A stretch of DNA of 64,000 nucleotides from a virus: positions 147,588 through 211,587 of the IMG/VR virus record IMGVR_UViG_3300042289_000986, one strand, 5' to 3'. The notes beneath the pieces were generated by a model. That model made no database searches. It was not told the origin of the DNA and saw nothing but the letters and a program-made list of their open reading frames with translations. Every line of letters starts with the position of its first letter. Within the stretch, counting starts at the first letter, position 1. Below are positions 1-64,000 of this stretch, one piece after another. Position numbers and translations under genes: made by a program.

Positions 1-394
1 CTCTTTCTTTTATTCTATTAAATTTTAAATTCCATTTTTCTTCAAATGGAACTCTAGCAAGTTTATATCGAAATTCATCAAATGATAAACTATTTTGAGA
101 AACAAACTGATGTGTATTTTTTCGGTGCCAAGTACCTGGTGATGTAAAAGATAAATCTAGCATAACACAACCTTTTTCAATAAAAATTTTTTCACTATCT
201 TCTATGGGATTTAAATTTTGTGTATTAAGAGGATAGAATGATACATAATCAATATTGTCTTTAAAGTTATCAATTAAAAAATCATAAACTGGCCAATGAA
301 TATCATAACCTTGGTCGTGATAATATTTGGCAATAGGTAAACATATTATAATATCTCCTATTCTACCTGGTAATAAAATTCCTAACTTTTTCAT
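1..394 (-). CDS. Glycosyltransferase family 9 (heptosyltransferase)-like, partial
   Basis: The gene starts at 394 and runs off the left edge, so only about 131 N-terminal residues are visible. The start, MKKLGILLPGRIGDIIICLP, has the G-x-x-GD pattern of the first strand and loop of ADP-heptose:LPS heptosyltransferase-type (GT9, GT-B fold) enzymes. The same pattern opens the gene at 25643-26539. The start codon overlaps the upstream gene's stop in an ATGA arrangement, so it is probably translationally coupled as the last visible member of the glycosyltransferase operon. The sugar donor and acceptor cannot be read from the sequence. GT9 assignment is by motif only. Confidence 0.6.
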   Translation of the reverse strand, partial: MKKLGILLPGRIGDIIICLPIAKYYHDQGYDIHWPVYDFLIDNFKDNIDYVSFYPLNTQNLNPIEDSEKIFIEKGCVMLDLSFTSPGTWHRKNTHQFVSQNSLSFDEFRYKLARVPFEEKWNLKFNRIKER

Positions 395-1161
395 AGTTTT
401 AAATATTTTTCTTCAAGTTCTTTTTCGTTTTCTAATGGAATTAAAAATTGCCCATAAGGTTCTCTTTTGATTAAATTTTCAAAAATAAACTGTTTCCATT
501 TAATTGATAATGGATTTTTTTCCCATAGCTTACTATTATACACTGCTTCTGGACTTGTTTCACTCCATTTTATATCATGTTTTTCATGAGCAGCATAAAA
601 TTCTTTATTTAATATAATACATTTACTAAGGTTATACATTTTTAATGTAAATGCCACATCCCAAAGATGTTCTGCATAAATATATTTTTCAAAATGAATA
701 TTGTTAGAATTCCACCAATCTTTTTTGATTGCCCAAACATCAAAACCAGCTATTTCAATTCGATATGGTACAATATTTTCAAGTGATTGAATTGGGTGTG
801 TGTCATGACGAGACACACAATAAGTTTCATATTCTCCTGCTAAAACTAAATTTAAAAATTTTGGAGATAATAAAATATCACTATTTAAAAAAATAAAATA
901 ATCACAATTTTGTTTTGATAAAATATCAAAAAACTCTTTAGCTATTGGTTTTTGTGAATTAGAGTTATGAATAACATCTTTGGCCTTTTCATTTAACAAA
1001 GGTAAAGGAATAAATGCCTCGTCCAAATTTTTTTCATTAGGATAGAATATATTGTATAGTTTAACATTAGAATATTTTAAAGAAATTTTTTTTAAAACTT
1101 CTATACATTTTTGTTGTCTTGGACAAGTTCCAAAAATATTAATTCCTATCGCTATATTCAT
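391..1161 (-). CDS. Glycosyltransferase-like protein
   Basis: 256 residues. The central segment ending in FLNSDILLSPKF resembles the end of strand 4 in GT-A glycosyltransferases, with NSD where a DxD-type metal-binding motif is expected. A later segment (RIEIAGFDVWAIKKDWW) resembles the acceptor-side part of family 2-like enzymes. No signal peptide or membrane segment is seen, so it should be cytoplasmic. It overlaps its upstream neighbour by 23 bp and its downstream neighbour by 4 bp, in a run of five glycosyltransferase-like genes that follow gene 47. Substrate unknown. Phage DNA or virion proteins are possible acceptors (inference). Confidence 0.55.
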   Translation of the reverse strand: MNIAIGINIFGTCPRQQKCIEVLKKISLKYSNVKLYNIFYPNEKNLDEAFIPLPLLNEKAKDVIHNSNSQKPIAKEFFDILSKQNCDYFIFLNSDILLSPKFLNLVLAGEYETYCVSRHDTHPIQSLENIVPYRIEIAGFDVWAIKKDWWNSNNIHFEKYIYAEHLWDVAFTLKMYNLSKCIILNKEFYAAHEKHDIKWSETSPEAVYNSKLWEKNPLSIKWKQFIFENLIKREPYGQFLIPLENEKELEEKYLKL

Positions 1162-1945
1162 TTTTGATTGATTTTAAAAAATTAACTACATCTTCTTGGG
1201 TACTGTCTGGTATTTCATTAACCATAATACCATGTTTGTTTATAAAAAGCTGCCACTGTTCTCTAATTCTTTCTTCTCTAGAACCGTCTGGTCTTTCGGA
1301 TTGTAAACGACTTTTGGCGTTTTGGTTGTTTTCTATTAAATCATCTGAGTTTTTAAGATCAGGAAACCACCAAAAAGGAGGACAGTATTTTGTTTTTGAC
1401 TCTCGGTAAGCCATATCAATATCAAAGGGATCACGAAATTGGGTATCATATACGCCAACTTCGTCAAAACACGATGAATTGTGATAAGTGAATTCATTGC
1501 ACATGTTTTTATAAAAAGATATCCCAACATTTTCACTATAGTTAACTGTAAGTCTTGGGGTCCTATTATTTGGACTTCCAGAATCCCATGACATGCTGAC
1601 AAATGAAAAGTAATTTATGCCTGATGTTTTAGACGCTTCGATATATTTTTCAAATATATGTTCATTTTTAATGATCATATCATCTTCTATTAAGAAAATA
1701 TGCTTGCAGTTTCTATTTTTTAGAAAATTGATACAATCATTTCTACAAAAAGCTGGATAATAATTTTTGTGGTGTTGTATCCAGTTTGTATCATATAAAG
1801 ATTCATTATATCGTTCTCCTCCGTTTACTGTTACCAGTTCGTCTATTTTATTTTTAGGAAGCGAGTTATATAAATCTTTAAAATAAGATTCAGAATTGTA
1901 CGTAACGATACCTACACCTATTTTTTCTATTGGTTGTTTTTCCAT
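1139..1945 (-). CDS. Glycosyltransferase family 2-like protein (paralogue A)
   Basis: 268 residues. The N-terminus (KIGVGIVTYNSESYFKDLYN) is typical of GT2-like enzymes, and HIFLIEDDMIIKN near residue 90 supplies an EDD acidic cluster at the DxD position. The following IFEKYIEASKTSGINYF stretch is nearly shared with the next gene upstream (1927-2727), so the two are paralogues. A Pro/Trp-rich C-terminal segment (CPPFWWFPD) also has a counterpart there (HPPFRWFAD). Coding overlaps on both sides indicate one polycistronic message. Family assignment is fairly firm; the acceptor is unknown. Confidence 0.65.
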   Translation of the reverse strand: MEKQPIEKIGVGIVTYNSESYFKDLYNSLPKNKIDELVTVNGGERYNESLYDTNWIQHHKNYYPAFCRNDCINFLKNRNCKHIFLIEDDMIIKNEHIFEKYIEASKTSGINYFSFVSMSWDSGSPNNRTPRLTVNYSENVGISFYKNMCNEFTYHNSSCFDEVGVYDTQFRDPFDIDMAYRESKTKYCPPFWWFPDLKNSDDLIENNQNAKSRLQSERPDGSREERIREQWQLFINKHGIMVNEIPDSTQEDVVNFLKSIKNEYSDRN

Positions 1946-2727
1946 ATAACTTTTAAGTTATCTAAACATTGTTTTTCTGAAAAATTTTTTTCAACAGGAC
2001 CATAACCTTGAACTACACTAAACCCGTTTTTAGAAATGAAATAATCTAAAGCTTTAATAAAAGTTTGTTGAAAGTCATTTTCGTTTCTTATTTTACTTTG
2101 TTGGTGATCTGGAACTATATCTTTTAAATAGTCGTTAGAATTTTCAATATCAGCAAACCACCTAAACGGTGGGTGATATTTTTTTTGAATTATTTGATAT
2201 GTGTGATCTACGTGCTCAAGAGCATTATAAAAATTTTCATCCATTAATCCAATTTTTTTAAGTACATCTATATGATAATAGCTAAATGCTCCTAGTAAAT
2301 TTGGATATAAATTTATTTTTGTGTTGTCTGGATAATTGACGGTTTTTCTAATTATTGGTGCGTTATTATAACCCAAGTTATGGTTACCATGAAGTCCATA
2401 ATTAAAGTGCTTAATACCTGTTGATTTCGATGCTTCGATATATTTTTCTAAAATTTCTTTATTTATAATTTCAATATCATCCTCCATTAAAAAAATATGA
2501 TCACATTTTTGATCAATTAAATATTCTAAAGCAATATTTTTTGCTTTAGCTACTCCTGATTTAGGAATGTTTGTATTTTTTTTATTTAGAGTAGAATTAA
2601 CCTTATTTTCACCATCATCTACTATAATTTTAATGCACTCTAAATCTAAAATAGAACTTTCAGATTTTTTGAAAAAATCTGGGCGGTCACAGGTTATTAA
2701 ACCGATTCCAATTTTTTCATTGTTCAT
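1927..2727 (-). CDS. Glycosyltransferase family 2-like protein (paralogue B)
   Basis: 266 residues, paralogous to the 1139-1945 protein. It has an N-terminal GIGLITCDRPDFFKKSESS strand-loop, an intact acidic motif in HIFLMEDDIEIIN, and the shared KYIEASKSTGIKHFNYG segment. The C-terminal third keeps the PPFRWFADIENSND block. Overlap with both flanking genes is 11-19 bp, suggesting translational coupling. No transmembrane segment is visible. Tandem duplication followed by divergence is the simplest explanation of this set. Confidence 0.65.
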   Translation of the reverse strand: MNNEKIGIGLITCDRPDFFKKSESSILDLECIKIIVDDGENKVNSTLNKKNTNIPKSGVAKAKNIALEYLIDQKCDHIFLMEDDIEIINKEILEKYIEASKSTGIKHFNYGLHGNHNLGYNNAPIIRKTVNYPDNTKINLYPNLLGAFSYYHIDVLKKIGLMDENFYNALEHVDHTYQIIQKKYHPPFRWFADIENSNDYLKDIVPDHQQSKIRNENDFQQTFIKALDYFISKNGFSVVQGYGPVEKNFSEKQCLDNLKVIWKNNQ

Positions 2728-3481
2728 TTTTACTATAATTTTTTTGAATTTCTTCTAAAGATTTTAACAATTCTTCTCTGGGAACTGGTGCAGGTTCATT
2801 TTGTAAAGGTATATATTGATATTTGAACATGAAATAAGCATAAGACATGTGGACACTTTGATCAGCATTTAACATATCTTTGTAGTTTATTTTTTGGATT
2901 GTGCTACTTGATGAGTCTATATCTTTTTCAATAATAGGATGATAGTTATTTGGCGGATAAACTTTCTTTTCGCGCATTCTTAAAATATAATCAACAACAT
3001 CTAAATCTTTGGTATTAAAAAATCTTTCATCAAAATAGCCAACGTTAGAAACTATACCATTAAACAAATATATAAAATCGGCATTTAGTTTATTTGATAT
3101 TGATAAACTTTCATTTTTTTCTTCATCATCAATAGTTACAATGCTTTCAGACGGTCCCATCATAGCCCATGTTCCGAAAATTGAAGCTTTTTTAATTATG
3201 TTTTCAAAAACGTTTTCGTTTTTTATAATTTGATTTGAATTAATTAAGAAAAAATGTTTTAATCCTGCTATTCTAAATTGTGAAATGAGCCAATTACGTA
3301 AAGACGCAAACGGAACGCCATTTCCGTAAACTCTATAATTTTCTACGCTTTCAGGTATGTTATTTTTTGTATCAGAAACCACGAAGACTTTTAAATCTTT
3401 GGGAATGCTGTTATAACAATTGTTTAAATCCTCTTGCGTATAAACGTCTAATATTCCTATTCCTATTTCTTCTTTATTCAT
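2717..3481 (-). CDS. Divergent glycosyltransferase-like paralogue lacking the acidic motif
   Basis: 254 residues. The start (MNKEEIGIGILDVYTQEDLN) and general layout match the two downstream paralogues, including a PPNNYHPIIEKDIDS segment corresponding to PPFRWFADIENSND. At the position of EDD it has FFLINSNQIIKN, so the metal-coordinating acidic residues appear lost. It may be an inactive or accessory subunit, or use other residues. Its start overlaps the stop of gene 47 (3478) by 4 bp, tying the cluster to the recombination operon. Confidence 0.45.
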   Translation of the reverse strand: MNKEEIGIGILDVYTQEDLNNCYNSIPKDLKVFVVSDTKNNIPESVENYRVYGNGVPFASLRNWLISQFRIAGLKHFFLINSNQIIKNENVFENIIKKASIFGTWAMMGPSESIVTIDDEEKNESLSISNKLNADFIYLFNGIVSNVGYFDERFFNTKDLDVVDYILRMREKKVYPPNNYHPIIEKDIDSSSSTIQKINYKDMLNADQSVHMSYAYFMFKYQYIPLQNEPAPVPREELLKSLEEIQKNYSKNEQ

Positions 3482-4527
3482 ACTAATGAATTATACATTT
3501 CTTTTAAATATTCTACAACTTCTTTTTTATGATCAATATCTAAAGTATTGATATATTCTTCAATATCTTTTAATAAATCACCACTATTAAAGTTTTCTTC
3601 GTTTGAAATTTTTTGAATATCTTCTTCATTTTCAATATATTCTAAACGATATACTAAGGGATTCATGTTGTTAATTTTTGTGTTTAATCCCAATATAATA
3701 TCATGTTCTATTTTTAGATCGACAACCAATGCCACAATATTATTGTGTATAATTTTTTTAAGTTCTTCAACTTCATATTCATCATTAATTAGTTTTTTAG
3801 CCGATATTTTATAATGTTTTGGTGATAATGTGTTTTCAATAAAAGAAAAAGAATGTTTTTCTAAATCAAATATATAAATTCCTTTATCTTCTGCAACGGC
3901 TCCAAAATTTTGTTGATATGGACTTCCTAAATAAACTATATCACCTTCTTTATAGGTTCTGTGATCTCTTTTATGAAAATGTCCCGAAACAATCAAATTA
4001 GCTTTATTAAAAAGATTAGAGTAAGACAGTCCGTGATCACATTGTTTATAGTTATTCATATAAAATGAAACTATTTCAAAGTGACCAAAGATGATATCAA
4101 CTTTTTCTAATTTTTCAATATCATATCCCCAAGGAACAAATGTTATTTTTTTATTAAAATCAGTTTCTAAAATTAATGGAGTTTTATCAACAATTTTTAT
4201 ATTTTTCCAACCATCAAAAATAGATATTGAATTTATATTACTATCGTTTTTTAAAAAACTATCATGGTTTCCGGTGGAAATAATAATATTAAAATCTTTA
4301 AAATAATCAAAAAATTGTTTTGCAATAGATAAAGTCTCTACTGATATTTCATTTCTATTGTGAAATATATCACCAGGTATAAAAATATCATCAATTCCTT
4401 CTTCTAAGAATTTTTGAGATGCCCATTTTGCAAAATTTAAACTAACCTCATGCCACATTTCGCTGTCTTGGCCTAAACCGAGATGAATATCTGAAAAACT
4501 TCCTATTTTTTTGTTTTTTAGTTTCAT
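3478..4527 (-). CDS. 47: gp47-like recombination endonuclease subunit (SbcD/Mre11 type)
   Basis: 349 residues, close to T4 gp47 (339). The calcineurin-like metallophosphoesterase motifs are all visible: SDIHLG (D13, H15), GDIFHNR (D53), GNHD (87-89), a GHFE motif and SGHFHKRD near residue 183. In T4 this nuclease pairs with the SMC-like ATPase gp46 to resect DNA ends for recombination-dependent replication. It lies directly downstream of the gene 55 homologue with a 4-bp overlap. The usual partner gene 46 is not in this window; glycosyltransferase genes follow instead. Confidence in the family is high. Confidence 0.9.
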   Translation of the reverse strand: MKLKNKKIGSFSDIHLGLGQDSEMWHEVSLNFAKWASQKFLEEGIDDIFIPGDIFHNRNEISVETLSIAKQFFDYFKDFNIIISTGNHDSFLKNDSNINSISIFDGWKNIKIVDKTPLILETDFNKKITFVPWGYDIEKLEKVDIIFGHFEIVSFYMNNYKQCDHGLSYSNLFNKANLIVSGHFHKRDHRTYKEGDIVYLGSPYQQNFGAVAEDKGIYIFDLEKHSFSFIENTLSPKHYKISAKKLINDEYEVEELKKIIHNNIVALVVDLKIEHDIILGLNTKINNMNPLVYRLEYIENEEDIQKISNEENFNSGDLLKDIEEYINTLDIDHKKEVVEYLKEMYNSLV

Positions 4528-5261
4528 TCTAACAATCTATCTCTTTCTTTCATGATTCGAATATTATTATTTTTAAGCAAATTACTATATCCTTCTGACA
4601 TGGACATTAATTCTCTGCGATATTTTTCATGAGTTTCATGTATATGTTTTTCTTTTTTAATTCTATTTCGAAAAGCATTAAAAGCAATTCTTGTAAAATA
4701 TGAAAACGGATTGGTTCCCTTTTCTCTATTATATTTTTTAGATATTAAGGCTTTCATCATACGAATAATACCATCTCCAACCATTTCTTCTCTATAACTG
4801 TAATTAATAAAATTGGGAGCATAGCTTAATTTGTTTGAAATCTTACTAACCATTTCTGCTAAATCATTAGTCATTATACCAGATTCGTAAAATTTTACAA
4901 TTTCTTCATCAAACTTTTTAGGTTCAACGTAAAAAACTTTTTTATCCGGTTTTTTTTTGTTTTTTATTTTTTCAATTACTGGTTCTTCTTCAACCTCTTC
5001 CGCTTCTTCAACTTCTTCATCCTCTTCTTTTTCGTGGTCGCTTACAGAGTCAAACATAGAGGATGCATAACTAATATTTTCATCTAGATCTTCTTCTAAA
5101 GAAGAATCTTCGTTTTCATCAATAAAATCATCGTAATCAATAATTTTTTTCTTTCTTTTTTTAAAGAAAGAAGGTTTTGGTTTAATAACTTCAACTTTTT
5201 TATCTTTTTTTAATTTAGTTGTCTTGTTATCTTTTTTTAATTTAGATTGTTTTTTCTTCAT
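4524..5261 (-). CDS. 55: gp55-like late-transcription sigma factor with long N-terminal extension
   Basis: 245 residues against about 185 for T4 gp55. The C-terminal half carries the sigma region 2-like core: EEMVGDGIIRMMKAL, then NPFSYFTRIAFNAFRNRIKK, matching the T4 segment that contacts RNA polymerase and the late -10 element. Residues 1-40 are very Lys-rich and about 42-95 very Asp/Glu-rich, with no T4 counterpart. The C-terminus ends RDRLLE and shows no obvious copy of the hydrophobic T4 clamp-binding tail (SLDFLYE). It overlaps the end of uvsW by 20 bp. It presumably reads the TAARTA promoters described here. Confidence 0.85.
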   Translation of the reverse strand: MKKKQSKLKKDNKTTKLKKDKKVEVIKPKPSFFKKRKKKIIDYDDFIDENEDSSLEEDLDENISYASSMFDSVSDHEKEEDEEVEEAEEVEEEPVIEKIKNKKKPDKKVFYVEPKKFDEEIVKFYESGIMTNDLAEMVSKISNKLSYAPNFINYSYREEMVGDGIIRMMKALISKKYNREKGTNPFSYFTRIAFNAFRNRIKKEKHIHETHEKYRRELMSMSEGYSNLLKNNNIRIMKERDRLLE

Positions 5262-6663
5262 AGTTGTATTTTTCTGTATTATAGAGTTTTATGCGTTCGC
5301 TTAAATGTATTTGTCCATATTTCGTGTTATCTGCTATATCAAAAATAGTAGCCATTGTTTTTGTTGGGTGTAAACGCAATGCTCTACCTATTGATTGCAT
5401 AATTTTAATTTTTGCTTTTCCAGCAGATGCAAAAATAATGTTATGTAAATTTGGAATATTGATTCCCGTACTAAAAATTTTTGAAACAGCGACTACTATT
5501 ACATTGTTTTTTTTATTCATTAAATTTCTTACATTTTCTCTTTCTTCGATGTCGGTCGATCCTTGAATAAAATATATTGGTCTATTTTTCTCACAAATTT
5601 CTTTTAATTTTGATTCCAAATTAAGCCCATGATCAATTCTATCCACCATTATAATAGTATTGTTTGGTAGTCTATCGGCTAGTTTGGCAATAACTTCGTT
5701 TCTTCTTTCATTGTGCATTAAATATTCAATTTCTTGATTGTATGCTTCGGTTGGACGCTCTGTATTTACTTTAAACTTAGGAATATTACAATGTCGAATG
5801 TTTAAAATTACAATTTTAAAGTTTGAAACGTATTCTTGGTTTTTTAAATCTAATGTTTTTTCCTCGTAAACAACTGGACCAAGTTTTCCAAAAATATTCC
5901 ATTGATCAATGTTTGATGGTGGTAATGTTCCAGTAAAACCAAATTTAAAATCTGTATTAATTAAATTAAAAATTTTATTTATTTCGTTTCCTTTTCTTAA
6001 TCCGTGCGTTTCGTCCATTAATAATAGCTCGATGCTATCTAAAATTGATAGATCTGTCTTATTGCTTAATAGAATTTGTGTACCTGCAACTATAATTTCC
6101 GCACTTATATCTAATTGGTTACTTCCTGACCACTTTGTAACATTTTTTAAACCATAAGATATGAAATCCGAAGCCGTTTGTTCAACTAGTTGGATAGATG
6201 GTACAATTACTAGTGTTAATGCTTTATCATTTTCGATGTTTTTGCGAAAACTTTTTATAAGTCCTGCCATAATAAGAGTTTTTCCACCCGCAGTTGGAAT
6301 AGAAATCACACCCTTTCCTTTTTTTAAAGCATTAACAATTGATTTTTTTTGATAGTCTCTGTACGAAATTGATAATGTTTCTATAGTAGGATTTTTAAAA
6401 CCATTATTATTTTTTTTATAAAGAGATTCTTCAATATTATATTGAATTTGATTAGATTCTAAATATGCACATATATGATCCAATAGTCCTAATTCAAATT
6501 TACCTGATGGTGTAATGGCATGTAAACGATTTGGTATAAATTTTTTATTACTTCTATAAGCAGGATTTAAAATAGAAAAATACTCCCTCATTAAACTAAG
6601 GGTTAATACATCCGTATTAATTTGGACTTGCTTATTATTTTTTATAAGTGATAAATTGACCAT
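5242..6663 (-). CDS. uvsW: UvsW-like superfamily 2 DNA/RNA helicase
   Basis: 473 residues (T4 UvsW about 500). Helicase motifs are intact: Walker A PTAGGKT at 123-129, motif II DETH at 217-220, motif III GFTGTLP near 242, and a C-terminal RecA-like lobe with VSKIFSTGINIP and the arginine-finger motif QSIGRALR. In T4 it unwinds R-loops and migrates branched recombination intermediates, switching replication from origin-initiated to recombination-initiated. The gene lies between uvsY and gene 55, and its start touches the uvsY stop at 6663. Confidence 0.92.
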   Translation of the reverse strand: MVNLSLIKNNKQVQINTDVLTLSLMREYFSILNPAYRSNKKFIPNRLHAITPSGKFELGLLDHICAYLESNQIQYNIEESLYKKNNNGFKNPTIETLSISYRDYQKKSIVNALKKGKGVISIPTAGGKTLIMAGLIKSFRKNIENDKALTLVIVPSIQLVEQTASDFISYGLKNVTKWSGSNQLDISAEIIVAGTQILLSNKTDLSILDSIELLLMDETHGLRKGNEINKIFNLINTDFKFGFTGTLPPSNIDQWNIFGKLGPVVYEEKTLDLKNQEYVSNFKIVILNIRHCNIPKFKVNTERPTEAYNQEIEYLMHNERRNEVIAKLADRLPNNTIIMVDRIDHGLNLESKLKEICEKNRPIYFIQGSTDIEERENVRNLMNKKNNVIVVAVSKIFSTGINIPNLHNIIFASAGKAKIKIMQSIGRALRLHPTKTMATIFDIADNTKYGQIHLSERIKLYNTEKYNYEEKTI

Positions 6664-7061
6664 TATGTTGTTTCCATTACCATTATTTTAGTTGCATTTC
6701 CTAAATCAAATGTTATCGAACTCATAATTTTTTCTACTTTTTCCAAGTATTCAACTATGAGTTTTAATTCTTCTATATCTTCATCAATTTTTCTAATTGG
6801 TTCTGATGATTCTACTTTTAAATTTAAAGATGCTTTTGGAATTCCACTTGGTATTCCGTTTTTTTCTAAACTTTTTAAAACTTGCTCTTTTAAATCTTTT
6901 CTTTTACTTTCTAAATGATTTTTTTGTCTTTTATGATCAATAAGTCTAGACACCCATTTATGTTTTAAAGCGGGTAGCATAAGTTGCTTTTCTAAAATAT
7001 TAATTTGATCGAATTTAGTATCTTCAGCAATTTCTTCTTTGTATTTGTTGAATATATCCAT
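6663..7061 (-). CDS. uvsY: UvsY-like recombination mediator
   Basis: 132 residues from the ATG at 7061; a TTG nine codons upstream is less likely because it overlaps the promoter -10. T4 UvsY is 137 residues, helical, and loads UvsX recombinase onto gp32-coated ssDNA. Here a Lys-rich helical N-terminal half with the pattern KHKWVSRLIDHKRQKNHLE resembles T4's segment around SKWLNKHSSIKKE. The C-terminal half (IRKIDEDIEELKLIVEYLEK) matches the T4 helical pairing region. Position beside uvsW supports the call. It is the first gene of the minus-strand operon. Confidence 0.75.
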   Translation of the reverse strand: MDIFNKYKEEIAEDTKFDQINILEKQLMLPALKHKWVSRLIDHKRQKNHLESKRKDLKEQVLKSLEKNGIPSGIPKASLNLKVESSEPIRKIDEDIEELKLIVEYLEKVEKIMSSITFDLGNATKIMVMETT

Positions 7062-7066
7062 AAATA
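7059..7066 (+). promoter_or_regulatory. Candidate late promoter CATAAATA
   Basis: Matches the recurrent NNTAARTA octamer, 21 nt before the ATG at 7088. It overlaps the uvsY start codon on the other strand, so early (uvsY) and late (7088) promoters are back to back. Confidence 0.4.
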
Positions 7067-7077
7067 TAGATACTACG

Positions 7078-7105
7078 ATTATACACAATGTTTAACAAAT
7101 TTCAA
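7078..7105 (-). promoter_or_regulatory. Sigma-70-like promoter for the uvsY operon
   Basis: On the minus strand TTGAAA (7100-7105) and a perfect TATAAT (7078-7083) are separated by 16 bp. The predicted start near 7071 is only about 10 nt from the uvsY ATG at 7061. It lies within the 5' end of the divergent gene at 7088. Confidence 0.55.
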
Positions 7106-7345
7106 CAATTAGTTAGTGGATTATTAAAAGAAATGAATGTTTCTGGTGCTGGTGGATCTTTTGGAGCACCTGAAGCTGGATTTGAAATTAGTAATCCAAC
7201 GTCTTTAAATCCAGACAAAGGTTATACCGATAATATCAAAGCAGCCATGTCTACTGCTCAACCAAATAAAAAATCAAAAAAGAAAAAACAACCTAAAGGT
7301 GTTTTATATACAACAAGAAGAACTCTTAATAAAAAAGATTTATAA
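7088..7345 (+). CDS. Small basic-tailed protein, unknown function
   Basis: 85 residues. The N-terminus is an amphipathic helix (MFNKFQQLVSGLLKEMN), followed by a Gly/Ala-rich linker (GAGGSFGAPEAGFE) and a Lys-rich C-terminus (NKKSKKKKQPKG). The layout resembles small phage head or internal proteins, but I recognise no family. It is divergent from uvsY, preceded by a late-promoter-like octamer, and its TAA overlaps the start of the next gene by one base. Confidence 0.6.
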   Translation: MFNKFQQLVSGLLKEMNVSGAGGSFGAPEAGFEISNPTSLNPDKGYTDNIKAAMSTAQPNKKSKKKKQPKGVLYTTRRTLNKKDL

Positions 7346-7785
7346 TGAATTTAGGTCATTGGGTTTTAAATGAAAACGTGGTCGTAGATGAAGAAACTTT
7401 TGGTTTTATATACGAAATAACAAACTTGATTACCAATAAAAAATATATTGGTAAAAAACAATGTTTTTCTAGAATTAAAAGAAAACCCTTAAAAGGTAAA
7501 AAAAGAAACAGAATATCTCAAACCGAGTCTGATTGGAAAAATTATACAAGTTCATCCAAAGATTTGAATGAAGACATTCAAAAATACGGAAAAGAAAACT
7601 TTGAATTTAAAATTTTAAAAACTTGCAACTCAAAGTGGGCTTTAGCGTATTTTGAAATTAAAGAACAAATTGAAAAAAATGTTCTTTTGCGTGACGATTA
7701 TTATAATGGAATTATAAATGTAAGAATTGGAACACCACCAAAAGAAGAATTGAATAAAAACAATCAAAATGGGGTAATTATTTAA
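7345..7785 (+). CDS. GIY-YIG domain endonuclease-like protein
   Basis: 146 residues. A GIY-YIG core is visible: FGFIYEITNLITNKKYIGKK at about 20-39, then SDWKNYTSSSKDLNEDI and a YGKENFEFKILKTC block with the helix carrying the catalytic Glu (ALAYFEIKEQIEKN). No DNA-binding C-terminal extension of the T4 Seg homing enzymes is present, so it may be a free-standing nuclease rather than a homing enzyme. It overlaps the preceding gene by one base and lies 3 bp from the next, in an apparent operon of small genes. Confidence 0.7.
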   Translation: MNLGHWVLNENVVVDEETFGFIYEITNLITNKKYIGKKQCFSRIKRKPLKGKKRNRISQTESDWKNYTSSSKDLNEDIQKYGKENFEFKILKTCNSKWALAYFEIKEQIEKNVLLRDDYYNGIINVRIGTPPKEELNKNNQNGVII

Positions 7786-7788
7786 GTT

Positions 7789-8328
7789 ATGGGCCACTGT
7801 ATTTATTGTAATTCGACTACGTATGGACGCCCATGTCTTTTTTCACCATCTAATACCCATGTTCATTTCGATGATCCTAACAAATGCATCTATTGTGGAT
7901 CAAAAAGTATAGGGAGCGGTTGTATCTATAATCCTCATGGCAAAATACATGTTAGAGGTCCTGAATTTTTAACTAACTCAAAAGATTATAGTAAAAAATC
8001 AGTAATTTTAAAATATCTTTTTGAAAACGTTAATGATTTTGGTAATCAACATTATACATCACCGTTAAACAGGTTTTATAAAAGACTTTGCCATATTATT
8101 GCAACAGCAAGTCAACCATTGTTAGAGGCTTTAAGTATTCAAATACGTCCTTCCTATACAGCATTAGACAAACAACAAACATTAAGAGTAAATGAAATTA
8201 AAAATAGGTTAAAGGAACAGTATGGTGAAATTTACGAAACGATTAAATATGCAAACTTGTCACTTCCACAGGAAATAGTGGAAGAAATCATTATAGATGT
8301 TATAATGGCCGACAGTGAAAAGAAATAA
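7789..8328 (+). CDS. Protein with two tandem CxxC zinc-knuckle-like motifs
   Basis: 179 residues. Two repeats of C-x2-C-x8-C with trailing H-x-H or H-x3-H occur at C4/C7/C16/H24/H26 and C33/C36/C45/H50/H54, suggesting two bound zinc ions. The rest (YFEN through IMADSEKK) is helical without recognisable motifs. Function unknown; nucleic-acid or protein binding is plausible. The end overlaps the next gene by 14 bp. Confidence 0.6.
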   Translation: MGHCIYCNSTTYGRPCLFSPSNTHVHFDDPNKCIYCGSKSIGSGCIYNPHGKIHVRGPEFLTNSKDYSKKSVILKYLFENVNDFGNQHYTSPLNRFYKRLCHIIATASQPLLEALSIQIRPSYTALDKQQTLRVNEIKNRLKEQYGEIYETIKYANLSLPQEIVEEIIIDVIMADSEKK

Positions 8329-8809
8329 AAAACAATATTTGGTATATTATCTTAAAGATAATATTTTAATATTGGATGTTTTTGAATATTTGGAAAGTCT
8401 AGCTTCAGATATTGTTGATTATTTGTTTGAGTGGCATTTAGTAAAAGAAAATAAAGTAAAATTTCAAAAAAAGTTAGTCTTTTCTTTTTTAAATCAGAAA
8501 ATAGAAGATGATATTTTGGTTTTTCAAAAAATAGCCAAAGATATTGATTGTTCTCTCTTATGTTTTTATAAACTTAATAACACATGTAAACAGTGGGAAC
8601 TTTTTTATGAAAATCCAAATAAAGTTATAAGTGTTTGTAAATCAATGCTTAAAAATAAACTTCCTAATTTTTTTGAAAATAAAAATGAAGATGTTCGTTT
8701 ATTTGAAAACATAAAAGGAACATTTAAAACTGTTCCGTGTTTAATTCCAACAGGAGAAGATGAATATTTTTTACAAAATTTTTTAAAAAAATTAAAAAGA
8801 GTATCTTGA
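8315..8809 (+). CDS. Hypothetical protein (GTG start)
   Basis: 164 residues starting at a GTG inside the end of the preceding gene. It is rich in Lys, Phe, Leu and Tyr with no recognisable motif. The first 50 residues alternate hydrophobic and charged positions (YLVYYLKDNILILDVFEYLE). It ends with a TGA that overlaps the -35 box of a strong promoter. Expected to be cytoplasmic. Confidence 0.55.
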   Translation: MKRNKKQYLVYYLKDNILILDVFEYLESLASDIVDYLFEWHLVKENKVKFQKKLVFSFLNQKIEDDILVFQKIAKDIDCSLLCFYKLNNTCKQWELFYENPNKVISVCKSMLKNKLPNFFENKNEDVRLFENIKGTFKTVPCLIPTGEDEYFLQNFLKKLKRVS

Positions 8810-8834
8810 CAAAAGATATCCAAGTGGATAAAAT
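8806..8834 (+). promoter_or_regulatory. Near-consensus sigma-70 promoter
   Basis: TTGACA (8806-8811), exactly 17 bp, then TAAAAT (8829-8834). The predicted start is near 8841, leaving a leader of about 108 nt before the lipoprotein gene. That leader holds a weak 7-bp hairpin (8859-8865 with 8874-8880). It is the best host-type promoter in the window. Confidence 0.75.
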
Positions 8835-8933
8835 AGAATGTCGTCTTTAAGTTTTCTTCTTTATTTAAAATATAATAAAGTAAAAGGTATTTAATTTATA
8901 TTTAAAATTATTCATAGGTTTTTTAAAAACATG

Positions 8934-8941
8934 TGTAAATA
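8934..8941 (+). promoter_or_regulatory. Candidate late promoter TGTAAATA for the lysis cassette
   Basis: Octamer 7 nt before the ATG at 8949. Together with the sigma-70 promoter at 8806 it gives the lysis cassette two differently timed promoters. Confidence 0.5.
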
Positions 8942-8948
8942 TTAATAT

Positions 8949-9233
8949 ATGAATTATTTTTTAGCATTGGTTTGTGTGGCTTTTTTGTCTGGATGTGTGT
9001 GTTTAAACCCTGAACACAAGAAATTAGCACCACCTATAGCAAACACAAACAGAGTAATTGACTCGTTAGAACAAACAAAAGATGAGTTAACTAAAGCTGG
9101 TGATGCTAATACTATAGTTGGAACAAAGGTAGAAAGAGCTTTAACGTTAGCAGAACGCTTAGAGGTTATTCTTAAACAGATTGAAGAAGAAAAACAAACA
9201 TCAGAATCAAAAGAAGTTAAAAAACCTAATTAA
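8949..9233 (+). CDS. Small lipoprotein, possible outer spanin
   Basis: 94 residues. A short hydrophobic signal ends in a lipobox LSGC (C16), after which a helical, charged segment of about 78 residues follows. It is the first gene of a cassette with two membrane proteins and an endolysin. In Gram-negative phages such a small lipoprotein is often the o-spanin, which bridges to an inner-membrane partner to disrupt the outer membrane. The spanin role is inferred from context; the lipobox is seen directly. Confidence 0.65.
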   Translation: MNYFLALVCVAFLSGCVCLNPEHKKLAPPIANTNRVIDSLEQTKDELTKAGDANTIVGTKVERALTLAERLEVILKQIEEEKQTSESKEVKKPN

Positions 9234-9235
9234 TT

Positions 9236-9760
9236 ATGAAAAAAATATTACCCCTATTAATCTTAATAGTTTTATCTAGTTCTAGCTTTGGACAGTTTTG
9301 GAAACCAAAAGCTAAAGCCACTCCAACACCTGCAAAACCACCTGTTACTGTTGTAGAAAAATCAAAAAATCCAATACAAGAAGCAAAAGCACTTGTTAAA
9401 GAATTGCAAAACGAGTTAACTGTAGCAAAAACAGAAAATACAAAGTTAAAAAATAACCTCAACCAAGCGAATGAAAACGTTAAAAAAGGTTTTTTAGAAA
9501 TTACAAAATTAAATGAAGAAATTAATGCATTAAAAGAATGGGGAGTTATTCAACAAGCAGAGGCTCAAAAATTTATGGAGAAATATAATAGTGCTGTTAA
9601 GCGTTATCATAGATTAAAGATCATTGCAGCAATTATTGCCGCTGCTGGTGGGGTTTTGCTTGGACTACAGTTTATGAATCTTGCACCACCTCCTTATAAT
9701 TTAGGAATTCCTGTTGGTGGTGCAGCTTTATTTGCATTTTTAGTTTGGATATTTTTATAA
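9236..9760 (+). CDS. Membrane protein with coiled coil, lysis cassette
   Basis: 174 residues. An N-terminal signal-like segment (MKKILPLLILIVLSSSSFGQ) is followed by a Pro/Lys linker, a heptad-like coiled coil (about 45-120, KALVKELQNELTVAKTE and onward) and two hydrophobic C-terminal segments (about 127-150 and 155-174). A coiled coil exposed to the periplasm beside a lipoprotein gene suggests an inner-membrane spanin or a lysis regulator, but the C-terminal double anchor is unusual for an i-spanin. It starts 3 bp after the lipoprotein stop. Confidence 0.6.
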   Translation: MKKILPLLILIVLSSSSFGQFWKPKAKATPTPAKPPVTVVEKSKNPIQEAKALVKELQNELTVAKTENTKLKNNLNQANENVKKGFLEITKLNEEINALKEWGVIQQAEAQKFMEKYNSAVKRYHRLKIIAAIIAAAGGVLLGLQFMNLAPPPYNLGIPVGGAALFAFLVWIFL

Positions 9761-9763
9761 ACT

Positions 9764-10240
9764 ATGTGGAACGCAGTCACCAATACCTTTAAAAATATAT
9801 ATGCTTTTTTAAATACTGGTGTTGTGCCGCCAAATACTCCACTACCAGTTAGAGAAGAAATGAAGCGAATTAATCACTTTGCTTCTAGAAAGTTTTTTAT
9901 TGTTTTTACTTCCTTTTTAGGTCTTTGTTTTTTTTATTTTGCAAGTGTTGGAATATTGTTTTTACTTCCACAAAATGGAACAGAATTGATAAGTGGTTAT
10001 GTGACTATTTTTACTAAAACAATCGAAGTTTTGGCCGTTATTATTGCAGCATATTTAGGTGTTCAAGCTGTTGTCGATTTAAAGTACAGTAGTTCTTCTA
10101 ATGTTTCATCTGAAACAGTTAAAAGTATTGAAAAAATAGACGAAAAGGTTATCACAGAACAAACTATGAAATATGCCGAAATTTATAAAGATGATCCGTC
10201 ATATGCTCCTATAGAATGGGCTTTAAGTTATGACAAATAA
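9764..10240 (+). CDS. Holin candidate, two-TM membrane protein
   Basis: 158 residues with two strong transmembrane segments (about 43-68, FFIVFTSFLGLCFFYFASVG, and 77-100, around IEVLAVIIAAYLGVQAVV) and a charged C-terminal tail. Lying directly before the endolysin, which overlaps it by 11 bp, it is the best holin candidate. It is not recognisably similar to T4 gp t. The role is inferred from topology and position. Confidence 0.55.
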   Translation: MWNAVTNTFKNIYAFLNTGVVPPNTPLPVREEMKRINHFASRKFFIVFTSFLGLCFFYFASVGILFLLPQNGTELISGYVTIFTKTIEVLAVIIAAYLGVQAVVDLKYSSSSNVSSETVKSIEKIDEKVITEQTMKYAEIYKDDPSYAPIEWALSYDK

Positions 10241-10937
10241 CATGAAAGTATTAGAAAGAGGGGATTTTGGCGAAGAAGTAAAACAATGGCAATTGTTTTT
10301 ACAATCTGCTGGTTATAAGATCCCATACGTTGATGGTGCGTTTGGTCCTGAAACTGAAAGAGAAACATTAAAATTTCAAACCAAAAACGGTTTAAAGCCC
10401 GATGGTGTCGTTGGTCCTAAAACTTGGAAGTTCGTAACTACTGTCAGTAGTAATACACCACTTTCACAAAAATGGCCTAAACAAAACTATAATTCTATGG
10501 TAAATTTTTATGGACCAGTTGGCGAAAACCAAACAAAATTGGATGTTCCATATAAATTAAAAATTGCTTGGGATAAAAACGTATCTTTGAGCAAGATTAC
10601 ATGTCATCAAAAGTGTGCTAAATCTTTATATACAATATTTGAAAAAACTTTGAGCACATATGGGCAAAAAGAAATTACTCGATTAAGATTAGACATCTTT
10701 GGTGGCTGTTTAAATGTCAGAAAGATGCGTGGTGGTTCTGCATGGTCTATTCATTCTTGGGGTGCTGCTGTTGATTTAGATCCAGACAACAATCAGCTAA
10801 GATGGGGTAAAGATAAAGCATCTTTTGGTAAAAAAGAATATGAAGATTTTTGGAAAATAGTTGAATCTGAAGGCTGGATCAGTTTGGGAAGAGCCAGAAA
10901 CTACGATTGGATGCATTTTCAAGCAGCAACTCTATAA
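10230..10937 (+). CDS. Endolysin: peptidoglycan-binding domain plus M15 (VanY-like) peptidase
   Basis: 235 residues. Residues 6-66 form a PG_binding_1 domain (RGDFGEEVKQWQLFLQ ... YVDGAFGPETE ... DGVVGPKTWK). The C-terminal half is an M15 zinc peptidase with SIHSWGAAVDLD giving H175 and D182 as ligands and DWMHFQ giving H229. Such enzymes cleave peptide cross-links in the cell wall. No signal peptide is visible, so export would depend on the holin. An in-frame ATG four codons downstream is an alternative start. Confidence 0.88.
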   Translation: MTNNMKVLERGDFGEEVKQWQLFLQSAGYKIPYVDGAFGPETERETLKFQTKNGLKPDGVVGPKTWKFVTTVSSNTPLSQKWPKQNYNSMVNFYGPVGENQTKLDVPYKLKIAWDKNVSLSKITCHQKCAKSLYTIFEKTLSTYGQKEITRLRLDIFGGCLNVRKMRGGSAWSIHSWGAAVDLDPDNNQLRWGKDKASFGKKEYEDFWKIVESEGWISLGRARNYDWMHFQAATL

Positions 10938-10954
10938 TATTTTGATTATCAACA

Positions 10955-10987
10955 ACTTACAAAATTAACATTTATGTTTTTGTAAGT
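10955..10987 (+). terminator. Hairpin after the endolysin gene
   Basis: A perfect 10-bp inverted repeat, ACTTACAAAA (10955-10964) with TTTTGTAAGT (10978-10987), encloses a 13-nt loop and is followed by CTTTAATTTT. It is AT-rich and the U-tract is interrupted, so termination may be partial. Confidence 0.4.
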
Positions 10988-11014
10988 CTTTAATTTTGAA
11001 CAATTTATAAAAAA

Positions 11015-11257
11015 ATGGATTTATCAGACATATATTCTAAACAAGTTAAAAAAACATCTGTATCCATGTTACAAGTTGGTGGAAATTTTCCACAAATTGA
11101 AAAAGATCCAAACATCAGAAGATTAGAACAAGAAGTATATGCTAAAATGCGTAGCATAATGCCAAAAGAAGAACCACAACAAGCACCTAAAGACGAAGTT
11201 GTTGCACTATCATTTCAAGACGCATTAAAAGAACTTGCTGAATTTCAAAAAAAATAG
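11015..11257 (+). CDS. Hypothetical small helical protein
   Basis: 80 residues, hydrophilic, mostly helical (RRLEQEVYAKMRSIMPKEEP), no recognised family. It lies in the 336-bp interval between the endolysin hairpin and a TATAAATA late promoter, so it may be transcribed from read-through. Its end is 13 bp before the next start. Confidence 0.5.
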   Translation: MDLSDIYSKQVKKTSVSMLQVGGNFPQIEKDPNIRRLEQEVYAKMRSIMPKEEPQQAPKDEVVALSFQDALKELAEFQKK

Positions 11258-11265
11258 TATAAATA
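11258..11265 (+). promoter_or_regulatory. Late promoter, exact T4 consensus TATAAATA
   Basis: Perfect T4-type octamer, 5 nt before the ATG at 11271. A T4-like start point about 6 nt beyond the box would fall on the A of the ATG, giving a leaderless mRNA. Confidence 0.65.
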
Positions 11266-11270
11266 AACAT

Positions 11271-11642
11271 ATGAGTAAATTTTCCGAACTTTTTGAACAA
11301 ATGTATCTTCCATTACAAGGCTTAGTAAATGAACAAGAAGATATGGCAAACGAAATACCTGAAGCCCAACCAGAAGTCGGTGTAGATGCCGAAACAATGA
11401 GTGAACTTCCAATTTTATCAAATGATGAAATAGCACAATTTATTGCAGGATTAAAACAATTTTATTCTCAAGAAAATCCAGCATTAACACAAGACCAAAT
11501 TGATCAAATTAAAAATGTAAACCCAAGAGACTCTAGAGAAGATTCTGCTATCAAAGCATCGATTGATGTTTTAATGAAAATTTTTAATGTTGGTGGAGTA
11601 CAAACATCTCCATCAACTATTCCTGATTCAACGTTTGAATAA
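11271..11642 (+). CDS. Hypothetical acidic late protein
   Basis: 123 residues starting MSKFSELFEQMYLPLQGL. I use the ATG at 11271, because a TTG 12 codons upstream would place the late promoter box inside the gene. The sequence is Glu/Gln-rich, with a region NDEIAQFIAGLKQFYSQENP and a Ser/Thr/Pro-rich tail. The N-terminus resembles that of the late protein at 47023-47544 (MSKFNKFNTLLETAF), so it may be a minor virion or prohead component (inference). Confidence 0.55.
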   Translation: MSKFSELFEQMYLPLQGLVNEQEDMANEIPEAQPEVGVDAETMSELPILSNDEIAQFIAGLKQFYSQENPALTQDQIDQIKNVNPRDSREDSAIKASIDVLMKIFNVGGVQTSPSTIPDSTFE

Positions 11643-11681
11643 AAATTTGATTTATTCTAATATACTAGTAATATAGTATAC

Positions 11682-11975
11682 ATGAATAACGTAAGTTTTA
11701 ATTTAAAGTCTTTAACCAAAGAAGAAGTATCAACAATTTTAGAATCTTTATTGTTCAGTTCTTCTGTTGATGTTTGTGCTAGTTGGTATAAAGAAGATTC
11801 TTTAAACATGTTTAATTTAGCAAAAAAAATTCGAAATATTTTTCCAGAAATTTTAATTGATAATGTTTATATTATCGAAGATAAACAAAACAATTTTGAA
11901 CTTAATGATAAACATACGAAAAAAATTGTAGAATTTTTTCCTGAAATCAAAAAAGAAAAAATAGAAAATTTATGA
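11682..11975 (+). CDS. Hypothetical protein upstream of ATPase
   Basis: 97 residues, no recognised family. The N-terminus (VSFNLKSLTKEEVSTILESL) and the middle (KIRNIFPEILIDNVYIIED) look like a small alpha/beta domain. It overlaps the following NadR-like gene by 4 bp (ATGA), suggesting coupled translation and linked function. Upstream sequence at 11647-11677 is promoter-like but the spacing of the boxes is poor. Confidence 0.55.
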   Translation: MNNVSFNLKSLTKEEVSTILESLLFSSSVDVCASWYKEDSLNMFNLAKKIRNIFPEILIDNVYIIEDKQNNFELNDKHTKKIVEFFPEIKKEKIENL

Positions 11976-12616
11976 AAATTGCAGTAATTGGAACAGCTAA
12001 CATAGGAAAGTCAACTTATATAAAAGACTTTTTAAAAAAATGGCCAATGTATAAATTGGTCGATAGCGAATATCGAAAACTTTTAAAAGAAAAAAATCTT
12101 TCTCATAGCAAAGATGGAAATGAAGAAAGTCAAAGAATCATTCTAAATTGTTTAGTTGATGAAGTAGTCAAGTATTCAAAAGATGAATTTGCTATTTTCG
12201 ATAGATGTGTTGTTGATGTATTGGCATATTCAACTTGGTTGCATTTAAATGGGAAAATTTCTGAAAAGTTTTTAGATGAACAAAGAATTTTAATTCGAGA
12301 GACTTTAAAATTATATGATGTTTTATTTTTTATACCTTTAACTAAAGTTGCTCCAGTAGAAATAGAAGATAATGGAATTAGAGAAACCGATCCAGTTTAT
12401 CGTGAAGAAATAGATACAATATTCAAAGCATTTCAAGAATCTTATCATCGTGGTGATGGTAGAGTTTTTCCAAAAGATGATTGTCCAGCAATCATTGAAA
12501 TATTCGGAAATCCAGAACAAAGATTGAAAATGACAGAGCTTTATCTGACACAAGAAGGTAAATGCTATGGAGAAGAAGAAAGTTTAATCTCTGATATTAT
12601 CCCTGCTAAATTTTAA
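11972..12616 (+). CDS. NadR/AAA_28-type P-loop ATPase or kinase
   Basis: 214 residues. Walker A is GTANIGKST (7-15), followed by KLVDSEYRKLL and a conserved FDRCVVDVLAYSTW block typical of NadR-like/AAA_28 nucleotide kinases. The DPVYREEIDTIFKAF region and a DDCP segment fit the lid and base-recognition parts. In bacteria NadR phosphorylates nicotinamide riboside, but many phage members have unknown substrates. The assignment to the kinase-like P-loop family is firm; the substrate is open. Confidence 0.7.
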   Translation: MKIAVIGTANIGKSTYIKDFLKKWPMYKLVDSEYRKLLKEKNLSHSKDGNEESQRIILNCLVDEVVKYSKDEFAIFDRCVVDVLAYSTWLHLNGKISEKFLDEQRILIRETLKLYDVLFFIPLTKVAPVEIEDNGIRETDPVYREEIDTIFKAFQESYHRGDGRVFPKDDCPAIIEIFGNPEQRLKMTELYLTQEGKCYGEEESLISDIIPAKF

Positions 12617-12618
12617 TC

Positions 12619-12647
12619 TTGATATTTTTAAATTTATGGGTTAAGAT
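12619..12647 (+). promoter_or_regulatory. Sigma-70-like promoter for primase
   Basis: TTGATA (12619-12624), 17 bp, TAAGAT (12642-12647). The expected start (about 12654) is practically at the primase ATG at 12656. Confidence 0.45.
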
Positions 12648-12655
12648 TGGGAATA

Positions 12656-13618
12656 ATGACCATACCCCAAACTTACATTCTTAATAAACTTTATTCATAT
12701 GCAATGGATCCAGTTTTTAGAAAACATGATGGAACTTACAATGCGGGTTGTCCTATTTGTCGAGAGGGTAAAAGTCTAGGAAAAAAGAAAAGACTTTTTT
12801 ATTATCCAACATCAAACACATTTCATTGTTTTAATTGCTCAAAAACTTGGTCTGCTTATTCTTGGATTTTGAAAGTATCTGGTCTTTCAAAAGAAGAGAT
12901 GCAGTATGAAATAAATAACAATACTTTTTCAACAGATGTTGGATCAAAGCCACTTTTTAATCCACAAAAAAGAAAAAAAGTTACAGATCTTCCATATGAT
13001 TCAATAAACCTTTTTGATGAAACACAACAAAAGTATTATTTGGATAATCCGTATTTTAAAAAAGCTTTGACTTATATCAAAGAAAGAAAATTAGATCAAG
13101 CTATTAACAAATCTCCGAATCTTTTTATAAGTTTAACAGATTTTACACACAAAAATAGAATTTGTATACCTTTTTACGATAGAAATAAAAAAATTTGTTT
13201 TTATCAAACAAGGGCTATTGATAATACAGAACCTAGATATTTGGGCAAAGAGAATTCCGATAAAACAATATTTGGGATTGATAGAATTGATACATCTTTA
13301 AATTATATTTTTATTTTCGAAGGACCGATTGATGCAATGTTTGTAAAAAATGCTATTAGTGCAGCAGGTTTAAGTTTGACACAAACACAAAAATCACAAT
13401 TAAGTGAATTTCCATTTTATGAAAAAATTTGGGTTTTAGATAATCCTAAATTTGATGAAACAGCTAAAGAAAAAACAAAAGAGCTTTTATTAAAGGGAGA
13501 AAAAGTTTTTAAATGGCCATCTGGCATGTCCTATAAGGATTTCAATGCAATGGCTATGTTTGAAGATCTTAACGAAATTCCTTATCAAAGGATTATCGAT
13601 AATGTTTTAAAGCTTTAG
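12656..13618 (+). CDS. 61: gp61-like DNA primase
   Basis: 320 residues from the ATG at 12656; a TTG three codons upstream overlaps the promoter. An N-terminal zinc-binding domain has C32-x2-C35 and C58-x2-C61 around a Lys-rich strand. A TOPRIM domain follows with IFIFEGPIDAMFVKNA (Glu of motif I) and EKIWVLDNPKFDE (acidic motif II). T4 gp61 (342 residues) has the same plan and primes lagging strands with the gp41 helicase. It converges with the gene at 13615, overlapping by 4 bp. Confidence 0.88.
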   Translation: MTIPQTYILNKLYSYAMDPVFRKHDGTYNAGCPICREGKSLGKKKRLFYYPTSNTFHCFNCSKTWSAYSWILKVSGLSKEEMQYEINNNTFSTDVGSKPLFNPQKRKKVTDLPYDSINLFDETQQKYYLDNPYFKKALTYIKERKLDQAINKSPNLFISLTDFTHKNRICIPFYDRNKKICFYQTRAIDNTEPRYLGKENSDKTIFGIDRIDTSLNYIFIFEGPIDAMFVKNAISAAGLSLTQTQKSQLSEFPFYEKIWVLDNPKFDETAKEKTKELLLKGEKVFKWPSGMSYKDFNAMAMFEDLNEIPYQRIIDNVLKL

Positions 13619-14214
13619 CTACCTGCTTTTAATTGTTCCGTATCACGAAGTTTTTTAGGAGCCGTAATGATATAGGTGTTAAGAATTTCTTTTAATTTTT
13701 CAACTTCACCAGCAATACGAGTAATACTATCCGAAGCTTTTCTTGTTACACCACGTAACAAACTACCTGCACGATCACCGTCTGCCAAAATTTTATGCAA
13801 AGATTCAGAAGAAGGATCATTTAAAAAACTTGCAAATTCATCTAATTTTGAAGACCAGCTTCTAATAGAATTAATAGTTTCTGATGTCATTTCTGCTGGA
13901 TTACCCTCCACATCAAATTGATCAGGAGCAGTTTCTGCTTCTAAAGAATTTTCAAAATCTTTTTTATTTGTTTCTGGTGTAAATTCTTCTGGTGACTTCA
14001 TATCACCACTTGCTGGTTCTTCTGATGGTGTTATAGTGACTTCTTCTTGTTCTTTTAACAAAGCAGCCATGAATCTAGCTGAAAAAGCATCATACGAGGA
14101 AAGATCCAAAGAAATTCTTTTAGTATTATCTTTTAAAATTCGATTTCTTTCTTTCTTTTGGCAGCAACAGTCTTTTTTCATAGTTGTTTTTGGGCTTTTT
14201 TTCTTGGATTTCAT
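13615..14214 (-). CDS. Unknown late protein with N-terminal Cys cluster
   Basis: 199 residues. A basic N-terminus contains the cluster DCCCQKK (15-21). A long Glu/Ser/Thr-rich, probably disordered middle follows, and the C-terminus is helical (SSKLDEFASFLND ... EVEKLKEILNTYI). The late-promoter octamer AGTAAATA lies 14 nt upstream, so it is probably a structural or assembly protein. No family recognised. An internal ATG (12th codon) is an alternative start. Confidence 0.55.
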   Translation of the reverse strand: MKSKKKSPKTTMKKDCCCQKKERNRILKDNTKRISLDLSSYDAFSARFMAALLKEQEEVTITPSEEPASGDMKSPEEFTPETNKKDFENSLEAETAPDQFDVEGNPAEMTSETINSIRSWSSKLDEFASFLNDPSSESLHKILADGDRAGSLLRGVTRKASDSITRIAGEVEKLKEILNTYIITAPKKLRDTEQLKAGS

Positions 14215-14232
14215 GTGTATGTATGATATATT
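14204..14232 (+). promoter_or_regulatory. Sigma-70-like promoter for the GT-gp62-GroES run
   Basis: TTGGAT (14204-14209), 17 bp, TATATT (14227-14232). The predicted start is about 5 nt before the ATG at 14244. Confidence 0.45.
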
Positions 14233-14236
14233 TACT
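14229..14236 (-). promoter_or_regulatory. Candidate late promoter AGTAAATA
   Basis: Minus-strand octamer 14 nt before the ATG at 14214. It overlaps the -10 box of the plus-strand promoter at 14204-14232. Confidence 0.45.
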
Positions 14237-14243
14237 CTTATCT

Positions 14244-14918
14244 ATGTCTGAAATTTTAAATAATTATCATTTTGTTGTTGCAACTCCACAAACTAAAAAA
14301 GATTTTCACAGTAAAAGTCAAATTGGTTTGTTTTTTGATAAAGCAAATATTGAAAATTACACTGTAGTTTATGAAAATAAAGAAGGTTTAGCTAAAATAT
14401 ATAATAAGTTTCTTACAGAAGATAATAGAAACAAAAAGATTGTTTTTGTGCATGATGACGTTCTTATTGAAGATTTGTTTTGGAAAGAAAAGTTGGATAT
14501 TGCTTTTGAAAAATATGATATTATCGGTTTAGCTGGTTCTAAAAAATGTAATTTGTCATCTGAGATTCCTGCATGGCATTTGATGTGCGAAAGAAATGAT
14601 TTAGTTGGCGAAGTTTCGCACTCAAAAGACAAACAAAATTGGACTACCGTTTTTGGTCCATCAGATTCCAGAGCATTAATATTGGACGGTCTTTTTATTG
14701 CTGTTAAAGTTTCAAAACTTTTAGATACAAATACTAAATTTGATGAAGATTTTACTTTTCATCATTATGATATAACATTTTGTTTAAATGCAAATAAAAA
14801 TAAATTGAAAATGGGTGTTTATCCAGTTAAAGTTACCCACTTTGGATTAGGAGATAGTATGAATTCCGATCAATGGCGTCAAAGCGCAATACATTTTAAA
14901 CAAAAATATAAAATATGA
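14244..14918 (+). CDS. Glycosyltransferase (GT2/StrF-like)
   Basis: 224 residues from the ATG at 14244; an earlier in-frame ATG lies inside the divergent gene and upstream of the promoter. Motifs: IVFVHDDVLIED (HDD at the DxD position), WTTVFGPSDSRALILDGLFIAV, and FDEDFTFHHYDITFCL ... GVYPVKVTHFG near the C-terminus, a block typical of StrF-like GT-A enzymes with a C-terminal metal-binding His. It overlaps the gp62 gene by 4 bp, which makes coordinated early expression likely. Acceptor unknown. Confidence 0.7.
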   Translation: MSEILNNYHFVVATPQTKKDFHSKSQIGLFFDKANIENYTVVYENKEGLAKIYNKFLTEDNRNKKIVFVHDDVLIEDLFWKEKLDIAFEKYDIIGLAGSKKCNLSSEIPAWHLMCERNDLVGEVSHSKDKQNWTTVFGPSDSRALILDGLFIAVKVSKLLDTNTKFDEDFTFHHYDITFCLNANKNKLKMGVYPVKVTHFGLGDSMNSDQWRQSAIHFKQKYKI

Positions 14919-15292
14919 AAAATAGAGATACGAGATTTTTTGATTTTTTAAATTGGGTTTTTAAGAAAAGTAAAAATAAACCCGAAAACTATCAACCATC
15001 AATATTTTTATTGAATCGTTGGTTGTCTATGGCTGAATTTCACTTTGCTAAAATTGTAAATTTGACTACAAACAAATGGGCCAAGAATTTTTCTGAAATT
15101 AATTATGGAGATTTTTATTATACAATGTTTCCCAAATACGGAAAAAATATAAATTATATTAAAAAAACAAAAAACGAAAGAAGTAAGGATAACGAAGATT
15201 ATAAAAACATAGCTAATTTACTGGAATGTTCTGTTAGAGAAGTGGAAATGTATAAAAATACACTTGAAGAACTGAGGATACAGTCTAATTAA
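14915..15292 (+). CDS. 62: gp62-like clamp loader small subunit
   Basis: 125 residues. The pattern FFDFLNWVFKKSKN ... YQPSIFLLNRWLSM ... NKWAKNFSEINYGDFYYTMFPK ... KNIANLLECSVREVEMYKNTL matches the short gp62 of cyanophage-type T4-like phages: a conserved N-R-x-L-S helix, a Phe/Tyr-rich middle, and a C-terminal helix pair. T4 gp62 is larger (187). With gp44 (46089-47015) it would load the sliding clamp gp45. Unlike T4, it is about 31 kb from gene 44 in this window. Identification is by pattern memory and should be tested. Confidence 0.65.
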   Translation: MKNRDTRFFDFLNWVFKKSKNKPENYQPSIFLLNRWLSMAEFHFAKIVNLTTNKWAKNFSEINYGDFYYTMFPKYGKNINYIKKTKNERSKDNEDYKNIANLLECSVREVEMYKNTLEELRIQSN

Positions 15293-15298
15293 ACTTAT

Positions 15299-15679
15299 AT
15301 GATAGCAAGACCCAAGCAAGAAGACCGCATTGGCGGAAAAGTACAATTAGACAACTACATAGGACATGAAATGAACCTAGAAGGTTGGTCTTTAACAAAA
15401 GTTTTAGATGACATTTTAATGTGTCAATATATCGATGTGAACGAAGATGGAACTGAAATAAAAAGAGGTTCTATTTGGGTTCCAATTAATACAGTTAATT
15501 TTACATGGCGTTTAGCAAAAGTATTGATCGCAGGACCTGATTGTAAAACTGTTAAAAAAGATGATGTTGTTATGTTTCCTAATGACAAAGGAATACAAGT
15601 AGCAAACATGAATGGTTTAAAAAATGTAGTATTTTTAAACGAAAGTCGTATTTTTGGTGTTTGTGAACCAAAAGATTAA
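15299..15679 (+). CDS. GroES-like co-chaperonin (gp31-type role)
   Basis: 126 residues. The central part fits the GroES fold: GSIWVPINTVNFTWRLAKVL corresponds to the mobile loop exit and first strands, VLIAGPDCKTVKKDDVVMFP to the V-x-x-x-G-P ... V-K-x-G-D-x-V motif, and the end VVFLNESRIFGV to the conserved E-x-x-I-x-x-V terminus. T4 replaces host GroES with gp31 to let GroEL fold gp23. No GroEL gene is in the window. It starts 6 bp after gp62. Confidence 0.65.
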   Translation: MIARPKQEDRIGGKVQLDNYIGHEMNLEGWSLTKVLDDILMCQYIDVNEDGTEIKRGSIWVPINTVNFTWRLAKVLIAGPDCKTVKKDDVVMFPNDKGIQVANMNGLKNVVFLNESRIFGVCEPKD

Positions 15680-15681
15680 TA

Positions 15682-16062
15682 ATGAAAGTTAGTTGGGGCG
15701 ATTTAAGAAAACTTTGTTTAAAAAATGTTGTTGAATTAAAGTTTGTTCGTCGCAACAAATTAAGATATCCAGCAACTAGAAGAATGCTTTGCACTTTAGA
15801 TACGGTTCTTTTAAATTCTGATTTTGGAAAAGAAACATTAAATTTTAAACCTCCTAGATATGCTCCACCATATGATGCAAAGTCAAAAAGTTTATTAACA
15901 GTTTGGGATATCATCATGCAAGATTGGAGAAATGTTCCAGTTGATGCTTGTGAAATGGTAGTAGCAGTCCCTACATCACCACAAAATAAATTTTTAGAAT
16001 TTTTCGATAAAAAAATAGGAAAAATGTCTGCCTTACAAAAGAAATCCTTTATGGACAAATAA
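15682..16062 (+). CDS. Small SH3-barrel-like (WYL_2/DUF2693-type?) protein
   Basis: 126 residues. The conserved pattern VVELKFVRRNKLRYPATRRM, then CTLDTVLLNS, and later LLTVWDIIMQDWRNVP fits small SH3-barrel phage proteins of the WYL_2/DUF2693 kind, which pair a basic RR...R strand with a D-x-x-x-x-x-W-R strand. Function is unknown, possibly nucleic-acid or ligand binding. It follows the GroES-like gene by 2 bp and precedes the next gene by 1 bp. The family name is a tentative recall. Confidence 0.5.
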   Translation: MKVSWGDLRKLCLKNVVELKFVRRNKLRYPATRRMLCTLDTVLLNSDFGKETLNFKPPRYAPPYDAKSKSLLTVWDIIMQDWRNVPVDACEMVVAVPTSPQNKFLEFFDKKIGKMSALQKKSFMDK

Positions 16063-16063
16063 T

Positions 16064-16420
16064 ATGACTATTCACGGTTCAAAACTTGAAACTGCTTGTA
16101 AATTTTTACTTCAAAAAGATTTAAATTTAGAATTTAAAAATAAAACTTATAAACAAGGAAAATTAATTTTATTTTATCAACGTAATTTTTACATTACTTT
16201 TGTAATGAATACTCTAAAAAAAGATAATGAAAAAATAGAAATACCAATTCCATACGAAATAGAGCTTTACGAAGAAGATAATTTGGTGTACTTTGATTAT
16301 AGACTAAAAACGTTGGCAAAACATGCACCAGAAATTGAAACAAATATTATTCTTTACCCAAAAAAAGTTAAAAACAGTAAATTTTGGGATAGTATATTAT
16401 TAATCAATACAAATGAATAA
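16064..16420 (+). CDS. Hypothetical protein
   Basis: 118 residues, beta-rich, starting MTIHGSKLETACKFLLQ. It contains KQGKLILFYQRNFYITFVMN and an acidic strand pair (IELYEEDNLVYFDYRLK). I compared it with RegA because of position and size, but the RegA signature is not visible. It overlaps the next gene by 8 bp and belongs to the tightly packed 14244-16667 run. Confidence 0.5.
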   Translation: MTIHGSKLETACKFLLQKDLNLEFKNKTYKQGKLILFYQRNFYITFVMNTLKKDNEKIEIPIPYEIELYEEDNLVYFDYRLKTLAKHAPEIETNIILYPKKVKNSKFWDSILLINTNE

Positions 16421-16667
16421 CAATAGACAAATATATAGTGTATTTTCTGGTACATTTTACGAAATTCCAGAAAAAGATATCAAATTAATTGATATTGGTC
16501 AATTACCATTGATTAAAAAACCAAGTTCTAGCTGTAATAAATGCTATGGTAGAGGTCATTTAGGGCGCGATGCTAAAAATCTAACATATCAAATATGCAA
16601 ATGTATTAGAAAAAACATCGATTTTGAAGTAATAGAGAACTTAAAGAAACAAAATATTCCTTTATAA
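16413..16667 (+). CDS. Small zinc-ribbon-like protein (CxxCxGxGxxG)
   Basis: 84 residues. A DnaJ-type half zinc site CNKCYGRGHLG is followed by QICKCIRK, giving four cysteines in a C-x2-C ... C-x-C arrangement. The preceding part (VFSGTFYEIPEKDIKLIDIG) is conserved-looking and resembles small proteins common in marine T4-like phages. It might be a zinc-stabilised adaptor. Function unknown. Confidence 0.55.
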   Translation: MNNNRQIYSVFSGTFYEIPEKDIKLIDIGQLPLIKKPSSSCNKCYGRGHLGRDAKNLTYQICKCIRKNIDFEVIENLKKQNIPL

Positions 16668-16681
16668 TACTTGTAACCGCG

Positions 16682-16689
16682 CATAAGTA
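16682..16689 (+). promoter_or_regulatory. Candidate late promoter CATAAGTA for gene 15
   Basis: Octamer ending 6 nt before the gp15 ATG at 16696. Confidence 0.5.
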
Positions 16690-16695
16690 ATTTCA

Positions 16696-17574
16696 ATGAA
16701 AAATTACACCTTTGCGTGGGAAATTCAAACTTTATTAGAGCAGTTTGTTTCGGCTTTTAATGATGTAATCATTAAAAGATATGATAAAAACAAAAATGCT
16801 ATCGCTCCAACGAGCGGTTTTAAAGTTAGATATATTTATGCACCAAAACAAAGGGTAATAAATAGTCTAACAACACCCGCACCGGGTGGAATTACTGCAC
16901 CTGTCATTGCTGTTAATATAACAAGTATTTCAAGAGACAATAGTCGCGTGTTTAACAAACATGAAGGGTTTGATGTTGCTTATGTACCCAACGATGGAAG
17001 CGGAACATACGTAAAAAATATACACCAGCCAGTTCCAATTAATATTAGCGTCAATATGACAATATTGACAAAATATCAATCGGATATGGATCAAATTTTA
17101 ACTAATTTTATTCCATATTGTGATCCTTATGTTATTATTTCTTGGAAATTACCAGCAGTATCTAAATCGTCTATTCCATATGAAATAAGATCAGAAATTT
17201 TATGGAGCGGAAATGTTAATTTAAACTATCCAACTGATATATCTCCAACTCAAGCCTTTCGTCTAACAGCAGATACAAGTTTTACAATTAAAGGTTGGCT
17301 GTTTAAAAAGATGGATGAAACTATCAATAAAATTTACACAATACAATCTGATTATTACGATGGAAGGTTATTGGTACAAGATCCTGCAAAATCTCTCATA
17401 CAAAGTTTTGAAGATGTTTTCGGTCCTTGGGAAAATTACCCAGGTACAGAACTTCCACCAGAAGAAATATCTGAACTTCCTCCATTAATTGATGATAATA
17501 TCTCAAATGCATTAATAGCATTCGACGGAGCAATATTAGTTGATATTGAAGGGAACATTTTGATAAATATATAA
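16696..17574 (+). CDS. 15: gp15-like tail terminator / sheath stabiliser
   Basis: 292 residues (T4 gp15 272). Shared features with T4 gp15: an N-terminal helix then FNDVIIKRYDKN (T4: SNIQIKRQLESG), KVRYIYAPKQRVIN (T4: VPITYASKEHFM), the central VPINISVNMTILTKYQSDMDQ (T4: MIYELSIFTRYEDDMFQ), ILTNFIPYCDPYVII and a C-terminal TADTSFTIKGWLF strand (T4: WSLTFEVNGWMY). The hexameric ring caps the tail tube and sheath. It carries its own late promoter and heads the tail-fibre region. Confidence 0.85.
   Translation: MKNYTFAWEIQTLLEQFVSAFNDVIIKRYDKNKNAIAPTSGFKVRYIYAPKQRVINSLTTPAPGGITAPVIAVNITSISRDNSRVFNKHEGFDVAYVPNDGSGTYVKNIHQPVPINISVNMTILTKYQSDMDQILTNFIPYCDPYVIISWKLPAVSKSSIPYEIRSEILWSGNVNLNYPTDISPTQAFRLTADTSFTIKGWLFKKMDETINKIYTIQSDYYDGRLLVQDPAKSLIQSFEDVFGPWENYPGTELPPEEISELPPLIDDNISNALIAFDGAILVDIEGNILINI
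17562..17569 (+). promoter_or_regulatory. Candidate late promoter GATAAATA
   Basis: Inside the last codons of gene 15, 11 nt before the fibre ATG at 17581. Confidence 0.5.
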
Positions 17575-17580
17575 TAATAT

Positions 17581-19470
17581 ATGGCACAAAGGAATTTTAC
17601 ACAATTTAGTCCAAGAACTTTTCCTTTAACTGGTGATTATGTCGTTGGTTATAAAAATGATGGTTCAGAAGAAATGCGAACAACCCTTCAGAACATTATT
17701 GATTTAGTTTATAACTCAGAACCAAGAAACTCAAGTGGATTTAGTATTGTTAAAGCCAATTCTTCATTTTGGGCTTATAATGGAACAGATTTAAAACAAC
17801 TTTCTGGTAATTGGCAAAGTACATTCAACACAGTATGCTCTTTATCTACTCTTTGGGATGCACAAGCAGAATTTATTGACTTAACTAATTTTGTAAGCTC
17901 TAATTCTGCTAATTGGGAATATCAAGGAACAGATATTAAAGCCTTAACGGCAAATTGGCAATCAACTTATATCTCAGTTCAAAATAATGGAGGAACCACT
18001 TGGGCTTATAATGGAACAGATGTTAAACAATTAACAGGTAATTGGCAAACAACATATTCAATTGTTAGCAGTAATTCTGCTTTATGGAACTTGGGTGGTT
18101 TCGGTTCTGGAGCAACAGGCGCAACTGGCGCAACAGGTGTCGGAGTAACTGGTGCTACTGGAACACAGGGTCCAATTGGTTCTATCGGACCAACGGGCGC
18201 AGCAGGACCATCTACTTCATATTATGAATTTAAAGCAGATGTTAATGCAACAAATACACCACCAAATGCTGGTACTATTAGATGGAATAATTTAACACAG
18301 TTAAGTGCAACACAAATTCATACAAGTCATTTAACTGATACCTTTCTTGATGTTGATATATTTTTAGCCTTACTTAAAGAAAATGATACATTAATTATTC
18401 AAGATAGAAATAATTCTGCAAATTATCAAAGATGGAGAGTTAATGCAGCACCAATTGTAGCTGATAATAGTTTTATTACATTTCCAGTTACTTTAATAAA
18501 TTCAACAACAACATTTACTAGTAATCAATCTTTAATTTTAGCAGTAGTATCAGCAGGTATAGCTGGACCTACTGGTCCAACTGGACCAACTGGAGCAGGA
18601 CAAACTGGAGCCACAGGACCAACAGGAGCTACTGGTTCAAATTTTAATTATACATCAATTACATTAAATAGAACACTTTCATCGAATGCTGGTTATATTT
18701 TTGATACAACAAGTAGTCCATTAACTGCAACATTACCTTTAAGTCCCGCAATTGGTGATTTTATTAATATAACAGCAACGATTCAACCAGGAAATCTATT
18801 AACTATCGATAGAAATGGTAGTAATATAAATTCTTCTGCTAGTGCTTTAGGTGTTGATATATCAAGTAATTTTTCTTTGGTTTACACAACATCATCTATT
18901 GGATGGAGGTTTATTCCATATTCAGGATTAACAAACCCAACTATTAAAATTTATAAAGCTGTTTGGAATACTCTTCTTACAAATTTAACTGGTACTAGTA
19001 GAATACCATTTACAACAACAGTTGTTAATACAGATCCAGAAATATTTGGTGGAATTACGAATCCTGGCATTTTAGGAGCACAATACATTACCATCAAAAA
19101 AACTGGTTATTATATGATTAATTCTAACCTTCACTTGTATGATTTACAAAACGGTTTGCAATTAATGGTTTCACTTTGGAAAAATGAACCTTCTACTGGA
19201 TACGCAACACCAGTAAAAGTCCAATCAATCGTAGATTTTCAAAGTGGAACAGTTTCACAAGACCAAATTTTATTTGGTAATGCGTTGTTAAACGTAACTC
19301 AAGATGATACTAGAATTTGGTTACAAGTTGAACACAATGGAACAAGTTTAGTTCCACCGATACCTAATGGTGGACCATTCCCATCTCTTAGAGACGTTTT
19401 AGTTGATCCTGCTCCACCAAACCAAACAACTTCAACACCACCAGATATTATCATAACAAAATTAGCATAA
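17581..19470 (+). CDS. Collagen-like tail fibre with C1q/TNF-like tip
   Basis: 629 residues. Residues 1-55 form an attachment-like domain (YVVGYKNDGSEEMRTTLQNI). Residues 55-170 contain N/S-W repeats of the stalk type (SNSANWEYQGTDIKALTANW). Two collagen-like Gly-X-Y stretches lie at about 177-212 and 327-352, flanking a beta domain. A second beta domain (YTSITLNRTLSSNAGYIFDT through GWRFIPYSG) recurs in the next gene. The last 160 residues resemble a C1q/TNF-like jelly roll, the usual receptor-binding tip. Late promoter upstream. Confidence 0.7.
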   Translation: MAQRNFTQFSPRTFPLTGDYVVGYKNDGSEEMRTTLQNIIDLVYNSEPRNSSGFSIVKANSSFWAYNGTDLKQLSGNWQSTFNTVCSLSTLWDAQAEFIDLTNFVSSNSANWEYQGTDIKALTANWQSTYISVQNNGGTTWAYNGTDVKQLTGNWQTTYSIVSSNSALWNLGGFGSGATGATGATGVGVTGATGTQGPIGSIGPTGAAGPSTSYYEFKADVNATNTPPNAGTIRWNNLTQLSATQIHTSHLTDTFLDVDIFLALLKENDTLIIQDRNNSANYQRWRVNAAPIVADNSFITFPVTLINSTTTFTSNQSLILAVVSAGIAGPTGPTGPTGAGQTGATGPTGATGSNFNYTSITLNRTLSSNAGYIFDTTSSPLTATLPLSPAIGDFINITATIQPGNLLTIDRNGSNINSSASALGVDISSNFSLVYTTSSIGWRFIPYSGLTNPTIKIYKAVWNTLLTNLTGTSRIPFTTTVVNTDPEIFGGITNPGILGAQYITIKKTGYYMINSNLHLYDLQNGLQLMVSLWKNEPSTGYATPVKVQSIVDFQSGTVSQDQILFGNALLNVTQDDTRIWLQVEHNGTSLVPPIPNGGPFPSLRDVLVDPAPPNQTTSTPPDIIITKLA

Positions 19471-19473
19471 ATA
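19466..19473 (+). promoter_or_regulatory. Candidate late promoter CATAAATA
   Basis: Overlaps the preceding stop codon and ends 6 nt before the ATG at 19480. Confidence 0.5.
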
Positions 19474-19479
19474 AAAAAT

Positions 19480-20583
19480 ATGATTACACTTTCAAATTTA
19501 TATCCAATACAAAACATAGGTTTTACTGGACCTACTGGTGGAATCGGACCAACAGGTGCTCAAGGAAACACTGGTAACATTGGGCCAACTGGATCGCAAG
19601 GAAACACTGGTTTAATTGGTCCAACAGGTGCTCAAGGAAATACTGGTTTAATTGGTCCAACAGGTGCTCAAGGAAATACTGGTTTAATTGGACCAACAGG
19701 AACACAAGGAAATACTGGTATAGTAGGACCAACAGGAACACAAGGAAATACTGGCTTAACAGGACCAACTGGTGCAGGAAATACAGGATCAACAGGACCA
19801 ACTGGTATTCAAGGAAACACAGGTGAAACTGGTCCAACGGGTGCTCAAGGAAATACTGGTCCAACTGGTATTCAAGGAAACACAGGTATAATGGGTCCAA
19901 CTGGATCGCAAGGAAACACAGGAGCAACTGGAGCAGGAACAACAGGACCAACTGGTGCAACTGGCACAACATTTGATTATGTATCAATAGAAACAAATAA
20001 TACGCTTTTAAGTTCTAACGAAGGTTTTATTTTTAATACATACACATCACCAATCACCGCAACACTTCCATTAAATCCATTAACTGGTGCATTTATTAAT
20101 ATTACATTTGAAAAATACAGTTCAAATAATTTAACAATTGAAAGAAATGGAAGTAATATCGATGGTGTTGCTGAAGATTTAATTTGTGATGTATCAGGAA
20201 ACTTTTCTTTAATTTATACAAATATTGTAGTTGGTTGGAAATTTATTCCATATTCAGGATTAACATTTGCACCAGCAACTCTAACATTAGATACAGTTAC
20301 TACAAGTAGATCTTTTGAATTAACAGATAGTAGTGAATTTATCACTGCTAATTCTAATAATGCAATTACATTAACTATTCCAGATGATAATTCTGTTAAT
20401 TTTACCAACGGAACACAAATTAGTATACTTCGTTTAAATACAGGAACAGTTGCATTATCTGCTGCAAACGGAGTAACATTAAGAAGTGCAGAAAATAAAC
20501 GCAGCATAAGAGCACAAAATTCTGTTGCTACTGTTGTTAAATTATCTGCCAATGATTGGAGTCTTTTTGGAGATATATCATAA
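19480..20583 (+). CDS. Collagen-like tail fibre protein
   Basis: 367 residues. Residues about 12-163 are Gly-X-Y triplets ([10 protein letters not shown] units, 36-bp DNA repeats at about 19608-19700), expected to form a triple helix. The C-terminal part begins with a domain shared with the 17581 protein ([20 protein letters not shown] through GWKFIPYSG) and ends in a small beta domain typical of virion proteins. The stop overlaps the next ATG (TAATG). Probably a host-recognition or decoration fibre. Confidence 0.7.
19600..19760 (+). repeat. 36-bp tandem repeats coding for collagen triplets
   Basis: Units of 12 residues (four Gly-X-Y triplets, [12 protein letters not shown]) recur with few differences. 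They lie in frame, so slippage or recombination would change stalk length without frameshift. Confidence 0.7.
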
Positions 20584-21287
20584 TGAGAGTATTTTCGGGA
20601 TCTTTAGCAGGATCAAACTCTTTAATAGGTGAAGATCGCGCCATTAATTACGGAGGTTCTTTCGCTGGTGCATCTAATTTTGGCTATGGTTTTGATGCTT
20701 GGGATTTTACATCAACAGGTAATGCGGGTGCGTTTATTGGACCTTCGTTTGGTGGTTTAATAGATACAAACGGTTCTTCTTTTGGATTATATGGTAATGG
20801 AGCAGGAAGTAATTTTATTGATGTAAGAAGAAACCTTCCTGCAAATTTATCGGTAGGATATGCATTATCCGCAGCAATATCTGTCAATTTTAGAAATGGA
20901 AATAAAGGATTTAGTGTTTACCATAATAACACTTGGGATCCCAACCAAGAAGTCTTTAACTTTAATGTAGGATCCAATGATTATATTATTAATGGAGTAG
21001 GAACTGGACAGGCATATTCTTCAACAATGGTTGCAAAGATTGTTTTGAAAAAAACTAATTTAAATTCTTATAGTTATTCTGTTACATTGGGAACAACGAC
21101 ATATACTGCAAATGATATAACACGTAACGGTTATAGTAATATTAGAGGTTTTAAATTTTATATTTCAAATACTGAAGGAGCACCAAATAACGATTTATAT
21201 TTTAACAGTATAAAAGTTTATAAAATAGACGAACCTATCAGTACAATACCAACATCAACATTTACAACTTTTGTGTCTTATGAATAA
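20583..21287 (+). CDS. Beta-sandwich virion protein, lectin-like
   Basis: 234 residues from the ATG at 20583, which overlaps the previous stop; an earlier in-frame ATG lies inside the upstream gene. The sequence is Gly/Ser/Asn-rich and beta-predicted, with alternating strands (YALSAAISVNFRNGNKGFSV, SSTMVAKIVLKKTN, SYSVTLGTTTY) resembling a lectin or LamG-type jelly roll. No catalytic motif is seen. Its end overlaps the protease start by 8 bp, so the two are probably made together. Confidence 0.5.
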   Translation: MRVFSGSLAGSNSLIGEDRAINYGGSFAGASNFGYGFDAWDFTSTGNAGAFIGPSFGGLIDTNGSSFGLYGNGAGSNFIDVRRNLPANLSVGYALSAAISVNFRNGNKGFSVYHNNTWDPNQEVFNFNVGSNDYIINGVGTGQAYSSTMVAKIVLKKTNLNSYSYSVTLGTTTYTANDITRNGYSNIRGFKFYISNTEGAPNNDLYFNSIKVYKIDEPISTIPTSTFTTFVSYE

Positions 21288-22503
21288 CATTAAAGATATA
21301 GAAAAATTAACACAAAAGCTTTTAGCAGAAACTCCAGAATATGTTCATTCGGTTGGTTATGGTTTTAAAGAAGTTGATGGAAAATTAACAGACGAATTTT
21401 CTATAGTTTTTGGTGTTACAGAAAAAAAACCATTATCATCTATTCCACAAAATGAAATTTTACCATCAACAATAACAACAGAAGATGGTAGTATTTTTAC
21501 TACTGATGTTATTCAAATACCACAAGCTGTTGCATACCCATCTTGCTATGAAATTAGTAATTCAGTTGAACCCGTTTCATTACATAGATCATCTCGAACA
21601 ACATATATCGGTGGAACAAGAATATCAATAGATAATCCATTAAATTTAGGAAACAGTGCATTTACAGGAACTATGGGACTTATCTGTAAAGATCTCACCG
21701 ACAATACTCTTGTTGCATTAACAAATGCACACGTTGCTGCTTATACAGAAAGAGACGCATCTTTATTGTCTTCAAGTTTTAGCAATAGACAAACAACAGT
21801 ATACCAAGCTTTCCCTTGGTCAAATCAATCTACAATGAAATTAAAAAGGTATGTTCCGCTTTTAGCAAGTGGAAACACAATTGATGCAGCAGTTGTAGCC
21901 ATAACAAATTCAAGTAGAGTAAACACACTTACATCTTTTAAACAATTAAATTTAAATTATGGAAATCTTGAATTTGCCACTACCTCTGAAATTGATAATT
22001 TGGTCATAAATAAAAATCCAATTTTTAAATCAGGTGCAACAACTGGTCCTGTTGGATGGCCAGGTTCTATACCTTGGGGTTCTGAATCGTGTTCTCTTAC
22101 TGCTACCCAAGTCGGAGTTTCTGTAGGTGTTAATTTTAGTGGAAATATTTTAAATTTTACATCATGTTTAACTTATAGAGGAACATTTACTGTTGCTAGT
22201 AGTGGTGGAGATTCGGGTAGTGCTGTTTGTGCATTAATAAACCCCGAAAGTCAATCTTTAAGCGCATGGAAAGTGGTTGGTTTAACTTTTGCTGGTTCAG
22301 ATTTAGGAGATAATAGTCCATCGTATGCATGTCGCATCGATAATATTTGTTCTACTTTACAATTAACAGCATGGGATGGTCAAACCACCGCTTTAACAAA
22401 TTTGGGAAATGAAAGAGTTAAATATGTAGAAGGAAAATCATCAGAACCGTTTGTTATAGAAAATGGAAAAAGATATTGGCAGACAGGATTAACCGTTATT
22501 TAA
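21280..22503 (+). CDS. Trypsin-like (Nal1-like) serine protease in the tail-fibre region
   Basis: 407 residues from the ATG at 21280. The triad is visible: TNAHVAA (H151), TIDAAVVAI (D202) and SSGGDSGSAV (S312 in GDSGS). The N-terminus (VHSVGYGFKEVDGKLTDEFS then KKPLSSIPQNEILPS) matches the pro-like domain of bacterial Nal1-type proteases, which typically reads VGxGxK ... VxxKxPLxxLPxxxxIP. No signal peptide. It lies between collagen-like and lectin-like genes in a late-promoted run, so a virion-bound protease acting on host surface proteins or on fibre maturation is plausible (inference). Confidence 0.8.
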   Translation: MNNIKDIEKLTQKLLAETPEYVHSVGYGFKEVDGKLTDEFSIVFGVTEKKPLSSIPQNEILPSTITTEDGSIFTTDVIQIPQAVAYPSCYEISNSVEPVSLHRSSRTTYIGGTRISIDNPLNLGNSAFTGTMGLICKDLTDNTLVALTNAHVAAYTERDASLLSSSFSNRQTTVYQAFPWSNQSTMKLKRYVPLLASGNTIDAAVVAITNSSRVNTLTSFKQLNLNYGNLEFATTSEIDNLVINKNPIFKSGATTGPVGWPGSIPWGSESCSLTATQVGVSVGVNFSGNILNFTSCLTYRGTFTVASSGGDSGSAVCALINPESQSLSAWKVVGLTFAGSDLGDNSPSYACRIDNICSTLQLTAWDGQTTALTNLGNERVKYVEGKSSEPFVIENGKRYWQTGLTVI

Positions 22504-22505
22504 TT

Positions 22506-22844
22506 ATGAAAAACGTAGAAATATATGATCAATATGCAAATGTTTATTTGAATAATCAAACTAATGAATTAGTTGTATTAAATTTAAATTATAATGAAGA
22601 ATTAGATACAAGTTTATATACTTTGGTTCATTCTAGTTCTGGTTTTGTTATATCAAAAGGTGAAAATTTAAACACGGAAAGTGCATTAAGTTTAGTCGAA
22701 GAACTTTATGTAGAATCCCAAAATTTAGGAGAAAATTATCAAGAAAAAAATATAAATTTAGAAAATGGCTACGTGGAAATGATTATATCTTTCAATGACG
22801 GTAAAAAACTTAATAGAGTTATCTATATTAAGGATAATTTATAA
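22506..22844 (+). CDS. Hypothetical small acidic protein
   Basis: 112 residues starting MKNVEIYDQYANVYLNNQTN (ATG at 22506; upstream in-frame TTG rejected because it lies in the protease gene). Predicted beta then helix (ESALSLVEELYVESQNLGEN) then a beta pair. It starts 2 bp after the protease stop, suggesting an accessory or chaperone role for the protease or fibres, but this is not proven by sequence. Confidence 0.5.
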   Translation: MKNVEIYDQYANVYLNNQTNELVVLNLNYNEELDTSLYTLVHSSSGFVISKGENLNTESALSLVEELYVESQNLGENYQEKNINLENGYVEMIISFNDGKKLNRVIYIKDNL

Positions 22845-22852
22845 TGTAAAGT

Positions 22853-22860
22853 GATAAATA
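22853..22860 (+). promoter_or_regulatory. Candidate late promoter GATAAATA
   Basis: Ends 8 nt before the ATG at 22869. Confidence 0.5.
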
Positions 22861-22868
22861 TTTAGAAT

Positions 22869-24320
22869 ATGGCTTTATTATCTGAAAAATATCCAATTAC
22901 TCAGTCTACAGGACCAACAGGTTCAACAGGAGCAACTGGTGCTGGCCAAACTGGTGCTACTGGAAACACTGGTATAGTAGGACCAACTGGAGCACAAGGA
23001 AATACTGGTGATATTGGACCAACAGGCTCTCAAGGAAACACAGGTATAGTAGGCCCAACTGGAGCACAAGGAAATACTGGTGATATTGGACCAACAGGCT
23101 CTCAAGGAAACACAGGTATAGTAGGCCCAACTGGAGCACAAGGAAATACTGGCCAAACAGGTTCGCAAGGAAACACTGGCGCAACTGGTAATGATGGATC
23201 AACTGGTCCTACAGGTTCAGGAAACACAGGAGCAACAGGTCAAACTGGAGCACAAGGAAATACAGGTGATATCGGTCCAACTGGAGCACAAGGAAATACA
23301 GGCCAAACTGGTGCTCAAGGAAATACAGGCATAGTGGGTCCAACTGGAACACAAGGAAATACAGGTGCAACAGGATCCACTGGTTTAGCAGGAGACAAAT
23401 ATACTACAACATCAACTACTAATACAAACATAGCCACAGGGTCAAAAACATTCACTGTTGATAGTGGTCTTGCTTATAGTATAGGACAATCTGTAATAGT
23501 TTCTTTTGATTCTTCTAATAAAATGGAAGGATCTGTTACAAGTTATTCTGGTACAACATTGATTGTAGATGTAACAACAATTACAGGTTCTGGAACATAT
23601 AATAGTTGGAGCGTAAGCTTGTCTGGAGCACCTGGACCCGCTGGTTTAACAGGCGCAACGGGAGCCACTGGTACTAATGGTACGAATGGAACAACTGGAG
23701 CAACAGGTGCTACTGGTACGGATGGAACAACAGGCGCAACGGGAGCCACTGGTACTAATGGTACGAATGGAACAACTGGAGCAACAGGTGCTACTGGTAC
23801 GGATGGAACAACAGGCGCAACAGGTGCTACTGGTACGAATGGAACAAACGGATCAACTGGATCAACTGGAACAACAGGAACTACTGGTGATTCCGCTTGG
23901 AAAATATTTGATATGAGTTTTGATTACGGTGAATATGATGTAAATAACGTTGTTACAAATGCAATTATTAGCAATGCTATAGTCACAATTCCATCTTGTG
24001 TCTTAATGGATAATACCAGCAATACTCATGCAAGCGCAAACGTAAACATAAGACTTGTAATCTTACAAGAGTATGGAGGAATTACAAACATGACATATGA
24101 TATACTTGCATATTCTGGAGGAAGTCCAACTGTTTATACTCCAACACTAACACAATTTACAACAAATGGACCCAATAATGCTGCTACAGAGCATGTTATT
24201 GGTAACTGGTTTACCCATAACATATCTGCACAAGGTACAACATTTCAACTAAGAGCATCTCGAAACGCTAATGGTTTTACAAGAATTAAAAAAGTTTATT
24301 TACAAGTTAGGAAAAACTGA
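22869..24320 (+). CDS. Collagen-like tail fibre protein with two triple-helix segments
   Basis: 483 residues. Collagen-like triplets occupy about 14-174 and 256-341, separated by an 80-residue beta domain ([20 protein letters not shown] to [11 protein letters not shown]) known to me from several phage collagen-like proteins. The C-terminal 140 residues ([20 protein letters not shown] onward) form a distinct beta-rich tip. DNA repeats of 72 bp and 81 bp underlie the collagen parts. Own late promoter. Probably trimeric surface fibre. Confidence 0.7.
22984..23150 (+). repeat. 72-bp tandem repeat in collagen-like gene
   Basis: The same sequence recurs at 22984, 23056 and 23128 (period 72 bp, eight Gly-X-Y triplets), nearly perfect. 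In-frame, so copy number can change stalk length. Confidence 0.75.
23664..23860 (+). repeat. 81-bp tandem repeat in collagen-like gene
   Basis: Units starting at 23664 and 23745 (period 81 bp, nine triplets of the GATGTNGTNGTT type), followed by a partial third unit. Confidence 0.7.
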
Positions 24321-24326
24321 TAAATT
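24319..24326 (+). promoter_or_regulatory. Weak late-promoter-like GATAAATT
   Basis: Differs from the NNTAARTA consensus in the last base; ends 6 nt before the ATG at 24333. Confidence 0.3.
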
Positions 24327-24332
24327 AATAAT

Positions 24333-24548
24333 ATGGCATATTTTGATACAGAATTAAATGAAGCATGGGCATGGTTTGCGGTAAACTGGGAATTGTGGAT
24401 AAATTTAAATACATCACTAACTGATGGTTTAAAATTTGTGTTTGATAATACTGGTGGACCATCTGGACCGCATAAAGAAACACATTGGCAGTGGGTTAGA
24501 AATAATAGAGAAGAATTATTAAATTTATACAATTCTTTAAAGAACTAA
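24333..24548 (+). CDS. Small Trp-rich protein, unknown
   Basis: 71 residues with eight Trp (EAWAWFAVNWELWINLN ... HWQWVRNN). No signal or membrane segment; probably helical. It closes the plus-strand fibre block and its end overlaps the convergent glycosyltransferase gene by 12 bp. Could be a fibre-associated or virion protein. No family recognised. Confidence 0.5.
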   Translation: MAYFDTELNEAWAWFAVNWELWINLNTSLTDGLKFVFDNTGGPSGPHKETHWQWVRNNREELLNLYNSLKN

Positions 24549-25646
24549 TTTTTCTTTAAAAAAATTTATATTTTGTTGAATTCTTGGTTTTTGGTCTTCA
24601 GGTATTTTGTGAATTAATTCTTCACAGATCCTTAAACCTTCTTCATAATGTCCTGTCCAATAACAAGAGACAGAAAATTCATCATCTAAACCATAATCCC
24701 ATATCCAACTTTCAACAAACAAACCTGTTTTATCAATCTTTAATGTTTTAGCATATCTACCAAGAATATAAGCTTGATGATCTCTTTGATGCATTCTACA
24801 AAAACGAATAGCACCATGCAATGCTTCAATTCTTGATGTGCATTTTTCATATGCTCGAAGATAACTTTGTACAATATCATCTTCAGGATATCCCATGATT
24901 TCTTTTAATCGAGCTATTTGATATAAAGACCAATAAACTTCTTGATCCCAACCTCCCAACTCTGCTCTTTTATTGTACCAATATATTGCCTTTCCTTTTT
25001 GTTCACAATCTTTGTATGATTGAGCAAGATAAAAAGTATATCTTGGAATTAAATGCGGGTCTTTTTCTGTTTTTAATGCATCTTCTAAGACTTTAGCATC
25101 TTTTTGATACTTTTCATTATCACTATTTCTCGCAGAATCTTGTATAGGTACATTATATATTCCTTTTGCAGTATCCCTGCTTAAAATTGGCTCTGCACAC
25201 TCAAGATATTCGTGTAAAATGCTTTTATAAAAATATTTTTTAGAATTTTTAAATAAATTTGTTCTTGCATATTCAATATTTGCATATTTGCATGTTATAT
25301 AATATAAATCTGCTGTTAAATTGTTTTTAAAATCGTTTACATTAAAGTTTTCATCAAATTTTAATATTTCATCAGCATCAATTGTTAAAACATAATCAAT
25401 ATCAGCATGTTTTCGAAGGTTTTCTAATGACTTAGTTCTGTTAAATGAAAAGTTTTCCCATTTTTCTTCATTTACTTCTCCATCAACGTTGTTATTTTTT
25501 AACCAATCTTTAATAATTTGAATTGTATTGTCTGTTGAACCAGTATCCGATATACAAACATAATCGATTAGTGGTTTTACACTATCTAAACATCGCTGAA
25601 TCACTTTAGATTCATTTTTAACTATCATACACAAACCTATCTTCAT
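24537..25646 (-). CDS. GT2 glycosyltransferase with C-terminal TPR-like region
   Basis: 369 residues. The N-terminal domain is classical GT2 of the SunS/WaaE-like sort: IGLCMIVKNESKVIQRCLDS, then DYVCISDTGSTDNT and the DxD motif in LTIDADEILKFDE. The C-terminal half has repeated helical pairs (RYTFYLAQSYKDCEQKGKAI ... EGLRICEELIHKIPED) like tetratricopeptide repeats, often found in enzymes that glycosylate proteins. It overlaps the GT9-like gene by 4 bp. Location beside the fibre genes suggests modification of fibres (inference). Confidence 0.8.
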   Translation of the reverse strand: MKIGLCMIVKNESKVIQRCLDSVKPLIDYVCISDTGSTDNTIQIIKDWLKNNNVDGEVNEEKWENFSFNRTKSLENLRKHADIDYVLTIDADEILKFDENFNVNDFKNNLTADLYYITCKYANIEYARTNLFKNSKKYFYKSILHEYLECAEPILSRDTAKGIYNVPIQDSARNSDNEKYQKDAKVLEDALKTEKDPHLIPRYTFYLAQSYKDCEQKGKAIYWYNKRAELGGWDQEVYWSLYQIARLKEIMGYPEDDIVQSYLRAYEKCTSRIEALHGAIRFCRMHQRDHQAYILGRYAKTLKIDKTGLFVESWIWDYGLDDEFSVSCYWTGHYEEGLRICEELIHKIPEDQKPRIQQNINFFKEKLVL

Positions 25647-26539
25647 GTTTTAATTAACTTTAATACATTTAAATATACCATTTCTACACTAATTCCAGCC
25701 ATACAAGCATGTTTTGGATCTTCATAAGTTTGATCTGGTGGATTTTGACATGGACCCATCGACATTGTACTGATTTTAGGATCTTCTTTAAAGCATGGTT
25801 GACAAGGCAAATTTAATGATATGTTAATATTAAAAGGATAACCTGTTCCGTTATATTGAGTTGAACCAAAAAGTATTATTGCTTTAGTTCTTCCCTTATT
25901 TCTCCATTGAATGTTTGATGTAACCTGAAAAACAGAATCCAATCCAATGTGACCTAGTGCCCATGCTTGGGCCGCAACTTTTTCTTCAAAAGAATCACTA
26001 CAAAATGAACCATCTATGTTATTCATGATGATATCATGAGGTCCTCCTATTTGGTATATTTCAATTTCAGGATGATTTTGTTTTATTAAATCAATTAATT
26101 TTTGCCAACCCCACCATTCTTTATATGCAGACCACCCAGTTTTGTTTTGAAATGTAATATATCTTGGAGTATTTCGATTCTTAATTTTTTTAGGTAATGG
26201 TGGAAGATCAAGTTCAAAGTCATCAAATGTAAAATTTACACCCAATTCATTTGCAAAATAATAGAGTATATGATTTTGCATTTTTTTATGAGGATATCCT
26301 TCGTGCAATGGATACCCAACAAGATTTACAGTTTTTGAGAAATTATTTGAATCATATTTTTCTAACGGATAAAAATGTTCTAACAAATTATTATTTTTTA
26401 CAAAATTATTTAAAATTGAATGAATAGATTCATGACAAAAATAATGCACTTCGTATTTTTCTTTTAACTGTTTTACAAAATTAAAATTTAATAAAACATC
26501 GCCAATTGCACCTGGTCGATATAAGGCTACTTTTTGCAT
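25643..26539 (-). CDS. GT9 heptosyltransferase-like glycosyltransferase
   Basis: 298 residues. The GT9 start GAIGDVLLNFNFVKQLKEKY is followed by a C-terminal half with ITFQNKTGWSAYKEWWGWQK, YQIGGPHD and VAAQAWALGHIGLDSVFQV, which fits the nucleotide-sugar binding lobe of GT-B enzymes including the conserved G-x-D-S. The C-terminus is Cys/Pro-rich (CQPCFKEDPK ... CQNPPDQ). Paired with the GT2 gene in an ATGA overlap. A sigma-70-like promoter is seen upstream. Confidence 0.75.
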   Translation of the reverse strand: MQKVALYRPGAIGDVLLNFNFVKQLKEKYEVHYFCHESIHSILNNFVKNNNLLEHFYPLEKYDSNNFSKTVNLVGYPLHEGYPHKKMQNHILYYFANELGVNFTFDDFELDLPPLPKKIKNRNTPRYITFQNKTGWSAYKEWWGWQKLIDLIKQNHPEIEIYQIGGPHDIIMNNIDGSFCSDSFEEKVAAQAWALGHIGLDSVFQVTSNIQWRNKGRTKAIILFGSTQYNGTGYPFNINISLNLPCQPCFKEDPKISTMSMGPCQNPPDQTYEDPKHACMAGISVEMVYLNVLKLIKT

Positions 26540-26543
26540 TTAT

Positions 26544-26573
26544 ATAGTATATTTTAATATAAATAAAAATCAA
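26544..26573 (-). promoter_or_regulatory. Weak sigma-70-like promoter for the GT9-GT2 pair
   Basis: On the minus strand TTGATT (26568-26573), 18 bp, TACTAT (26544-26549). The -35 overlaps the stop of the upstream fibre gene. Confidence 0.35.
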
Positions 26574-27472
26574 TAAGGACTATTGGATACTCTTGTAATA
26601 AGCATATATGGTTGAGTACCAAAATTATTATTAAATACTGGATACCCTTGATTACCGTTTCCGCCGTTTGCACCGCCATGTAAAACTGTTACCGCATAAA
26701 AAGTTTGTGGTGATAAAAGTACACTAATAGAACCTCTTTGAGAAGATTCTCCATTTCCTGTTGTATCCGTAAATCCTTGCGCTATATTTCCAATTAAAGT
26801 TGCAAGATTTACGTTTGATGTATTAATAAATTGATTGTTTTGATATAAACGAAGTCTCATAAAATCTGTTGGATCTGTCATATCATACGAAGCATATCTT
26901 ATTTCAATATTATATAAACCACCTTCAGTAACAGTAAAATTTGTATGTGTTCCAGTGTTGTTTCCAGTTTCTAAAACAGGAGATATATAAAACGTCAGAG
27001 GAGTATTAAAAGAAATTACATTTTCTAAATTATACAACCATCGATTCCATCGAATAACGTTTTCAATTCCATTTGTTGTGTTTGATAATCCATTATTTAA
27101 ATTTATATCAAATCTTAAATAACAAGGATTAACTGAACCAGAAGGACCAGTTGGTCCAGTTGGTCCTATTGGCCCTCCTGATGGACCAGTTGGTCCAGTT
27201 GGTCCTATTGGCCCTCCTGATGGACCAGTTGGACCTGTAACCCCTGTTGGTCCTGTGTTTCCAAAACCTGTAGCTCCAGTTGGTCCCGTTGGTCCAGTTA
27301 CTCCTGTATTTCCAGAACCCGTAGCTCCAGTTGGACCAGTTGATCCTGTGTTTCCTGTAGCACCAATTGCACCCAAATTTGGGATATCAGAAGTTTCTAT
27401 TACATTAATAGAACGAACCGTAGCATCTTTGGGTTCTATATGCTTTCCATAAATGTTAAATTCCAATGCCAT
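26570..27472 (-). CDS. Collagen-like fibre with C1q-like tip
   Basis: 300 residues: a 35-residue N-terminus, collagen-like triplets (about 36-115, including three [13 protein letters not shown] units from near-perfect DNA repeats at 27145-27225), and a C-terminal beta domain beginning [17 protein letters not shown]. The C-terminal domain is paralogous to that of 27686-28381: both have IRYASYD, a middle QRG strand and a final [14 protein letters not shown]-like block. Probably a trimeric receptor-binding tip. Confidence 0.7.
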
Positions 27473-27473
27473 T

Positions 27474-27683
27474 TTAATTAAATGTACCAGTTATAGGATC
27501 GTATGTTTTATCTAAAAGACTTATATCGTAATCACTTTCTATGCATAATGCGTTTTGAGTATTTGCGCTTCTATTATTATTTTCATCAATAGAAATATTA
27601 GTAACTTCAAAATTTTCATCTTTAAAAGATGAAAATTGAATTGGTTTATTTGTAAATGGATTTATTAGAATATAGTAGTTCAT
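27474..27683 (-). CDS. Small protein between fibre genes
   Basis: 69 residues ([20 protein letters not shown] ... [12 protein letters not shown]). Size, position between two fibre genes and the ending Y-D-P-x-T-G-x-F resemble short tail-fibre assembly or tip-associated proteins. No firm family. It starts 2 bp after the upstream stop and ends 1 bp before the next start. Confidence 0.5.
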
Positions 27684-27685
27684 AA

Positions 27686-28381
27686 TTAAGATATTTTTAT
27701 TACATGAAAATAAGGTCTGGTTCCATATGAATTTTCAAAAACAGGAAAACCACCAGTTCCAGGAGTAGGTGTAGTAATAACTGCTGTTCCTCCAGTATGG
27801 AAAAATGTTGCAACTATATAATAAGGAACTGCATTAACATCCAATATAAATGTACCTCTTCTTTGGGCAGCAGCGTTATTAGATGTTCCGACAATGCCAT
27901 CACCGATTGTATCAATTAAAGTTCCGCCGACTGTTGTAGTTATTGGCGTTGATTGTTGTCCTCTTAATCTTAATCTTAGTGTTGCTCCAGTTGGATTATT
28001 TAAATCATAAGAAGCATATCTAATATCTATTAAATATCTTCCAGTTTGTTTTAAAATCATGTTATTTAAAGTAGCATCTGCTTCAATGATATTCGTATTT
28101 GTTTGAAGTGTTACTGCATTCCAATCAACAATATATTCAACACTATTATATGTATTTACTAATCCAGCATTTGATGTTATTTCCATTTCGGCGGCTGGAA
28201 ATGATACAGCACCACTAGACCAACTAGCAGAATTTTGTCTTACGAAAGTTGTTACAGGTAAACCATTAGAAAAATTTATATAATTAATTTTTTTAGTTGT
28301 GCCATTATTTACAATAGGCAAAACATCAGTATTCGCGGGTTGACTTATTTCTAATAATTGAGATATTTTTTTATCAGCCAT
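27686..28381 (-). CDS. Fibre protein with C1q-like tip, no collagen
   Basis: 231 residues. The N-terminus (KKISQLLEISQPANTDVLPI) is a common attachment segment of phage fibres (ADxKISxLxE). The rest is the C1q/TNF-like beta domain shared with the 26570 protein (YLIDIRYASYDLNNP and GGFPVFENSYGTRPYFHV). No collagen segment. The gene has its own late promoter AATAAATA. Confidence 0.65.
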   Translation of the reverse strand: MADKKISQLLEISQPANTDVLPIVNNGTTKKINYINFSNGLPVTTFVRQNSASWSSGAVSFPAAEMEITSNAGLVNTYNSVEYIVDWNAVTLQTNTNIIEADATLNNMILKQTGRYLIDIRYASYDLNNPTGATLRLRLRGQQSTPITTTVGGTLIDTIGDGIVGTSNNAAAQRRGTFILDVNAVPYYIVATFFHTGGTAVITTPTPGTGGFPVFENSYGTRPYFHVIKIS

Positions 28382-28386
28382 AATAT

Positions 28387-28394
28387 TATTTATT
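28387..28394 (-). promoter_or_regulatory. Candidate late promoter AATAAATA
   Basis: Minus-strand octamer ending 5 nt before the ATG at 28381. Confidence 0.5.
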
Positions 28395-28420
28395 CGTTTT
28401 TTTCATTTTTAAAGAACAAA

Positions 28421-29251
28421 TCAAGGAGGGGGTAATACAGGTGTATCATCTTGCATAAGTCTGTCATTATCTTCAGTTAATATATATCCAAACATATTAT
28501 CTAATAACAAACCAAACAATGTAGTTGATACATATTGTTGTGGTTGATTTAAATCAAACAACTCAGTAGAACCAAAAAATGTATTATTAACATTAGTCAG
28601 TGTAATTTTTGTTATTTTTCCAGTAATTGTTAAAACGTAATTTGATTCTCCAATATTATTAAAATATGTATTTGTTGGAAATTGATGTAAAATATCATCA
28701 TTTGAACCCCATATATTTTCACCACCACTTAAATAAAAAATAATTGTTTTTCCAGTTGTAAAATTAACATAAGAATATACTTCTCCTTGAACGACACTCC
28801 GAAAAAACACATTTCCTTTGGAAGCATCAATAATATATGATCCTCCTGAAGATAAGGAAAAAGAAGTAACTACATTAGAATAAGTCCAAAAAGATGAATT
28901 AGTGTTTACTAAAGAATAAACACTGTTCCAATTAGAACTTAATGCACAAACAGTACTTGTCGAAGATGTCCATTGTGAACTTAAATTCCCAACTAAAGTT
29001 AAATCAGCACTATTACCACCAGTACCCGTTGATTTTAAAATTAAATCGGTGTTTTGTATACCATTTTTATACCAATATTCAGTTACACCAACACCAACAG
29101 CAGAAACACCTACCGTTAAACCAATTCTTCTGACATTTGGGTTAATATTATCATTGGCATCATTAATAGAAGACCAAGGACCGTAACGCGAATCTACGTT
29201 CGCATATGGATCAACTAAATAAATTGGTGCTGATAAGTTAAAAGTACTCAT
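28421..29251 (-). CDS. Tail fibre protein, short stalk
   Basis: 276 residues. Its first 75 residues (VDPYANVDSRYGPWSSINDA ... KNGIQNTDLILKS) are paralogous to those of 29253-31148 and look like a virion-attachment domain. A short stalk has three N/S-W units (LSSNWNSVYSLVNTNSSFW). The C-terminal beta domain contains the segment GKTIIFYLSGGENIWGSND and ends in an acidic DNDRLMQDDTPVLPPP. It lies 1 bp after the upstream gene, at the end of the long minus-strand fibre operon. Confidence 0.6.
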   Translation of the reverse strand: MSTFNLSAPIYLVDPYANVDSRYGPWSSINDANDNINPNVRRIGLTVGVSAVGVGVTEYWYKNGIQNTDLILKSTGTGGNSADLTLVGNLSSQWTSSTSTVCALSSNWNSVYSLVNTNSSFWTYSNVVTSFSLSSGGSYIIDASKGNVFFRSVVQGEVYSYVNFTTGKTIIFYLSGGENIWGSNDDILHQFPTNTYFNNIGESNYVLTITGKITKITLTNVNNTFFGSTELFDLNQPQQYVSTTLFGLLLDNMFGYILTEDNDRLMQDDTPVLPPP

Positions 29252-29252
29252 T

Positions 29253-31148
29253 TTATGCTAAAGTAAAATCAATTCTAAGATTAAATGGAACTGATGTGGT
29301 TTGTACATATCTTTTATATGGCCTATCGACGCCACTTGCATCTTTCACGCTAGTTGCACTTAAAGTAAATGCGCTCGTAACGTTTTGGAAATTTTCTGTT
29401 CTTGCTAATATTAAAGATTTATTATCTGGAATAGTTAAAACCGTATTATTTTCTGTCACTTGTATTGAAAAACTATTTACGTTATCAAAACTACTCAAAG
29501 GTAAAGTTCTTAAATTAATTGGTATTATAGCAACAGATCCATAAAATTGAATATATCTTCCCGTGTAAGATCGACTTGTTTCTACCGAATCTGCTAAAAT
29601 TCTACCTCTACTATCAGGATTTCCCAAAATATTATTTAATATCGGTCCATTATTATAAGACACAACATTTTTAAACGTTGTTGTTCCTAGTTCTACAACC
29701 TCGTTTAGAGGATAAACAAAAGAAGCTGGTAATTGTGCTTGTAAAATGTTATTTCTATATAAAGTAAAACTTATTGCCGAACCTGCTAGGTTTTGATTCC
29801 AATTTAAATTTAAATTTTGTACAATAACCTGTCCAACTTCATAATTTGTTGTGTTAAAATTTGTTAAACTTGCTGTTGGTGGCAAATAACCAGTCGGAGC
29901 AGGTACTAACAAGTTTAAATTGTTTTCAATATTTTGAATTTTGAATGCTATAGCACTATTTTGAACCGCATTAGTTGAACTTAAATTTAAAGCACTATCA
30001 TAAATAGAAATTGTACTCCAACTTGATGATAAAGCACACACACTACTATAAACGGAGTTCCAATTTAATCCGTTAATATTAATTAAATTTCTTGCACTTA
30101 ATTCAAAACCACTTGTACTTTGCCAAGTAGAATAAACAGAATTCCAATTAGAAGATAAAGAACAAGTTGTATTAAATGTACTCTCCCATTTTCCACTTAA
30201 ACTGTTTAATTGAAAATTAGCATTTCCAGAATTATTGTTAACCCAAGTGTTTACTTGATTTATATTTGCACTATTATTGTTTACAAATGTTCTTGCAGAT
30301 ATATCGAATGCACTATTGTTATTCCAGCTACTGTAAACACTGTTCCAATTTCCACTATTTGCATTAACATTAGTTAATACGTTTTGTATGTTAGCACTAT
30401 TTGAATTTACATTACTGAAAACACTTTCATATTTTCCACTATTGGTATTGTATATCGTATATACACTTTGATTATTACTACTATTTGTGTTTACATTACT
30501 GAAAACACTATTCCAATTACTACTATTTGAATTTACATTACTGAAAACACTTTCATACTTTCCACTGTTTGTGTTAAAAATAGTATAGTTGCTTTCATAT
30601 TTTGCACTGTTTGAATTTACATTACTGAAAACACTTTCATACTTTCCACTATTGGTATTAAAAGTAGTATAATTGTTTTGATTATTAGCACTATTTGCAT
30701 TTACATTACTGAAAACACTTTCGTATCTTCCGCTATTTGTGTTAAAAATGTTATATACCGAATTTAAATTTGAAGACAAAGAACAAACTGTAAAAAAATT
30801 AGAATTCCATTGATCAGAATTTCCAGTTTTTGCATAAATTATGTTATTGGTGCTAAAGGAACTAGTGGTAGTCAAATTACCTGTTAACGCTCCACCACTC
30901 AAAGGAAGATATCCACTTAAATCAACGCTTTTTATAATTAAGTCGGTGTCAGTTATTCCATTTTTAAAATGATATTCAACAGCACCCGTTGATATTGATG
31001 ATATAGCAACGGTTAAGCCTAATTGTCTCAAACCAGCCGTAACTTCTAATGCACGTTGAATGGTTGGCCAAGGACCATAGCGATAATCTAAGTTAGCCGC
31101 TGGCTGAACTATTCCTATTTTTTTGGCTAATGGAAATGTATCACTCAT
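29253..31148 (-). CDS. Long-stalk tail fibre with 14-residue repeats
   Basis: 631 residues. The N-terminal attachment domain is shared with 28421-29251. From about 130 to 390 it consists of 14-residue units (NTNSGKYESVFSNV, NSNSSNWNSVFSNV, NNNSAFDISARTFV) encoded by a 42-bp period. A linker with LVPAPTGYLPP leads to a C-terminal Ig/jelly-roll-type domain also found in 31145-33883. The heptad layout (Val-a, Asn-d, Tyr/Trp-a, Val-d) fits a trimeric coiled coil. It overlaps the upstream gene by 4 bp. Confidence 0.65.
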   Translation of the reverse strand: MSDTFPLAKKIGIVQPAANLDYRYGPWPTIQRALEVTAGLRQLGLTVAISSISTGAVEYHFKNGITDTDLIIKSVDLSGYLPLSGGALTGNLTTTSSFSTNNIIYAKTGNSDQWNSNFFTVCSLSSNLNSVYNIFNTNSGRYESVFSNVNANSANNQNNYTTFNTNSGKYESVFSNVNSNSAKYESNYTIFNTNSGKYESVFSNVNSNSSNWNSVFSNVNTNSSNNQSVYTIYNTNSGKYESVFSNVNSNSANIQNVLTNVNANSGNWNSVYSSWNNNSAFDISARTFVNNNSANINQVNTWVNNNSGNANFQLNSLSGKWESTFNTTCSLSSNWNSVYSTWQSTSGFELSARNLININGLNWNSVYSSVCALSSSWSTISIYDSALNLSSTNAVQNSAIAFKIQNIENNLNLLVPAPTGYLPPTASLTNFNTTNYEVGQVIVQNLNLNWNQNLAGSAISFTLYRNNILQAQLPASFVYPLNEVVELGTTTFKNVVSYNNGPILNNILGNPDSRGRILADSVETSRSYTGRYIQFYGSVAIIPINLRTLPLSSFDNVNSFSIQVTENNTVLTIPDNKSLILARTENFQNVTSAFTLSATSVKDASGVDRPYKRYVQTTSVPFNLRIDFTLA

Positions 31149-33883
31149 GATAAGGTTATAGTAAAGTTGCTGTTATATGGATTAACAGTTGTATATGTAT
31201 ACAACTTATAATCTCTTGGTGTTCCACCAGCATCTGGAACTTGGATTGAAGATAAACTAAATTCAGTTGTAAGAGTTTCAAAACTTCCTGTGATAATACT
31301 TACGAGTTGTTTTGAAGATGGTATAGCTATAGCAATATTTCTAGTGTAAACATAAAATGTAAAACTATTAGTGGTTGTGTAGTTCGATCCTGTTAAATTT
31401 CTAATTAAAGATGGTGTAGCAGGAATAGAATTAACCGATCCAAAAAATTGTCGATAATATGCATTATAATCACGATTGATGCTCTTTGTTCCAGCAGGAA
31501 TTACATCTCTTGCATCTGGTAAACCAAGCGCATTTTGTTTTACTGCGCCCGATAAGTGAGTTACAATACAAGTATATCTAGTCAATCCTAAATCTGCTGG
31601 TTCACTTACATTACGAGTAAATGGAGTAGATTGCTCTTGAACTAATGTAGAATTTTTTTCTAATCTATAATTTGTAGCAGCACCACCATCGTTTTGCGTA
31701 TAACCTAAAACCAAACTTCTTGTTACAGTTTGTCCAACTTCAAATTCTGTTGGACTAAATGTGGTAAGAGTGGCGGCTGGTGCTGTATATGTTGGCGCAG
31801 GAACTAATACGTTTAGACTATTTTCAATTTGTAAAATTCTATTTGTTACGGCACTGTTTGTTACTGTATTTGTAGATGTAGCATTTAATTGTTGATCAAC
31901 ACTGCTTAAAGGAATGAATTTACTGTTACTAAACAATATAGTTGCATACGTAGAACTATTCGAACATACACTACTATAAAGACTGTTAAAGTTGGAAGAA
32001 TTTTGATTTACAAAAGTTCTAGCATTTAAATCCAATGAACTATTTGCATTTGAATTTGTATAAACACTCTCCCATCTTCCAGAAAGTGCTTTTAAATCAG
32101 TTCCTTGATAATTCCAAACTGTCCCTGAATTATTTTGTACTGTAATATAAGTTTCTTGCCAATTACTTGAATTTGAATTTACATTACTAAAAACGCTATT
32201 AAAGTTATCTGATAAAGAACAAACAGTTGAAAAATTACTAACCCAAAATGAAGAATTGTTTAATGTGTTTGTATAGTTACTATTCCAATTAGCACTATTT
32301 GAATTTACATTACTGAAAACATTTTCATACTTGGAAGAGTTTGAATTTACATTACTGAAAACACTTTCATACTTTCCACTGTTTGTATTGTATATCGTAT
32401 ATACACTTTGATTGTTAGCACTATTTGAATTTACATTACTAAAAACACTTTCATATTTTCCACTATTTGAATTAAACGTAGTATAGTTGCTTTCATATTT
32501 CCCACTATTGGCATTAAATCTACTAAAAACACTTTCATACTTGGAAGAGTTAGAGTTTACATTACTGAAAACACTTTGATTGTTAGCACTATTTGAATTT
32601 ACATTACTGAAAACACTTTCATATTTTCCACTATTTGTGTTAAATGTAGTGTAATTGCTACCATACTGTGCGCTATTTGAATTAAACGTAGTATAGTTGC
32701 TTTCATATTTCCCACTATTGGCATTAAATCTACTAAAAACACTTTCATATTTTGCAGAATTTGAATTGTTAGTCGAATAAACACTATCCCAATTTTGAAT
32801 ATTTAAATTATTTCCTAAAACTTTTCCTGATGCACTTAAATCACCAAATATTAAAGTATTACCGACCAAATTACCTTCAATATTAGCTTTTAATGTATCA
32901 ATTTTTAAAGTAGAATCATTAATATCAACATTTTGACCAGAAATTGAACTTAAGTTTGAAAACAAAAACCATTTTTTTGTAAAAGCATCTCTAACTAATC
33001 CTGAATACCTTTGACCTAAGTCAATTGCTGATGTATAACCAACAAAACCAATATCAACAATATCCGCAGGATTTCCAGAAGCCAAATAAATTAAAGAATT
33101 GCTTAATACTAAATCTTCAGTTGTAATTTGGGTCGAAGATCCTAAAAGGAATAAATTTCCACCAATACTAACATCACCTAAAACATAACCACCACTTAAT
33201 GCTAAAAAATTATTAGCAGTATATTGTTTTGTGGCAAAACTACTACTGTTTGAATTGTAGTTTGAATAAACACTGTCCCAATTTGCGCTTGTAGTGTTTA
33301 CTTTAGAGTTAACATTATTGAGATTGGCACTATTATTGTTTACAAAAGTTCGAACATCAACAAAACTAGAACTATTATTGTTAAAAGAACTATAAACACT
33401 ATTCCAAATTGCAGAATTAGAATTTACATTACTAAAAACGCTTTCATATTTTGCAGAATTTAAATTATTAGTCGAATAAACACTATTCCAATTATTAGAA
33501 TATAAATTGACAATAGATTCAGTGTTTTCCCAGCCTGAAGAATTATTAAGCGTGATTGTATAAACACTATCCCAATTTGCAGAGTTTGAATTTACAAAAT
33601 TATAATTTGAAATCCAATTAGCAGAATTTGTATTAACTGTATTAAAAGTATTTTCCCAATTAGCGGATAATGTTCCTGTTTGTAACGGAAGAACAGACTT
33701 ATCTCCTCTTATTATATAAGCAGCATTTAAAGCTGTAACAGAAACAATCTGTCCAACATATGCCGTTGGATTTGTCGCTGCATATGCTGTTAACTGCTGA
33801 TATGTAGCAACAACAAGAGTATCATCAATTGGAAAATTTCCCAATCTTAAAAAATTTGTTGGTAATGATACAGGATCTGCCAT
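31145..33883 (-). CDS. Giant long-stalk tail fibre with 14-residue repeats
   Basis: 912 residues. A distinct N-terminal domain (LGNFPIDDTLVVATYQQLTA ... VGQIVSVTALNAAYIIRGDK) is followed by 14-residue N/S repeats, an inserted beta domain at about 220-310 (SGGYVLGDVSIGGNLFLLGS), a second and longer repeat block, and a C-terminal domain paralogous to that of 29253-31148. The nucleotide repeats include a 77-bp exact duplication. Gene ends overlap both neighbours. Confidence 0.65.
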   Translation of the reverse strand: MADPVSLPTNFLRLGNFPIDDTLVVATYQQLTAYAATNPTAYVGQIVSVTALNAAYIIRGDKSVLPLQTGTLSANWENTFNTVNTNSANWISNYNFVNSNSANWDSVYTITLNNSSGWENTESIVNLYSNNWNSVYSTNNLNSAKYESVFSNVNSNSAIWNSVYSSFNNNSSSFVDVRTFVNNNSANLNNVNSKVNTTSANWDSVYSNYNSNSSSFATKQYTANNFLALSGGYVLGDVSIGGNLFLLGSSTQITTEDLVLSNSLIYLASGNPADIVDIGFVGYTSAIDLGQRYSGLVRDAFTKKWFLFSNLSSISGQNVDINDSTLKIDTLKANIEGNLVGNTLIFGDLSASGKVLGNNLNIQNWDSVYSTNNSNSAKYESVFSRFNANSGKYESNYTTFNSNSAQYGSNYTTFNTNSGKYESVFSNVNSNSANNQSVFSNVNSNSSKYESVFSRFNANSGKYESNYTTFNSNSGKYESVFSNVNSNSANNQSVYTIYNTNSGKYESVFSNVNSNSSKYENVFSNVNSNSANWNSNYTNTLNNSSFWVSNFSTVCSLSDNFNSVFSNVNSNSSNWQETYITVQNNSGTVWNYQGTDLKALSGRWESVYTNSNANSSLDLNARTFVNQNSSNFNSLYSSVCSNSSTYATILFSNSKFIPLSSVDQQLNATSTNTVTNSAVTNRILQIENSLNVLVPAPTYTAPAATLTTFSPTEFEVGQTVTRSLVLGYTQNDGGAATNYRLEKNSTLVQEQSTPFTRNVSEPADLGLTRYTCIVTHLSGAVKQNALGLPDARDVIPAGTKSINRDYNAYYRQFFGSVNSIPATPSLIRNLTGSNYTTTNSFTFYVYTRNIAIAIPSSKQLVSIITGSFETLTTEFSLSSIQVPDAGGTPRDYKLYTYTTVNPYNSNFTITLS
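32463..32749 (-). repeat. 42-bp stalk repeats with 77-bp exact duplication
   Basis: Positions 32463-32539 and 32673-32749 are identical over 77 bp at an offset of 210 bp (five 42-bp units). Many other units in 30200-30750 and 32280-32760 differ at a few bases only, so unequal recombination can change stalk length in frame. Confidence 0.75.
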
Positions 33884-33884
33884 A

Positions 33885-36869
33885 TTAGATAGTTATAATA
33901 TAAGAAGTTGCCGATCCAAACGGAATTAAAGGTGTGAAATAATACACTCTATAATTAGTTGGAAAAAGATTGTTTGCAGCAGATACGCTGACTGTTGTTT
34001 GTGTAAATGTAGTTTTTACATCGCTTTGAAGCGGTGGATAGAAAATTGTAGTTACTGCTTGAAGAGATGCAGGATATGCAAGTATGACTCTGTTTGCTCC
34101 TGCTGGAACATTTATAGTGAATTGACTTCCATTTTGAGGGTTTAAAAGATTTTGAGTTAAAGCTCTTACTTGTGGTGAAGTTGTTGGTACAAAATTTTGA
34201 ACATCGGCCCCAAAAAATGCTCTTCTTCTACCGTTTAAAGTCATGGATGTCGATACACTATTTTCTGGATCTGGAGTTAGATATATATTATTTCTACTAT
34301 CGTATGGCTGATCACCTTGTCCATAATTACAGGTAACATTATAAACGTTTGATCCATCTAAAATAATTGCTTGAGCAGATGTAGTTGTAAATGTAGAATT
34401 TGTTGTATTTGTTGCGGAGCTAAAAGCAACATAACTCGTTGCTGGACCCGTTCTAAAATTCTGAAACGTATTTGGTTCCCATATACTATTAACAGTTTTA
34501 CCAACAATTTGTCCGCGAGTATAATTTAATGTTAATTGAACTGATGTTGTTCCTATTTCTACGTTTGTTCCATTACCACCATGATTACTTGTAACTGTTA
34601 ACGTTCTGTTTGTAAAAGTTGGATAATAAATTTTTGTTAAAAGTGCTTGAACAAATTGTTGAAAAGTTGTTCCTGCATTAAAAACCTGTGCAGCAGTTAT
34701 TGCACCCACAGACAAATCACTTGTTACGGTAGATGTTAATTTTCCTAAATTTGACCAATCCGAACTTAATCCAGTAGCCAATGAATATATTGAACTCCAA
34801 CTGGCACTGTTTGTATTAACTGTTGTATTTAAGCTAATAATATTAGAACTATTATTGTTTACAAAAGTCCTTGCTGCTAAATCCAAACCACTATTTTGAT
34901 TCAAAGTCGTATAAGAACTATTCCAATTTGCAGATAAACTAAAAACAGTATTATAAACACTATTATCGGCACTAGTAGTTTGTACAAAATTTTGAACTTC
35001 TAATAAGTTTCCACTATTTTGATTCCACGTAGTATAAGCACTATCCCAGTTCGCACTAGTATTATTAGTGACAGAATTTACGGCTAAAATATTTGAACTA
35101 TTACTGTTTACAAAAGTCCTTGCTGCTAAATCCAAACTACTATTTTGATTCCAAGTAGTATAAACACTGTTCCAATTTGTTGATAATGAACAAACAGTAT
35201 TATAAACACTATTGTTAGCACTTGTAGTTTGTACAAAATTTTCAACTGCTTTTAAATTTGAACTAAGATTATTCCAGCTACTATAAACACTATCCCAATT
35301 TCCACTTGTGGTGTTAACTTTAGTGTTAACATTAATAATATTTGAACTGTTTGTGTTTACAAAAGTCCTTGCTGCTAAATCTAAACCACTATTTTGATTC
35401 CAAGTAGTAAAAGAACTATTCCAGTTAGCACTAGTGTTGTTAGTGACAGAATTTACTTGTAATATATTTGAACTGTTTGTGTTTACAAAAGTCCTTGCTG
35501 CTAAATCTAAACCACTATTTTGATTCCACGTAGTATAAGCACTATCCCAGTTCGCACTTGTTGAGTTTACTTTAGTGTTAACATTAATAATATTTGAACT
35601 ATTACTGTTTACAAAACTTCTTGCGGCTAAATCAAATGCACTGTTAGAATTCCAGCTACTATAAACACTATCCCAATTTCCACTCGTTTGAATGACTTTA
35701 CTATTAACTTGTAAAGAATTTGAACTATTATTGTTTACAAAACTTCTTGCGGCTAAATTCAAACCACTATTTTGATTCCAAGTAGTATAAACACTGTCCC
35801 AGTTCGCACTCGTTTGATTGACTTTACTATTAACTTGTAAAGAATTTGCGCTGTTATTATTAACAAAAGTTCTTGCGGCTAAATCAAATGCACTATTAGA
35901 ATTCCAGCTACTATAAACACTATTCCAGTTGGCACTAGTATTGTTAGTAAGTGAATTTACTTGTAATATGTTTGAACTATTTGATAAAACAAAACTTACG
36001 ATTTCATTTTGATCTTCTTCGTTTGCACTAGTTTGATTAATATATGAATAAACACTATTCCATAAATTGGAATTTCCACCTAAAGCATAGATGACATTTG
36101 TTGAGCTTAAAATTGCACTAGTAGAAAGATTACCAATTAAATAACCCCCACTTAGTGGCAAATATCCAGTAACAATATTGACTAAATTACCACCTGCTGC
36201 ATAAGATGCTGAATTTGCTAAAAGATTTGTATAAGCTTGTTGCCAAAACGATGAGTTACTACGAGTTGTACTATAAACAGAATTCCAAATAGCAGCACTG
36301 ACTGTTGAAAGATTAACATAAAATGAAGAACTTTTGGAAATGTTTGTAAATGATTGATTCCAATTTTCATAATTTGAAAGAACTTGTTGTGAAGTAAAAA
36401 TCCAGTTTGCGGAGTTGGTTATTACTAAATTTCCAACAGGTCCAAATTTTAAAATTTTATTTGCAGTGTCAACATAAAATGCATCCTGTGCAGCACTAAC
36501 TAAAGATAAATCACTTTGGTTGGCTTTTAATGCCAAAGCTGTAATTTGTGCTAAAGAAAGAGGCTTATTTAAATCACTGGTATTATCAACTTGATCTAAA
36601 CCAATTTCATCTTTAGTTATGATTACATGACCAATTTTTCCATTAACACTAAAAACAAAACCACCTTGATTTATGTTTATTGTTTCGTTTATATTTAAAT
36701 CCGTTGGATTAATTGAAACGTTTGGTGAAGAAATAGAACTAACGTTTATTATAGATGTATCAATACCATCATTTACATTTACAGATTGATTGGTTGTATT
36801 TGGGTTTGCATTTATTACAACCAAATCTGTAGATGATGGATTAACATTTACTATAATTGAATCACTCAT
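33885..36869 (-). CDS. Largest minus-strand tail fibre with 42-residue super-repeats
   Basis: 994 residues. The N-terminal part has Asn/Val/Ile-rich strands and the fibre-joining motif VNGKIGHVIITKDEIGLDQV then NTSDLNKPLSLAQITALALK, common in T4-like fibres. The stalk (about 280-720) repeats a 42-residue module of three 14-residue units, LDLAARTFVNTNSSN, then INVNTKVNTTSGNW, then DSVYSSWNQNSG. The C-terminus is a 270-residue beta-rich tip unlike the other two. Probably a long tail fibre. Confidence 0.65.
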   Translation of the reverse strand: MSDSIIVNVNPSSTDLVVINANPNTTNQSVNVNDGIDTSIINVSSISSPNVSINPTDLNINETININQGGFVFSVNGKIGHVIITKDEIGLDQVDNTSDLNKPLSLAQITALALKANQSDLSLVSAAQDAFYVDTANKILKFGPVGNLVITNSANWIFTSQQVLSNYENWNQSFTNISKSSSFYVNLSTVSAAIWNSVYSTTRSNSSFWQQAYTNLLANSASYAAGGNLVNIVTGYLPLSGGYLIGNLSTSAILSSTNVIYALGGNSNLWNSVYSYINQTSANEEDQNEIVSFVLSNSSNILQVNSLTNNTSANWNSVYSSWNSNSAFDLAARTFVNNNSANSLQVNSKVNQTSANWDSVYTTWNQNSGLNLAARSFVNNNSSNSLQVNSKVIQTSGNWDSVYSSWNSNSAFDLAARSFVNSNSSNIINVNTKVNSTSANWDSAYTTWNQNSGLDLAARTFVNTNSSNILQVNSVTNNTSANWNSSFTTWNQNSGLDLAARTFVNTNSSNIINVNTKVNTTSGNWDSVYSSWNNLSSNLKAVENFVQTTSANNSVYNTVCSLSTNWNSVYTTWNQNSSLDLAARTFVNSNSSNILAVNSVTNNTSANWDSAYTTWNQNSGNLLEVQNFVQTTSADNSVYNTVFSLSANWNSSYTTLNQNSGLDLAARTFVNNNSSNIISLNTTVNTNSASWSSIYSLATGLSSDWSNLGKLTSTVTSDLSVGAITAAQVFNAGTTFQQFVQALLTKIYYPTFTNRTLTVTSNHGGNGTNVEIGTTSVQLTLNYTRGQIVGKTVNSIWEPNTFQNFRTGPATSYVAFSSATNTTNSTFTTTSAQAIILDGSNVYNVTCNYGQGDQPYDSRNNIYLTPDPENSVSTSMTLNGRRRAFFGADVQNFVPTTSPQVRALTQNLLNPQNGSQFTINVPAGANRVILAYPASLQAVTTIFYPPLQSDVKTTFTQTTVSVSAANNLFPTNYRVYYFTPLIPFGSATSYIITI

Positions 36870-37255
36870 TGTGGAATAGGCGAATGTTCAGGTATTTGTG
36901 TCATTACCTCCCAATAATTTTGAGGAAGATTTGAAACAATTGGCCAATGACCCATGAGATATGTTTTTACTTCATTGTTTTGTAATTTTAATCGAATACG
37001 CCATTTATACAAATCAACAGGAATGTTTACCGTGGTGGCTGGAACTGATATTGTTCCATTTAATGGGTTTGTTATTAAAACACCGCTATTTGAAGAATTT
37101 AATGAAAAAACAACAGGACTGTCAATTGATCTTAAAACTTCCATTTCAACAAATGCATTTGTAAGATTTAATGCAGAGTTGTTTCTTTGAAAAGTTATAC
37201 TGTTAATACCTTCCCAAGTATCACCAGTTATGTGTGGCGGAATATCATAAGTCAT
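36866..37255 (-). CDS. Small beta-sandwich protein, possible fibre adaptor
   Basis: 129 residues, no signal peptide. Alternating strands (DTWEGINSITFQRNNSALNL, AFVEMEVLRS, DLYKWRIRLKLQN, VKTYLMGHWPIV) resemble the N-terminal domain of baseplate upper proteins (BppU-like) or other small beta adaptors. It is the first gene after the portal on this strand, has its own late promoter CATAAGTA, and its stop overlaps the start of the largest fibre, so it may attach fibres to the baseplate (inference). Confidence 0.5.
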   Translation of the reverse strand: MTYDIPPHITGDTWEGINSITFQRNNSALNLTNAFVEMEVLRSIDSPVVFSLNSSNSGVLITNPLNGTISVPATTVNIPVDLYKWRIRLKLQNNEVKTYLMGHWPIVSNLPQNYWEVMTQIPEHSPIPQ

Positions 37256-37261
37256 ATTCTA

Positions 37262-37269
37262 TACTTATG
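37262..37269 (-). promoter_or_regulatory. Candidate late promoter CATAAGTA for the fibre operon
   Basis: Minus-strand octamer ending 6 nt before the ATG at 37255. Genes from 37255 down to 28421 are nearly contiguous, so it may serve the whole fibre run. Confidence 0.5.
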
Positions 37270-37289
37270 ATTTTAAACTGTATATTTGA

Positions 37290-39158
37290 TTAGCTTGCTG
37301 TAGGAATTGTAGGAGTTTCTGATGCTGCCGTTTCTGGTGCTGCTGTTTCTCCTCCACCTTCCGTTCCAGCTTCTGCTTCAGGGGTTTCTGCTGCTTCTCC
37401 ACCGCCAGTTTCACCAAATTCTGGTATTTCGGATGCACTTGTTCCACCACCACCAGAATCAAGTCCACCGCCTTCTGTAGATGCATCTTCTGCTGCTTGA
37501 ATGTGTTCTCTCCAATTTGGACCTGTTGTTGCAATTTGTTCCAATTCCCATTTCAATGCTGCATCCTTTCTTAACCATTCCATATTTTCACTTATACGAG
37601 AATCATTATATTCCAGATAATGTCTTTGAGCAAAAGTTTTTGATATAGATTCGTTTTGACACATATCATTGAAAATTTTGAATTTTAATTCAAATTCTTG
37701 ATTTTTGCGAATAGCAAAGAAGTTTGATGGTGGATTAAATTCTAAATTAAAGTAAGATTCGTGAAGTTTGTAATCTTTCCACCAGTTTCTTATTTTTAAA
37801 TGTGTAATAAATGCGTTTTTAATTCCTTCTGCAAATTGACTTTGTAAACGGACAATAAATTTTGCAAAACGGAGTTCCTCTCTTAAAATTTCTGCACCAT
37901 CTTTGTAACCTTCTTCAGGATTTAATCTGGTTAAAGGAACTTTTAAACTTTTATAAAGTTTATTGACAAAATACATCAAGTCTTTAAGCTCTCCAAGGTT
38001 TTGTCCACCTTGCATTAACTCTACGTCTGATCCTTGTTCTCCAGAACGCTTGGCAAACCAATATGAGTCTAACATTGATTGTGGATCATATATATTTGCT
38101 GCTCCCGATTGTCCCTTATTACTATCGTAAGATTTTTTATTCCAATAAGATTGCATTAACTGGCGCAAATATGCTTCTGCTTTTGCTGGTGGCATATTTC
38201 CGACATCAATTTTGAATTTTAATCTTTCAGGGGCACGAACCATTCTATAAATAACAATAGAGTCTTCAATCAAAGAAAGTTGTTTATATGCTCTTCTTGC
38301 GTTTTCAATAAAAGGAACTCGCATCGTCATATCCTCATTCCATAAACCAGAATTTACATATGTTACTTGGTTTCCTTGAAACGTCACAATTTGTTGTTGT
38401 AAAGCATTTGCTGGAGTTGGTGGTTGGAAGTTGGATTGGCTTAATTGGGCCGCTGGATTTTGTTGTAAACTAATTGGTTTTTGAAAAACAAAATTTTGTA
38501 CAACGTTGTTTTGAACATTATCATATACCGGATTTATTAATTCAGAAGGAACACTCAAAACACCAATAATACCAAGTTCTTTTTTTGCTTCATGGATAAT
38601 ATTTTCAAAAAATACTTCTCCTTCTACTAATAATTGACGACAATATCCCCAACCTTTATTTTCAAAATCAAAAACATTTACGAACTTGTAAAATTCTTTT
38701 TCGAGTTCGCTTCTTTCTTTATTTTCTAATTTAGAAAAACTAGAAAATTGAATTTTTATAACTTTTCCATTTTCATCTTTATTGACAAATTCATCACAAA
38801 TTTCATCTAAACAATCGCCAACTTCAGCATAAGCTGCCATTCTTCTATATTCAGCCAATCTTCTTGTCTTATCAGTATCTACTTGGGCATAAATGTATTT
38901 GTGATAAGCTTGATCTGAAACAAAACTATTTGGACTATATGAGTCACCAACATCCTTCATATAAGGACCTGTGATGACAGATTGTTGCATCAACCTTAGT
39001 TCTTTTCTTTTAGAAAGACGGTCAAATAATTCATATCTTGGATTATTAACGTCAGCTTCTATTGTTTGTTGAACATAAGGAAGTTTTGATAAAATTGAAG
39101 AAACAAAACTTCTACCAGTATCTGGTTGACGGTTACTTGTTTGGAAAAAATCTGCCAT
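37290..39158 (-). CDS. 20: gp20-like portal vertex protein
   Basis: 622 residues (T4 gp20 524). Portal hallmarks of T4-like phages are present: YRRMAAYAEVGDCLDEICDE near residue 105, GWGYCRQLLVEGEVFFE, IEDSIVIYRMVRAPERLKFK, the GNMPPAKAEAYLRQLMQSYW block, and YFVNKLYKSLKVPLTRLNPE then EILREELRFAKFIVRLQSQF. The last 60 residues are a low-complexity Gly/Glu/Ala/Thr tail not present in T4. A late promoter precedes it. Forms the dodecameric DNA entry channel. Confidence 0.92.
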   Translation of the reverse strand: MADFFQTSNRQPDTGRSFVSSILSKLPYVQQTIEADVNNPRYELFDRLSKRKELRLMQQSVITGPYMKDVGDSYSPNSFVSDQAYHKYIYAQVDTDKTRRLAEYRRMAAYAEVGDCLDEICDEFVNKDENGKVIKIQFSSFSKLENKERSELEKEFYKFVNVFDFENKGWGYCRQLLVEGEVFFENIIHEAKKELGIIGVLSVPSELINPVYDNVQNNVVQNFVFQKPISLQQNPAAQLSQSNFQPPTPANALQQQIVTFQGNQVTYVNSGLWNEDMTMRVPFIENARRAYKQLSLIEDSIVIYRMVRAPERLKFKIDVGNMPPAKAEAYLRQLMQSYWNKKSYDSNKGQSGAANIYDPQSMLDSYWFAKRSGEQGSDVELMQGGQNLGELKDLMYFVNKLYKSLKVPLTRLNPEEGYKDGAEILREELRFAKFIVRLQSQFAEGIKNAFITHLKIRNWWKDYKLHESYFNLEFNPPSNFFAIRKNQEFELKFKIFNDMCQNESISKTFAQRHYLEYNDSRISENMEWLRKDAALKWELEQIATTGPNWREHIQAAEDASTEGGGLDSGGGGTSASEIPEFGETGGGEAAETPEAEAGTEGGGETAAPETAASETPTIPTAS

Positions 39159-39168
39159 GATTATATTA

Positions 39169-39176
39169 TATTTAGT
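39169..39176 (-). promoter_or_regulatory. Candidate late promoter ACTAAATA for gene 20
   Basis: Minus-strand octamer ending 10 nt before the portal ATG at 39158. Confidence 0.5.
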
Positions 39177-39214
39177 CTGACTTATAAGTAATCAATGTTT
39201 TTTGTTTATTAAAG

Positions 39215-39222
39215 AATAAGTA
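39215..39222 (+). promoter_or_regulatory. Candidate late promoter AATAAGTA
   Basis: Ends 12 nt before the mini-fibre ATG at 39235. Confidence 0.5.
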
Positions 39223-39234
39223 TTCAAAATTAGC

Positions 39235-39780
39235 ATGGCAAACACTTATATTCACACATTACCAGATGTTTTAGCAACTGATCCTAATGCATATACTATT
39301 TTAGATTATGAAAATCAATTTGAAGAATATGTAACAGCAAAAGTTACTCTTGCATCTTTAGCTAATTTTACAAACAATACATTTTTAAATAGTACACCAT
39401 ATTTAAATAGTCTTTCTGCTACAACATACGTAGAAAACAATAGCGCAAACATTCAAGGAATTTCAAATGTCGTAAATTCGTTTAGTTCAAACAGTATTAA
39501 TGTTAATACTTTTGTTAATAGTAATAGTTCAAATATACAATCTGTTTATACTCATTATAATTCACAAAGTGCTAATTTTGCGACTAGAAACTATGTCAAT
39601 GGCGGGTTTTTACCGCTGTCTGGTGGAGATGTTATTGGTGAATTGTTTGCTACACAATATGGAGTAGGAAACACAGTAATTGTCGATGGAACGTTGGGTA
39701 CGGTTGTTAGAAAAATGCAAATATTTGATATAAATGGCGCTTCTATAGGATTTATCCCAATTTATAATTCTATAACTTAA
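39235..39780 (+). CDS. Mini-fibre with N/S stalk repeats
   Basis: 181 residues: an N-terminal attachment-like domain (YIHTLPDVLATDPNAYTILD ... VTLASLANFT), four 14-residue-type units (ENNSANIQGISNVVNSFSSN ... NSNSSNIQSVYTHY), a GFLPLSGGDVIGELFATQYG segment also present in larger fibres, and a short beta tip. It looks like a miniature of the minus-strand fibres. It stands alone on the plus strand between portal and head genes, converging with the next gene by 4 bp. Confidence 0.6.
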   Translation: MANTYIHTLPDVLATDPNAYTILDYENQFEEYVTAKVTLASLANFTNNTFLNSTPYLNSLSATTYVENNSANIQGISNVVNSFSSNSINVNTFVNSNSSNIQSVYTHYNSQSANFATRNYVNGGFLPLSGGDVIGELFATQYGVGNTVIVDGTLGTVVRKMQIFDINGASIGFIPIYNSIT

Positions 39781-40334
39781 ACCAAATAAGAAATTGTTAT
39801 TTGTTGGTTTGTATCTGAAGTTAAAATAAATTTATTATCAGAAGCAACTAAAACAAATTCAACCATAAAATCCAACGGATCAATAACTTGGACACCGGAA
39901 ACACATGGAAGCTGTATATCTACTGCTCCAACAAATGAACTAACAAACGGGACACGACTATCTCTACTAAGTTTACCATATCCTGCTTCGTTTTCTATAA
40001 TAATATCAAAAAAACCATCTCTCTTTGGGGTTTGCGGTATTGTAAATGCTAGATATTTTTCTTTATAAATATAAAAAGGAACTTTAATTCCTTCAAACGG
40101 TAAATTTGATGCAGATAAGTTTTTAACAGCAGAAAAAGGATTCCAAATAGTTGTTCCTTCAAACATAACTTCATTATCAGGAACTAAATACACTGCTCTT
40201 ATATCAAAAAAATTATTACCTTTAACTAAAATGTTAAAATTTTGAACAGATGTCAAAAGCGGGTTAGTAACTACAAATTTATAAGGCTTAACATCGGTAA
40301 TTTTTGGTTTTCCGTGAATAAAAAAGCGATCCAT
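39777..40334 (-). CDS. IPT/TIG-like Ig-fold virion protein
   Basis: 185 residues. The pattern KPYKFVVTNPLLTSVQNFNI then VKGNNFFDIRAVYLVPDNEV, and later YLAFTIPQTPKRDGFFDIII, then ENEAGYG, is typical of an IPT/TIG immunoglobulin-like domain. The C-terminal third is a second beta domain. It has a late promoter AATAAGTA, so it may be a head or tail decoration or neck-associated protein. No T4 gene is clearly homologous. Confidence 0.5.
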   Translation of the reverse strand: MDRFFIHGKPKITDVKPYKFVVTNPLLTSVQNFNILVKGNNFFDIRAVYLVPDNEVMFEGTTIWNPFSAVKNLSASNLPFEGIKVPFYIYKEKYLAFTIPQTPKRDGFFDIIIENEAGYGKLSRDSRVPFVSSFVGAVDIQLPCVSGVQVIDPLDFMVEFVLVASDNKFILTSDTNQQITISYLV

Positions 40335-40343
40335 TGTTAATAT

Positions 40344-40351
40344 TACTTATT
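40344..40351 (-). promoter_or_regulatory. Candidate late promoter AATAAGTA
   Basis: Minus-strand octamer ending 9 nt before the ATG at 40334. Confidence 0.5.
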
Positions 40352-40393
40352 AAAGATCTATTTGTTTTTATTTAAAGAAATAAATAAGTATAG

Positions 40394-40401
40394 TCTAAGT
40401 A
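40394..40401 (+). promoter_or_regulatory. Candidate late promoter TCTAAGTA for gene 13
   Basis: Ends 7 nt before the ATG at 40409. Confidence 0.5.
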
Positions 40402-40408
40402 TATTTGA

Positions 40409-41269
40409 ATGAGTTCTGTTTTACCAAATAAATTTCACGGAAGTACTACCTTTAATTCCAAAATTAAAAGCTATAATCACTTAGCCCAAAGAATTCGTCG
40501 TACTTTGGGTGAACCATTAGTTGAAATTGAAATAAGCAGCGAACAAATGTATGAGATAATTGATATTGCGGTAGAATATTTTACAAAGTTCGCAGGTGAA
40601 ACTGAAGAATATCTTATATTTCGATCAGATCTCTATAAAAGAGGGGTTGGACTTCAAATTGATAAACTTTTCAACGTTTCTCCAGAAATGTACAACACAA
40701 TGACAGATTCTTTGAGCGGTGGGTGGGATTCAGATTTGGATGAGTATAGAAGAGTAATAGATGTCTTTTCGTTTGCAGAGGGAAATAACTCTGGTGTTAA
40801 TACACTCTTTACAATTGAACACACAATAGCTCAACAAGCATATTTTGGACATCTTTTAGGTAATGTTGGTTATGATTTAGTTACTTGGCACACTTTAAAA
40901 AATTGGATTGATGTCAGAGAAAAAATATTGGGACTTATGCCTTATTTAAGATTTGATCCTGATACACAGATTTTAAAAATTATTCCAGAACCAAGTAATA
41001 CAGTTTACTATGGTTTAATAGGTTGCAAGCTTCAAAAACCACTTAAGCATTTAGTTTCACAACTTTGGGTTTATAGATATGCCTTGGCTTTATCAAAAAT
41101 AACCATAGGTCATGTTAGAGGAAAATATACAGGTACTAATTTGTTTGGAGGTCAAACTGTAAATGCATCTGATCTTATGAGACAAGGTGAAAAAGAAAAA
41201 GACGAACTTGAAAAAGAAATTATGACTGATCTCGTAGATCGTTCCCCAACCCGATTCTTTATCGGTTAA
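40409..41269 (+). CDS. 13: gp13-like neck protein
   Basis: 286 residues (T4 gp13 309). The N-terminal RIRRTLGEPLVEIEISSEQM and YEIIDIAVEYFTKFAGETEE helices and the C-terminal block VSQLWVYRYALALSKITIGH, then GKYTGTNLFGGQTVNASDLM and RQGEKEKDELEKEI match the conserved gp13 architecture, including the C-terminal helix pattern L-x-x-x-G-x-x-E-x-x-x-L. It connects the portal to the neck. Gene 4 follows by 1 bp; gene 14, its usual partner, is not in the window. Confidence 0.75.
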   Translation: MSSVLPNKFHGSTTFNSKIKSYNHLAQRIRRTLGEPLVEIEISSEQMYEIIDIAVEYFTKFAGETEEYLIFRSDLYKRGVGLQIDKLFNVSPEMYNTMTDSLSGGWDSDLDEYRRVIDVFSFAEGNNSGVNTLFTIEHTIAQQAYFGHLLGNVGYDLVTWHTLKNWIDVREKILGLMPYLRFDPDTQILKIIPEPSNTVYYGLIGCKLQKPLKHLVSQLWVYRYALALSKITIGHVRGKYTGTNLFGGQTVNASDLMRQGEKEKDELEKEIMTDLVDRSPTRFFIG

Positions 41270-41270
41270 A

Positions 41271-41732
41271 ATGAATAAAAATTTAGGTAAAAAAAATAAA
41301 AATTTTGTTCAAGGAATTTATAATCCAAAAAATCCTCAAAAGTATTATGGGAAAGGACAAATCATTTATCGTTCCATGATGGAACTAAAAGCTTTTCGAT
41401 ATTTAGATAATAACCCCAATGTTCTCACATGGTCTTCAGAATCAGTAGTAATTCCTTATATATCACCAGCAGATGGTAGAATGCATCGTTATTTTGTTGA
41501 TTTGGTAGCAAAGTTAAAATCAAAAGATGGAACAATAAAAAAATTGCTTATTGAAGTAAAACCAGAAAGGCAAACCATGCCACCTACAGAATCTCCAAAC
41601 AAAAAACAAAAAACATTAATATATGAAAAATATCAATATGCGGTAAATACTGCGAAATGGCAAGCAGCGCAAGCATGGTGCAAAACAAAAGGTTACACCT
41701 TTTTAATTTTAAACGAAAAACATTTAAAATGA
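41271..41732 (+). CDS. 4: gp4-like head completion protein
   Basis: 153 residues (T4 gp4 150). Strong match: YNPKNPQKYYGKGQIIYRSM, then MELKAFRYLDNNPNVLTWSS (T4: YRSLWERNVFKWLDENPNVV), VIPYISPADGRMHRYFVDLV and LLIEVKPERQTMPP. The E ... D ... E-x-K layout suggests a PD-(D/E)xK-type nuclease fold. In T4 it acts with gp50 and gp65 before tail attachment. It overlaps nothing, being separated by 1 bp from gp13. Confidence 0.88.
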   Translation: MNKNLGKKNKNFVQGIYNPKNPQKYYGKGQIIYRSMMELKAFRYLDNNPNVLTWSSESVVIPYISPADGRMHRYFVDLVAKLKSKDGTIKKLLIEVKPERQTMPPTESPNKKQKTLIYEKYQYAVNTAKWQAAQAWCKTKGYTFLILNEKHLK

Positions 41733-41742
41733 ATAAAGTAAG

Positions 41743-41750
41743 TGTAAGTA
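41743..41750 (+). promoter_or_regulatory. Candidate late promoter TGTAAGTA for gene 21
   Basis: Ends 14 nt before the ATG at 41765. Confidence 0.45.
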
Positions 41751-41764
41751 ATAATTAAAGATAT

Positions 41765-42436
41765 ATGAGTAACGTTTACAATCTGTTGGTTGAAACTCCC
41801 AATTATGAATTAAAATATTTGGTCGAAGAAAAAAATAGAAATTCACCATCAAGCGTTTGGCTTAATGGACCAATGTTAATGGCAAACAAGCCAAATAGAA
41901 ACAATCGAGTTTATCCATTAGAAGAAATGGTAAAAGAAGTAAATCGTTATACCGATGAAATGATTAGAAGTAGTCGAGCAACAGGTGAACTCAATCACCC
42001 AACAACACCAGAAGTTAATTTGGAAAGAGCTTGCCACATGGTAACAGAATTAAAACAAGATGGCGATATTTTTATTGGCAAATCAAAAGTTTTATCAACA
42101 CCAATGGGACAAGTTGTTCGTTCTTTGATGTTGGATGGTGTTAAATTGGGTGTATCATCAAGAGCACTTGGAAGAGTAGATGATAAAAATGGAATCGGGC
42201 ATGTTTCCGATTTTCGTTTAGTTGCTATTGATGTTGTAGCAGACCCATCAGTTCCAACAGCATTTGTAAACGGAATTTTAGAATCAAAAAAATGGGTACT
42301 TTCTAATAATGGAGAGTTTGAACCATTTTATGAAAAATTTGAACAAAGTATTTCAAAATTACCTAGAAATAATAAAAAACAATATTTGCAAGAATGTATC
42401 ATTCAATTCATTAACGAATTGAAATGTTTATCATAA
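41765..42436 (+). CDS. 21: gp21-like prohead core protease
   Basis: 223 residues (T4 gp21 212). S77/herpesvirus-type protease motifs: GELNHPTTPE (H78), LGVSSRALG (S131/S132) and DVVADPSVPTAF (D160). It cleaves scaffold and capsid N-termini during head maturation. A candidate cleavage site of the T4-type consensus (L/I)xE is visible in the capsid protein (L49-M-E51). Located between gene 4 and the scaffold genes, as in T4-like phages. Confidence 0.9.
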   Translation: MSNVYNLLVETPNYELKYLVEEKNRNSPSSVWLNGPMLMANKPNRNNRVYPLEEMVKEVNRYTDEMIRSSRATGELNHPTTPEVNLERACHMVTELKQDGDIFIGKSKVLSTPMGQVVRSLMLDGVKLGVSSRALGRVDDKNGIGHVSDFRLVAIDVVADPSVPTAFVNGILESKKWVLSNNGEFEPFYEKFEQSISKLPRNNKKQYLQECIIQFINELKCLS

Positions 42437-42450
42437 ATGTAATTTAAAAA

Positions 42451-42458
42451 GATAAATA
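42451..42458 (+). promoter_or_regulatory. Candidate late promoter GATAAATA
   Basis: Ends 6 nt before the ATG at 42465. Confidence 0.55.
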
Positions 42459-42464
42459 TATAAT

Positions 42465-42674
42465 ATGGAAGCTCGTAAATTAATTTCAAAATTTTTAACA
42501 AGTCTTTGTGAAAAGAATTATTCTGAAGCACATAAAGATTTAGAAAAAGTTGTTGCTCATAAAGCAACAAAGAAAATTGCAAAAACTGCCGAAAAAGTAA
42601 AAGGCAAACCTGCCACAAAAACAAAAAAAGGAAAAGCAGGAAAAAATTCAAAAAACGTAACTAAAAAAGGATAA
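42465..42674 (+). CDS. Small Lys-rich prohead core protein candidate
   Basis: 69 residues. The N-terminal half is helical (RKLISKFLTSLCEKNYSEAH, then KDLEKVVAHKATKKI), a pattern seen in small core or scaffold proteins between protease and scaffold in T4-like and jumbo phages. The C-terminal half is almost pure Lys/Thr/Gly/Ala (KGKPATKTKKGKAG), which could bind DNA inside the head. Positional equivalent of T4 gp67/gp68, but not alignable with confidence. Confidence 0.6.
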   Translation: MEARKLISKFLTSLCEKNYSEAHKDLEKVVAHKATKKIAKTAEKVKGKPATKTKKGKAGKNSKNVTKKG

Positions 42675-42677
42675 GTT
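42670..42677 (+). promoter_or_regulatory. Weak late-promoter-like GATAAGTT for gene 22
   Basis: Last base differs from the consensus; ends 14 nt before the ATG at 42692. It overlaps the stop codon of the preceding gene. Confidence 0.35.
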
Positions 42678-42691
42678 ATATTATAGATAAT

Positions 42692-43588
42692 ATGAACATC
42701 AAAGCAATATTAGAAAAATTTGATAAAGAAGTGCTCTCGGAAGAAGCAGCAACCGCCATTGCCGAAGCCTTCGAAACCGCAGTCAACGAAAAAGTTGAAG
42801 CAAGAACAAAACTCGAAGTTGAAAGCGCAGTTTCAAAAATCGATGAAGATCATGCTTCAAAATTAAAAAAACTTTTGGAAGCCATCGATACCGATCACAC
42901 ATCAAAATTAGAAAAAGTGGTTGAGGCTATTACAGAAAATCATACAGAAAAATTAAATCAAATTGCTTCATATTATCGCAAAGCCTTAAATGAAAAAGCT
43001 AATCAATTTTCAGAAAAAGTTATCAATGAGTTAAGCAACTACTTGGATCTTTATTTGGAAAAAATGCTTCCTCAAGACCAATTGACCGAAGCTGTCAATA
43101 ATACCTATGCTCGTAAGAAACTCGATGCAATTCGTAATTTAGTTGGCATGGATGCCGAATATATAAACGAAAGTGTCAAAGAAACCATTTCTTCTGGCAA
43201 AAAGAAAATTGATGAATTAACAGAAAAACTTAATGAATCTTATAAAGAGAATGAATCTCTTTTACAAAAAATTAAAAAAGCTGAAACAACAGTATTTTTG
43301 GAAGAAAAAACCAAAGGAATGCCTTCAGCTAAAAAAGATTTTGTTTTAAAATTATTGAACGACAAAAACAGTTCTTATGTTCAAGAGAACTTTAACTATG
43401 TTGTTGAGATGTTCGAACGTAGCGAAGAAGATGCTACAACTGAACTTGTAGAAGAAGCAAAGCAAAAGGCTGTAAGCCGTGATGCTAAAGTTCCTTCTAA
43501 AGAAGTTGTAACAGAATCAAAAGAAGCTACTCCTAACGAGGAATATAGTCTCGTTAGCGGATATCTGAATGAATTAAAAAGAAAGTAA
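42692..43588 (+). CDS. 22: gp22-like prohead scaffold protein
   Basis: 298 residues (T4 gp22 269), almost entirely charged helix. The conserved central part is VINELSNYLDLYLEKMLPQD, then YARKKLDAIRNLVGMDAEYI, and the C-terminal ENFNYVVEMFERSEEDATTE is typical. Three heptad-like units around DTDHTSKLEKVVEAI suggest a coiled coil. Its 5' third uses more GC-rich codons than genes around. The last codons form half of a 14-bp hairpin that precedes the capsid gene. Confidence 0.85.
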   Translation: MNIKAILEKFDKEVLSEEAATAIAEAFETAVNEKVEARTKLEVESAVSKIDEDHASKLKKLLEAIDTDHTSKLEKVVEAITENHTEKLNQIASYYRKALNEKANQFSEKVINELSNYLDLYLEKMLPQDQLTEAVNNTYARKKLDAIRNLVGMDAEYINESVKETISSGKKKIDELTEKLNESYKENESLLQKIKKAETTVFLEEKTKGMPSAKKDFVLKLLNDKNSSYVQENFNYVVEMFERSEEDATTELVEEAKQKAVSRDAKVPSKEVVTESKEATPNEEYSLVSGYLNELKRK

Positions 43589-43602
43589 TTTCTTTTTAAT
43601 TC
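43571..43602 (+). promoter_or_regulatory. 14-bp RNA hairpin with GUAA loop before the capsid gene
   Basis: GAATTAAAAAGAAA (43571-43584) pairs perfectly with TTTCTTTTTAATTC (43589-43602) around the loop GTAA, a GNRA-type tetraloop. The loop overlaps the gp22 stop. It ends 14 nt before the capsid Shine-Dalgarno. It could be an mRNA-stabilising, processing or attenuating element; no U-tract follows. Confidence 0.6.
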
Positions 43603-43615
43603 GTATTCTATCCAT

Positions 43616-43622
43616 AGGAGAA
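43616..43622 (+). promoter_or_regulatory. Strong Shine-Dalgarno of gene 23
   Basis: AGGAGAA, 4 nt before the ATG (AGGAG core 6 nt before). It is notable because most other starts in the window lack any SD-like sequence. Confidence 0.7.
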
Positions 43623-43626
43623 CAAT

Positions 43627-45084
43627 ATGAAAAACGTTAATCCAGCCACAGGCTACATTGACCGTTCTCGCGCTCAACAGCTTGTTGAGAAATGGGCACC
43701 AGTACTTGATTACACATCCGATAAGGTTGCGCCAATCGAAGACGAACATGCTCGTTTAACAACAGCTATTTTGATGGAAAACCAAGAAAGATGGTGCATC
43801 GAAGAAGGATCTGGTGGTAACTCAGCAGGACCTCTCGGAGCATTCGGCACAGGTGCAGGAACAACCTCACTCTACGCCCCTCCAGGAACGGTTACATCAG
43901 GAGATAGATATGCAACAGGAGATGCTCGCTTACCTAAGATTCTTATCCCAATGGTTCGCCGTACCTTCCCAGAGCTTATCACAAACGAGATCGTCGGTGT
44001 TCAGCCAATGAGTGGTCCAGTCGGATTGGCCTTCGCATTGCGTTATCGCTATGAAGCAGACAGTCTTGGTGCTAATGGCATCGACGGCTATGCTACAGGG
44101 TCAACCGATAAGGGACCAGGTGGTGTAGATCGTGGTGTATCAGACCAAGCAGAACTCGGATACAACTTCCTCGACACTCGTTTCACAGGAACAAGCTCAT
44201 CATTCTTAAGCGGAAACACTGATTTCAGTCTTATCCAATCAGATCGTGGTGTAGCAGCAATCTTGAAAGATTTCGAATTAACAGGAAACATTCCTCAAGT
44301 CACAGTAGAATTCAGCAAAACAGCCGTCGAAGCTGGCACACGCCGCCTCGCCGCTCGCTGGAGTGTTGAACTCGAACAAGACCTTAAGAACATGAACGGA
44401 CTCGATATCGATTCTGAATTAACAAACGCTATGTCGTATGAAATTCAGGCCGAAATCGACCGCGAAATGGTCATGAGAATGGTTCAAGTCTGTCTCAACG
44501 CTAACCAAGGAAACGGATACAGCTTCTGGTACGCAGCTTCAGCCGATGCACGTTGGCTCGGAGAGCGTAACCGCGACTTCTACAGTAAAGTGATTGTTGA
44601 GGCTAACCGCATCGCAATCCGCAACCGTAGAGGAAGTGCAAACTTCATCATTGCCACACCTCGCGTGTGTGCAATTCTTGAAATGTTGCCAGAGTTTCAA
44701 TGGATGCCAGTGAATGGCAACATCAATACGCAACCAACAGGCATTGCCAAAGTTGGTACGCTTGGTGGAAGATTCACTGTCTACCGTGACACTCGCACAG
44801 ATGCTCAGTATCTCGCAGGTCAAAGACAAACCGCACTGGAATATGCTCTGTTAGGTTACAAAGGAACTGAATACTATGACACAGGTATCGTATACTGCCC
44901 TTACATCCCAGTTATGATCCAACGCACTGTCGGTCCTAATGACTTCGCTCCTCGCGTAGGTCTTATGACACGTTATGGTGTTGTTGATCATATCTTTGGT
45001 GCTAATCTTTATTACCACCTTATCATCGTATCAGGTCTTGGAACAGCCAATGTCGCTCAAGACAATGGCCGTCTCTATCTGTAA
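43627..45084 (+). CDS. 23: gp23-like major capsid protein
   Basis: 485 residues (T4 gp23 521). HK97-fold T4-type capsid signatures: LPKILIPMVRRTFPELITNE, then IVGVQPMSGPVGLAFALRYR, VEFSKTAVEAGTRRLAARWS, ELEQDLKNMNGLDIDSELTN, EIDREMVMRM, and the C-terminal VYRDTRTDAQYLAGQ and CPYIPVMIQRTVGPNDFAPR. A candidate gp21 cleavage site LME lies at 49-51. The codon choice is visibly more C/G-ending than in neighbours, suggesting selection for high expression. It has a true SD and is followed by a strong terminator. Confidence 0.95.
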   Translation: MKNVNPATGYIDRSRAQQLVEKWAPVLDYTSDKVAPIEDEHARLTTAILMENQERWCIEEGSGGNSAGPLGAFGTGAGTTSLYAPPGTVTSGDRYATGDARLPKILIPMVRRTFPELITNEIVGVQPMSGPVGLAFALRYRYEADSLGANGIDGYATGSTDKGPGGVDRGVSDQAELGYNFLDTRFTGTSSSFLSGNTDFSLIQSDRGVAAILKDFELTGNIPQVTVEFSKTAVEAGTRRLAARWSVELEQDLKNMNGLDIDSELTNAMSYEIQAEIDREMVMRMVQVCLNANQGNGYSFWYAASADARWLGERNRDFYSKVIVEANRIAIRNRRGSANFIIATPRVCAILEMLPEFQWMPVNGNINTQPTGIAKVGTLGGRFTVYRDTRTDAQYLAGQRQTALEYALLGYKGTEYYDTGIVYCPYIPVMIQRTVGPNDFAPRVGLMTRYGVVDHIFGANLYYHLIIVSGLGTANVAQDNGRLYL

Positions 45085-45103
45085 TCGAATAAGATCGCTC
45101 ACA

Positions 45104-45139
45104 AAAAAACCCAACCATCGAAAGGTGGTTGGGTTTTTT
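45104..45139. terminator. Strong bidirectional intrinsic terminator
   Basis: AAAAAACCCAACCA (45104-45117) pairs perfectly with TGGTTGGGTTTTTT (45126-45139). A GC-containing stem with a U-run on both strands separates the capsid gene from the convergent minus-strand genes. Confidence 0.9.
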
Positions 45140-45159
45140 ATTTAAAAAATAAAAAAAAA

Positions 45160-45483
45160 TTATTGAATAATTTGTTTTATAAGTTTATCAACAATGGCTT
45201 GGTCGTTTAAAGAACCAAAATTATTTGGAAATTTGTGTTTTAACGGGTTTAAAAATAATTTATTTCCTACTTGGTGTTTAAGCTCTTTGATAAATTCTTG
45301 TTTTTTATTATCATCTGAACTATTATAATATTCTTTTGCATTCATTATGAATTGATCATAAGTTGAATCATCATAATCCTCTGCTTCAAAGTCAAAACCT
45401 GCTAATTCCGTGTTTGTGTTGAACTTAATCCAAGGTGTTTCGTTTAAAATTTCGTTTATTTTTTGATCAAATAATTTCATCAT
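45160..45483 (-). CDS. Hypothetical acidic protein
   Basis: About 107 residues from the ATG at 45483 (a second ATG follows directly; a TTG one codon before is less likely). Asp/Asn/Lys-rich, helical, with QKINEILNETPWIKFN at the start and YDDSTYDQFIMNAKEYYNSS in the middle. A late promoter octamer lies 3-6 nt upstream, so it is a late gene, but no family is recognised. Confidence 0.55.
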   Translation of the reverse strand: MMKLFDQKINEILNETPWIKFNTNTELAGFDFEAEDYDDSTYDQFIMNAKEYYNSSDDNKKQEFIKELKHQVGNKLFLNPLKHKFPNNFGSLNDQAIVDKLIKQIIQ

Positions 45484-45486
45484 CAA

Positions 45487-45494
45487 TACTTATT
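45487..45494 (-). promoter_or_regulatory. Candidate late promoter AATAAGTA
   Basis: Ends 3 nt before the first ATG (45483) and 6 nt before the second (45480). The second ATG would be the leaderless start. Confidence 0.5.
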
Positions 45495-45499
45495 TAAAA

Positions 45500-45988
45500 T
45501 TATTCCAATCTTTCGTAATTACCTTCTATGATATCATCTTTGATTGATTTTTTTGCACCTTTATCAAATAGCTGAGACATTATCTCATCTCTTGTAGCAA
45601 TTAAAACATTTGTTTGTTGTGGAAGTTTTGGAAGTTTACTATTTGCTTCAATTTCCATTTTTTTAATTTCTTTATTACTTTTTTCTTGTTTGTTTTGAAG
45701 ATTAATTTTGTTAAGTTGATCCAATGCTTTTGTTGCGGAGTTTATCAATTGAGATAATGCTGCAATTTCTTTTGGATCACTACCTGTTAAAACATTATCT
45801 TTTAAAGATTGAACTGCACCTAATGTTGATTCTACTAATTCCGCAGATTTTTTATAAACGTAATCACCAACATTTTCATCGGTAACAGTCTCTGCATTAT
45901 CATTTTTATAAACCTTTGGTTCTGAAGGAACTGCATCGGCTTTTAATTCTTCAATAATAGAATCAATTTCGCTGTTTTGGTTTGACAT
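45500..45988 (-). CDS. 16: gp16-like small terminase subunit
   Basis: 162 residues (T4 gp16 164). The layout fits: an acidic N-terminal part with DENVGDYVYKKSAEL, a central coiled coil (ALSQLINSATKALDQLNKIN, then KQEKSNKEIKKMEIEAN), and a C-terminal segment QQTNVLIATRDEIMSQLFDK that resembles T4's NATVFMGSPTELMDEIGD. The small terminase would guide packaging by gp17, which is not in this window. Late promoter upstream. Moderate confidence, since sequence identity is low. Confidence 0.6.
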   Translation of the reverse strand: MSNQNSEIDSIIEELKADAVPSEPKVYKNDNAETVTDENVGDYVYKKSAELVESTLGAVQSLKDNVLTGSDPKEIAALSQLINSATKALDQLNKINLQNKQEKSNKEIKKMEIEANSKLPKLPQQTNVLIATRDEIMSQLFDKGAKKSIKDDIIEGNYERLE

Positions 45989-45998
45989 TGTGAATATA

Positions 45999-46006
45999 TA
46001 CTTACT
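45999..46006 (-). promoter_or_regulatory. Candidate late promoter AGTAAGTA
   Basis: Minus-strand octamer ending 10 nt before the ATG at 45988. Confidence 0.5.
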
Positions 46007-46052
46007 TTCATACTAACAAGATAAAATACAAAATCAACTTTTTAGTATTGTC

Positions 46053-46080
46053 TTGATGTTTGTGGTTTTTGTGATAGAAT
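46053..46080 (+). promoter_or_regulatory. Sigma-70-like promoter for gene 44
   Basis: TTGATG (46053-46058), 16 bp, TAGAAT (46075-46080). The expected start (about 46087) is 2 nt before the gene 44 ATG at 46089. Confidence 0.45.
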
Positions 46081-46088
46081 TCATAATA

Positions 46089-47015
46089 ATGAATAAATAC
46101 CAAGATCTTTGGGTTCAAAAATATGCGCCCCAATCTTTAGATGAAATTGTTCTATCAGAAGAGAACAGGGAGTTTTTTTCTTCTATAAATGAAGACACTC
46201 CACATTTATTGTTTTATGGTAATGCAGGAACAGGCAAGACAACTTTAGCTAAGATTATTGTCAAAAACATTTTAAAATGTCAATATCTTTATATAAATGC
46301 TTCTGATGAAAACGGTGTCGATACAATTAGAAATAAAGTTATATCTTTCTCACAAACGAGAAGTTTAGATGGTAAAAAGAAAGTTATCATACTTGATGAA
46401 TTTTGCGGAACAACACCAGAAGCTCAAAGAATTTTAAGAAATGTGATGGAAGAGTATGCCAGCACAACTCGTTTTATTTTAACAGCAAATTATATCAATA
46501 GAATTACTGAACCAATTCGTTCACGTTGTTTGATTTTTAACATACAACCGAAAATTGAAGATATCTTAAAAAGGTGTTCTTTCATTTTAAAAAGTGAAAA
46601 TGTAAAAGTTGAAGATACTCAAAAAGAAAAATTAGTTAATCATATTAATTTGAATTTTCCTGACATGAGAAGAATCATTAATGATTTGCAAAAATTTTCT
46701 ATTCAGGGTCATCTTAATATATCAACTAAAAATCAAATAAAAGATATATCTCAAGAATTGTTTAAAAAGTTATTGGAAAAGAAAGGTGTTTTAGAAATTA
46801 GAAAATTTGTCATTGAAGAAGAAAAAAACTTTGCTTCAGATTATCAAAATTTGATGAAAGAGTTATTTGATTTGATATTTTATTCTAAAATTTCTGAGGA
46901 TAAGAAAAAATCTTTGTTATTAGATATTGGCGAACATATGTATAGAGACAATTTTGTAATCGACCACGAAATTAATTTCTTCTGTTGTTTGATGAATTTA
47001 CATAAAAGTTTTTGA
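46089..47015 (+). CDS. 44: gp44-like clamp loader ATPase subunit
   Basis: 308 residues from the ATG at 46089 (T4 gp44 319); an upstream in-frame TTG is part of the -35 box. RFC-type AAA+ motifs: WVQKYAPQSLDEIV, Walker A GNAGTGKTT (44-52), Walker B ILDEFCG (DEF 103-105), sensor 1 FILTANY and the arginine-finger SRC motif. With gp62 it loads the sliding clamp. It lies alone between late genes and converges with the next gene by a 7-bp gap. Confidence 0.9.
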   Translation: MNKYQDLWVQKYAPQSLDEIVLSEENREFFSSINEDTPHLLFYGNAGTGKTTLAKIIVKNILKCQYLYINASDENGVDTIRNKVISFSQTRSLDGKKKVIILDEFCGTTPEAQRILRNVMEEYASTTRFILTANYINRITEPIRSRCLIFNIQPKIEDILKRCSFILKSENVKVEDTQKEKLVNHINLNFPDMRRIINDLQKFSIQGHLNISTKNQIKDISQELFKKLLEKKGVLEIRKFVIEEEKNFASDYQNLMKELFDLIFYSKISEDKKKSLLLDIGEHMYRDNFVIDHEINFFCCLMNLHKSF

Positions 47016-47022
47016 TTGTAAA

Positions 47023-47544
47023 TTAAATTTTTGTATTTTTTACAGGAAGAGAATTGTCTGTAGGTTGATTACCCAAACTTACATTAACTTGAACAATTTG
47101 TGGTTTTTGATCACCAATTGGTTTTTCGTATTTGTTTGGAACACCTTGAACTGGTGGAAGGTTTACACCAAAATTAAGAACTTCTACATAATCCCAGTTA
47201 CCAGGCACAGTAAACTCTGCCAATTCTGTTGGTGTTGAAACTGTTCTTGGATCCATTTTAAGAACCAAGTAAACATCACCAGTTCCTTCATTACTATTAG
47301 CGTCTTTTATATTTTGTTCAGAACTTCTACCAGCAACTCTTTTAATAAAGAAGAAATAGTCTCTTTCGATTAAATCAGTCAGCCAATTGATAAAATCTGA
47401 GTCTCTTCCATAATGTTGCTGACAATAAGGACTTTTTAAAAATTCTTTTTTTACTTTTATAGGAGAACCTTCACGAAACCCTCCATTTGAATAATGAGAA
47501 AAAGCAGTTTCTAACAGAGTATTAAATTTATTGAACTTTGACAT
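47023..47544 (-). CDS. Late protein of unknown function
   Basis: 173 residues. It starts MSKFNKFNTLLETAFSHYSN and contains DSDFINWLTDLIERDYFFFI and TELAEFTVPGNWDYVEVLNF. The first residues resemble the 11271 protein. Pro/Gln-rich C-terminus. A late promoter AGTAAATA lies 9 nt upstream. I think similar proteins exist in marine T4-like phages, but their role is unknown to me. Probably virion or assembly. Confidence 0.55.
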   Translation of the reverse strand: MSKFNKFNTLLETAFSHYSNGGFREGSPIKVKKEFLKSPYCQQHYGRDSDFINWLTDLIERDYFFFIKRVAGRSSEQNIKDANSNEGTGDVYLVLKMDPRTVSTPTELAEFTVPGNWDYVEVLNFGVNLPPVQGVPNKYEKPIGDQKPQIVQVNVSLGNQPTDNSLPVKNTKI

Positions 47545-47553
47545 GGTTTATAA

Positions 47554-47561
47554 TATTTACT
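47554..47561 (-). promoter_or_regulatory. Candidate late promoter AGTAAATA
   Basis: Minus-strand octamer ending 9 nt before the ATG at 47544. Confidence 0.5.
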
Positions 47562-47604
47562 TCAAAATAAGCCCAAAACCATAAAAGATTTAACAGATTT
47601 TGAA

Positions 47605-47612
47605 CATAAGTA
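47605..47612 (+). promoter_or_regulatory. Candidate late promoter CATAAGTA for gene 25
   Basis: Ends 8 nt before the GTG at 47621. It also decides the start: the upstream TTG at 47600 would lie before the promoter. Confidence 0.55.
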
Positions 47613-47620
47613 TTTATGCC

Positions 47621-48127
47621 GTGGCAAAAGTAGATTTAAATAACTTAATTAGACCAAAACAACAAAACAATCCTTCTACAGTATTGTCTAAAAAAGTAGA
47701 AGTAGTTGGTTCGGTTTATACAGATTTACATTTAGACTTACAATTTAGTAAAAGCATAGGATTAGGAAATTCACCAGCAAATTCTAACGATATTATGGTC
47801 GATACCGATGAAGAAGCAATCAAAAATTCTATTAGAAACATTTTTTCAATTAGAAAGGGTGATAAACTTTTAAATCCTGATTTTGGTTCTTCTTTGGAAC
47901 AATATCTTTTTGAACCAGTTTCTGAAGTATATGCCAGAGCAATTGCAGACGATATACTGAATACTTTAGAGACATATGAACCTAGAATCGAAGTAACAAA
48001 AGTTACAATTGTTCCTAAACATGATGATAATCAATATGAAACATATGTAAAATATAGATTTTTAGAAATAAAAAAAGAAAGTATTTTAAGTATTATTGCC
48101 AAAAGAGGAGGAGAAATCTTAATATAA
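47621..48127 (+). CDS. 25: gp25-like baseplate wedge protein (GTG start)
   Basis: 168 residues from a GTG (MAKVDLNNLIRPKQQ). The family core is clear: AIKNSIRNIFSIRKGDKLLN, then PDFGSSLEQYLFEPV (T4: IKNSLLGIITTRKGSRPFDP then EFGCDLSDQLFENM), and TYEPRIEVTKVTIVP. T4 gp25 is 132 residues; here the N-terminus is about 35 longer. gp25 anchors the sheath start to the baseplate. It heads the 25-6 block in the same order as T4. Confidence 0.9.
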   Translation: MAKVDLNNLIRPKQQNNPSTVLSKKVEVVGSVYTDLHLDLQFSKSIGLGNSPANSNDIMVDTDEEAIKNSIRNIFSIRKGDKLLNPDFGSSLEQYLFEPVSEVYARAIADDILNTLETYEPRIEVTKVTIVPKHDDNQYETYVKYRFLEIKKESILSIIAKRGGEILI

Positions 48128-48140
48128 GATAATTATTACA

Positions 48141-49946
48141 ATGACAAACGACTATTTAAACAATAATAACTCATATATCAGTTTTGATGCAACCAGTATT
48201 AGAGATTTAATAGTTAACAGATTAAATCAAAGTGAAATCTTTACCGATCAAAATTATCAAGGATCGAACATGTCTGCTTTCTTGGATGTAATAGGTTTTA
48301 GTTTTAGTACTCTGCTTTATTATTTAAATAAAACTGCTTCTGAAACTTTATATTCCGAAACTCAAATATATGAAAATATTAATAGATTAGTAAAAATTTT
48401 AAATTATAATCCTATAGGTAGAATTGGACAAAATGTTCCTTTCAAATTAACGGCTGGAGAAAATTTAAATATTGGAAACTATGTTATCCCAAGATTCAGT
48501 TATTTAAGCGTTGGAGGAACAAATTTTTCTTTTAATCGTGATATTCAAATTTATAAACCAACAGTTGGTAACGTATCAATTGATGAAGTTTCTAACAAAT
48601 ATCTTTTATATCAAGGATTATTTCAAGAGTATCCGACTTATACGGCTATTGGAATTGAAAATGAAGTCATGTATCTTTCTTTTCTTGAATCTGTTTATAT
48701 TGATCATTTTAACATTTATGTTTTTGTAAAAGAAAAAAATAATAACCGCTGGCAAGAATGGGAAAGAGTTCCTGAAACTTTCTTATATGGATCTAATGAA
48801 AACGTTTATCAAATAAGATTAAACGAAAATAAAAGATATGAAATAAAATTTGGAGATAATATTAATGGTAAAAAATTAAAAGAAGGTGATGAGGTAGCTG
48901 TTTATTTTTTAAATGTTGATCCCGAAGCTTCAAATATTGGACCTAATTCTTTTGGAAAATCTAAAATTGTTCAATACAATTCAATAAGATTTGAACAAAT
49001 ATATAATAATATTAAAAATAATATTTTAGGAGAAGTTCTAACTTCAGAAAATTTACAGTATTTATCTTTAGATAACGACTATCCCTCAACTTTTTACACC
49101 GACGAAGAATCTGTTGATTCTATTCGTTCAAATGCAGCAAAAAATTTCAGATCACAATATAGATTAGTAACATCTTTAGATTATGAAACTTATATTAAAA
49201 CGAATTATTCAAGCCTTTTAGCTGATGTTAAAGTTTTAAATAATGAAGATTATTTAAGAACTCATATCAAATATTTGTATAATATTGGTTTAAATCAACC
49301 ACAAAAAGATGATAAAATTTTGATAAATCAAATTAAATTTGCTGATAGTTGTAACTTTAATAATTTATATGTTTACACAGTTCCAAAAAGTGAACTTCAA
49401 AATTATTTAGCACCATCTCAAAAAGAAGTTATCATTAATGGTTTACAAAGTAGCAAAACTTTGACATCAGAAATTGTACCAATGGACCCTATTTATATCT
49501 ATGTAGATTTTTATGTTAACAGTCCATTTACTTCTCCTAGTCCAAATGATTTAGCAGAAAACTATTTGGTTATTACCAAAACCCCAAACAGTAGAAGAGC
49601 CAATTCAGCAATTCTTTCTGATATTGAAAATTTAATTAAACAAACCTTTAATAGAAAAACTAATAAACTTGGAGAATTAATTGATATATATCAATTGTCT
49701 ACAAGCATTCTTAATATTGAAAGCGTAGATAGAGTTCAGACATATAGGGCCGATATAGATGCTTATACAGAAGGAGTTTCTCTATTACTTTGGAATTATT
49801 ATTACCCATTAGCAGATTCACAAGTTTATACTCAAAACGTAGAGTTGGAATTTTTTCAATATCCAATTTTTAACAATATTGAAAATGTTTCTTCAAGAAT
49901 AAAAATAAATGAACCAACGGGAACAATCAAAGTTGCTGATTTTTAA
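48141..49946 (+). CDS. 6: gp6-like baseplate wedge protein
   Basis: 601 residues (T4 gp6 660). It starts with the usual FDATSIRDLIVNRLNQSEIF and FLDVIGFSFSTLLYYLNKTA, then ETQIYENINRLVKILNYNPI, the most conserved part of the J-like wedge protein, and includes RSNAAKNFRSQYRLVTSLDY. gp6 dimers form the inner baseplate ring with gp25 and gp53. It is 13 bp after gene 25. Confidence 0.9.
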   Translation: MTNDYLNNNNSYISFDATSIRDLIVNRLNQSEIFTDQNYQGSNMSAFLDVIGFSFSTLLYYLNKTASETLYSETQIYENINRLVKILNYNPIGRIGQNVPFKLTAGENLNIGNYVIPRFSYLSVGGTNFSFNRDIQIYKPTVGNVSIDEVSNKYLLYQGLFQEYPTYTAIGIENEVMYLSFLESVYIDHFNIYVFVKEKNNNRWQEWERVPETFLYGSNENVYQIRLNENKRYEIKFGDNINGKKLKEGDEVAVYFLNVDPEASNIGPNSFGKSKIVQYNSIRFEQIYNNIKNNILGEVLTSENLQYLSLDNDYPSTFYTDEESVDSIRSNAAKNFRSQYRLVTSLDYETYIKTNYSSLLADVKVLNNEDYLRTHIKYLYNIGLNQPQKDDKILINQIKFADSCNFNNLYVYTVPKSELQNYLAPSQKEVIINGLQSSKTLTSEIVPMDPIYIYVDFYVNSPFTSPSPNDLAENYLVITKTPNSRRANSAILSDIENLIKQTFNRKTNKLGELIDIYQLSTSILNIESVDRVQTYRADIDAYTEGVSLLLWNYYYPLADSQVYTQNVELEFFQYPIFNNIENVSSRIKINEPTGTIKVADF

Positions 49947-49952
49947 TAAAAT

Positions 49953-52900
49953 ATGGAGGAAGAAAAATTTATAGTATATCCAAATAAAGGATATGTAGAT
50001 ATTACTAATTTTAGTTTTAATGTTGATGGTTTATCAGCATATAACTACACAAAATATCTTTGGGATTTTGGTGACGGTGTTCGTTCTAGAGAAAAAAATC
50101 CAACGCATGTTTTTGTTACTCCCAGTTCATTTGAAGTAACTTTAAATGCTTATTATGGCATAAGCTCTTATGATGTTTATACAAAAAATATAAATGTTGA
50201 TCTATATCTTAATAATTCAATTTACTTTGATTATGTTCCACCTCCAACTTTTGCAGGACATTTAAATAGATATCCTTTTAAAATAAACATAACTTCACCC
50301 GATTTAGATCCGCATGTTATAGATTTATACGCAAATTTTTCTCGATCATATTCTCCACAAGACCCAACAAACAAATGGACATTTTTAAGACCCCAATGGA
50401 GATTTATTGATAAAAACGGAAAACAAATTTCACAAATTATTACTGAAGATACCGTTATAAAAGTCGATGAAAATGGAAAAATAAATCCAAATGGAATTGT
50501 TGCAGGAGTAACTGGAACTGCCGAATTTTATTTTGTAGATGATATCTATAATTTTGATTTAGCAATAAAGGGACAACCACACACATCGATCATTGCAACT
50601 TTGGCGACTAGTGCTACTAAATCTTTTGGTGATCCTAAAAATTTAAGCCCAAATATTCCAAGCTATAGCAATAGTTTAGCTCAAGTAATATTACCTTATA
50701 TTGTTTTGTGGAGAACACCAGACCAGTTAAGAATTACAGAAAATGGTATAAGAGAACATAGTAACCCACGTTGGGTGAACTCAAAAATACCATTGATTAT
50801 AAATCCAAATTTTAAATCTTTGGAGTATCCCGATTTACTGAGTGATGGAAATGGCGTCAAATTGTGGCAACCTGATTCATTTTTTACTGAATATCTTCCT
50901 TTTGACAATACTAGTTCTATTCCTTTAAGCGTTGGGTTTCAAAATTTAAGTTCATATATATCACCACAACCTTTAGAATTTAAATATGTGGATGATACAA
51001 CATATAAAGTAGCAGGATATTATAAAGGAACGATGGTAGTAAAATCTACTGCATTAAACGAAACCTTAAGTGCAGCTATTAATTTTAATATTCCAGAACT
51101 TTCTGGTAACTATTTTAATCCTTTAATTTGGATACCAAACCAAGCAGCAGGTACTATGAACGTGGTCCAATACATCAAAAATCCACACACGGGTAAATTG
51201 TTTTTCAATAGTAATGCAGCAAAAAATCAAAATAAAGCAATAGTTAAAAGTTTTGAAGTACCAATTTGTTTCGATCCTGACTACACAACAGACGTAATGG
51301 CAATTACAGGCAGTCACGGAATTAATTGTATAGCAGCACTACCTCTTCCATGTTATCATGCATGGGCAATCGATTCAGATTTAAATAAACTGTATAGATT
51401 TTCTTCAAATGGAAATACATTGTGTTCTATAGATTTAAGAACAATTTTAGGAAATGCTTCAAGTAAATTTGTTTCTCCTGCTTTTTGTGTTTTAGATGGA
51501 GAACAAAATTTGTGGGTTACTTTGTACGACACAACATCAACTTTAAAGTTAGATAGTCAAGGAAAATTAATATTTGGCGTTTCTCCATTAACTAGTTTTT
51601 ATCATTTAACTTCACACAATAACAAATATCTTTTTGATAGTCAATTTTATCCCATAACAGCAAACAACGGTTCACAAATTCAGAATTTTATTAACCCAAC
51701 AGGAATAGATACAGATTTGAATAATAATGCATGGGTTACATATTCAAATCCATTTAGTAGCTATGTGTGCAAGATATCATCTAATGGAGTAACTCTTTCA
51801 ACAATACAATATCCATTATATTCTTCTCCTACAGAAATATTGTGTGATAATCAAAATAATGTTTGGATCGCTTTAACAAATCAAATTTACAGAGAAAAAA
51901 GTTACTTGGAAAAAAGAAACACCAATGGTGTTTTATTAAGTACGTTTGGACCTTTTAAATTCATAAATCATTTGACCTTAGATAATTATCAGAATATCTG
52001 GTTTACTCACAGCTATCAATATATTGGATCAATTGTTAACAATGTTGTATCTTCTTACAAGATACCAATGGAAGGAATTTATGCAAATATTCCTGATTGG
52101 GTTGATACTAAAAATTTTATATTTCAAACATCATCCACCAATTACTTGCTTTGGAGTAACACACTATCAAGTAACTATTGGAGTAAAAATAATGTATTAG
52201 CTTTAGAAAATGCTGGAATAGCTCCCAACAACACACCAACAGCCGAATATATTTTAGAAGATAAAAATAATCTTTCTCAGTATTTTATTTTTAATAGTAC
52301 GGGTGCTCAAATCTCTGGCCAACAAACTGCATCTGTATATGTCAAACCCGACACACGCCAATATATACAATTAAGTTTATCAAGTCCTAACAGTTCAAAT
52401 TATGCCAGAACTATTTTCTACGTTCCATCTGCGGGATCTCCATCTTTAACAAGTTTATCAGGAACTGCGGGGATTGATCTTTCGGGTAATTGGTATCGTT
52501 GTTACATTACAGGAACAACTACAGAACTACAAAACGTATTTACTATCAATCTTCATAATGGTGTTTCAAGCAATTATATCGGAACTTCAAGTTCATTTGC
52601 ACCATTTTTGTGTGCAGTATATAACAATAAACCATCAAGCGAATTTAGTCCATTAAGTAATACAGCATTTTCTGGTTTTGATGTTGGTTTATTTGATCCT
52701 GCTGCTGCTAGTGCATTGTCAGCATTTAGTTTGAATGGGTTATATATTTGGGGAACTCAGTTAGAATTAGGATCGCAACCCACACAACAACTAGAAACAC
52801 TATCTACAATCAAAGGACAAAATGCTATAACATTTGAAGTTATAGGAAATATAGATGAAACCGCACTAAAGGGAATAGCTTTTAATGGAAACAAATATCT

Positions 52901-53993
52901 TTATATTTTAAATTCTTTTGAAAATAAAGTTGTTGTTTTTAATACCATTAATAAAAACATTGAAGATACTTTTTATGTAAACCCCAAAGGATTTAATTTT
53001 TATCCTGATGATAAAAATGAAATAACAATAAGAGACATTACACAAATTTTACAACCAATTGTTAGCATTAGTCCTCCTACAAAAGTAGAATATCATCCTT
53101 GGGTAAACTCAATAATGGCAACAGGAGATTGGACAAGTTGGAAATGGTCAAACAAATATCGAAATATATCAACTTTAAATAAAACCATCTCTGGGGTTTC
53201 TCGACATTTAGACTTTTATGATAAAAATCCGTATGAAATCTTTAAAAGAAATGAAGATCACGATTTTTCTGAACAAATGAGATCCGTAACATTTGTTGAA
53301 AGTTTGAAAAATAGTCAATTTTTATATAATAAATTTTTAAAAGCAATTTTTGGAAAAGATTTACACGATGATTTGGGTGTACTTTCTTATGAAAAAGTAG
53401 CCAATTTTATTAAAAACCAAGCAGATATTGATGAGTGTGATATAAACGCATTATATAACTTGGCAGCATCCGTTGATTTAGATTCTGATGACTTTCGTTT
53501 GAATTATCCATTTTTTATTAAAAGATTGATGGATATCTTTAGTATTAATAAATCAATTCTTTGGGGAGATAAAGATAAAAGTGCTTATAACTTTTCTGAT
53601 GGTGGTAACTATGGAATTTTAAATAGAGGAAATAAAATTGATATCAACGGTTCAATTTATGCTGGAACTCCAGTTTTATTAAAAACAAAATCTCTTCAAA
53701 AATATAACCTCATACAAACTGGAAATATCAACGGAAATTCTTTTTATGATATTAACATATTAGCCGATTTCTTAAAATTAGGAGAAGATTGGGGTTCTTA
53801 TTATGAATTTTACGAATATATCCCTACAACATCGAATGAACAAGTCGAGGGTGTTATTGATTGGGATAATCCAAACACCACTTTACAATATTATAATTCT
53901 TCTAGTGAATTTTGGTTTGGCGATGAAAAAGCGATGGAGACATCGTTTGCTTATGAATTATACAAAGGATTAAAATTGTTAGAGTCTTCTTGA
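49953..53993 (+). CDS. Giant baseplate/tail protein with PKD, propeller-like and CBM-like segments
   Basis: 1346 residues, at the gene 7 position after gp6. Residues about 10-75 are a PKD-like Ig domain (YLWDFGDGVRSREKNPTHVF). Residues about 440-700 contain repeated NNAWVTYSN, NNVWIALTN and QNIWFTHSY strands, typical of an NHL-like propeller. About 725-985 hold a carbohydrate-binding-type beta domain (LWSNTLSSNYWSKNN, SGNWYRCYIT). The last 250 (EQMRSVTFVESLKNS onward) are helical and probably bind the wedge. Role is inferred; no direct match to T4 gp7. Confidence 0.65.
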   Translation: MEEEKFIVYPNKGYVDITNFSFNVDGLSAYNYTKYLWDFGDGVRSREKNPTHVFVTPSSFEVTLNAYYGISSYDVYTKNINVDLYLNNSIYFDYVPPPTFAGHLNRYPFKINITSPDLDPHVIDLYANFSRSYSPQDPTNKWTFLRPQWRFIDKNGKQISQIITEDTVIKVDENGKINPNGIVAGVTGTAEFYFVDDIYNFDLAIKGQPHTSIIATLATSATKSFGDPKNLSPNIPSYSNSLAQVILPYIVLWRTPDQLRITENGIREHSNPRWVNSKIPLIINPNFKSLEYPDLLSDGNGVKLWQPDSFFTEYLPFDNTSSIPLSVGFQNLSSYISPQPLEFKYVDDTTYKVAGYYKGTMVVKSTALNETLSAAINFNIPELSGNYFNPLIWIPNQAAGTMNVVQYIKNPHTGKLFFNSNAAKNQNKAIVKSFEVPICFDPDYTTDVMAITGSHGINCIAALPLPCYHAWAIDSDLNKLYRFSSNGNTLCSIDLRTILGNASSKFVSPAFCVLDGEQNLWVTLYDTTSTLKLDSQGKLIFGVSPLTSFYHLTSHNNKYLFDSQFYPITANNGSQIQNFINPTGIDTDLNNNAWVTYSNPFSSYVCKISSNGVTLSTIQYPLYSSPTEILCDNQNNVWIALTNQIYREKSYLEKRNTNGVLLSTFGPFKFINHLTLDNYQNIWFTHSYQYIGSIVNNVVSSYKIPMEGIYANIPDWVDTKNFIFQTSSTNYLLWSNTLSSNYWSKNNVLALENAGIAPNNTPTAEYILEDKNNLSQYFIFNSTGAQISGQQTASVYVKPDTRQYIQLSLSSPNSSNYARTIFYVPSAGSPSLTSLSGTAGIDLSGNWYRCYITGTTTELQNVFTINLHNGVSSNYIGTSSSFAPFLCAVYNNKPSSEFSPLSNTAFSGFDVGLFDPAAASALSAFSLNGLYIWGTQLELGSQPTQQLETLSTIKGQNAITFEVIGNIDETALKGIAFNGNKYLYILNSFENKVVVFNTINKNIEDTFYVNPKGFNFYPDDKNEITIRDITQILQPIVSISPPTKVEYHPWVNSIMATGDWTSWKWSNKYRNISTLNKTISGVSRHLDFYDKNPYEIFKRNEDHDFSEQMRSVTFVESLKNSQFLYNKFLKAIFGKDLHDDLGVLSYEKVANFIKNQADIDECDINALYNLAASVDLDSDDFRLNYPFFIKRLMDIFSINKSILWGDKDKSAYNFSDGGNYGILNRGNKIDINGSIYAGTPVLLKTKSLQKYNLIQTGNINGNSFYDINILADFLKLGEDWGSYYEFYEYIPTTSNEQVEGVIDWDNPNTTLQYYNSSSEFWFGDEKAMETSFAYELYKGLKLLESS

Positions 53994-54008
53994 AACTAGG
54001 TTTTTTAA

Positions 54009-54016
54009 TCTAAATA
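54009..54016 (+). promoter_or_regulatory. Candidate late promoter TCTAAATA
   Basis: Ends 12 nt before the ATG at 54029. Confidence 0.4.
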
Positions 54017-54028
54017 TATAAGATAAAC

Positions 54029-57000
54029 ATGGCTGACTCATTTAGCATAACCCATACAGGCAATTGGCCTAATGAAACATATCAAATTGTTCCAAACTAT
54101 GATGCTATTAGCCCAGATTTTGGGTATGTCATTTTTCAAAATAATTTTAAATATTTTAACACGCCAATTAAAAGCGTTGACTCTAGATTATTAACAAATG
54201 TTTTTAGTTACAAGAACACTGTCACGGCACTAGGTCCCAAAAACAATCCTTTAGAAAATAATCAGTTAGAAGAAGATTATTATCAAATGTCAGTTTTTAA
54301 TAATACTTTTTTCACGTTTTCTCCATCTGCATTAAGATTGATAGATGCTGGTCCTACATTTAATTATTTTCAAATTGATTTAGATAACCCAGAAGGTTTT
54401 ACAGAATTTCATTCTTATATATTATACCCTTTTTCTTTATATCTAAGGCCAATTAGTGCTAAAAAAATTAATGATAATAGTTTTGAATTTGTAACATCAG
54501 CCGTATTATTAAGTGCTCAATCATTTTATTATTTAACAACCACTGGTGATGTCGATGCTTATATCAACCACTTAAATTATAAACCAAAATATAGAAATTT
54601 ACCAACCAATATTAATTTAAATTACAGCATAAGTGGGTTTGAATTTTATGCTGATAGACAACTTCCACAAATATATTCTTCTCAAATTTATAATTTTGAT
54701 AGGAATGCAATGCTTTTAAACAATCCAGTAAACATAAGACCAGATTATACATCTTTTAATTTTGATGTTATATATCCTCCATTTACTTTTCAAGCAGGGT
54801 TTCCAGAAGAACAACAATATGCTGGAATAGCTCAAGAAAATCCAGAAAATTATCGATATGTCAACGGTTTTACTTCTGCTTACATTTCTCGTTATGATCC
54901 TAGAATTTCTTCAATAGAAACATTTCAATTAGTGCAAAGCTCTTTAAATGAGCTTTCTCTTGATAATATTTCTAATTGTATATTAAGGTGTGAATTAAAT
55001 GTTTCTAATTCTAATTTAAAAACTTTTATATACAAATATAGAAATAATATAGGTAATTCAATTCCATTGGTTTCGGCTGTAACAAATACAAATTTGGGTA
55101 TTCGATATGCTGCTGATTACGGTAGAATTTTAAACACATCGGTACATTCTAATATTTTTTCATTTAAAGTAGGGACAGAATTTCAAAATGTTCAATCTTT
55201 AAGTGGTTTTAAAATTGCTTCTAACGTGCAAAATTTTGATACCGCTGTTTGGAATTTAAAATATCCACCACATTATTATTCATATAAAACATATTTTGAT
55301 GCAAATTCTTTAGGCTTTAATAAAAACAGTGATACGTCTTATTTAAATTTTTATTTATCAAGTCAGATTATTTCAGAAGATGATTTAAATTGTGTTTTTA
55401 AAAATGTATTAACGACAGATTTTAATACACTGGTTTTGGATTTAACATCCTATGCTACAAAAGATTCAATTAAATTTACTCCTATAAATGTCAATTTTGC
55501 CTCAAGAGATATTTCTTTATTTAGAGTTGTTTTATCTTCAATAACTGCACAATATAGTCCAGATAATGTTAACTTTTTTGATTATAATTTAAACTCTACA
55601 CCTTGGATAAATGCAGCATCCGCGCAATTTTTCAAAATTTATTATAATAAACAATATGGAGAAATGGATTTTGTATTAAATCCATGTTTAAGCACATCAA
55701 TTGGTACAAACATTGATTCAAAATATAATATCAAGAAAGATTTCGCTAAAGGATCTATACAAACCATAGATACTGATTTATTTTTAACAGTATTGGATGA
55801 AAAAGAAAATCAAATTGATTTGACAGTAAAATCAATAACATCCATGAATGAATTTCCTTTTAGAGATTTAACAAATACAGTTATAAGCTGGAATGTTAGC
55901 CCATCTTCAAATTTAGTATCAATTAATGCTATTGACTCTGATGGAAAATTTCTTCAAAAAATAACACCGAACCAACCTGTATCGTTTGATTTTAATACCT
56001 ACACTGTACGTGTATCTGGTTATGCAAAGGACACTACAACGATTACGTTTTCTTCACAATTTTGGGGATTATTTGATAGTATCCAAACAAACCAATCACT
56101 TTTTAACATATACAAAAATAAAAAATTTCAAATTGGATTGTTGAATCCAGTTTTTAATAATTTCGATACTAAACAATTTAGATTGACAGCTTTTTTGGAA
56201 TATGAAGGTCAAAAATTTGATATTCCAAAAACATTTAATGATGAAGATGTTTACATGTATTGGACTTGGAAGCATGATGAAGATTTTGATGATAGATTTA
56301 TTCCAGTAAATGTTTATGATAAAAATTTAACCGCACAATATCAATATGGTCAATCGGGACTAGCAACAGTTTTAAGTTCCATTTATGTTGAAGTTAAAAA
56401 CAAGTATGACATGGATCTTATTTCGGACCCATCTACTCCTTTTTCTCACGAAATAACATTTTATTTGTTTTCTAATATTTCTGTGCCGCCTGTATCGGGA
56501 CAGTTTTCTTTAACATTAGATGCATATCCAGCAAAAAGTGTTTTTAATACTGATTTTAGAACAACTTATAACGGATTTCCTAATGTTACTGTATCAGATA
56601 CAAGAAATAATCAATATGTTATTACAAGACCAGATAGTGATAATAACAATTTTGTATTTTTTGCCAATACTGATATTTTACCAACTTTAAGTGCTCAAAG
56701 TTTTGCTTGGTTAGCTTCGAGTGATAATGGGACGTTATCCGCTTTATCATCCACAAAATTTTCAGATATTTCGGCTTTTAGATATAGAATATCAAATCCA
56801 AACATTAAAGTAACTACCATAACATTATCAGCTATAAAAGCATTAATACCAAATTGGACAGAAAGATTTGATACACAAACTAAAATCACCATTTATACAG
56901 AACCTTCTGCTATATTTTTTGATCCTTTAAAATTTACAATCTATCCTCCTTTTATGTGGGGTCTTAGTGGTAGATATGTGAAACTCTTACAAGACAATGA

Positions 57001-60000
57001 TTATACATTAGCTGCGAATCCGACAGCCTATGCAAATACTATTTCTGAAACTCATGGGTTTTACATATCTGCCAATAAAGTTTATTTTGATAGTTATAAA
57101 GTTTATTCTGGTAATGATTTAACATACGTCGATACTATTACATCAAAATTTGAATATGTAGAAATACCGTTTAGAACCGAATTTTTCCAAAATACGGGAT
57201 TAAGAATAACTTTAGCAAGTTTTGGTGAAAAATATCCAGAATATAATGGTTTTACATACCAAACATTATCAGGAAGTAGTATTGTAACTTTACCATTTAA
57301 TAATTTTGCTTTTACTATTCCCTTTAGTTCTACAGTACCAGTTTCAGCAAAATTTACACAATCTCCAAAATTAAAACAATACGATACACTTTATTTGACG
57401 TTTAGTTCAACCATCACATCAATTGATATTGATGAAAATAGAATTATTACGGTTGATCAATTTTTTACTGGAGAGGGGGGAAAACCTCTTTCTGGATTTC
57501 CAACACAAAATCTTCAAGAAATTTTATCAGGCAATGTAATAGTTTATACTCTTTCTTCTCCAACATGGAAAGTAAATCAATTTATTCCAGCCCTACAAGG
57601 AAGATATCAATTATTTATTTTGGCTGTTGGAGATCCTGCACAACCTCTTAATATTAGCAAATACAAATATAATAGTTTAAATTTATCTGCATCGGGAAAC
57701 ATGCCAGTATGGATACCACCATCTACATTTGATTTGTATCCAGTAACACCATTAACCGCAAATTGCATAGCATATTGGAATTTTAATGAAGTAAGCGGTA
57801 ATCGAATTGATTCAACTGGAAATGGCTACAATCTAATGTTGTCGTCTATCCCATCTATAAGCTCACTACCACTAACTAGTATTGGTTTTATTGGATCTCG
57901 ATCTCTTTCAGCTTCTGTTACTGGTGTGTTTTTACAAACAACAGGAATAAATTTTGAAGGAGATTGGTCAATTTCATATTGGCAAAAATTAAATGTTCCC
58001 GAATCAGAAGTAGAAAGAGTAGATAATTTTATTACAAAATCTTCGGAAGGAAATAGTATTAATCCATTAAGTGGAATTATGATTACAACATCTCCAATGA
58101 TGATTTATGAAAATTATCCTCTTTATGAGCAAGCAGCAATTTATAACGGACCTTATCCAGAACCTTATAAATGGAATCATATTGTTTTTTCGGCCAAAAA
58201 TAAATTGTTGAGCGTTTGGATCAATAGTGTTAAGGTTGTAGATGAATTATTTTTATCTGATGCTTTGTTAGATTATATGTCAATTTCTAACAATTACCCA
58301 TTTAGAATTAATGGCCAAAATCGTTCTGTAGAAATAGACGAAATGGGTATTTGGTATAGAGCATTGGAAGGTCCCGATATATATGCTTTATATAACTATA
58401 AATTAACCTATCCGTTTCCTTACACTTTACCAGAAGCATATATTGAAGAGAGACAATTGTGGAAAGTTATAAACCAACCAGTAACTGCTAATCCACTAAC
58501 ATTAGTTGCATATAGTACAAGCGTTATACCAGAAGTTTATGTTTCGACATATTTTGCTTTAACAGGACAAGAAATTTTTATTCAATTTGAAACACCTGAA
58601 AATAATCAAAATCTTTATATTACATCTTATCGTACAAATTTTGGAGATCTTTCAACTTCTGAATTTGATCAACCGAATGAAATTGGATCAAATATTGAAT
58701 ATTCTGACATCAACGATACGGTAAGACACAGTTATAAAGAACCAGGCATCTATAATCTTTCATTTGATGTAATTTATAATACGGGAGAAATTAAAAAGTT
58801 TAACTTAGAATCTCCAATTACAATTTATACAGAATGGCCAAACTACGATCAACAAAAAATAAGATTTTTAAATGAAACAGTTTTAAATTTTGGTGATGAA
58901 TTAGAAAATACATATACATTAGATCAAATAGACATTCAACCTAATGAGTTTGGGGATGTTGATATATTTAATACCAGTATAACAAGATTGTATAATAACT
59001 TTGAATATTTAAAATTCAATTCACAAACAATTAATACAAATTCTCCAACCTTATTTTATGGTTGGTTAGGAACCGAAGAAAACAATACTGCAAGAGGTAT
59101 TCAGTGGAACACAAAAGATTATGGATTTTTCGAATGGGATAAACCATATTTGGCATCACTTAGAGTTACTTTTAATGAAAATTTAAATAATGTTGAATAC
59201 AACAAAAAATTCTTTTCAAATATTATTTGTGTTTCGGAAACAAAAGACCACTTATTAGTTATTGATGGAACAGAATTTAGAGCTTTTTCTTCTGGAAAAA
59301 TTCCGCAAGAAAGATTTTTTGAAAATATTGAAGATATACGTCCACTAATTCCAAGTCCAGTTAGTATTGATTCTTTTACAGATTCAGACAACTCTTCTTA
59401 TGTTTATGTTGCGGATAATGTTAGAAATAGAATCTATAAATTTAATTTAGATTTTTCTTTTGTTCCACAAATTAATGTTCAATTAGTTGTTGGAAACTTT
59501 GGAAAAAGAGAGGAACCTAATAAATTTAATGCACCTTCAAAAATAATTTATGCTAATGATTTTGTTTATGTTCTTGATTATAATAATCAATGCGTAAAAC
59601 AATTTACTTCTGACTTAAATTGGACTTTTACATATTTTGACGATGCTTTTGATAACGAACAACCCGAAGCTTTAGCAGTCCACCCAAACATTGAAATATC
59701 ATTTTTATATGTTTTGACAAACCAAAGAAGAGTATTTATTTTTGATCAGTTTAATACTGTACCGTTTCAAATTATAGATTTACCAGAAACTTTTGATTCA
59801 CAAGAATTAATGGAAATTAGTTTTGATGAAGCAGGAGAATTTTTCTATGTTTTAACAAGAAAAAATATATACAAATATACTATAAGTGGAACTTTTATCG
59901 GAGATGTTGACATACCAAACAGTAGTGAATTAAATTATAACTATATCAAACAATCACAATTCCACTCTATGTTGATATGTTCTGATAGATGTATTTTAAA

Positions 60001-60637
60001 AATACAGGATTTAATTCAACTATATAGAATCGGTGATGGATTAGAACAACGCTATTGGTCACTAGATCAGCTTCTTTTAAATAGAAATGAATTTGCAGAT
60101 GATACAAATTATAATCGCTGCATGATTCGTTTAGTGCAAAACATTAAAAACTTTAGAAATATTTTTAATTCTAAATTTGTCGTTGCAACTGAACAACTTC
60201 CATCAGGAACCGTTTCTTATTTTACATTAGTTCCAATTTCTACTGACGAACTTCCTAGTTTTTCTAATGATATCGAAAATGAAAATATTGGAGTGGGGGT
60301 AAATGAACTTCACGTTCCACCTGTATTAAATAGAGAATTCAAAAAAATATACGAATCTTTGGATATTTTAAGAGAATATCTCACAGTTTCAGATATTCGA
60401 ATTCAATCGGGACTTAATAAAGGATGTTTTTCTCCTTTCTGTTGGTCGTGGAGAGCAATGTCTTGTTACAATTTAAGTTTACCCGTTATTCGAATTTGCA
60501 ATATTAACCCAATTACATACATCGAACTAGAAAAAGATTTTCCTGTTAAATATGCACCAACAACTATATGGGGAGAAGCATCAGCTTCTTGTTGCAAGGA
60601 TTTTAATCAAATAGCAAATCCTTTATATCAAGAATAA
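54029..60637 (+). CDS. Giant multidomain baseplate/tail protein with LamG, PKD and propeller-like parts
   Basis: 2202 residues. Up to about 1240 it is beta-rich with no clear domain calls. Residues 1244-1457 form a LamG-like lectin domain (CIAYWNFNEVSGNRIDSTGN, WSISYWQKLN, VEIDEMGIWYRAL). A PKD-like part follows near 1530-1600 (YRTNFGDLSTSEFDQPNEIG, KEPGIYNLSFDVIYNTGEI). Residues 1790-1995 look like an NHL propeller (YVYVADNVRNRIYKFNLDFS, FVYVLDYNNQCVKQFTSDLN). The Cys-containing C-terminus resembles a wedge-attachment part. It occupies the gene 8 position but is far larger. Confidence 0.65.
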   Translation: MADSFSITHTGNWPNETYQIVPNYDAISPDFGYVIFQNNFKYFNTPIKSVDSRLLTNVFSYKNTVTALGPKNNPLENNQLEEDYYQMSVFNNTFFTFSPSALRLIDAGPTFNYFQIDLDNPEGFTEFHSYILYPFSLYLRPISAKKINDNSFEFVTSAVLLSAQSFYYLTTTGDVDAYINHLNYKPKYRNLPTNINLNYSISGFEFYADRQLPQIYSSQIYNFDRNAMLLNNPVNIRPDYTSFNFDVIYPPFTFQAGFPEEQQYAGIAQENPENYRYVNGFTSAYISRYDPRISSIETFQLVQSSLNELSLDNISNCILRCELNVSNSNLKTFIYKYRNNIGNSIPLVSAVTNTNLGIRYAADYGRILNTSVHSNIFSFKVGTEFQNVQSLSGFKIASNVQNFDTAVWNLKYPPHYYSYKTYFDANSLGFNKNSDTSYLNFYLSSQIISEDDLNCVFKNVLTTDFNTLVLDLTSYATKDSIKFTPINVNFASRDISLFRVVLSSITAQYSPDNVNFFDYNLNSTPWINAASAQFFKIYYNKQYGEMDFVLNPCLSTSIGTNIDSKYNIKKDFAKGSIQTIDTDLFLTVLDEKENQIDLTVKSITSMNEFPFRDLTNTVISWNVSPSSNLVSINAIDSDGKFLQKITPNQPVSFDFNTYTVRVSGYAKDTTTITFSSQFWGLFDSIQTNQSLFNIYKNKKFQIGLLNPVFNNFDTKQFRLTAFLEYEGQKFDIPKTFNDEDVYMYWTWKHDEDFDDRFIPVNVYDKNLTAQYQYGQSGLATVLSSIYVEVKNKYDMDLISDPSTPFSHEITFYLFSNISVPPVSGQFSLTLDAYPAKSVFNTDFRTTYNGFPNVTVSDTRNNQYVITRPDSDNNNFVFFANTDILPTLSAQSFAWLASSDNGTLSALSSTKFSDISAFRYRISNPNIKVTTITLSAIKALIPNWTERFDTQTKITIYTEPSAIFFDPLKFTIYPPFMWGLSGRYVKLLQDNDYTLAANPTAYANTISETHGFYISANKVYFDSYKVYSGNDLTYVDTITSKFEYVEIPFRTEFFQNTGLRITLASFGEKYPEYNGFTYQTLSGSSIVTLPFNNFAFTIPFSSTVPVSAKFTQSPKLKQYDTLYLTFSSTITSIDIDENRIITVDQFFTGEGGKPLSGFPTQNLQEILSGNVIVYTLSSPTWKVNQFIPALQGRYQLFILAVGDPAQPLNISKYKYNSLNLSASGNMPVWIPPSTFDLYPVTPLTANCIAYWNFNEVSGNRIDSTGNGYNLMLSSIPSISSLPLTSIGFIGSRSLSASVTGVFLQTTGINFEGDWSISYWQKLNVPESEVERVDNFITKSSEGNSINPLSGIMITTSPMMIYENYPLYEQAAIYNGPYPEPYKWNHIVFSAKNKLLSVWINSVKVVDELFLSDALLDYMSISNNYPFRINGQNRSVEIDEMGIWYRALEGPDIYALYNYKLTYPFPYTLPEAYIEERQLWKVINQPVTANPLTLVAYSTSVIPEVYVSTYFALTGQEIFIQFETPENNQNLYITSYRTNFGDLSTSEFDQPNEIGSNIEYSDINDTVRHSYKEPGIYNLSFDVIYNTGEIKKFNLESPITIYTEWPNYDQQKIRFLNETVLNFGDELENTYTLDQIDIQPNEFGDVDIFNTSITRLYNNFEYLKFNSQTINTNSPTLFYGWLGTEENNTARGIQWNTKDYGFFEWDKPYLASLRVTFNENLNNVEYNKKFFSNIICVSETKDHLLVIDGTEFRAFSSGKIPQERFFENIEDIRPLIPSPVSIDSFTDSDNSSYVYVADNVRNRIYKFNLDFSFVPQINVQLVVGNFGKREEPNKFNAPSKIIYANDFVYVLDYNNQCVKQFTSDLNWTFTYFDDAFDNEQPEALAVHPNIEISFLYVLTNQRRVFIFDQFNTVPFQIIDLPETFDSQELMEISFDEAGEFFYVLTRKNIYKYTISGTFIGDVDIPNSSELNYNYIKQSQFHSMLICSDRCILKIQDLIQLYRIGDGLEQRYWSLDQLLLNRNEFADDTNYNRCMIRLVQNIKNFRNIFNSKFVVATEQLPSGTVSYFTLVPISTDELPSFSNDIENENIGVGVNELHVPPVLNREFKKIYESLDILREYLTVSDIRIQSGLNKGCFSPFCWSWRAMSCYNLSLPVIRICNINPITYIELEKDFPVKYAPTTIWGEASASCCKDFNQIANPLYQE

Positions 60638-60662
60638 ATAGCTTTGATTAATAAAACTTATA

Positions 60663-60670
60663 GATAAATA
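60663..60670 (+). promoter_or_regulatory. Candidate late promoter GATAAATA
   Basis: Ends 11 nt before the ATG at 60682. Confidence 0.5.
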
Positions 60671-60681
60671 TTTAACAACAA

Positions 60682-61092
60682 ATGAATAGGTTTCATTCTA
60701 AATTTCATAGAAAAAATCATCACACAAACACAGATCCTTATAATCCAGACGCAGGACATGACCCTATAGCAAGTCCAGATGCTCCTTTTCAAGGTATTTT
60801 CTGTGTTAATGGTAATTTGAGTTCAAGTGGAGGTTTGACTGTTAGCGGATTTAATATTTCGAGGGGTTATAGAACAGTGGGATTTACTACCCTTGTAGCA
60901 GGTTCTTCCGCTTTGGTAACCACAACAGCAATTCAAGCTAGTTCGATTGTTCTGTTAACCCCACAAACTTCATCTGTAAATATTGGAACACCATTTATCA
61001 GAACAAGAATACCATCAGTTAGCTTTACAATATCATCTACACATGCAAATGATAGAAGTACGATTGGTTGGTTTATCTTACAAACACAATAA
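60682..61092 (+). CDS. Small fibre-tip-like structural protein
   Basis: 136 residues. A short His/Lys/Asn-rich N-terminus is followed by GIFCVNGNLSSSGGLTVSG, then a beta domain of the pattern TTLVAGSSALVTTTAIQASS, VLLTPQTSSVNIGTPFI and PSVSFTISSTHANDRSTIGW, widely seen as the C-terminal tip of phage fibres and capsid decoration proteins. Here it stands almost alone, so it may be a separate subunit. It is 13 bp before the giant fibre gene. Confidence 0.65.
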   Translation: MNRFHSKFHRKNHHTNTDPYNPDAGHDPIASPDAPFQGIFCVNGNLSSSGGLTVSGFNISRGYRTVGFTTLVAGSSALVTTTAIQASSIVLLTPQTSSVNIGTPFIRTRIPSVSFTISSTHANDRSTIGWFILQTQ

Positions 61093-61095
61093 ATA
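61088..61095 (+). promoter_or_regulatory. Candidate late promoter AATAAATA
   Basis: Overlaps the stop of the previous gene and ends 10 nt before the ATG at 61106. Confidence 0.5.
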
Positions 61096-61105
61096 TTAAA
61101 AGATC

Positions 61106-64000
61106 ATGGCAGAGATTAGAACAAAATTAATAACACAATTGCCATTAGGAATTTTTTTGGATGGTGAAGAAATTCTCCCAATGCAACAACAAGGAGTTAC
61201 AAGAAAACTCCAAACAAAAGACATCATTCTTTATACCAAAAAACAAGATTATGCTACTTGGGTAAATCAAGCATCAACTAATCTCCTCACAATAGATCTT
61301 TCTTCGCGTTTTATAAGATTATACAACCAACAACCAAATGACAATTTAAATCCTGAATTTTTTATTGGTGAATTTGACACTTTAACAAATACTACAGAAT
61401 TAACTAGTTTAACAGGATATACTTTTTATTATAACGAGTCATCAAATAATTTTGTATTCACGGCTCACACATCAAGTTCAAATCATTCAAGGGTTTTAAC
61501 TGCATATTATATTGATCAAAATGCTATTACATATATTAATAATCTTTCAACATCTAATGTTTTAAGTGCTAAACAGATATTTGTTACAGATTCAATAACT
61601 ATTTCTGCAAATACAAATTCTGATGGTTTGTATATTGTTCAAAACGGAACTGGTAATGCAGTAGAAGTTTTTGATGAAATCAATGACACAACACCATTTG
61701 TAATCAACAGTTTAGGAAATGTTGGAATTAAAACGTCAAATCCTCTAATTGACCTGACGATCAATGGTAATTTAAGTTCAAATTCAAATTTAAGTGCCAG
61801 AAATGTACACGTAACCAATTCGGTTATAGTTTCAGCTAACACAAATTCTAGTGGCCTATATGTTGTTCAAAACGGAACTGGTAATGCAGTAGAAGTTTTT
61901 GATGAAATCAATGACACAACACCATTTGTAATCAACAGTTTAGGAAATGTTGGAATTAAAACCACAAACCCTCTGGTTGATCTAACAATTAATGGTAATT
62001 TAAGTTCCAATTCAAATTTAAGTGCCAGAAATGTATTTGTTACAGATTCAATAACTATTTCTGCAAATACAAATTCTGATGGTTTGTATATTGTTCAAAA
62101 CGGAACTGGTAATGCAGTAGAAGTTTTTGATGAAATCAATGACACAACACCATTTGTTATTAATAATATAGGAAATATTGGAATTAAAACTTCAAATCCT
62201 CTAATTGACCTGACGATCAATGGTAATTTAAGTTCAAATTCAAATTTAAGTGCAACCAATATACATCTTTTAAACTCTCTCGGTATTAATGTTAATAATC
62301 CAATGGAAAGATTAACCTTATTAGGTAATCTTTCCACAAACGGTAATATTATAGGAACTAATAATTTACATTTATCAGGTGTAATGACTATACCGGGTGG
62401 CGCGGGTGGAGATAGTCGTAACTGGGTTTCTAACTTTAACAACGTGTGCGCTTTATCTGCAAGATGGGAGAGCATTTATAGCTATTGGAACCCATTAACA
62501 GCAAATACAGCACAAGTCGTATCTCATGTTAATGCAAATTCTGCAAACTGGAATTCGACATTTTCAACATGGAATGCTACAAGTGCCTTTGAACTTTCTG
62601 CAAGAAATTTTATAAATCAAAATAATAGAAATATTGTTAGCAATTATAGTCATTATAATGCTAATAGTGGTTTATTTGCAACATATGCATATGCCAATGG
62701 GTTTTTACCTATTTCTGGGGGAGCCGTAACTGGAAACGTAACCTTATGTGCAAATTTAATTGTGGTTGGTGCTTTAACGGCACAAAAATTTACCGTTCTG
62801 GAAACTCAAACTCTTCCAACCACGGCAAGTCAATTAACAGTTTCATTAGATGGAAACATTGGAACATCATTAACTGTTAATCAAGACGTTTTAGTTGGAA
62901 GAAATATGTTTCTTTCCGGTTACTTTTTAGTTCCAGGTGGCGCGGGTGGAGATAGTCGTAACTGGGTTTCTAACTTTAACAACGTGTGCGCTTTATCTGC
63001 AAGATGGGAGAGCATTTATAGCTATTGGAACCCATTAACAGCAAATACAGCACATTCAACAACTTATGTAAACAATACAAGTTCAACAATTAATAGCGTC
63101 AATTCTTATGTTAATACTAATCGTATTAATTTAAGTGAAGTGGCAACAACTGTAAATTCAAATAGTTCTATTTGGATATTTAATGGTGGAAATACGGGTG
63201 CGGTTACAGTAGGAACAAACAACAATACAAATCTTTCTCTTGAAACCAACAATATAACAAGAATGACGGTGTTGAGCGGTGGAAATATCGGTATCAACCA
63301 ATTAACTCCAACCAGCAGACTCCATGTGACGGACAATTCTTCAAACCCCACAGTTCTTATTACACAAGCTGGTGCTGGTGAAGGATTAAGAATTACACAA
63401 TTAGGAACGGGATATGCTTTATTGGTAGAAGATGTTGTATCAGACACAACACCATTTGTCATTGATGCTGACGGAAATATTGGTGTGAGCACTGCTTCAC
63501 CAACAAATAAAATAACTATTTTAAGTAATTCTAATAATATTAACGATTATCCAATTAGAATTAATAATAATTCAAACAATTATGCATCCGGTATTGGCGC
63601 ATATGGCATATCAAACAGAATTGGCACATCCACAAATATTGATTATACTTTAGACATAGGAAACGACATTTTCTTTAAAAATAATAATTCAAATACAGTT
63701 GTTATTAAATCTGGTGGAAATGTGGGTATATCTACAACAACACCAAATGAAAGATTAACAGTTTTTGGAAATGTTAGTGCAAATGGAATAATTTACGATT
63801 CGACAAGTAGTTCAACCGATTGGAACATATCTTTCAACAGAAGTACATTTTTAACAACAGCAAGTAGTGATTGGAACACATCTTTCAACAGAAGTACAAT
63901 CTTGGCAGCAGCAAGTAGTGATTGGAACACATCTTTCAACAGAAGTACAATCTTGGCAGCAGCAAGTAGTGATTGGAACACATCTTTCAACAGAAGTACA
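61106..64000 (+). CDS. Giant repetitive tail fibre, 3' end outside the window
   Basis: Open from the ATG at 61106 to the end (965 codons, no stop). The N-terminus (TKLITQLPLGIFLDGEEILP) is a short attachment part. Then come three 76-residue repeats (SITISANTNSDGLYIVQNGT), N/S stalk units (SGAVTGNVTLCANLIVVGAL, then VNTNRINLSEVATTVNSNSS), a duplicated 40-residue block, and a final 17-residue tandem array (SSDWNTSFNRSTILAAA). It resembles long fibres with beta-helical segments such as those ending in a self-cleaving chaperone, but the C-terminus is not visible. Confidence 0.75.
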   Translation, partial: MAEIRTKLITQLPLGIFLDGEEILPMQQQGVTRKLQTKDIILYTKKQDYATWVNQASTNLLTIDLSSRFIRLYNQQPNDNLNPEFFIGEFDTLTNTTELTSLTGYTFYYNESSNNFVFTAHTSSSNHSRVLTAYYIDQNAITYINNLSTSNVLSAKQIFVTDSITISANTNSDGLYIVQNGTGNAVEVFDEINDTTPFVINSLGNVGIKTSNPLIDLTINGNLSSNSNLSARNVHVTNSVIVSANTNSSGLYVVQNGTGNAVEVFDEINDTTPFVINSLGNVGIKTTNPLVDLTINGNLSSNSNLSARNVFVTDSITISANTNSDGLYIVQNGTGNAVEVFDEINDTTPFVINNIGNIGIKTSNPLIDLTINGNLSSNSNLSATNIHLLNSLGINVNNPMERLTLLGNLSTNGNIIGTNNLHLSGVMTIPGGAGGDSRNWVSNFNNVCALSARWESIYSYWNPLTANTAQVVSHVNANSANWNSTFSTWNATSAFELSARNFINQNNRNIVSNYSHYNANSGLFATYAYANGFLPISGGAVTGNVTLCANLIVVGALTAQKFTVLETQTLPTTASQLTVSLDGNIGTSLTVNQDVLVGRNMFLSGYFLVPGGAGGDSRNWVSNFNNVCALSARWESIYSYWNPLTANTAHSTTYVNNTSSTINSVNSYVNTNRINLSEVATTVNSNSSIWIFNGGNTGAVTVGTNNNTNLSLETNNITRMTVLSGGNIGINQLTPTSRLHVTDNSSNPTVLITQAGAGEGLRITQLGTGYALLVEDVVSDTTPFVIDADGNIGVSTASPTNKITILSNSNNINDYPIRINNNSNNYASGIGAYGISNRIGTSTNIDYTLDIGNDIFFKNNNSNTVVIKSGGNVGISTTTPNERLTVFGNVSANGIIYDSTSSSTDWNISFNRSTFLTTASSDWNTSFNRSTILAAASSDWNTSFNRSTILAAASSDWNTSFNRST
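61585..62268 (+). repeat. 228-bp tandem repeat, three copies
   Basis: Copies begin near 61585, 61813 and 62041 (period 228 bp, 76 residues). Long blocks such as GNAVEVFDEINDTTPFVIN are unchanged in all three. In frame in the giant fibre. Confidence 0.8.
62396..63054 (+). repeat. 119-bp exact direct repeat
   Basis: Positions 62396-62514 and 62936-63054 are identical over 119 bp at an offset of 540 bp (180 codons). Identity at synonymous sites indicates recent duplication or gene conversion. Confidence 0.8.
63812..64000 (+). repeat. 51-bp tandem repeat array running off the window
   Basis: Units with period 51 bp (17 residues, SSDWNTSFNRSTILAAA) begin at about 63812, 63863, 63914 and 63965. 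The last copies are near identical, and the array continues past the edge. Confidence 0.85.

Follow-up and report, generated by a model that had tools for sequence, protein, structure and literature searches.

An exchangeable-module protein in the gp7 position of the baseplate gene cluster of an uncultured giant T4-like phage

The window analysed here comprises the rightmost 64,000 nucleotides of a record of 211,587 bases (IMGVR_UViG_3300042289_000986) from an uncultured giant phage of the T4-like type. Its tail cluster resumes at the left end of the record, because the contig was broken inside a tail-fibre gene. The genes considered are as follows:

47600..48127, + strand: gp25-like baseplate wedge / sheath initiator gene, 175 aa
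48141..49946, + strand: gp6-like baseplate wedge gene, 601 aa (phrog_219 'baseplate wedge subunit', 2.9e-31)
49953..53993, + strand: g1, proposed gp7-equivalent wedge protein, 1346 aa
54029..60637, + strand: g2, baseplate-associated tail protein, 2202 aa

The 175-aa reading frame matches PF04965 (GPW_gp25, 2.2e-14) and phrog_261 (1.2e-31), while the gp6-like protein aligns with T4 gp6 in blastp (4e-8) and finds matches in 486 phage records by tblastn at 20-27% identity, T4-like cyanophages among them. The initial annotation was right that proteins of 1346 and 2202 residues follow these two genes, as exact open reading frames on the + strand. Both are real genes, given that copies on other contigs are identical or 94-97% identical and that dN/dS between close relatives is low (0.07-0.13 for g1, 0.08 for g2), and both are under strong purifying selection. 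g1 is single-copy in the genome.

In g1 an Ig/PKD domain is followed by an NHL-type propeller and then by a conserved C-terminal domain, with one plug-in set into the propeller:

50013..50165, + strand: PKD / Ig-like domain, aa 21-71 (PF18911, 5.5e-7)
51300..52106, + strand: first stretch of the NHL/SMP-30-type propeller, approximate limits aa 450-718
52107..52847, + strand: plug-in, GTA head-spike-fibre domain between propeller blades, about aa 719-965
52848..53000, + strand: propeller, last part, about aa 966-1016
53040..53990, + strand: conserved C-terminal domain, proposed gp6-binding core, aa 1030-1346 (34-sequence alignment)
53391..53531, + strand: segment resembling P2 gpI / Tail_P2_I, about aa 1147-1193

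Profile comparison with the PDB relates the first domain to the PKD of collagenase ColH (2.3e-14) and the propeller to the Pizza6/PknD NHL propellers (4e-9 to 1e-4), with a further Reg_prop match at 0.005. The part that had been described as carbohydrate-binding in type does exist, but is the curated head-spike-fibre domain NF048003 (GTA_spike_fiber, aa 725-946, 3.3e-19), whose curated cut-off of 36 it exceeds with 70.1 bits; it also matches the tail protein family phrog_5939 (3.8e-12) and the end of the RcapMu tail fibre (2e-8). In RcGTA this domain sits on the head, whereas in g1 it lies inside a protein in wedge position. The propeller restarts directly after it, and this last part is kept in all relatives. 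An AlphaFold2 model of residues 1030-1346 is of low confidence (pLDDT 58) and retrieved nothing significant from the PDB with Foldseek. Searched by tblastn against 50,697 phage records, the C-terminal regions of g1 and g2 gave no match and whole g1 matched through its spike plug-in region only.

The second protein joins two halves around a LamG domain:

54029..57745, + strand: g2 N-terminal half, conserved, aa 1-1239
57746..58438, + strand: LamG plug-in where the two halves meet, about aa 1240-1470
58466..60634, + strand: C-terminal module of g2, a PKD/Ig-like domain, a helix, an NHL propeller and a conserved helical and Cys/Trp-rich C-terminus, aa 1480-2202
59219..60025, + strand: NHL propeller of g2, about aa 1731-1999

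The N-terminal half matches no Pfam or other database entry and is a separate gene of ~1230-1290 aa in L073, L080, L085, L090, L098 and other relatives; g2 is thus a fusion of two proteins that separate genes encode in nine loci. The C-terminal module was modelled by AlphaFold2 at pLDDT 78 and pTM 0.73, and its propeller is recognised both by profile (PDB NHL, 4e-7) and by Foldseek (TRIM71 NHL, 1.5e-12, target TM-score 0.72). The PKD and propeller parts announced in the initial annotation are thereby borne out, the former in g1 and the latter in both proteins. The LamG call is sub-threshold in g2 itself (PF13385, 1.9e-4, 22.0 bits against a cut-off of 27.6) and unambiguous in the homologous plug-ins of relatives (up to 3e-26, 92.9 bits).

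The position of g1 is constant. The order gp25-gp6-g1 was found in 56 of 56 sequences with a complete g1. In all relatives with readable downstream DNA g1 comes straight after gp6, even in genomes whose further downstream content is entirely different, and the order is kept in L051 and L064, where the downstream genes lie on the opposite strand. Recoded stops, considered as the cause of missing downstream reading frames in some relatives, proved a wrong explanation: these frames run along the opposite strand. Without plug-ins the core of g1 measures ~1030-1125 aa and is 40-60% identical among relatives. T4 gp7 (1032 aa) likewise follows gp6 directly and carries its gp6-binding region in the C-terminal third, and the P2 order W-J-I parallels 25-6-g1. 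The claim that g1 occupies the gp7 slot holds in every readable relative.

Neither in sequence nor in fold does g1 show a significant link to T4 gp7. The profiles phrog_17744 and phrog_964 and a gp7 alignment gave no significant match to g1 in HMMER, Pfam and PHROG scans or in hhalign; the Pfam domains Gp7_helical, Gp7_5th and Gp7_6th, all detected in T4 gp7, are absent from g1, and Gp7_helical is absent genome-wide. A comparison of g1 with a six-member T4 gp7 alignment in hhalign, full length as well as C-terminal, came back empty. It counts for little, since the control comparison of gp7 with gpI, an accepted homologous pair, was likewise empty. A candidate segment in g1 resembles P2 gpI of the Tail_P2_I family, with which XM1 gp17 and TssG are grouped here: PF09684 (Tail_P2_I) matches at approximately the corresponding site in two relatives with E-values of 0.005 and 0.011, its best score of 12.6 bits being below the cut-off of 20.6, and gives no match in the analysed phage's own g1. 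The two matches are not independent, the genes being homologous. In hhalign, P2 gpI 26-70 aligns with a stretch of g1 that overlaps the Pfam matches (45 aligned columns, 31% identical; E 0.16); a scan with P2 gpI collected near-identical copies only, too shallow for a good profile. In contrast to g1, P2 gpI and XM1 gp17 are proteins of 176-242 aa with neither propeller nor plug-ins.

The front of g1 may also have a parallel in gp7, for which an fn3-type N-terminus (0.0019) and a BNR match (0.039) were obtained, and the 575-aa N-terminal part of the T4-like gp7 of KPV15 matches the Ig and propeller module of g2 in Foldseek. T4 gp7 thus appears to consist of Ig, propeller and helical core, its propeller being read from one Foldseek match that is common to many WD40-type proteins. 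Because PKD and propeller occur in every relative of g1 and T4-type gp7 appears to begin with Ig and propeller, these parts are probably chassis. The idea that the phage had absorbed adhesin domains therefore survives for the plug-ins, which are cleanly missing in relatives, and probably not for PKD and propeller. T4 gp7 itself is without known binding plug-ins.

What has been absorbed is a set of interchangeable plug-ins that sit at fixed hotspots, in this phage the spike in g1 and LamG in g2. They measure 85-965 aa and enter g1 at the N-terminus, at ~330-340, ~541-555 and ~707-722, and near the C-terminus. The spike plug-in is missing from most relatives and, without a scar, from L028, where the LamG of g2 is cleanly missing as well. 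Spike fibre domains are found in the analysed phage (W), L005, L007, L030 and L031 (3e-19 to 5e-67, NF048003 scores in relatives reaching 225.8 bits), and LamG plug-ins, homologous to one another, in L038 and L049 (g1), in L079 (g2) and in the analysed phage (g2). Other plug-ins include a subtilase (L036), He_PIG (L064), and Ig and helical modules, one helical type being found in tail proteins of cyanophages too. On the tree, sister genomes differ in their plug-ins (L086/L090, L036/L040, L037/L038) by recent gain or loss, which is repeated across the tree. When the analysed phage is compared with L008, the spike domain has diverged at synonymous sites by 0.09 and its flanks by 0.29 and 0.34, as after recent exchange.

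Accordingly, g1 is most likely the gp7-equivalent wedge protein of this phage, and we put at roughly 60% the fuller reading that it is a gp7-equivalent serving this lineage as a chassis for swappable surface-binding modules, which are placed in a few tolerated loops and at the N-terminus. A different account, which we consider unlikely, makes g1 and g2 baseplate-attached, fibre- or spike-like adhesins encoded beside gp6, with the true gp7-equivalent a small, unrecognised protein elsewhere. The failure of known gp7 models to match anything in g1 speaks for it, as do the small size that gp7-equivalents can have (242 aa for XM1 gp17; PMC10457771) and the plug-in domains, which are typical of fibres. 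However, selection on the ~1000-aa core is strongly purifying, and every relative has this core directly behind gp6, whether or not it carries plug-ins; g1 contains the Tail_P2_I-like segment; and fibre genes exist separately in this genome, one at the right end and fibre-like matches at 26570-27472. Homologues of gp7 and gp8 elsewhere in the genome, which would count against the wedge assignment, were sought with positive controls that matched, and no other candidate for either was found.

About as unlikely is a purely spacing or stabilising role for the extra domains, unrelated to host binding: Ig and propeller folds often serve structural purposes and the helical plug-ins have no known ligand, but LamG and the GTA head spike are binding folds, the RcGTA head spike fibre binding capsule (PMC10218006), and sister genomes differ in their LamG and spike domains but share an unchanged core.

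On the gp7 reading, two copies of gp6 would join the C-terminal domain of g1 to form a (gp6)2-gp7 wedge unit, as suggested by the order of genes and of domains, by the Tail_P2_I-like segment and by the known pairings (gp6)2-gp7, gpJ-gpI and TssF-TssG. The N-terminal Ig/PKD and propeller would protrude from the wedge rim, with the spike domain seated between two g1 propeller blades and the LamG of g2 at the junction of the ancestral proteins. Six wedges could then display these modules in a cell-facing ring, which would give low-affinity, many-point binding to surface polysaccharide beside the separate tail fibres. We infer that g1 would assemble into the wedge and that it may bind sugars and contribute to adsorption, so that the tail's structural core may have a share in host recognition as well; the polyvalent binding device envisaged in the initial annotation would be such a baseplate. 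More tentatively, and short of what we would call probable, the wedge of a large uncultured T4-like clade could be an evolvable host-recognition platform, in which a constant gp7-type chassis offers several fixed loops to adhesin cassettes (in one genome a protease) swapped by recombination, and the ring of six wedges binds glycans at many points without relying on the tail fibres. Should g1 be a wedge protein, the conserved core of a contractile tail would be more than a fibre holder, namely an exchange site for host-recognition modules, with a bearing on host shifts of giant phages, and its defined core and insertion sites could be tested domain by domain. The assignments also provide functional leads for long, mostly unannotated metagenome proteins.

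Giant gp7-like wedges and a wedge protein bearing carbohydrate-binding modules (CBMs) are already known. The former, in cyanophages (phrog_2885, 4179 positions; SfFR1_74 of Sf-FR1, 3654 aa), directly follow gp25-gp6 as g1 does, but match the gp7 core model phrog_17744, which g1 does not, and have the gp7 core N-terminal and a recognisable gp8 next, whereas in the phage analysed here the conserved domain lies at the C-terminal end and gp8 cannot be recognised. The latter, Vp4 Gp119 (Herelleviridae baseplate wedge 3), resembles g1 in having inserted domains, CBMs in its case, which are missing from its close homologue in Deep-Blue, and its binding to cells was shown experimentally (PMC11406892). 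Gp119 is a different wedge protein with an unrelated core from a phage of a Gram-positive host, and represents one phage pair, whereas the plug-ins described here span a clade, with more than one hotspot and more than one type of domain.

The remaining proposal, that g1 is gp7 and g2 is gp8, both wedge proteins with absorbed adhesins, is improbable and its gp8 part unsupported: gp6-g1-g2 does parallel gp6-gp7-gp8, with no other gp8 found, but the gp8 model phrog_438, which like phrog_17744 matches the controls T4, Sf-FR1 and a Rhizobium phage, matches neither g2 nor the genome, one clade encodes g2 as two separate proteins, and the C-terminal module of g2 is of Ig and propeller type, to our knowledge not described for gp8. 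g2 is linked to gp6 and g1 in most loci and lies far from them in G006 and G009, the two long records of a sister clade, that of L051 and L064, in which it was found. The premise that genes 7 and 8 come after 25 and 6 in T4 does not apply to T4 itself, where gene 25 does not adjoin gene 6; the order 25-6-7-8 is found in Aeromonas phage Ah1.

The 64,000-nt window spans positions 147588-211587 of its source record, an uncultured virus of 211,587 bases, and its right end carries four genes separated by short gaps. The two giants that the initial annotation placed after the gene 25 and gene 6 equivalents are confirmed there:

47600-48127, + strand, gp25-like gene
48141-49946, + strand, gp6-like gene
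49953-53993, + strand, g1, 1346 aa
54029-60637, + strand, g2, 2202 aa

The window's gp6 shares 20-27% identity with gp6 of T4-like phages, and g1 and g2 are both under strong purifying selection. A 136-aa protein (60682-61092), whose C-terminal end is a K1-lyase C-terminal domain (PF24146, 1e-17), lies between g2 and a tail-fibre gene that runs past the contig end (61106-64000). The SSDWNTSFNRST repeat of this fibre also starts the record's left end (record positions 45-1106), so the tail cluster carries on there; the contig break falls inside one tail-fibre gene whose two parts join up, and since the contig ends continue each other, a circularly permuted and nearly complete genome is probable. 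The left-end part of the cluster encodes an RCC1-type propeller repeat protein of 1055 aa (record positions 1577-4744; phrog_7220, 1e-130) and a third giant of 1173 aa (9025-12546) with LamG (3.9e-5) and propeller-type matches, which has a look-alike in the related stretch L064.

Scans of viral metagenomes with gp6 gathered more than 300 related stretches, of which the top 80 per scan were read. In all 56 sequences with a complete g1 (56/56, the window's included) it directly follows gp6, with a core of about 1030-1125 aa at 40-60% identity to the window's g1 and extra domains added on top. One clade shows a rearrangement in which the genes after g1 give way to different tail genes that run in the opposite direction; the breakpoint lies immediately after g1 (L051:15372-21779, L064:15371-21764). 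Even there g1 still adjoins gp6, while g2 is located elsewhere (two long records where it was found). Upstream of gp25, two relatives have extra genes between a clamp-loader-like gene and a 173-aa reverse-strand gene (L024:5572-8880, L029:5124-8576), which the window lacks.

Position, strict linkage to gp6, single copy, domain order and a Tail_P2_I-like segment all argue that g1 works like gp7. A PF09684 scan of 24 genomes gave three matches, two of them sub-threshold ones at one place in the g1 C-terminal domain (E 0.005 and 0.011). hhalign produced a single alignment between the g1 C-terminal profile and P2 gpI, and it overlaps this segment (31% over 45 columns, E 0.16; DxxxC, L..LA, then P..IKR). 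It is accepted that gp7, gpI, Mup48 and TssG correspond to one another (PMC6300606); gp7 can be small, as in XM1 gp17 with 242 aa (PMC10457771). However, g1 has no significant similarity to gp7 and contains none of the Pfam gp7 domains, so that our confidence in the assignment is moderate and g1 is not counted as a proven family member. The interpretation in the initial annotation is partly supported. For g2 as gp8, sequence profiles give no support: the gp8 model phrog_438 matches neither this genome nor four relatives while matching the controls T4, Sf-FR1 and a Rhizobium phage. The gp7 core model phrog_17744 likewise matches the control phages and neither this genome nor the relatives; within the limits of sequence profiles, no gp7 or gp8 homologue was found elsewhere in the genome.

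g1 has a PKD domain (aa 21-71) near its start and a conserved domain at its C-terminal end; between them lie a conserved stretch that matches nothing in the databases and, after it, a propeller of NHL/SMP-30 type. g2 comprises a conserved 1239-aa half, also without database match, followed by a probable LamG, PKD/Ig, a helix, an NHL propeller and a C-terminus that is conserved and has an invariant FCWSW and further Cys/Trp residues; at aa 2133-2189 (within 58466-60634) these include Cys positions that are nearly invariant, with a CC at the end, in a tail that AlphaFold2 models with low confidence. The g2 C-terminal module as a whole is predicted well (pLDDT 78, pTM 0.73), and its model matches NHL propellers in a structure search. 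A match in the viral library (3e-7) is to a protein of 575 aa from Klebsiella phage KPV15, labelled "baseplate wedge initiator", whose gene lies directly after gp6 and before pieces labelled gp7; the T4 gp7 N-terminus has a sub-threshold fn3 match. We infer from these two matches that PKD and propeller are more likely a gp7-type chassis than the absorbed adhesins that the initial annotation had proposed. Nine loci have g2 divided between two genes, in most of them about 1230-1290 and 675-690 aa long, which the gp6 tree explains by one change. A separate C-terminal g2 protein in L085 (11254-14196) has an extra part of about 309 aa without Pfam match, in which a degenerate metalloprotease-like FYELGRNFW motif was seen by eye.

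The absorption proposal is supported for an exchangeable domain, or plug-in, in g1: a GTA head-spike-fibre domain at aa 725-946, which passes the curated cut-off with 3.3e-19, is placed between propeller blades and is absent without scar from L028. It is the sole part of g1 matching known phages (RcapMu tail fibre end, RcWaterboi minor tail protein); in L005 and L007 the domain occurs twice, with the additional copy at aa ~541-555. In other relatives the g1 N-terminus bears an Ig domain (He_PIG), LamG, an extra PKD or a subtilase, and the site at aa ~330-340 has either LamG or a helical module of 640 aa. Helical modules of 320 aa and 965 aa sit at ~707-722 and near the C-terminus, respectively; the helical module occurs also in cyanophage tail proteins. 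The probable LamG in the window's g2 has homologues among the plug-ins of relatives, namely in g1 (L038, L049) and in g2 (L079), so one cassette type occurs in both giants. The subtilase (L036:11777-16783; PF00082, 1.8e-8) is fused to the g1 N-terminus, looks sedolisin-like by eye with a GTSAAAP serine motif, and is missing from the sister genome L040.

On the gp6 tree, the helical module requires at least four changes, LamG in g1 two and the spike domain two, and a whole plug-in differs within the sister pairs L086/L090, L036/L040 and L037/L038. Between the window and L008, synonymous divergence is 0.09 in the spike domain, a third of that in its flanks (0.29 and 0.34), as expected after recent exchange. 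Against L004, synonymous divergence along g1 is mosaic (0.11, 0.16, 0.33), a sign of recombination within the gene.

The best-supported picture is a constant wedge chassis whose tolerated insertion points hold exchangeable surface-binding domains, each of which the six wedges would display as a ring. The spike domain points to polysaccharide as the likely target, given that capsule is bound by the head spike fibre of RcGTA (PMC10218006). There are two precedents. The wedge protein Gp119 of Vp4 contains inserted CBMs and binds cells, which its CBM-free homologue in Deep-Blue does not do (PMC11406892), and in cyanophages gp7-like proteins reach giant size (phrog_2885, 4179 positions; Sf-FR1, 3654 aa). 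Unlike in these, plug-ins here turn over clade-wide at several hotspots, a GTA head-spike domain resides in a wedge-position protein, and the conserved domain of g1 sits C-terminally.
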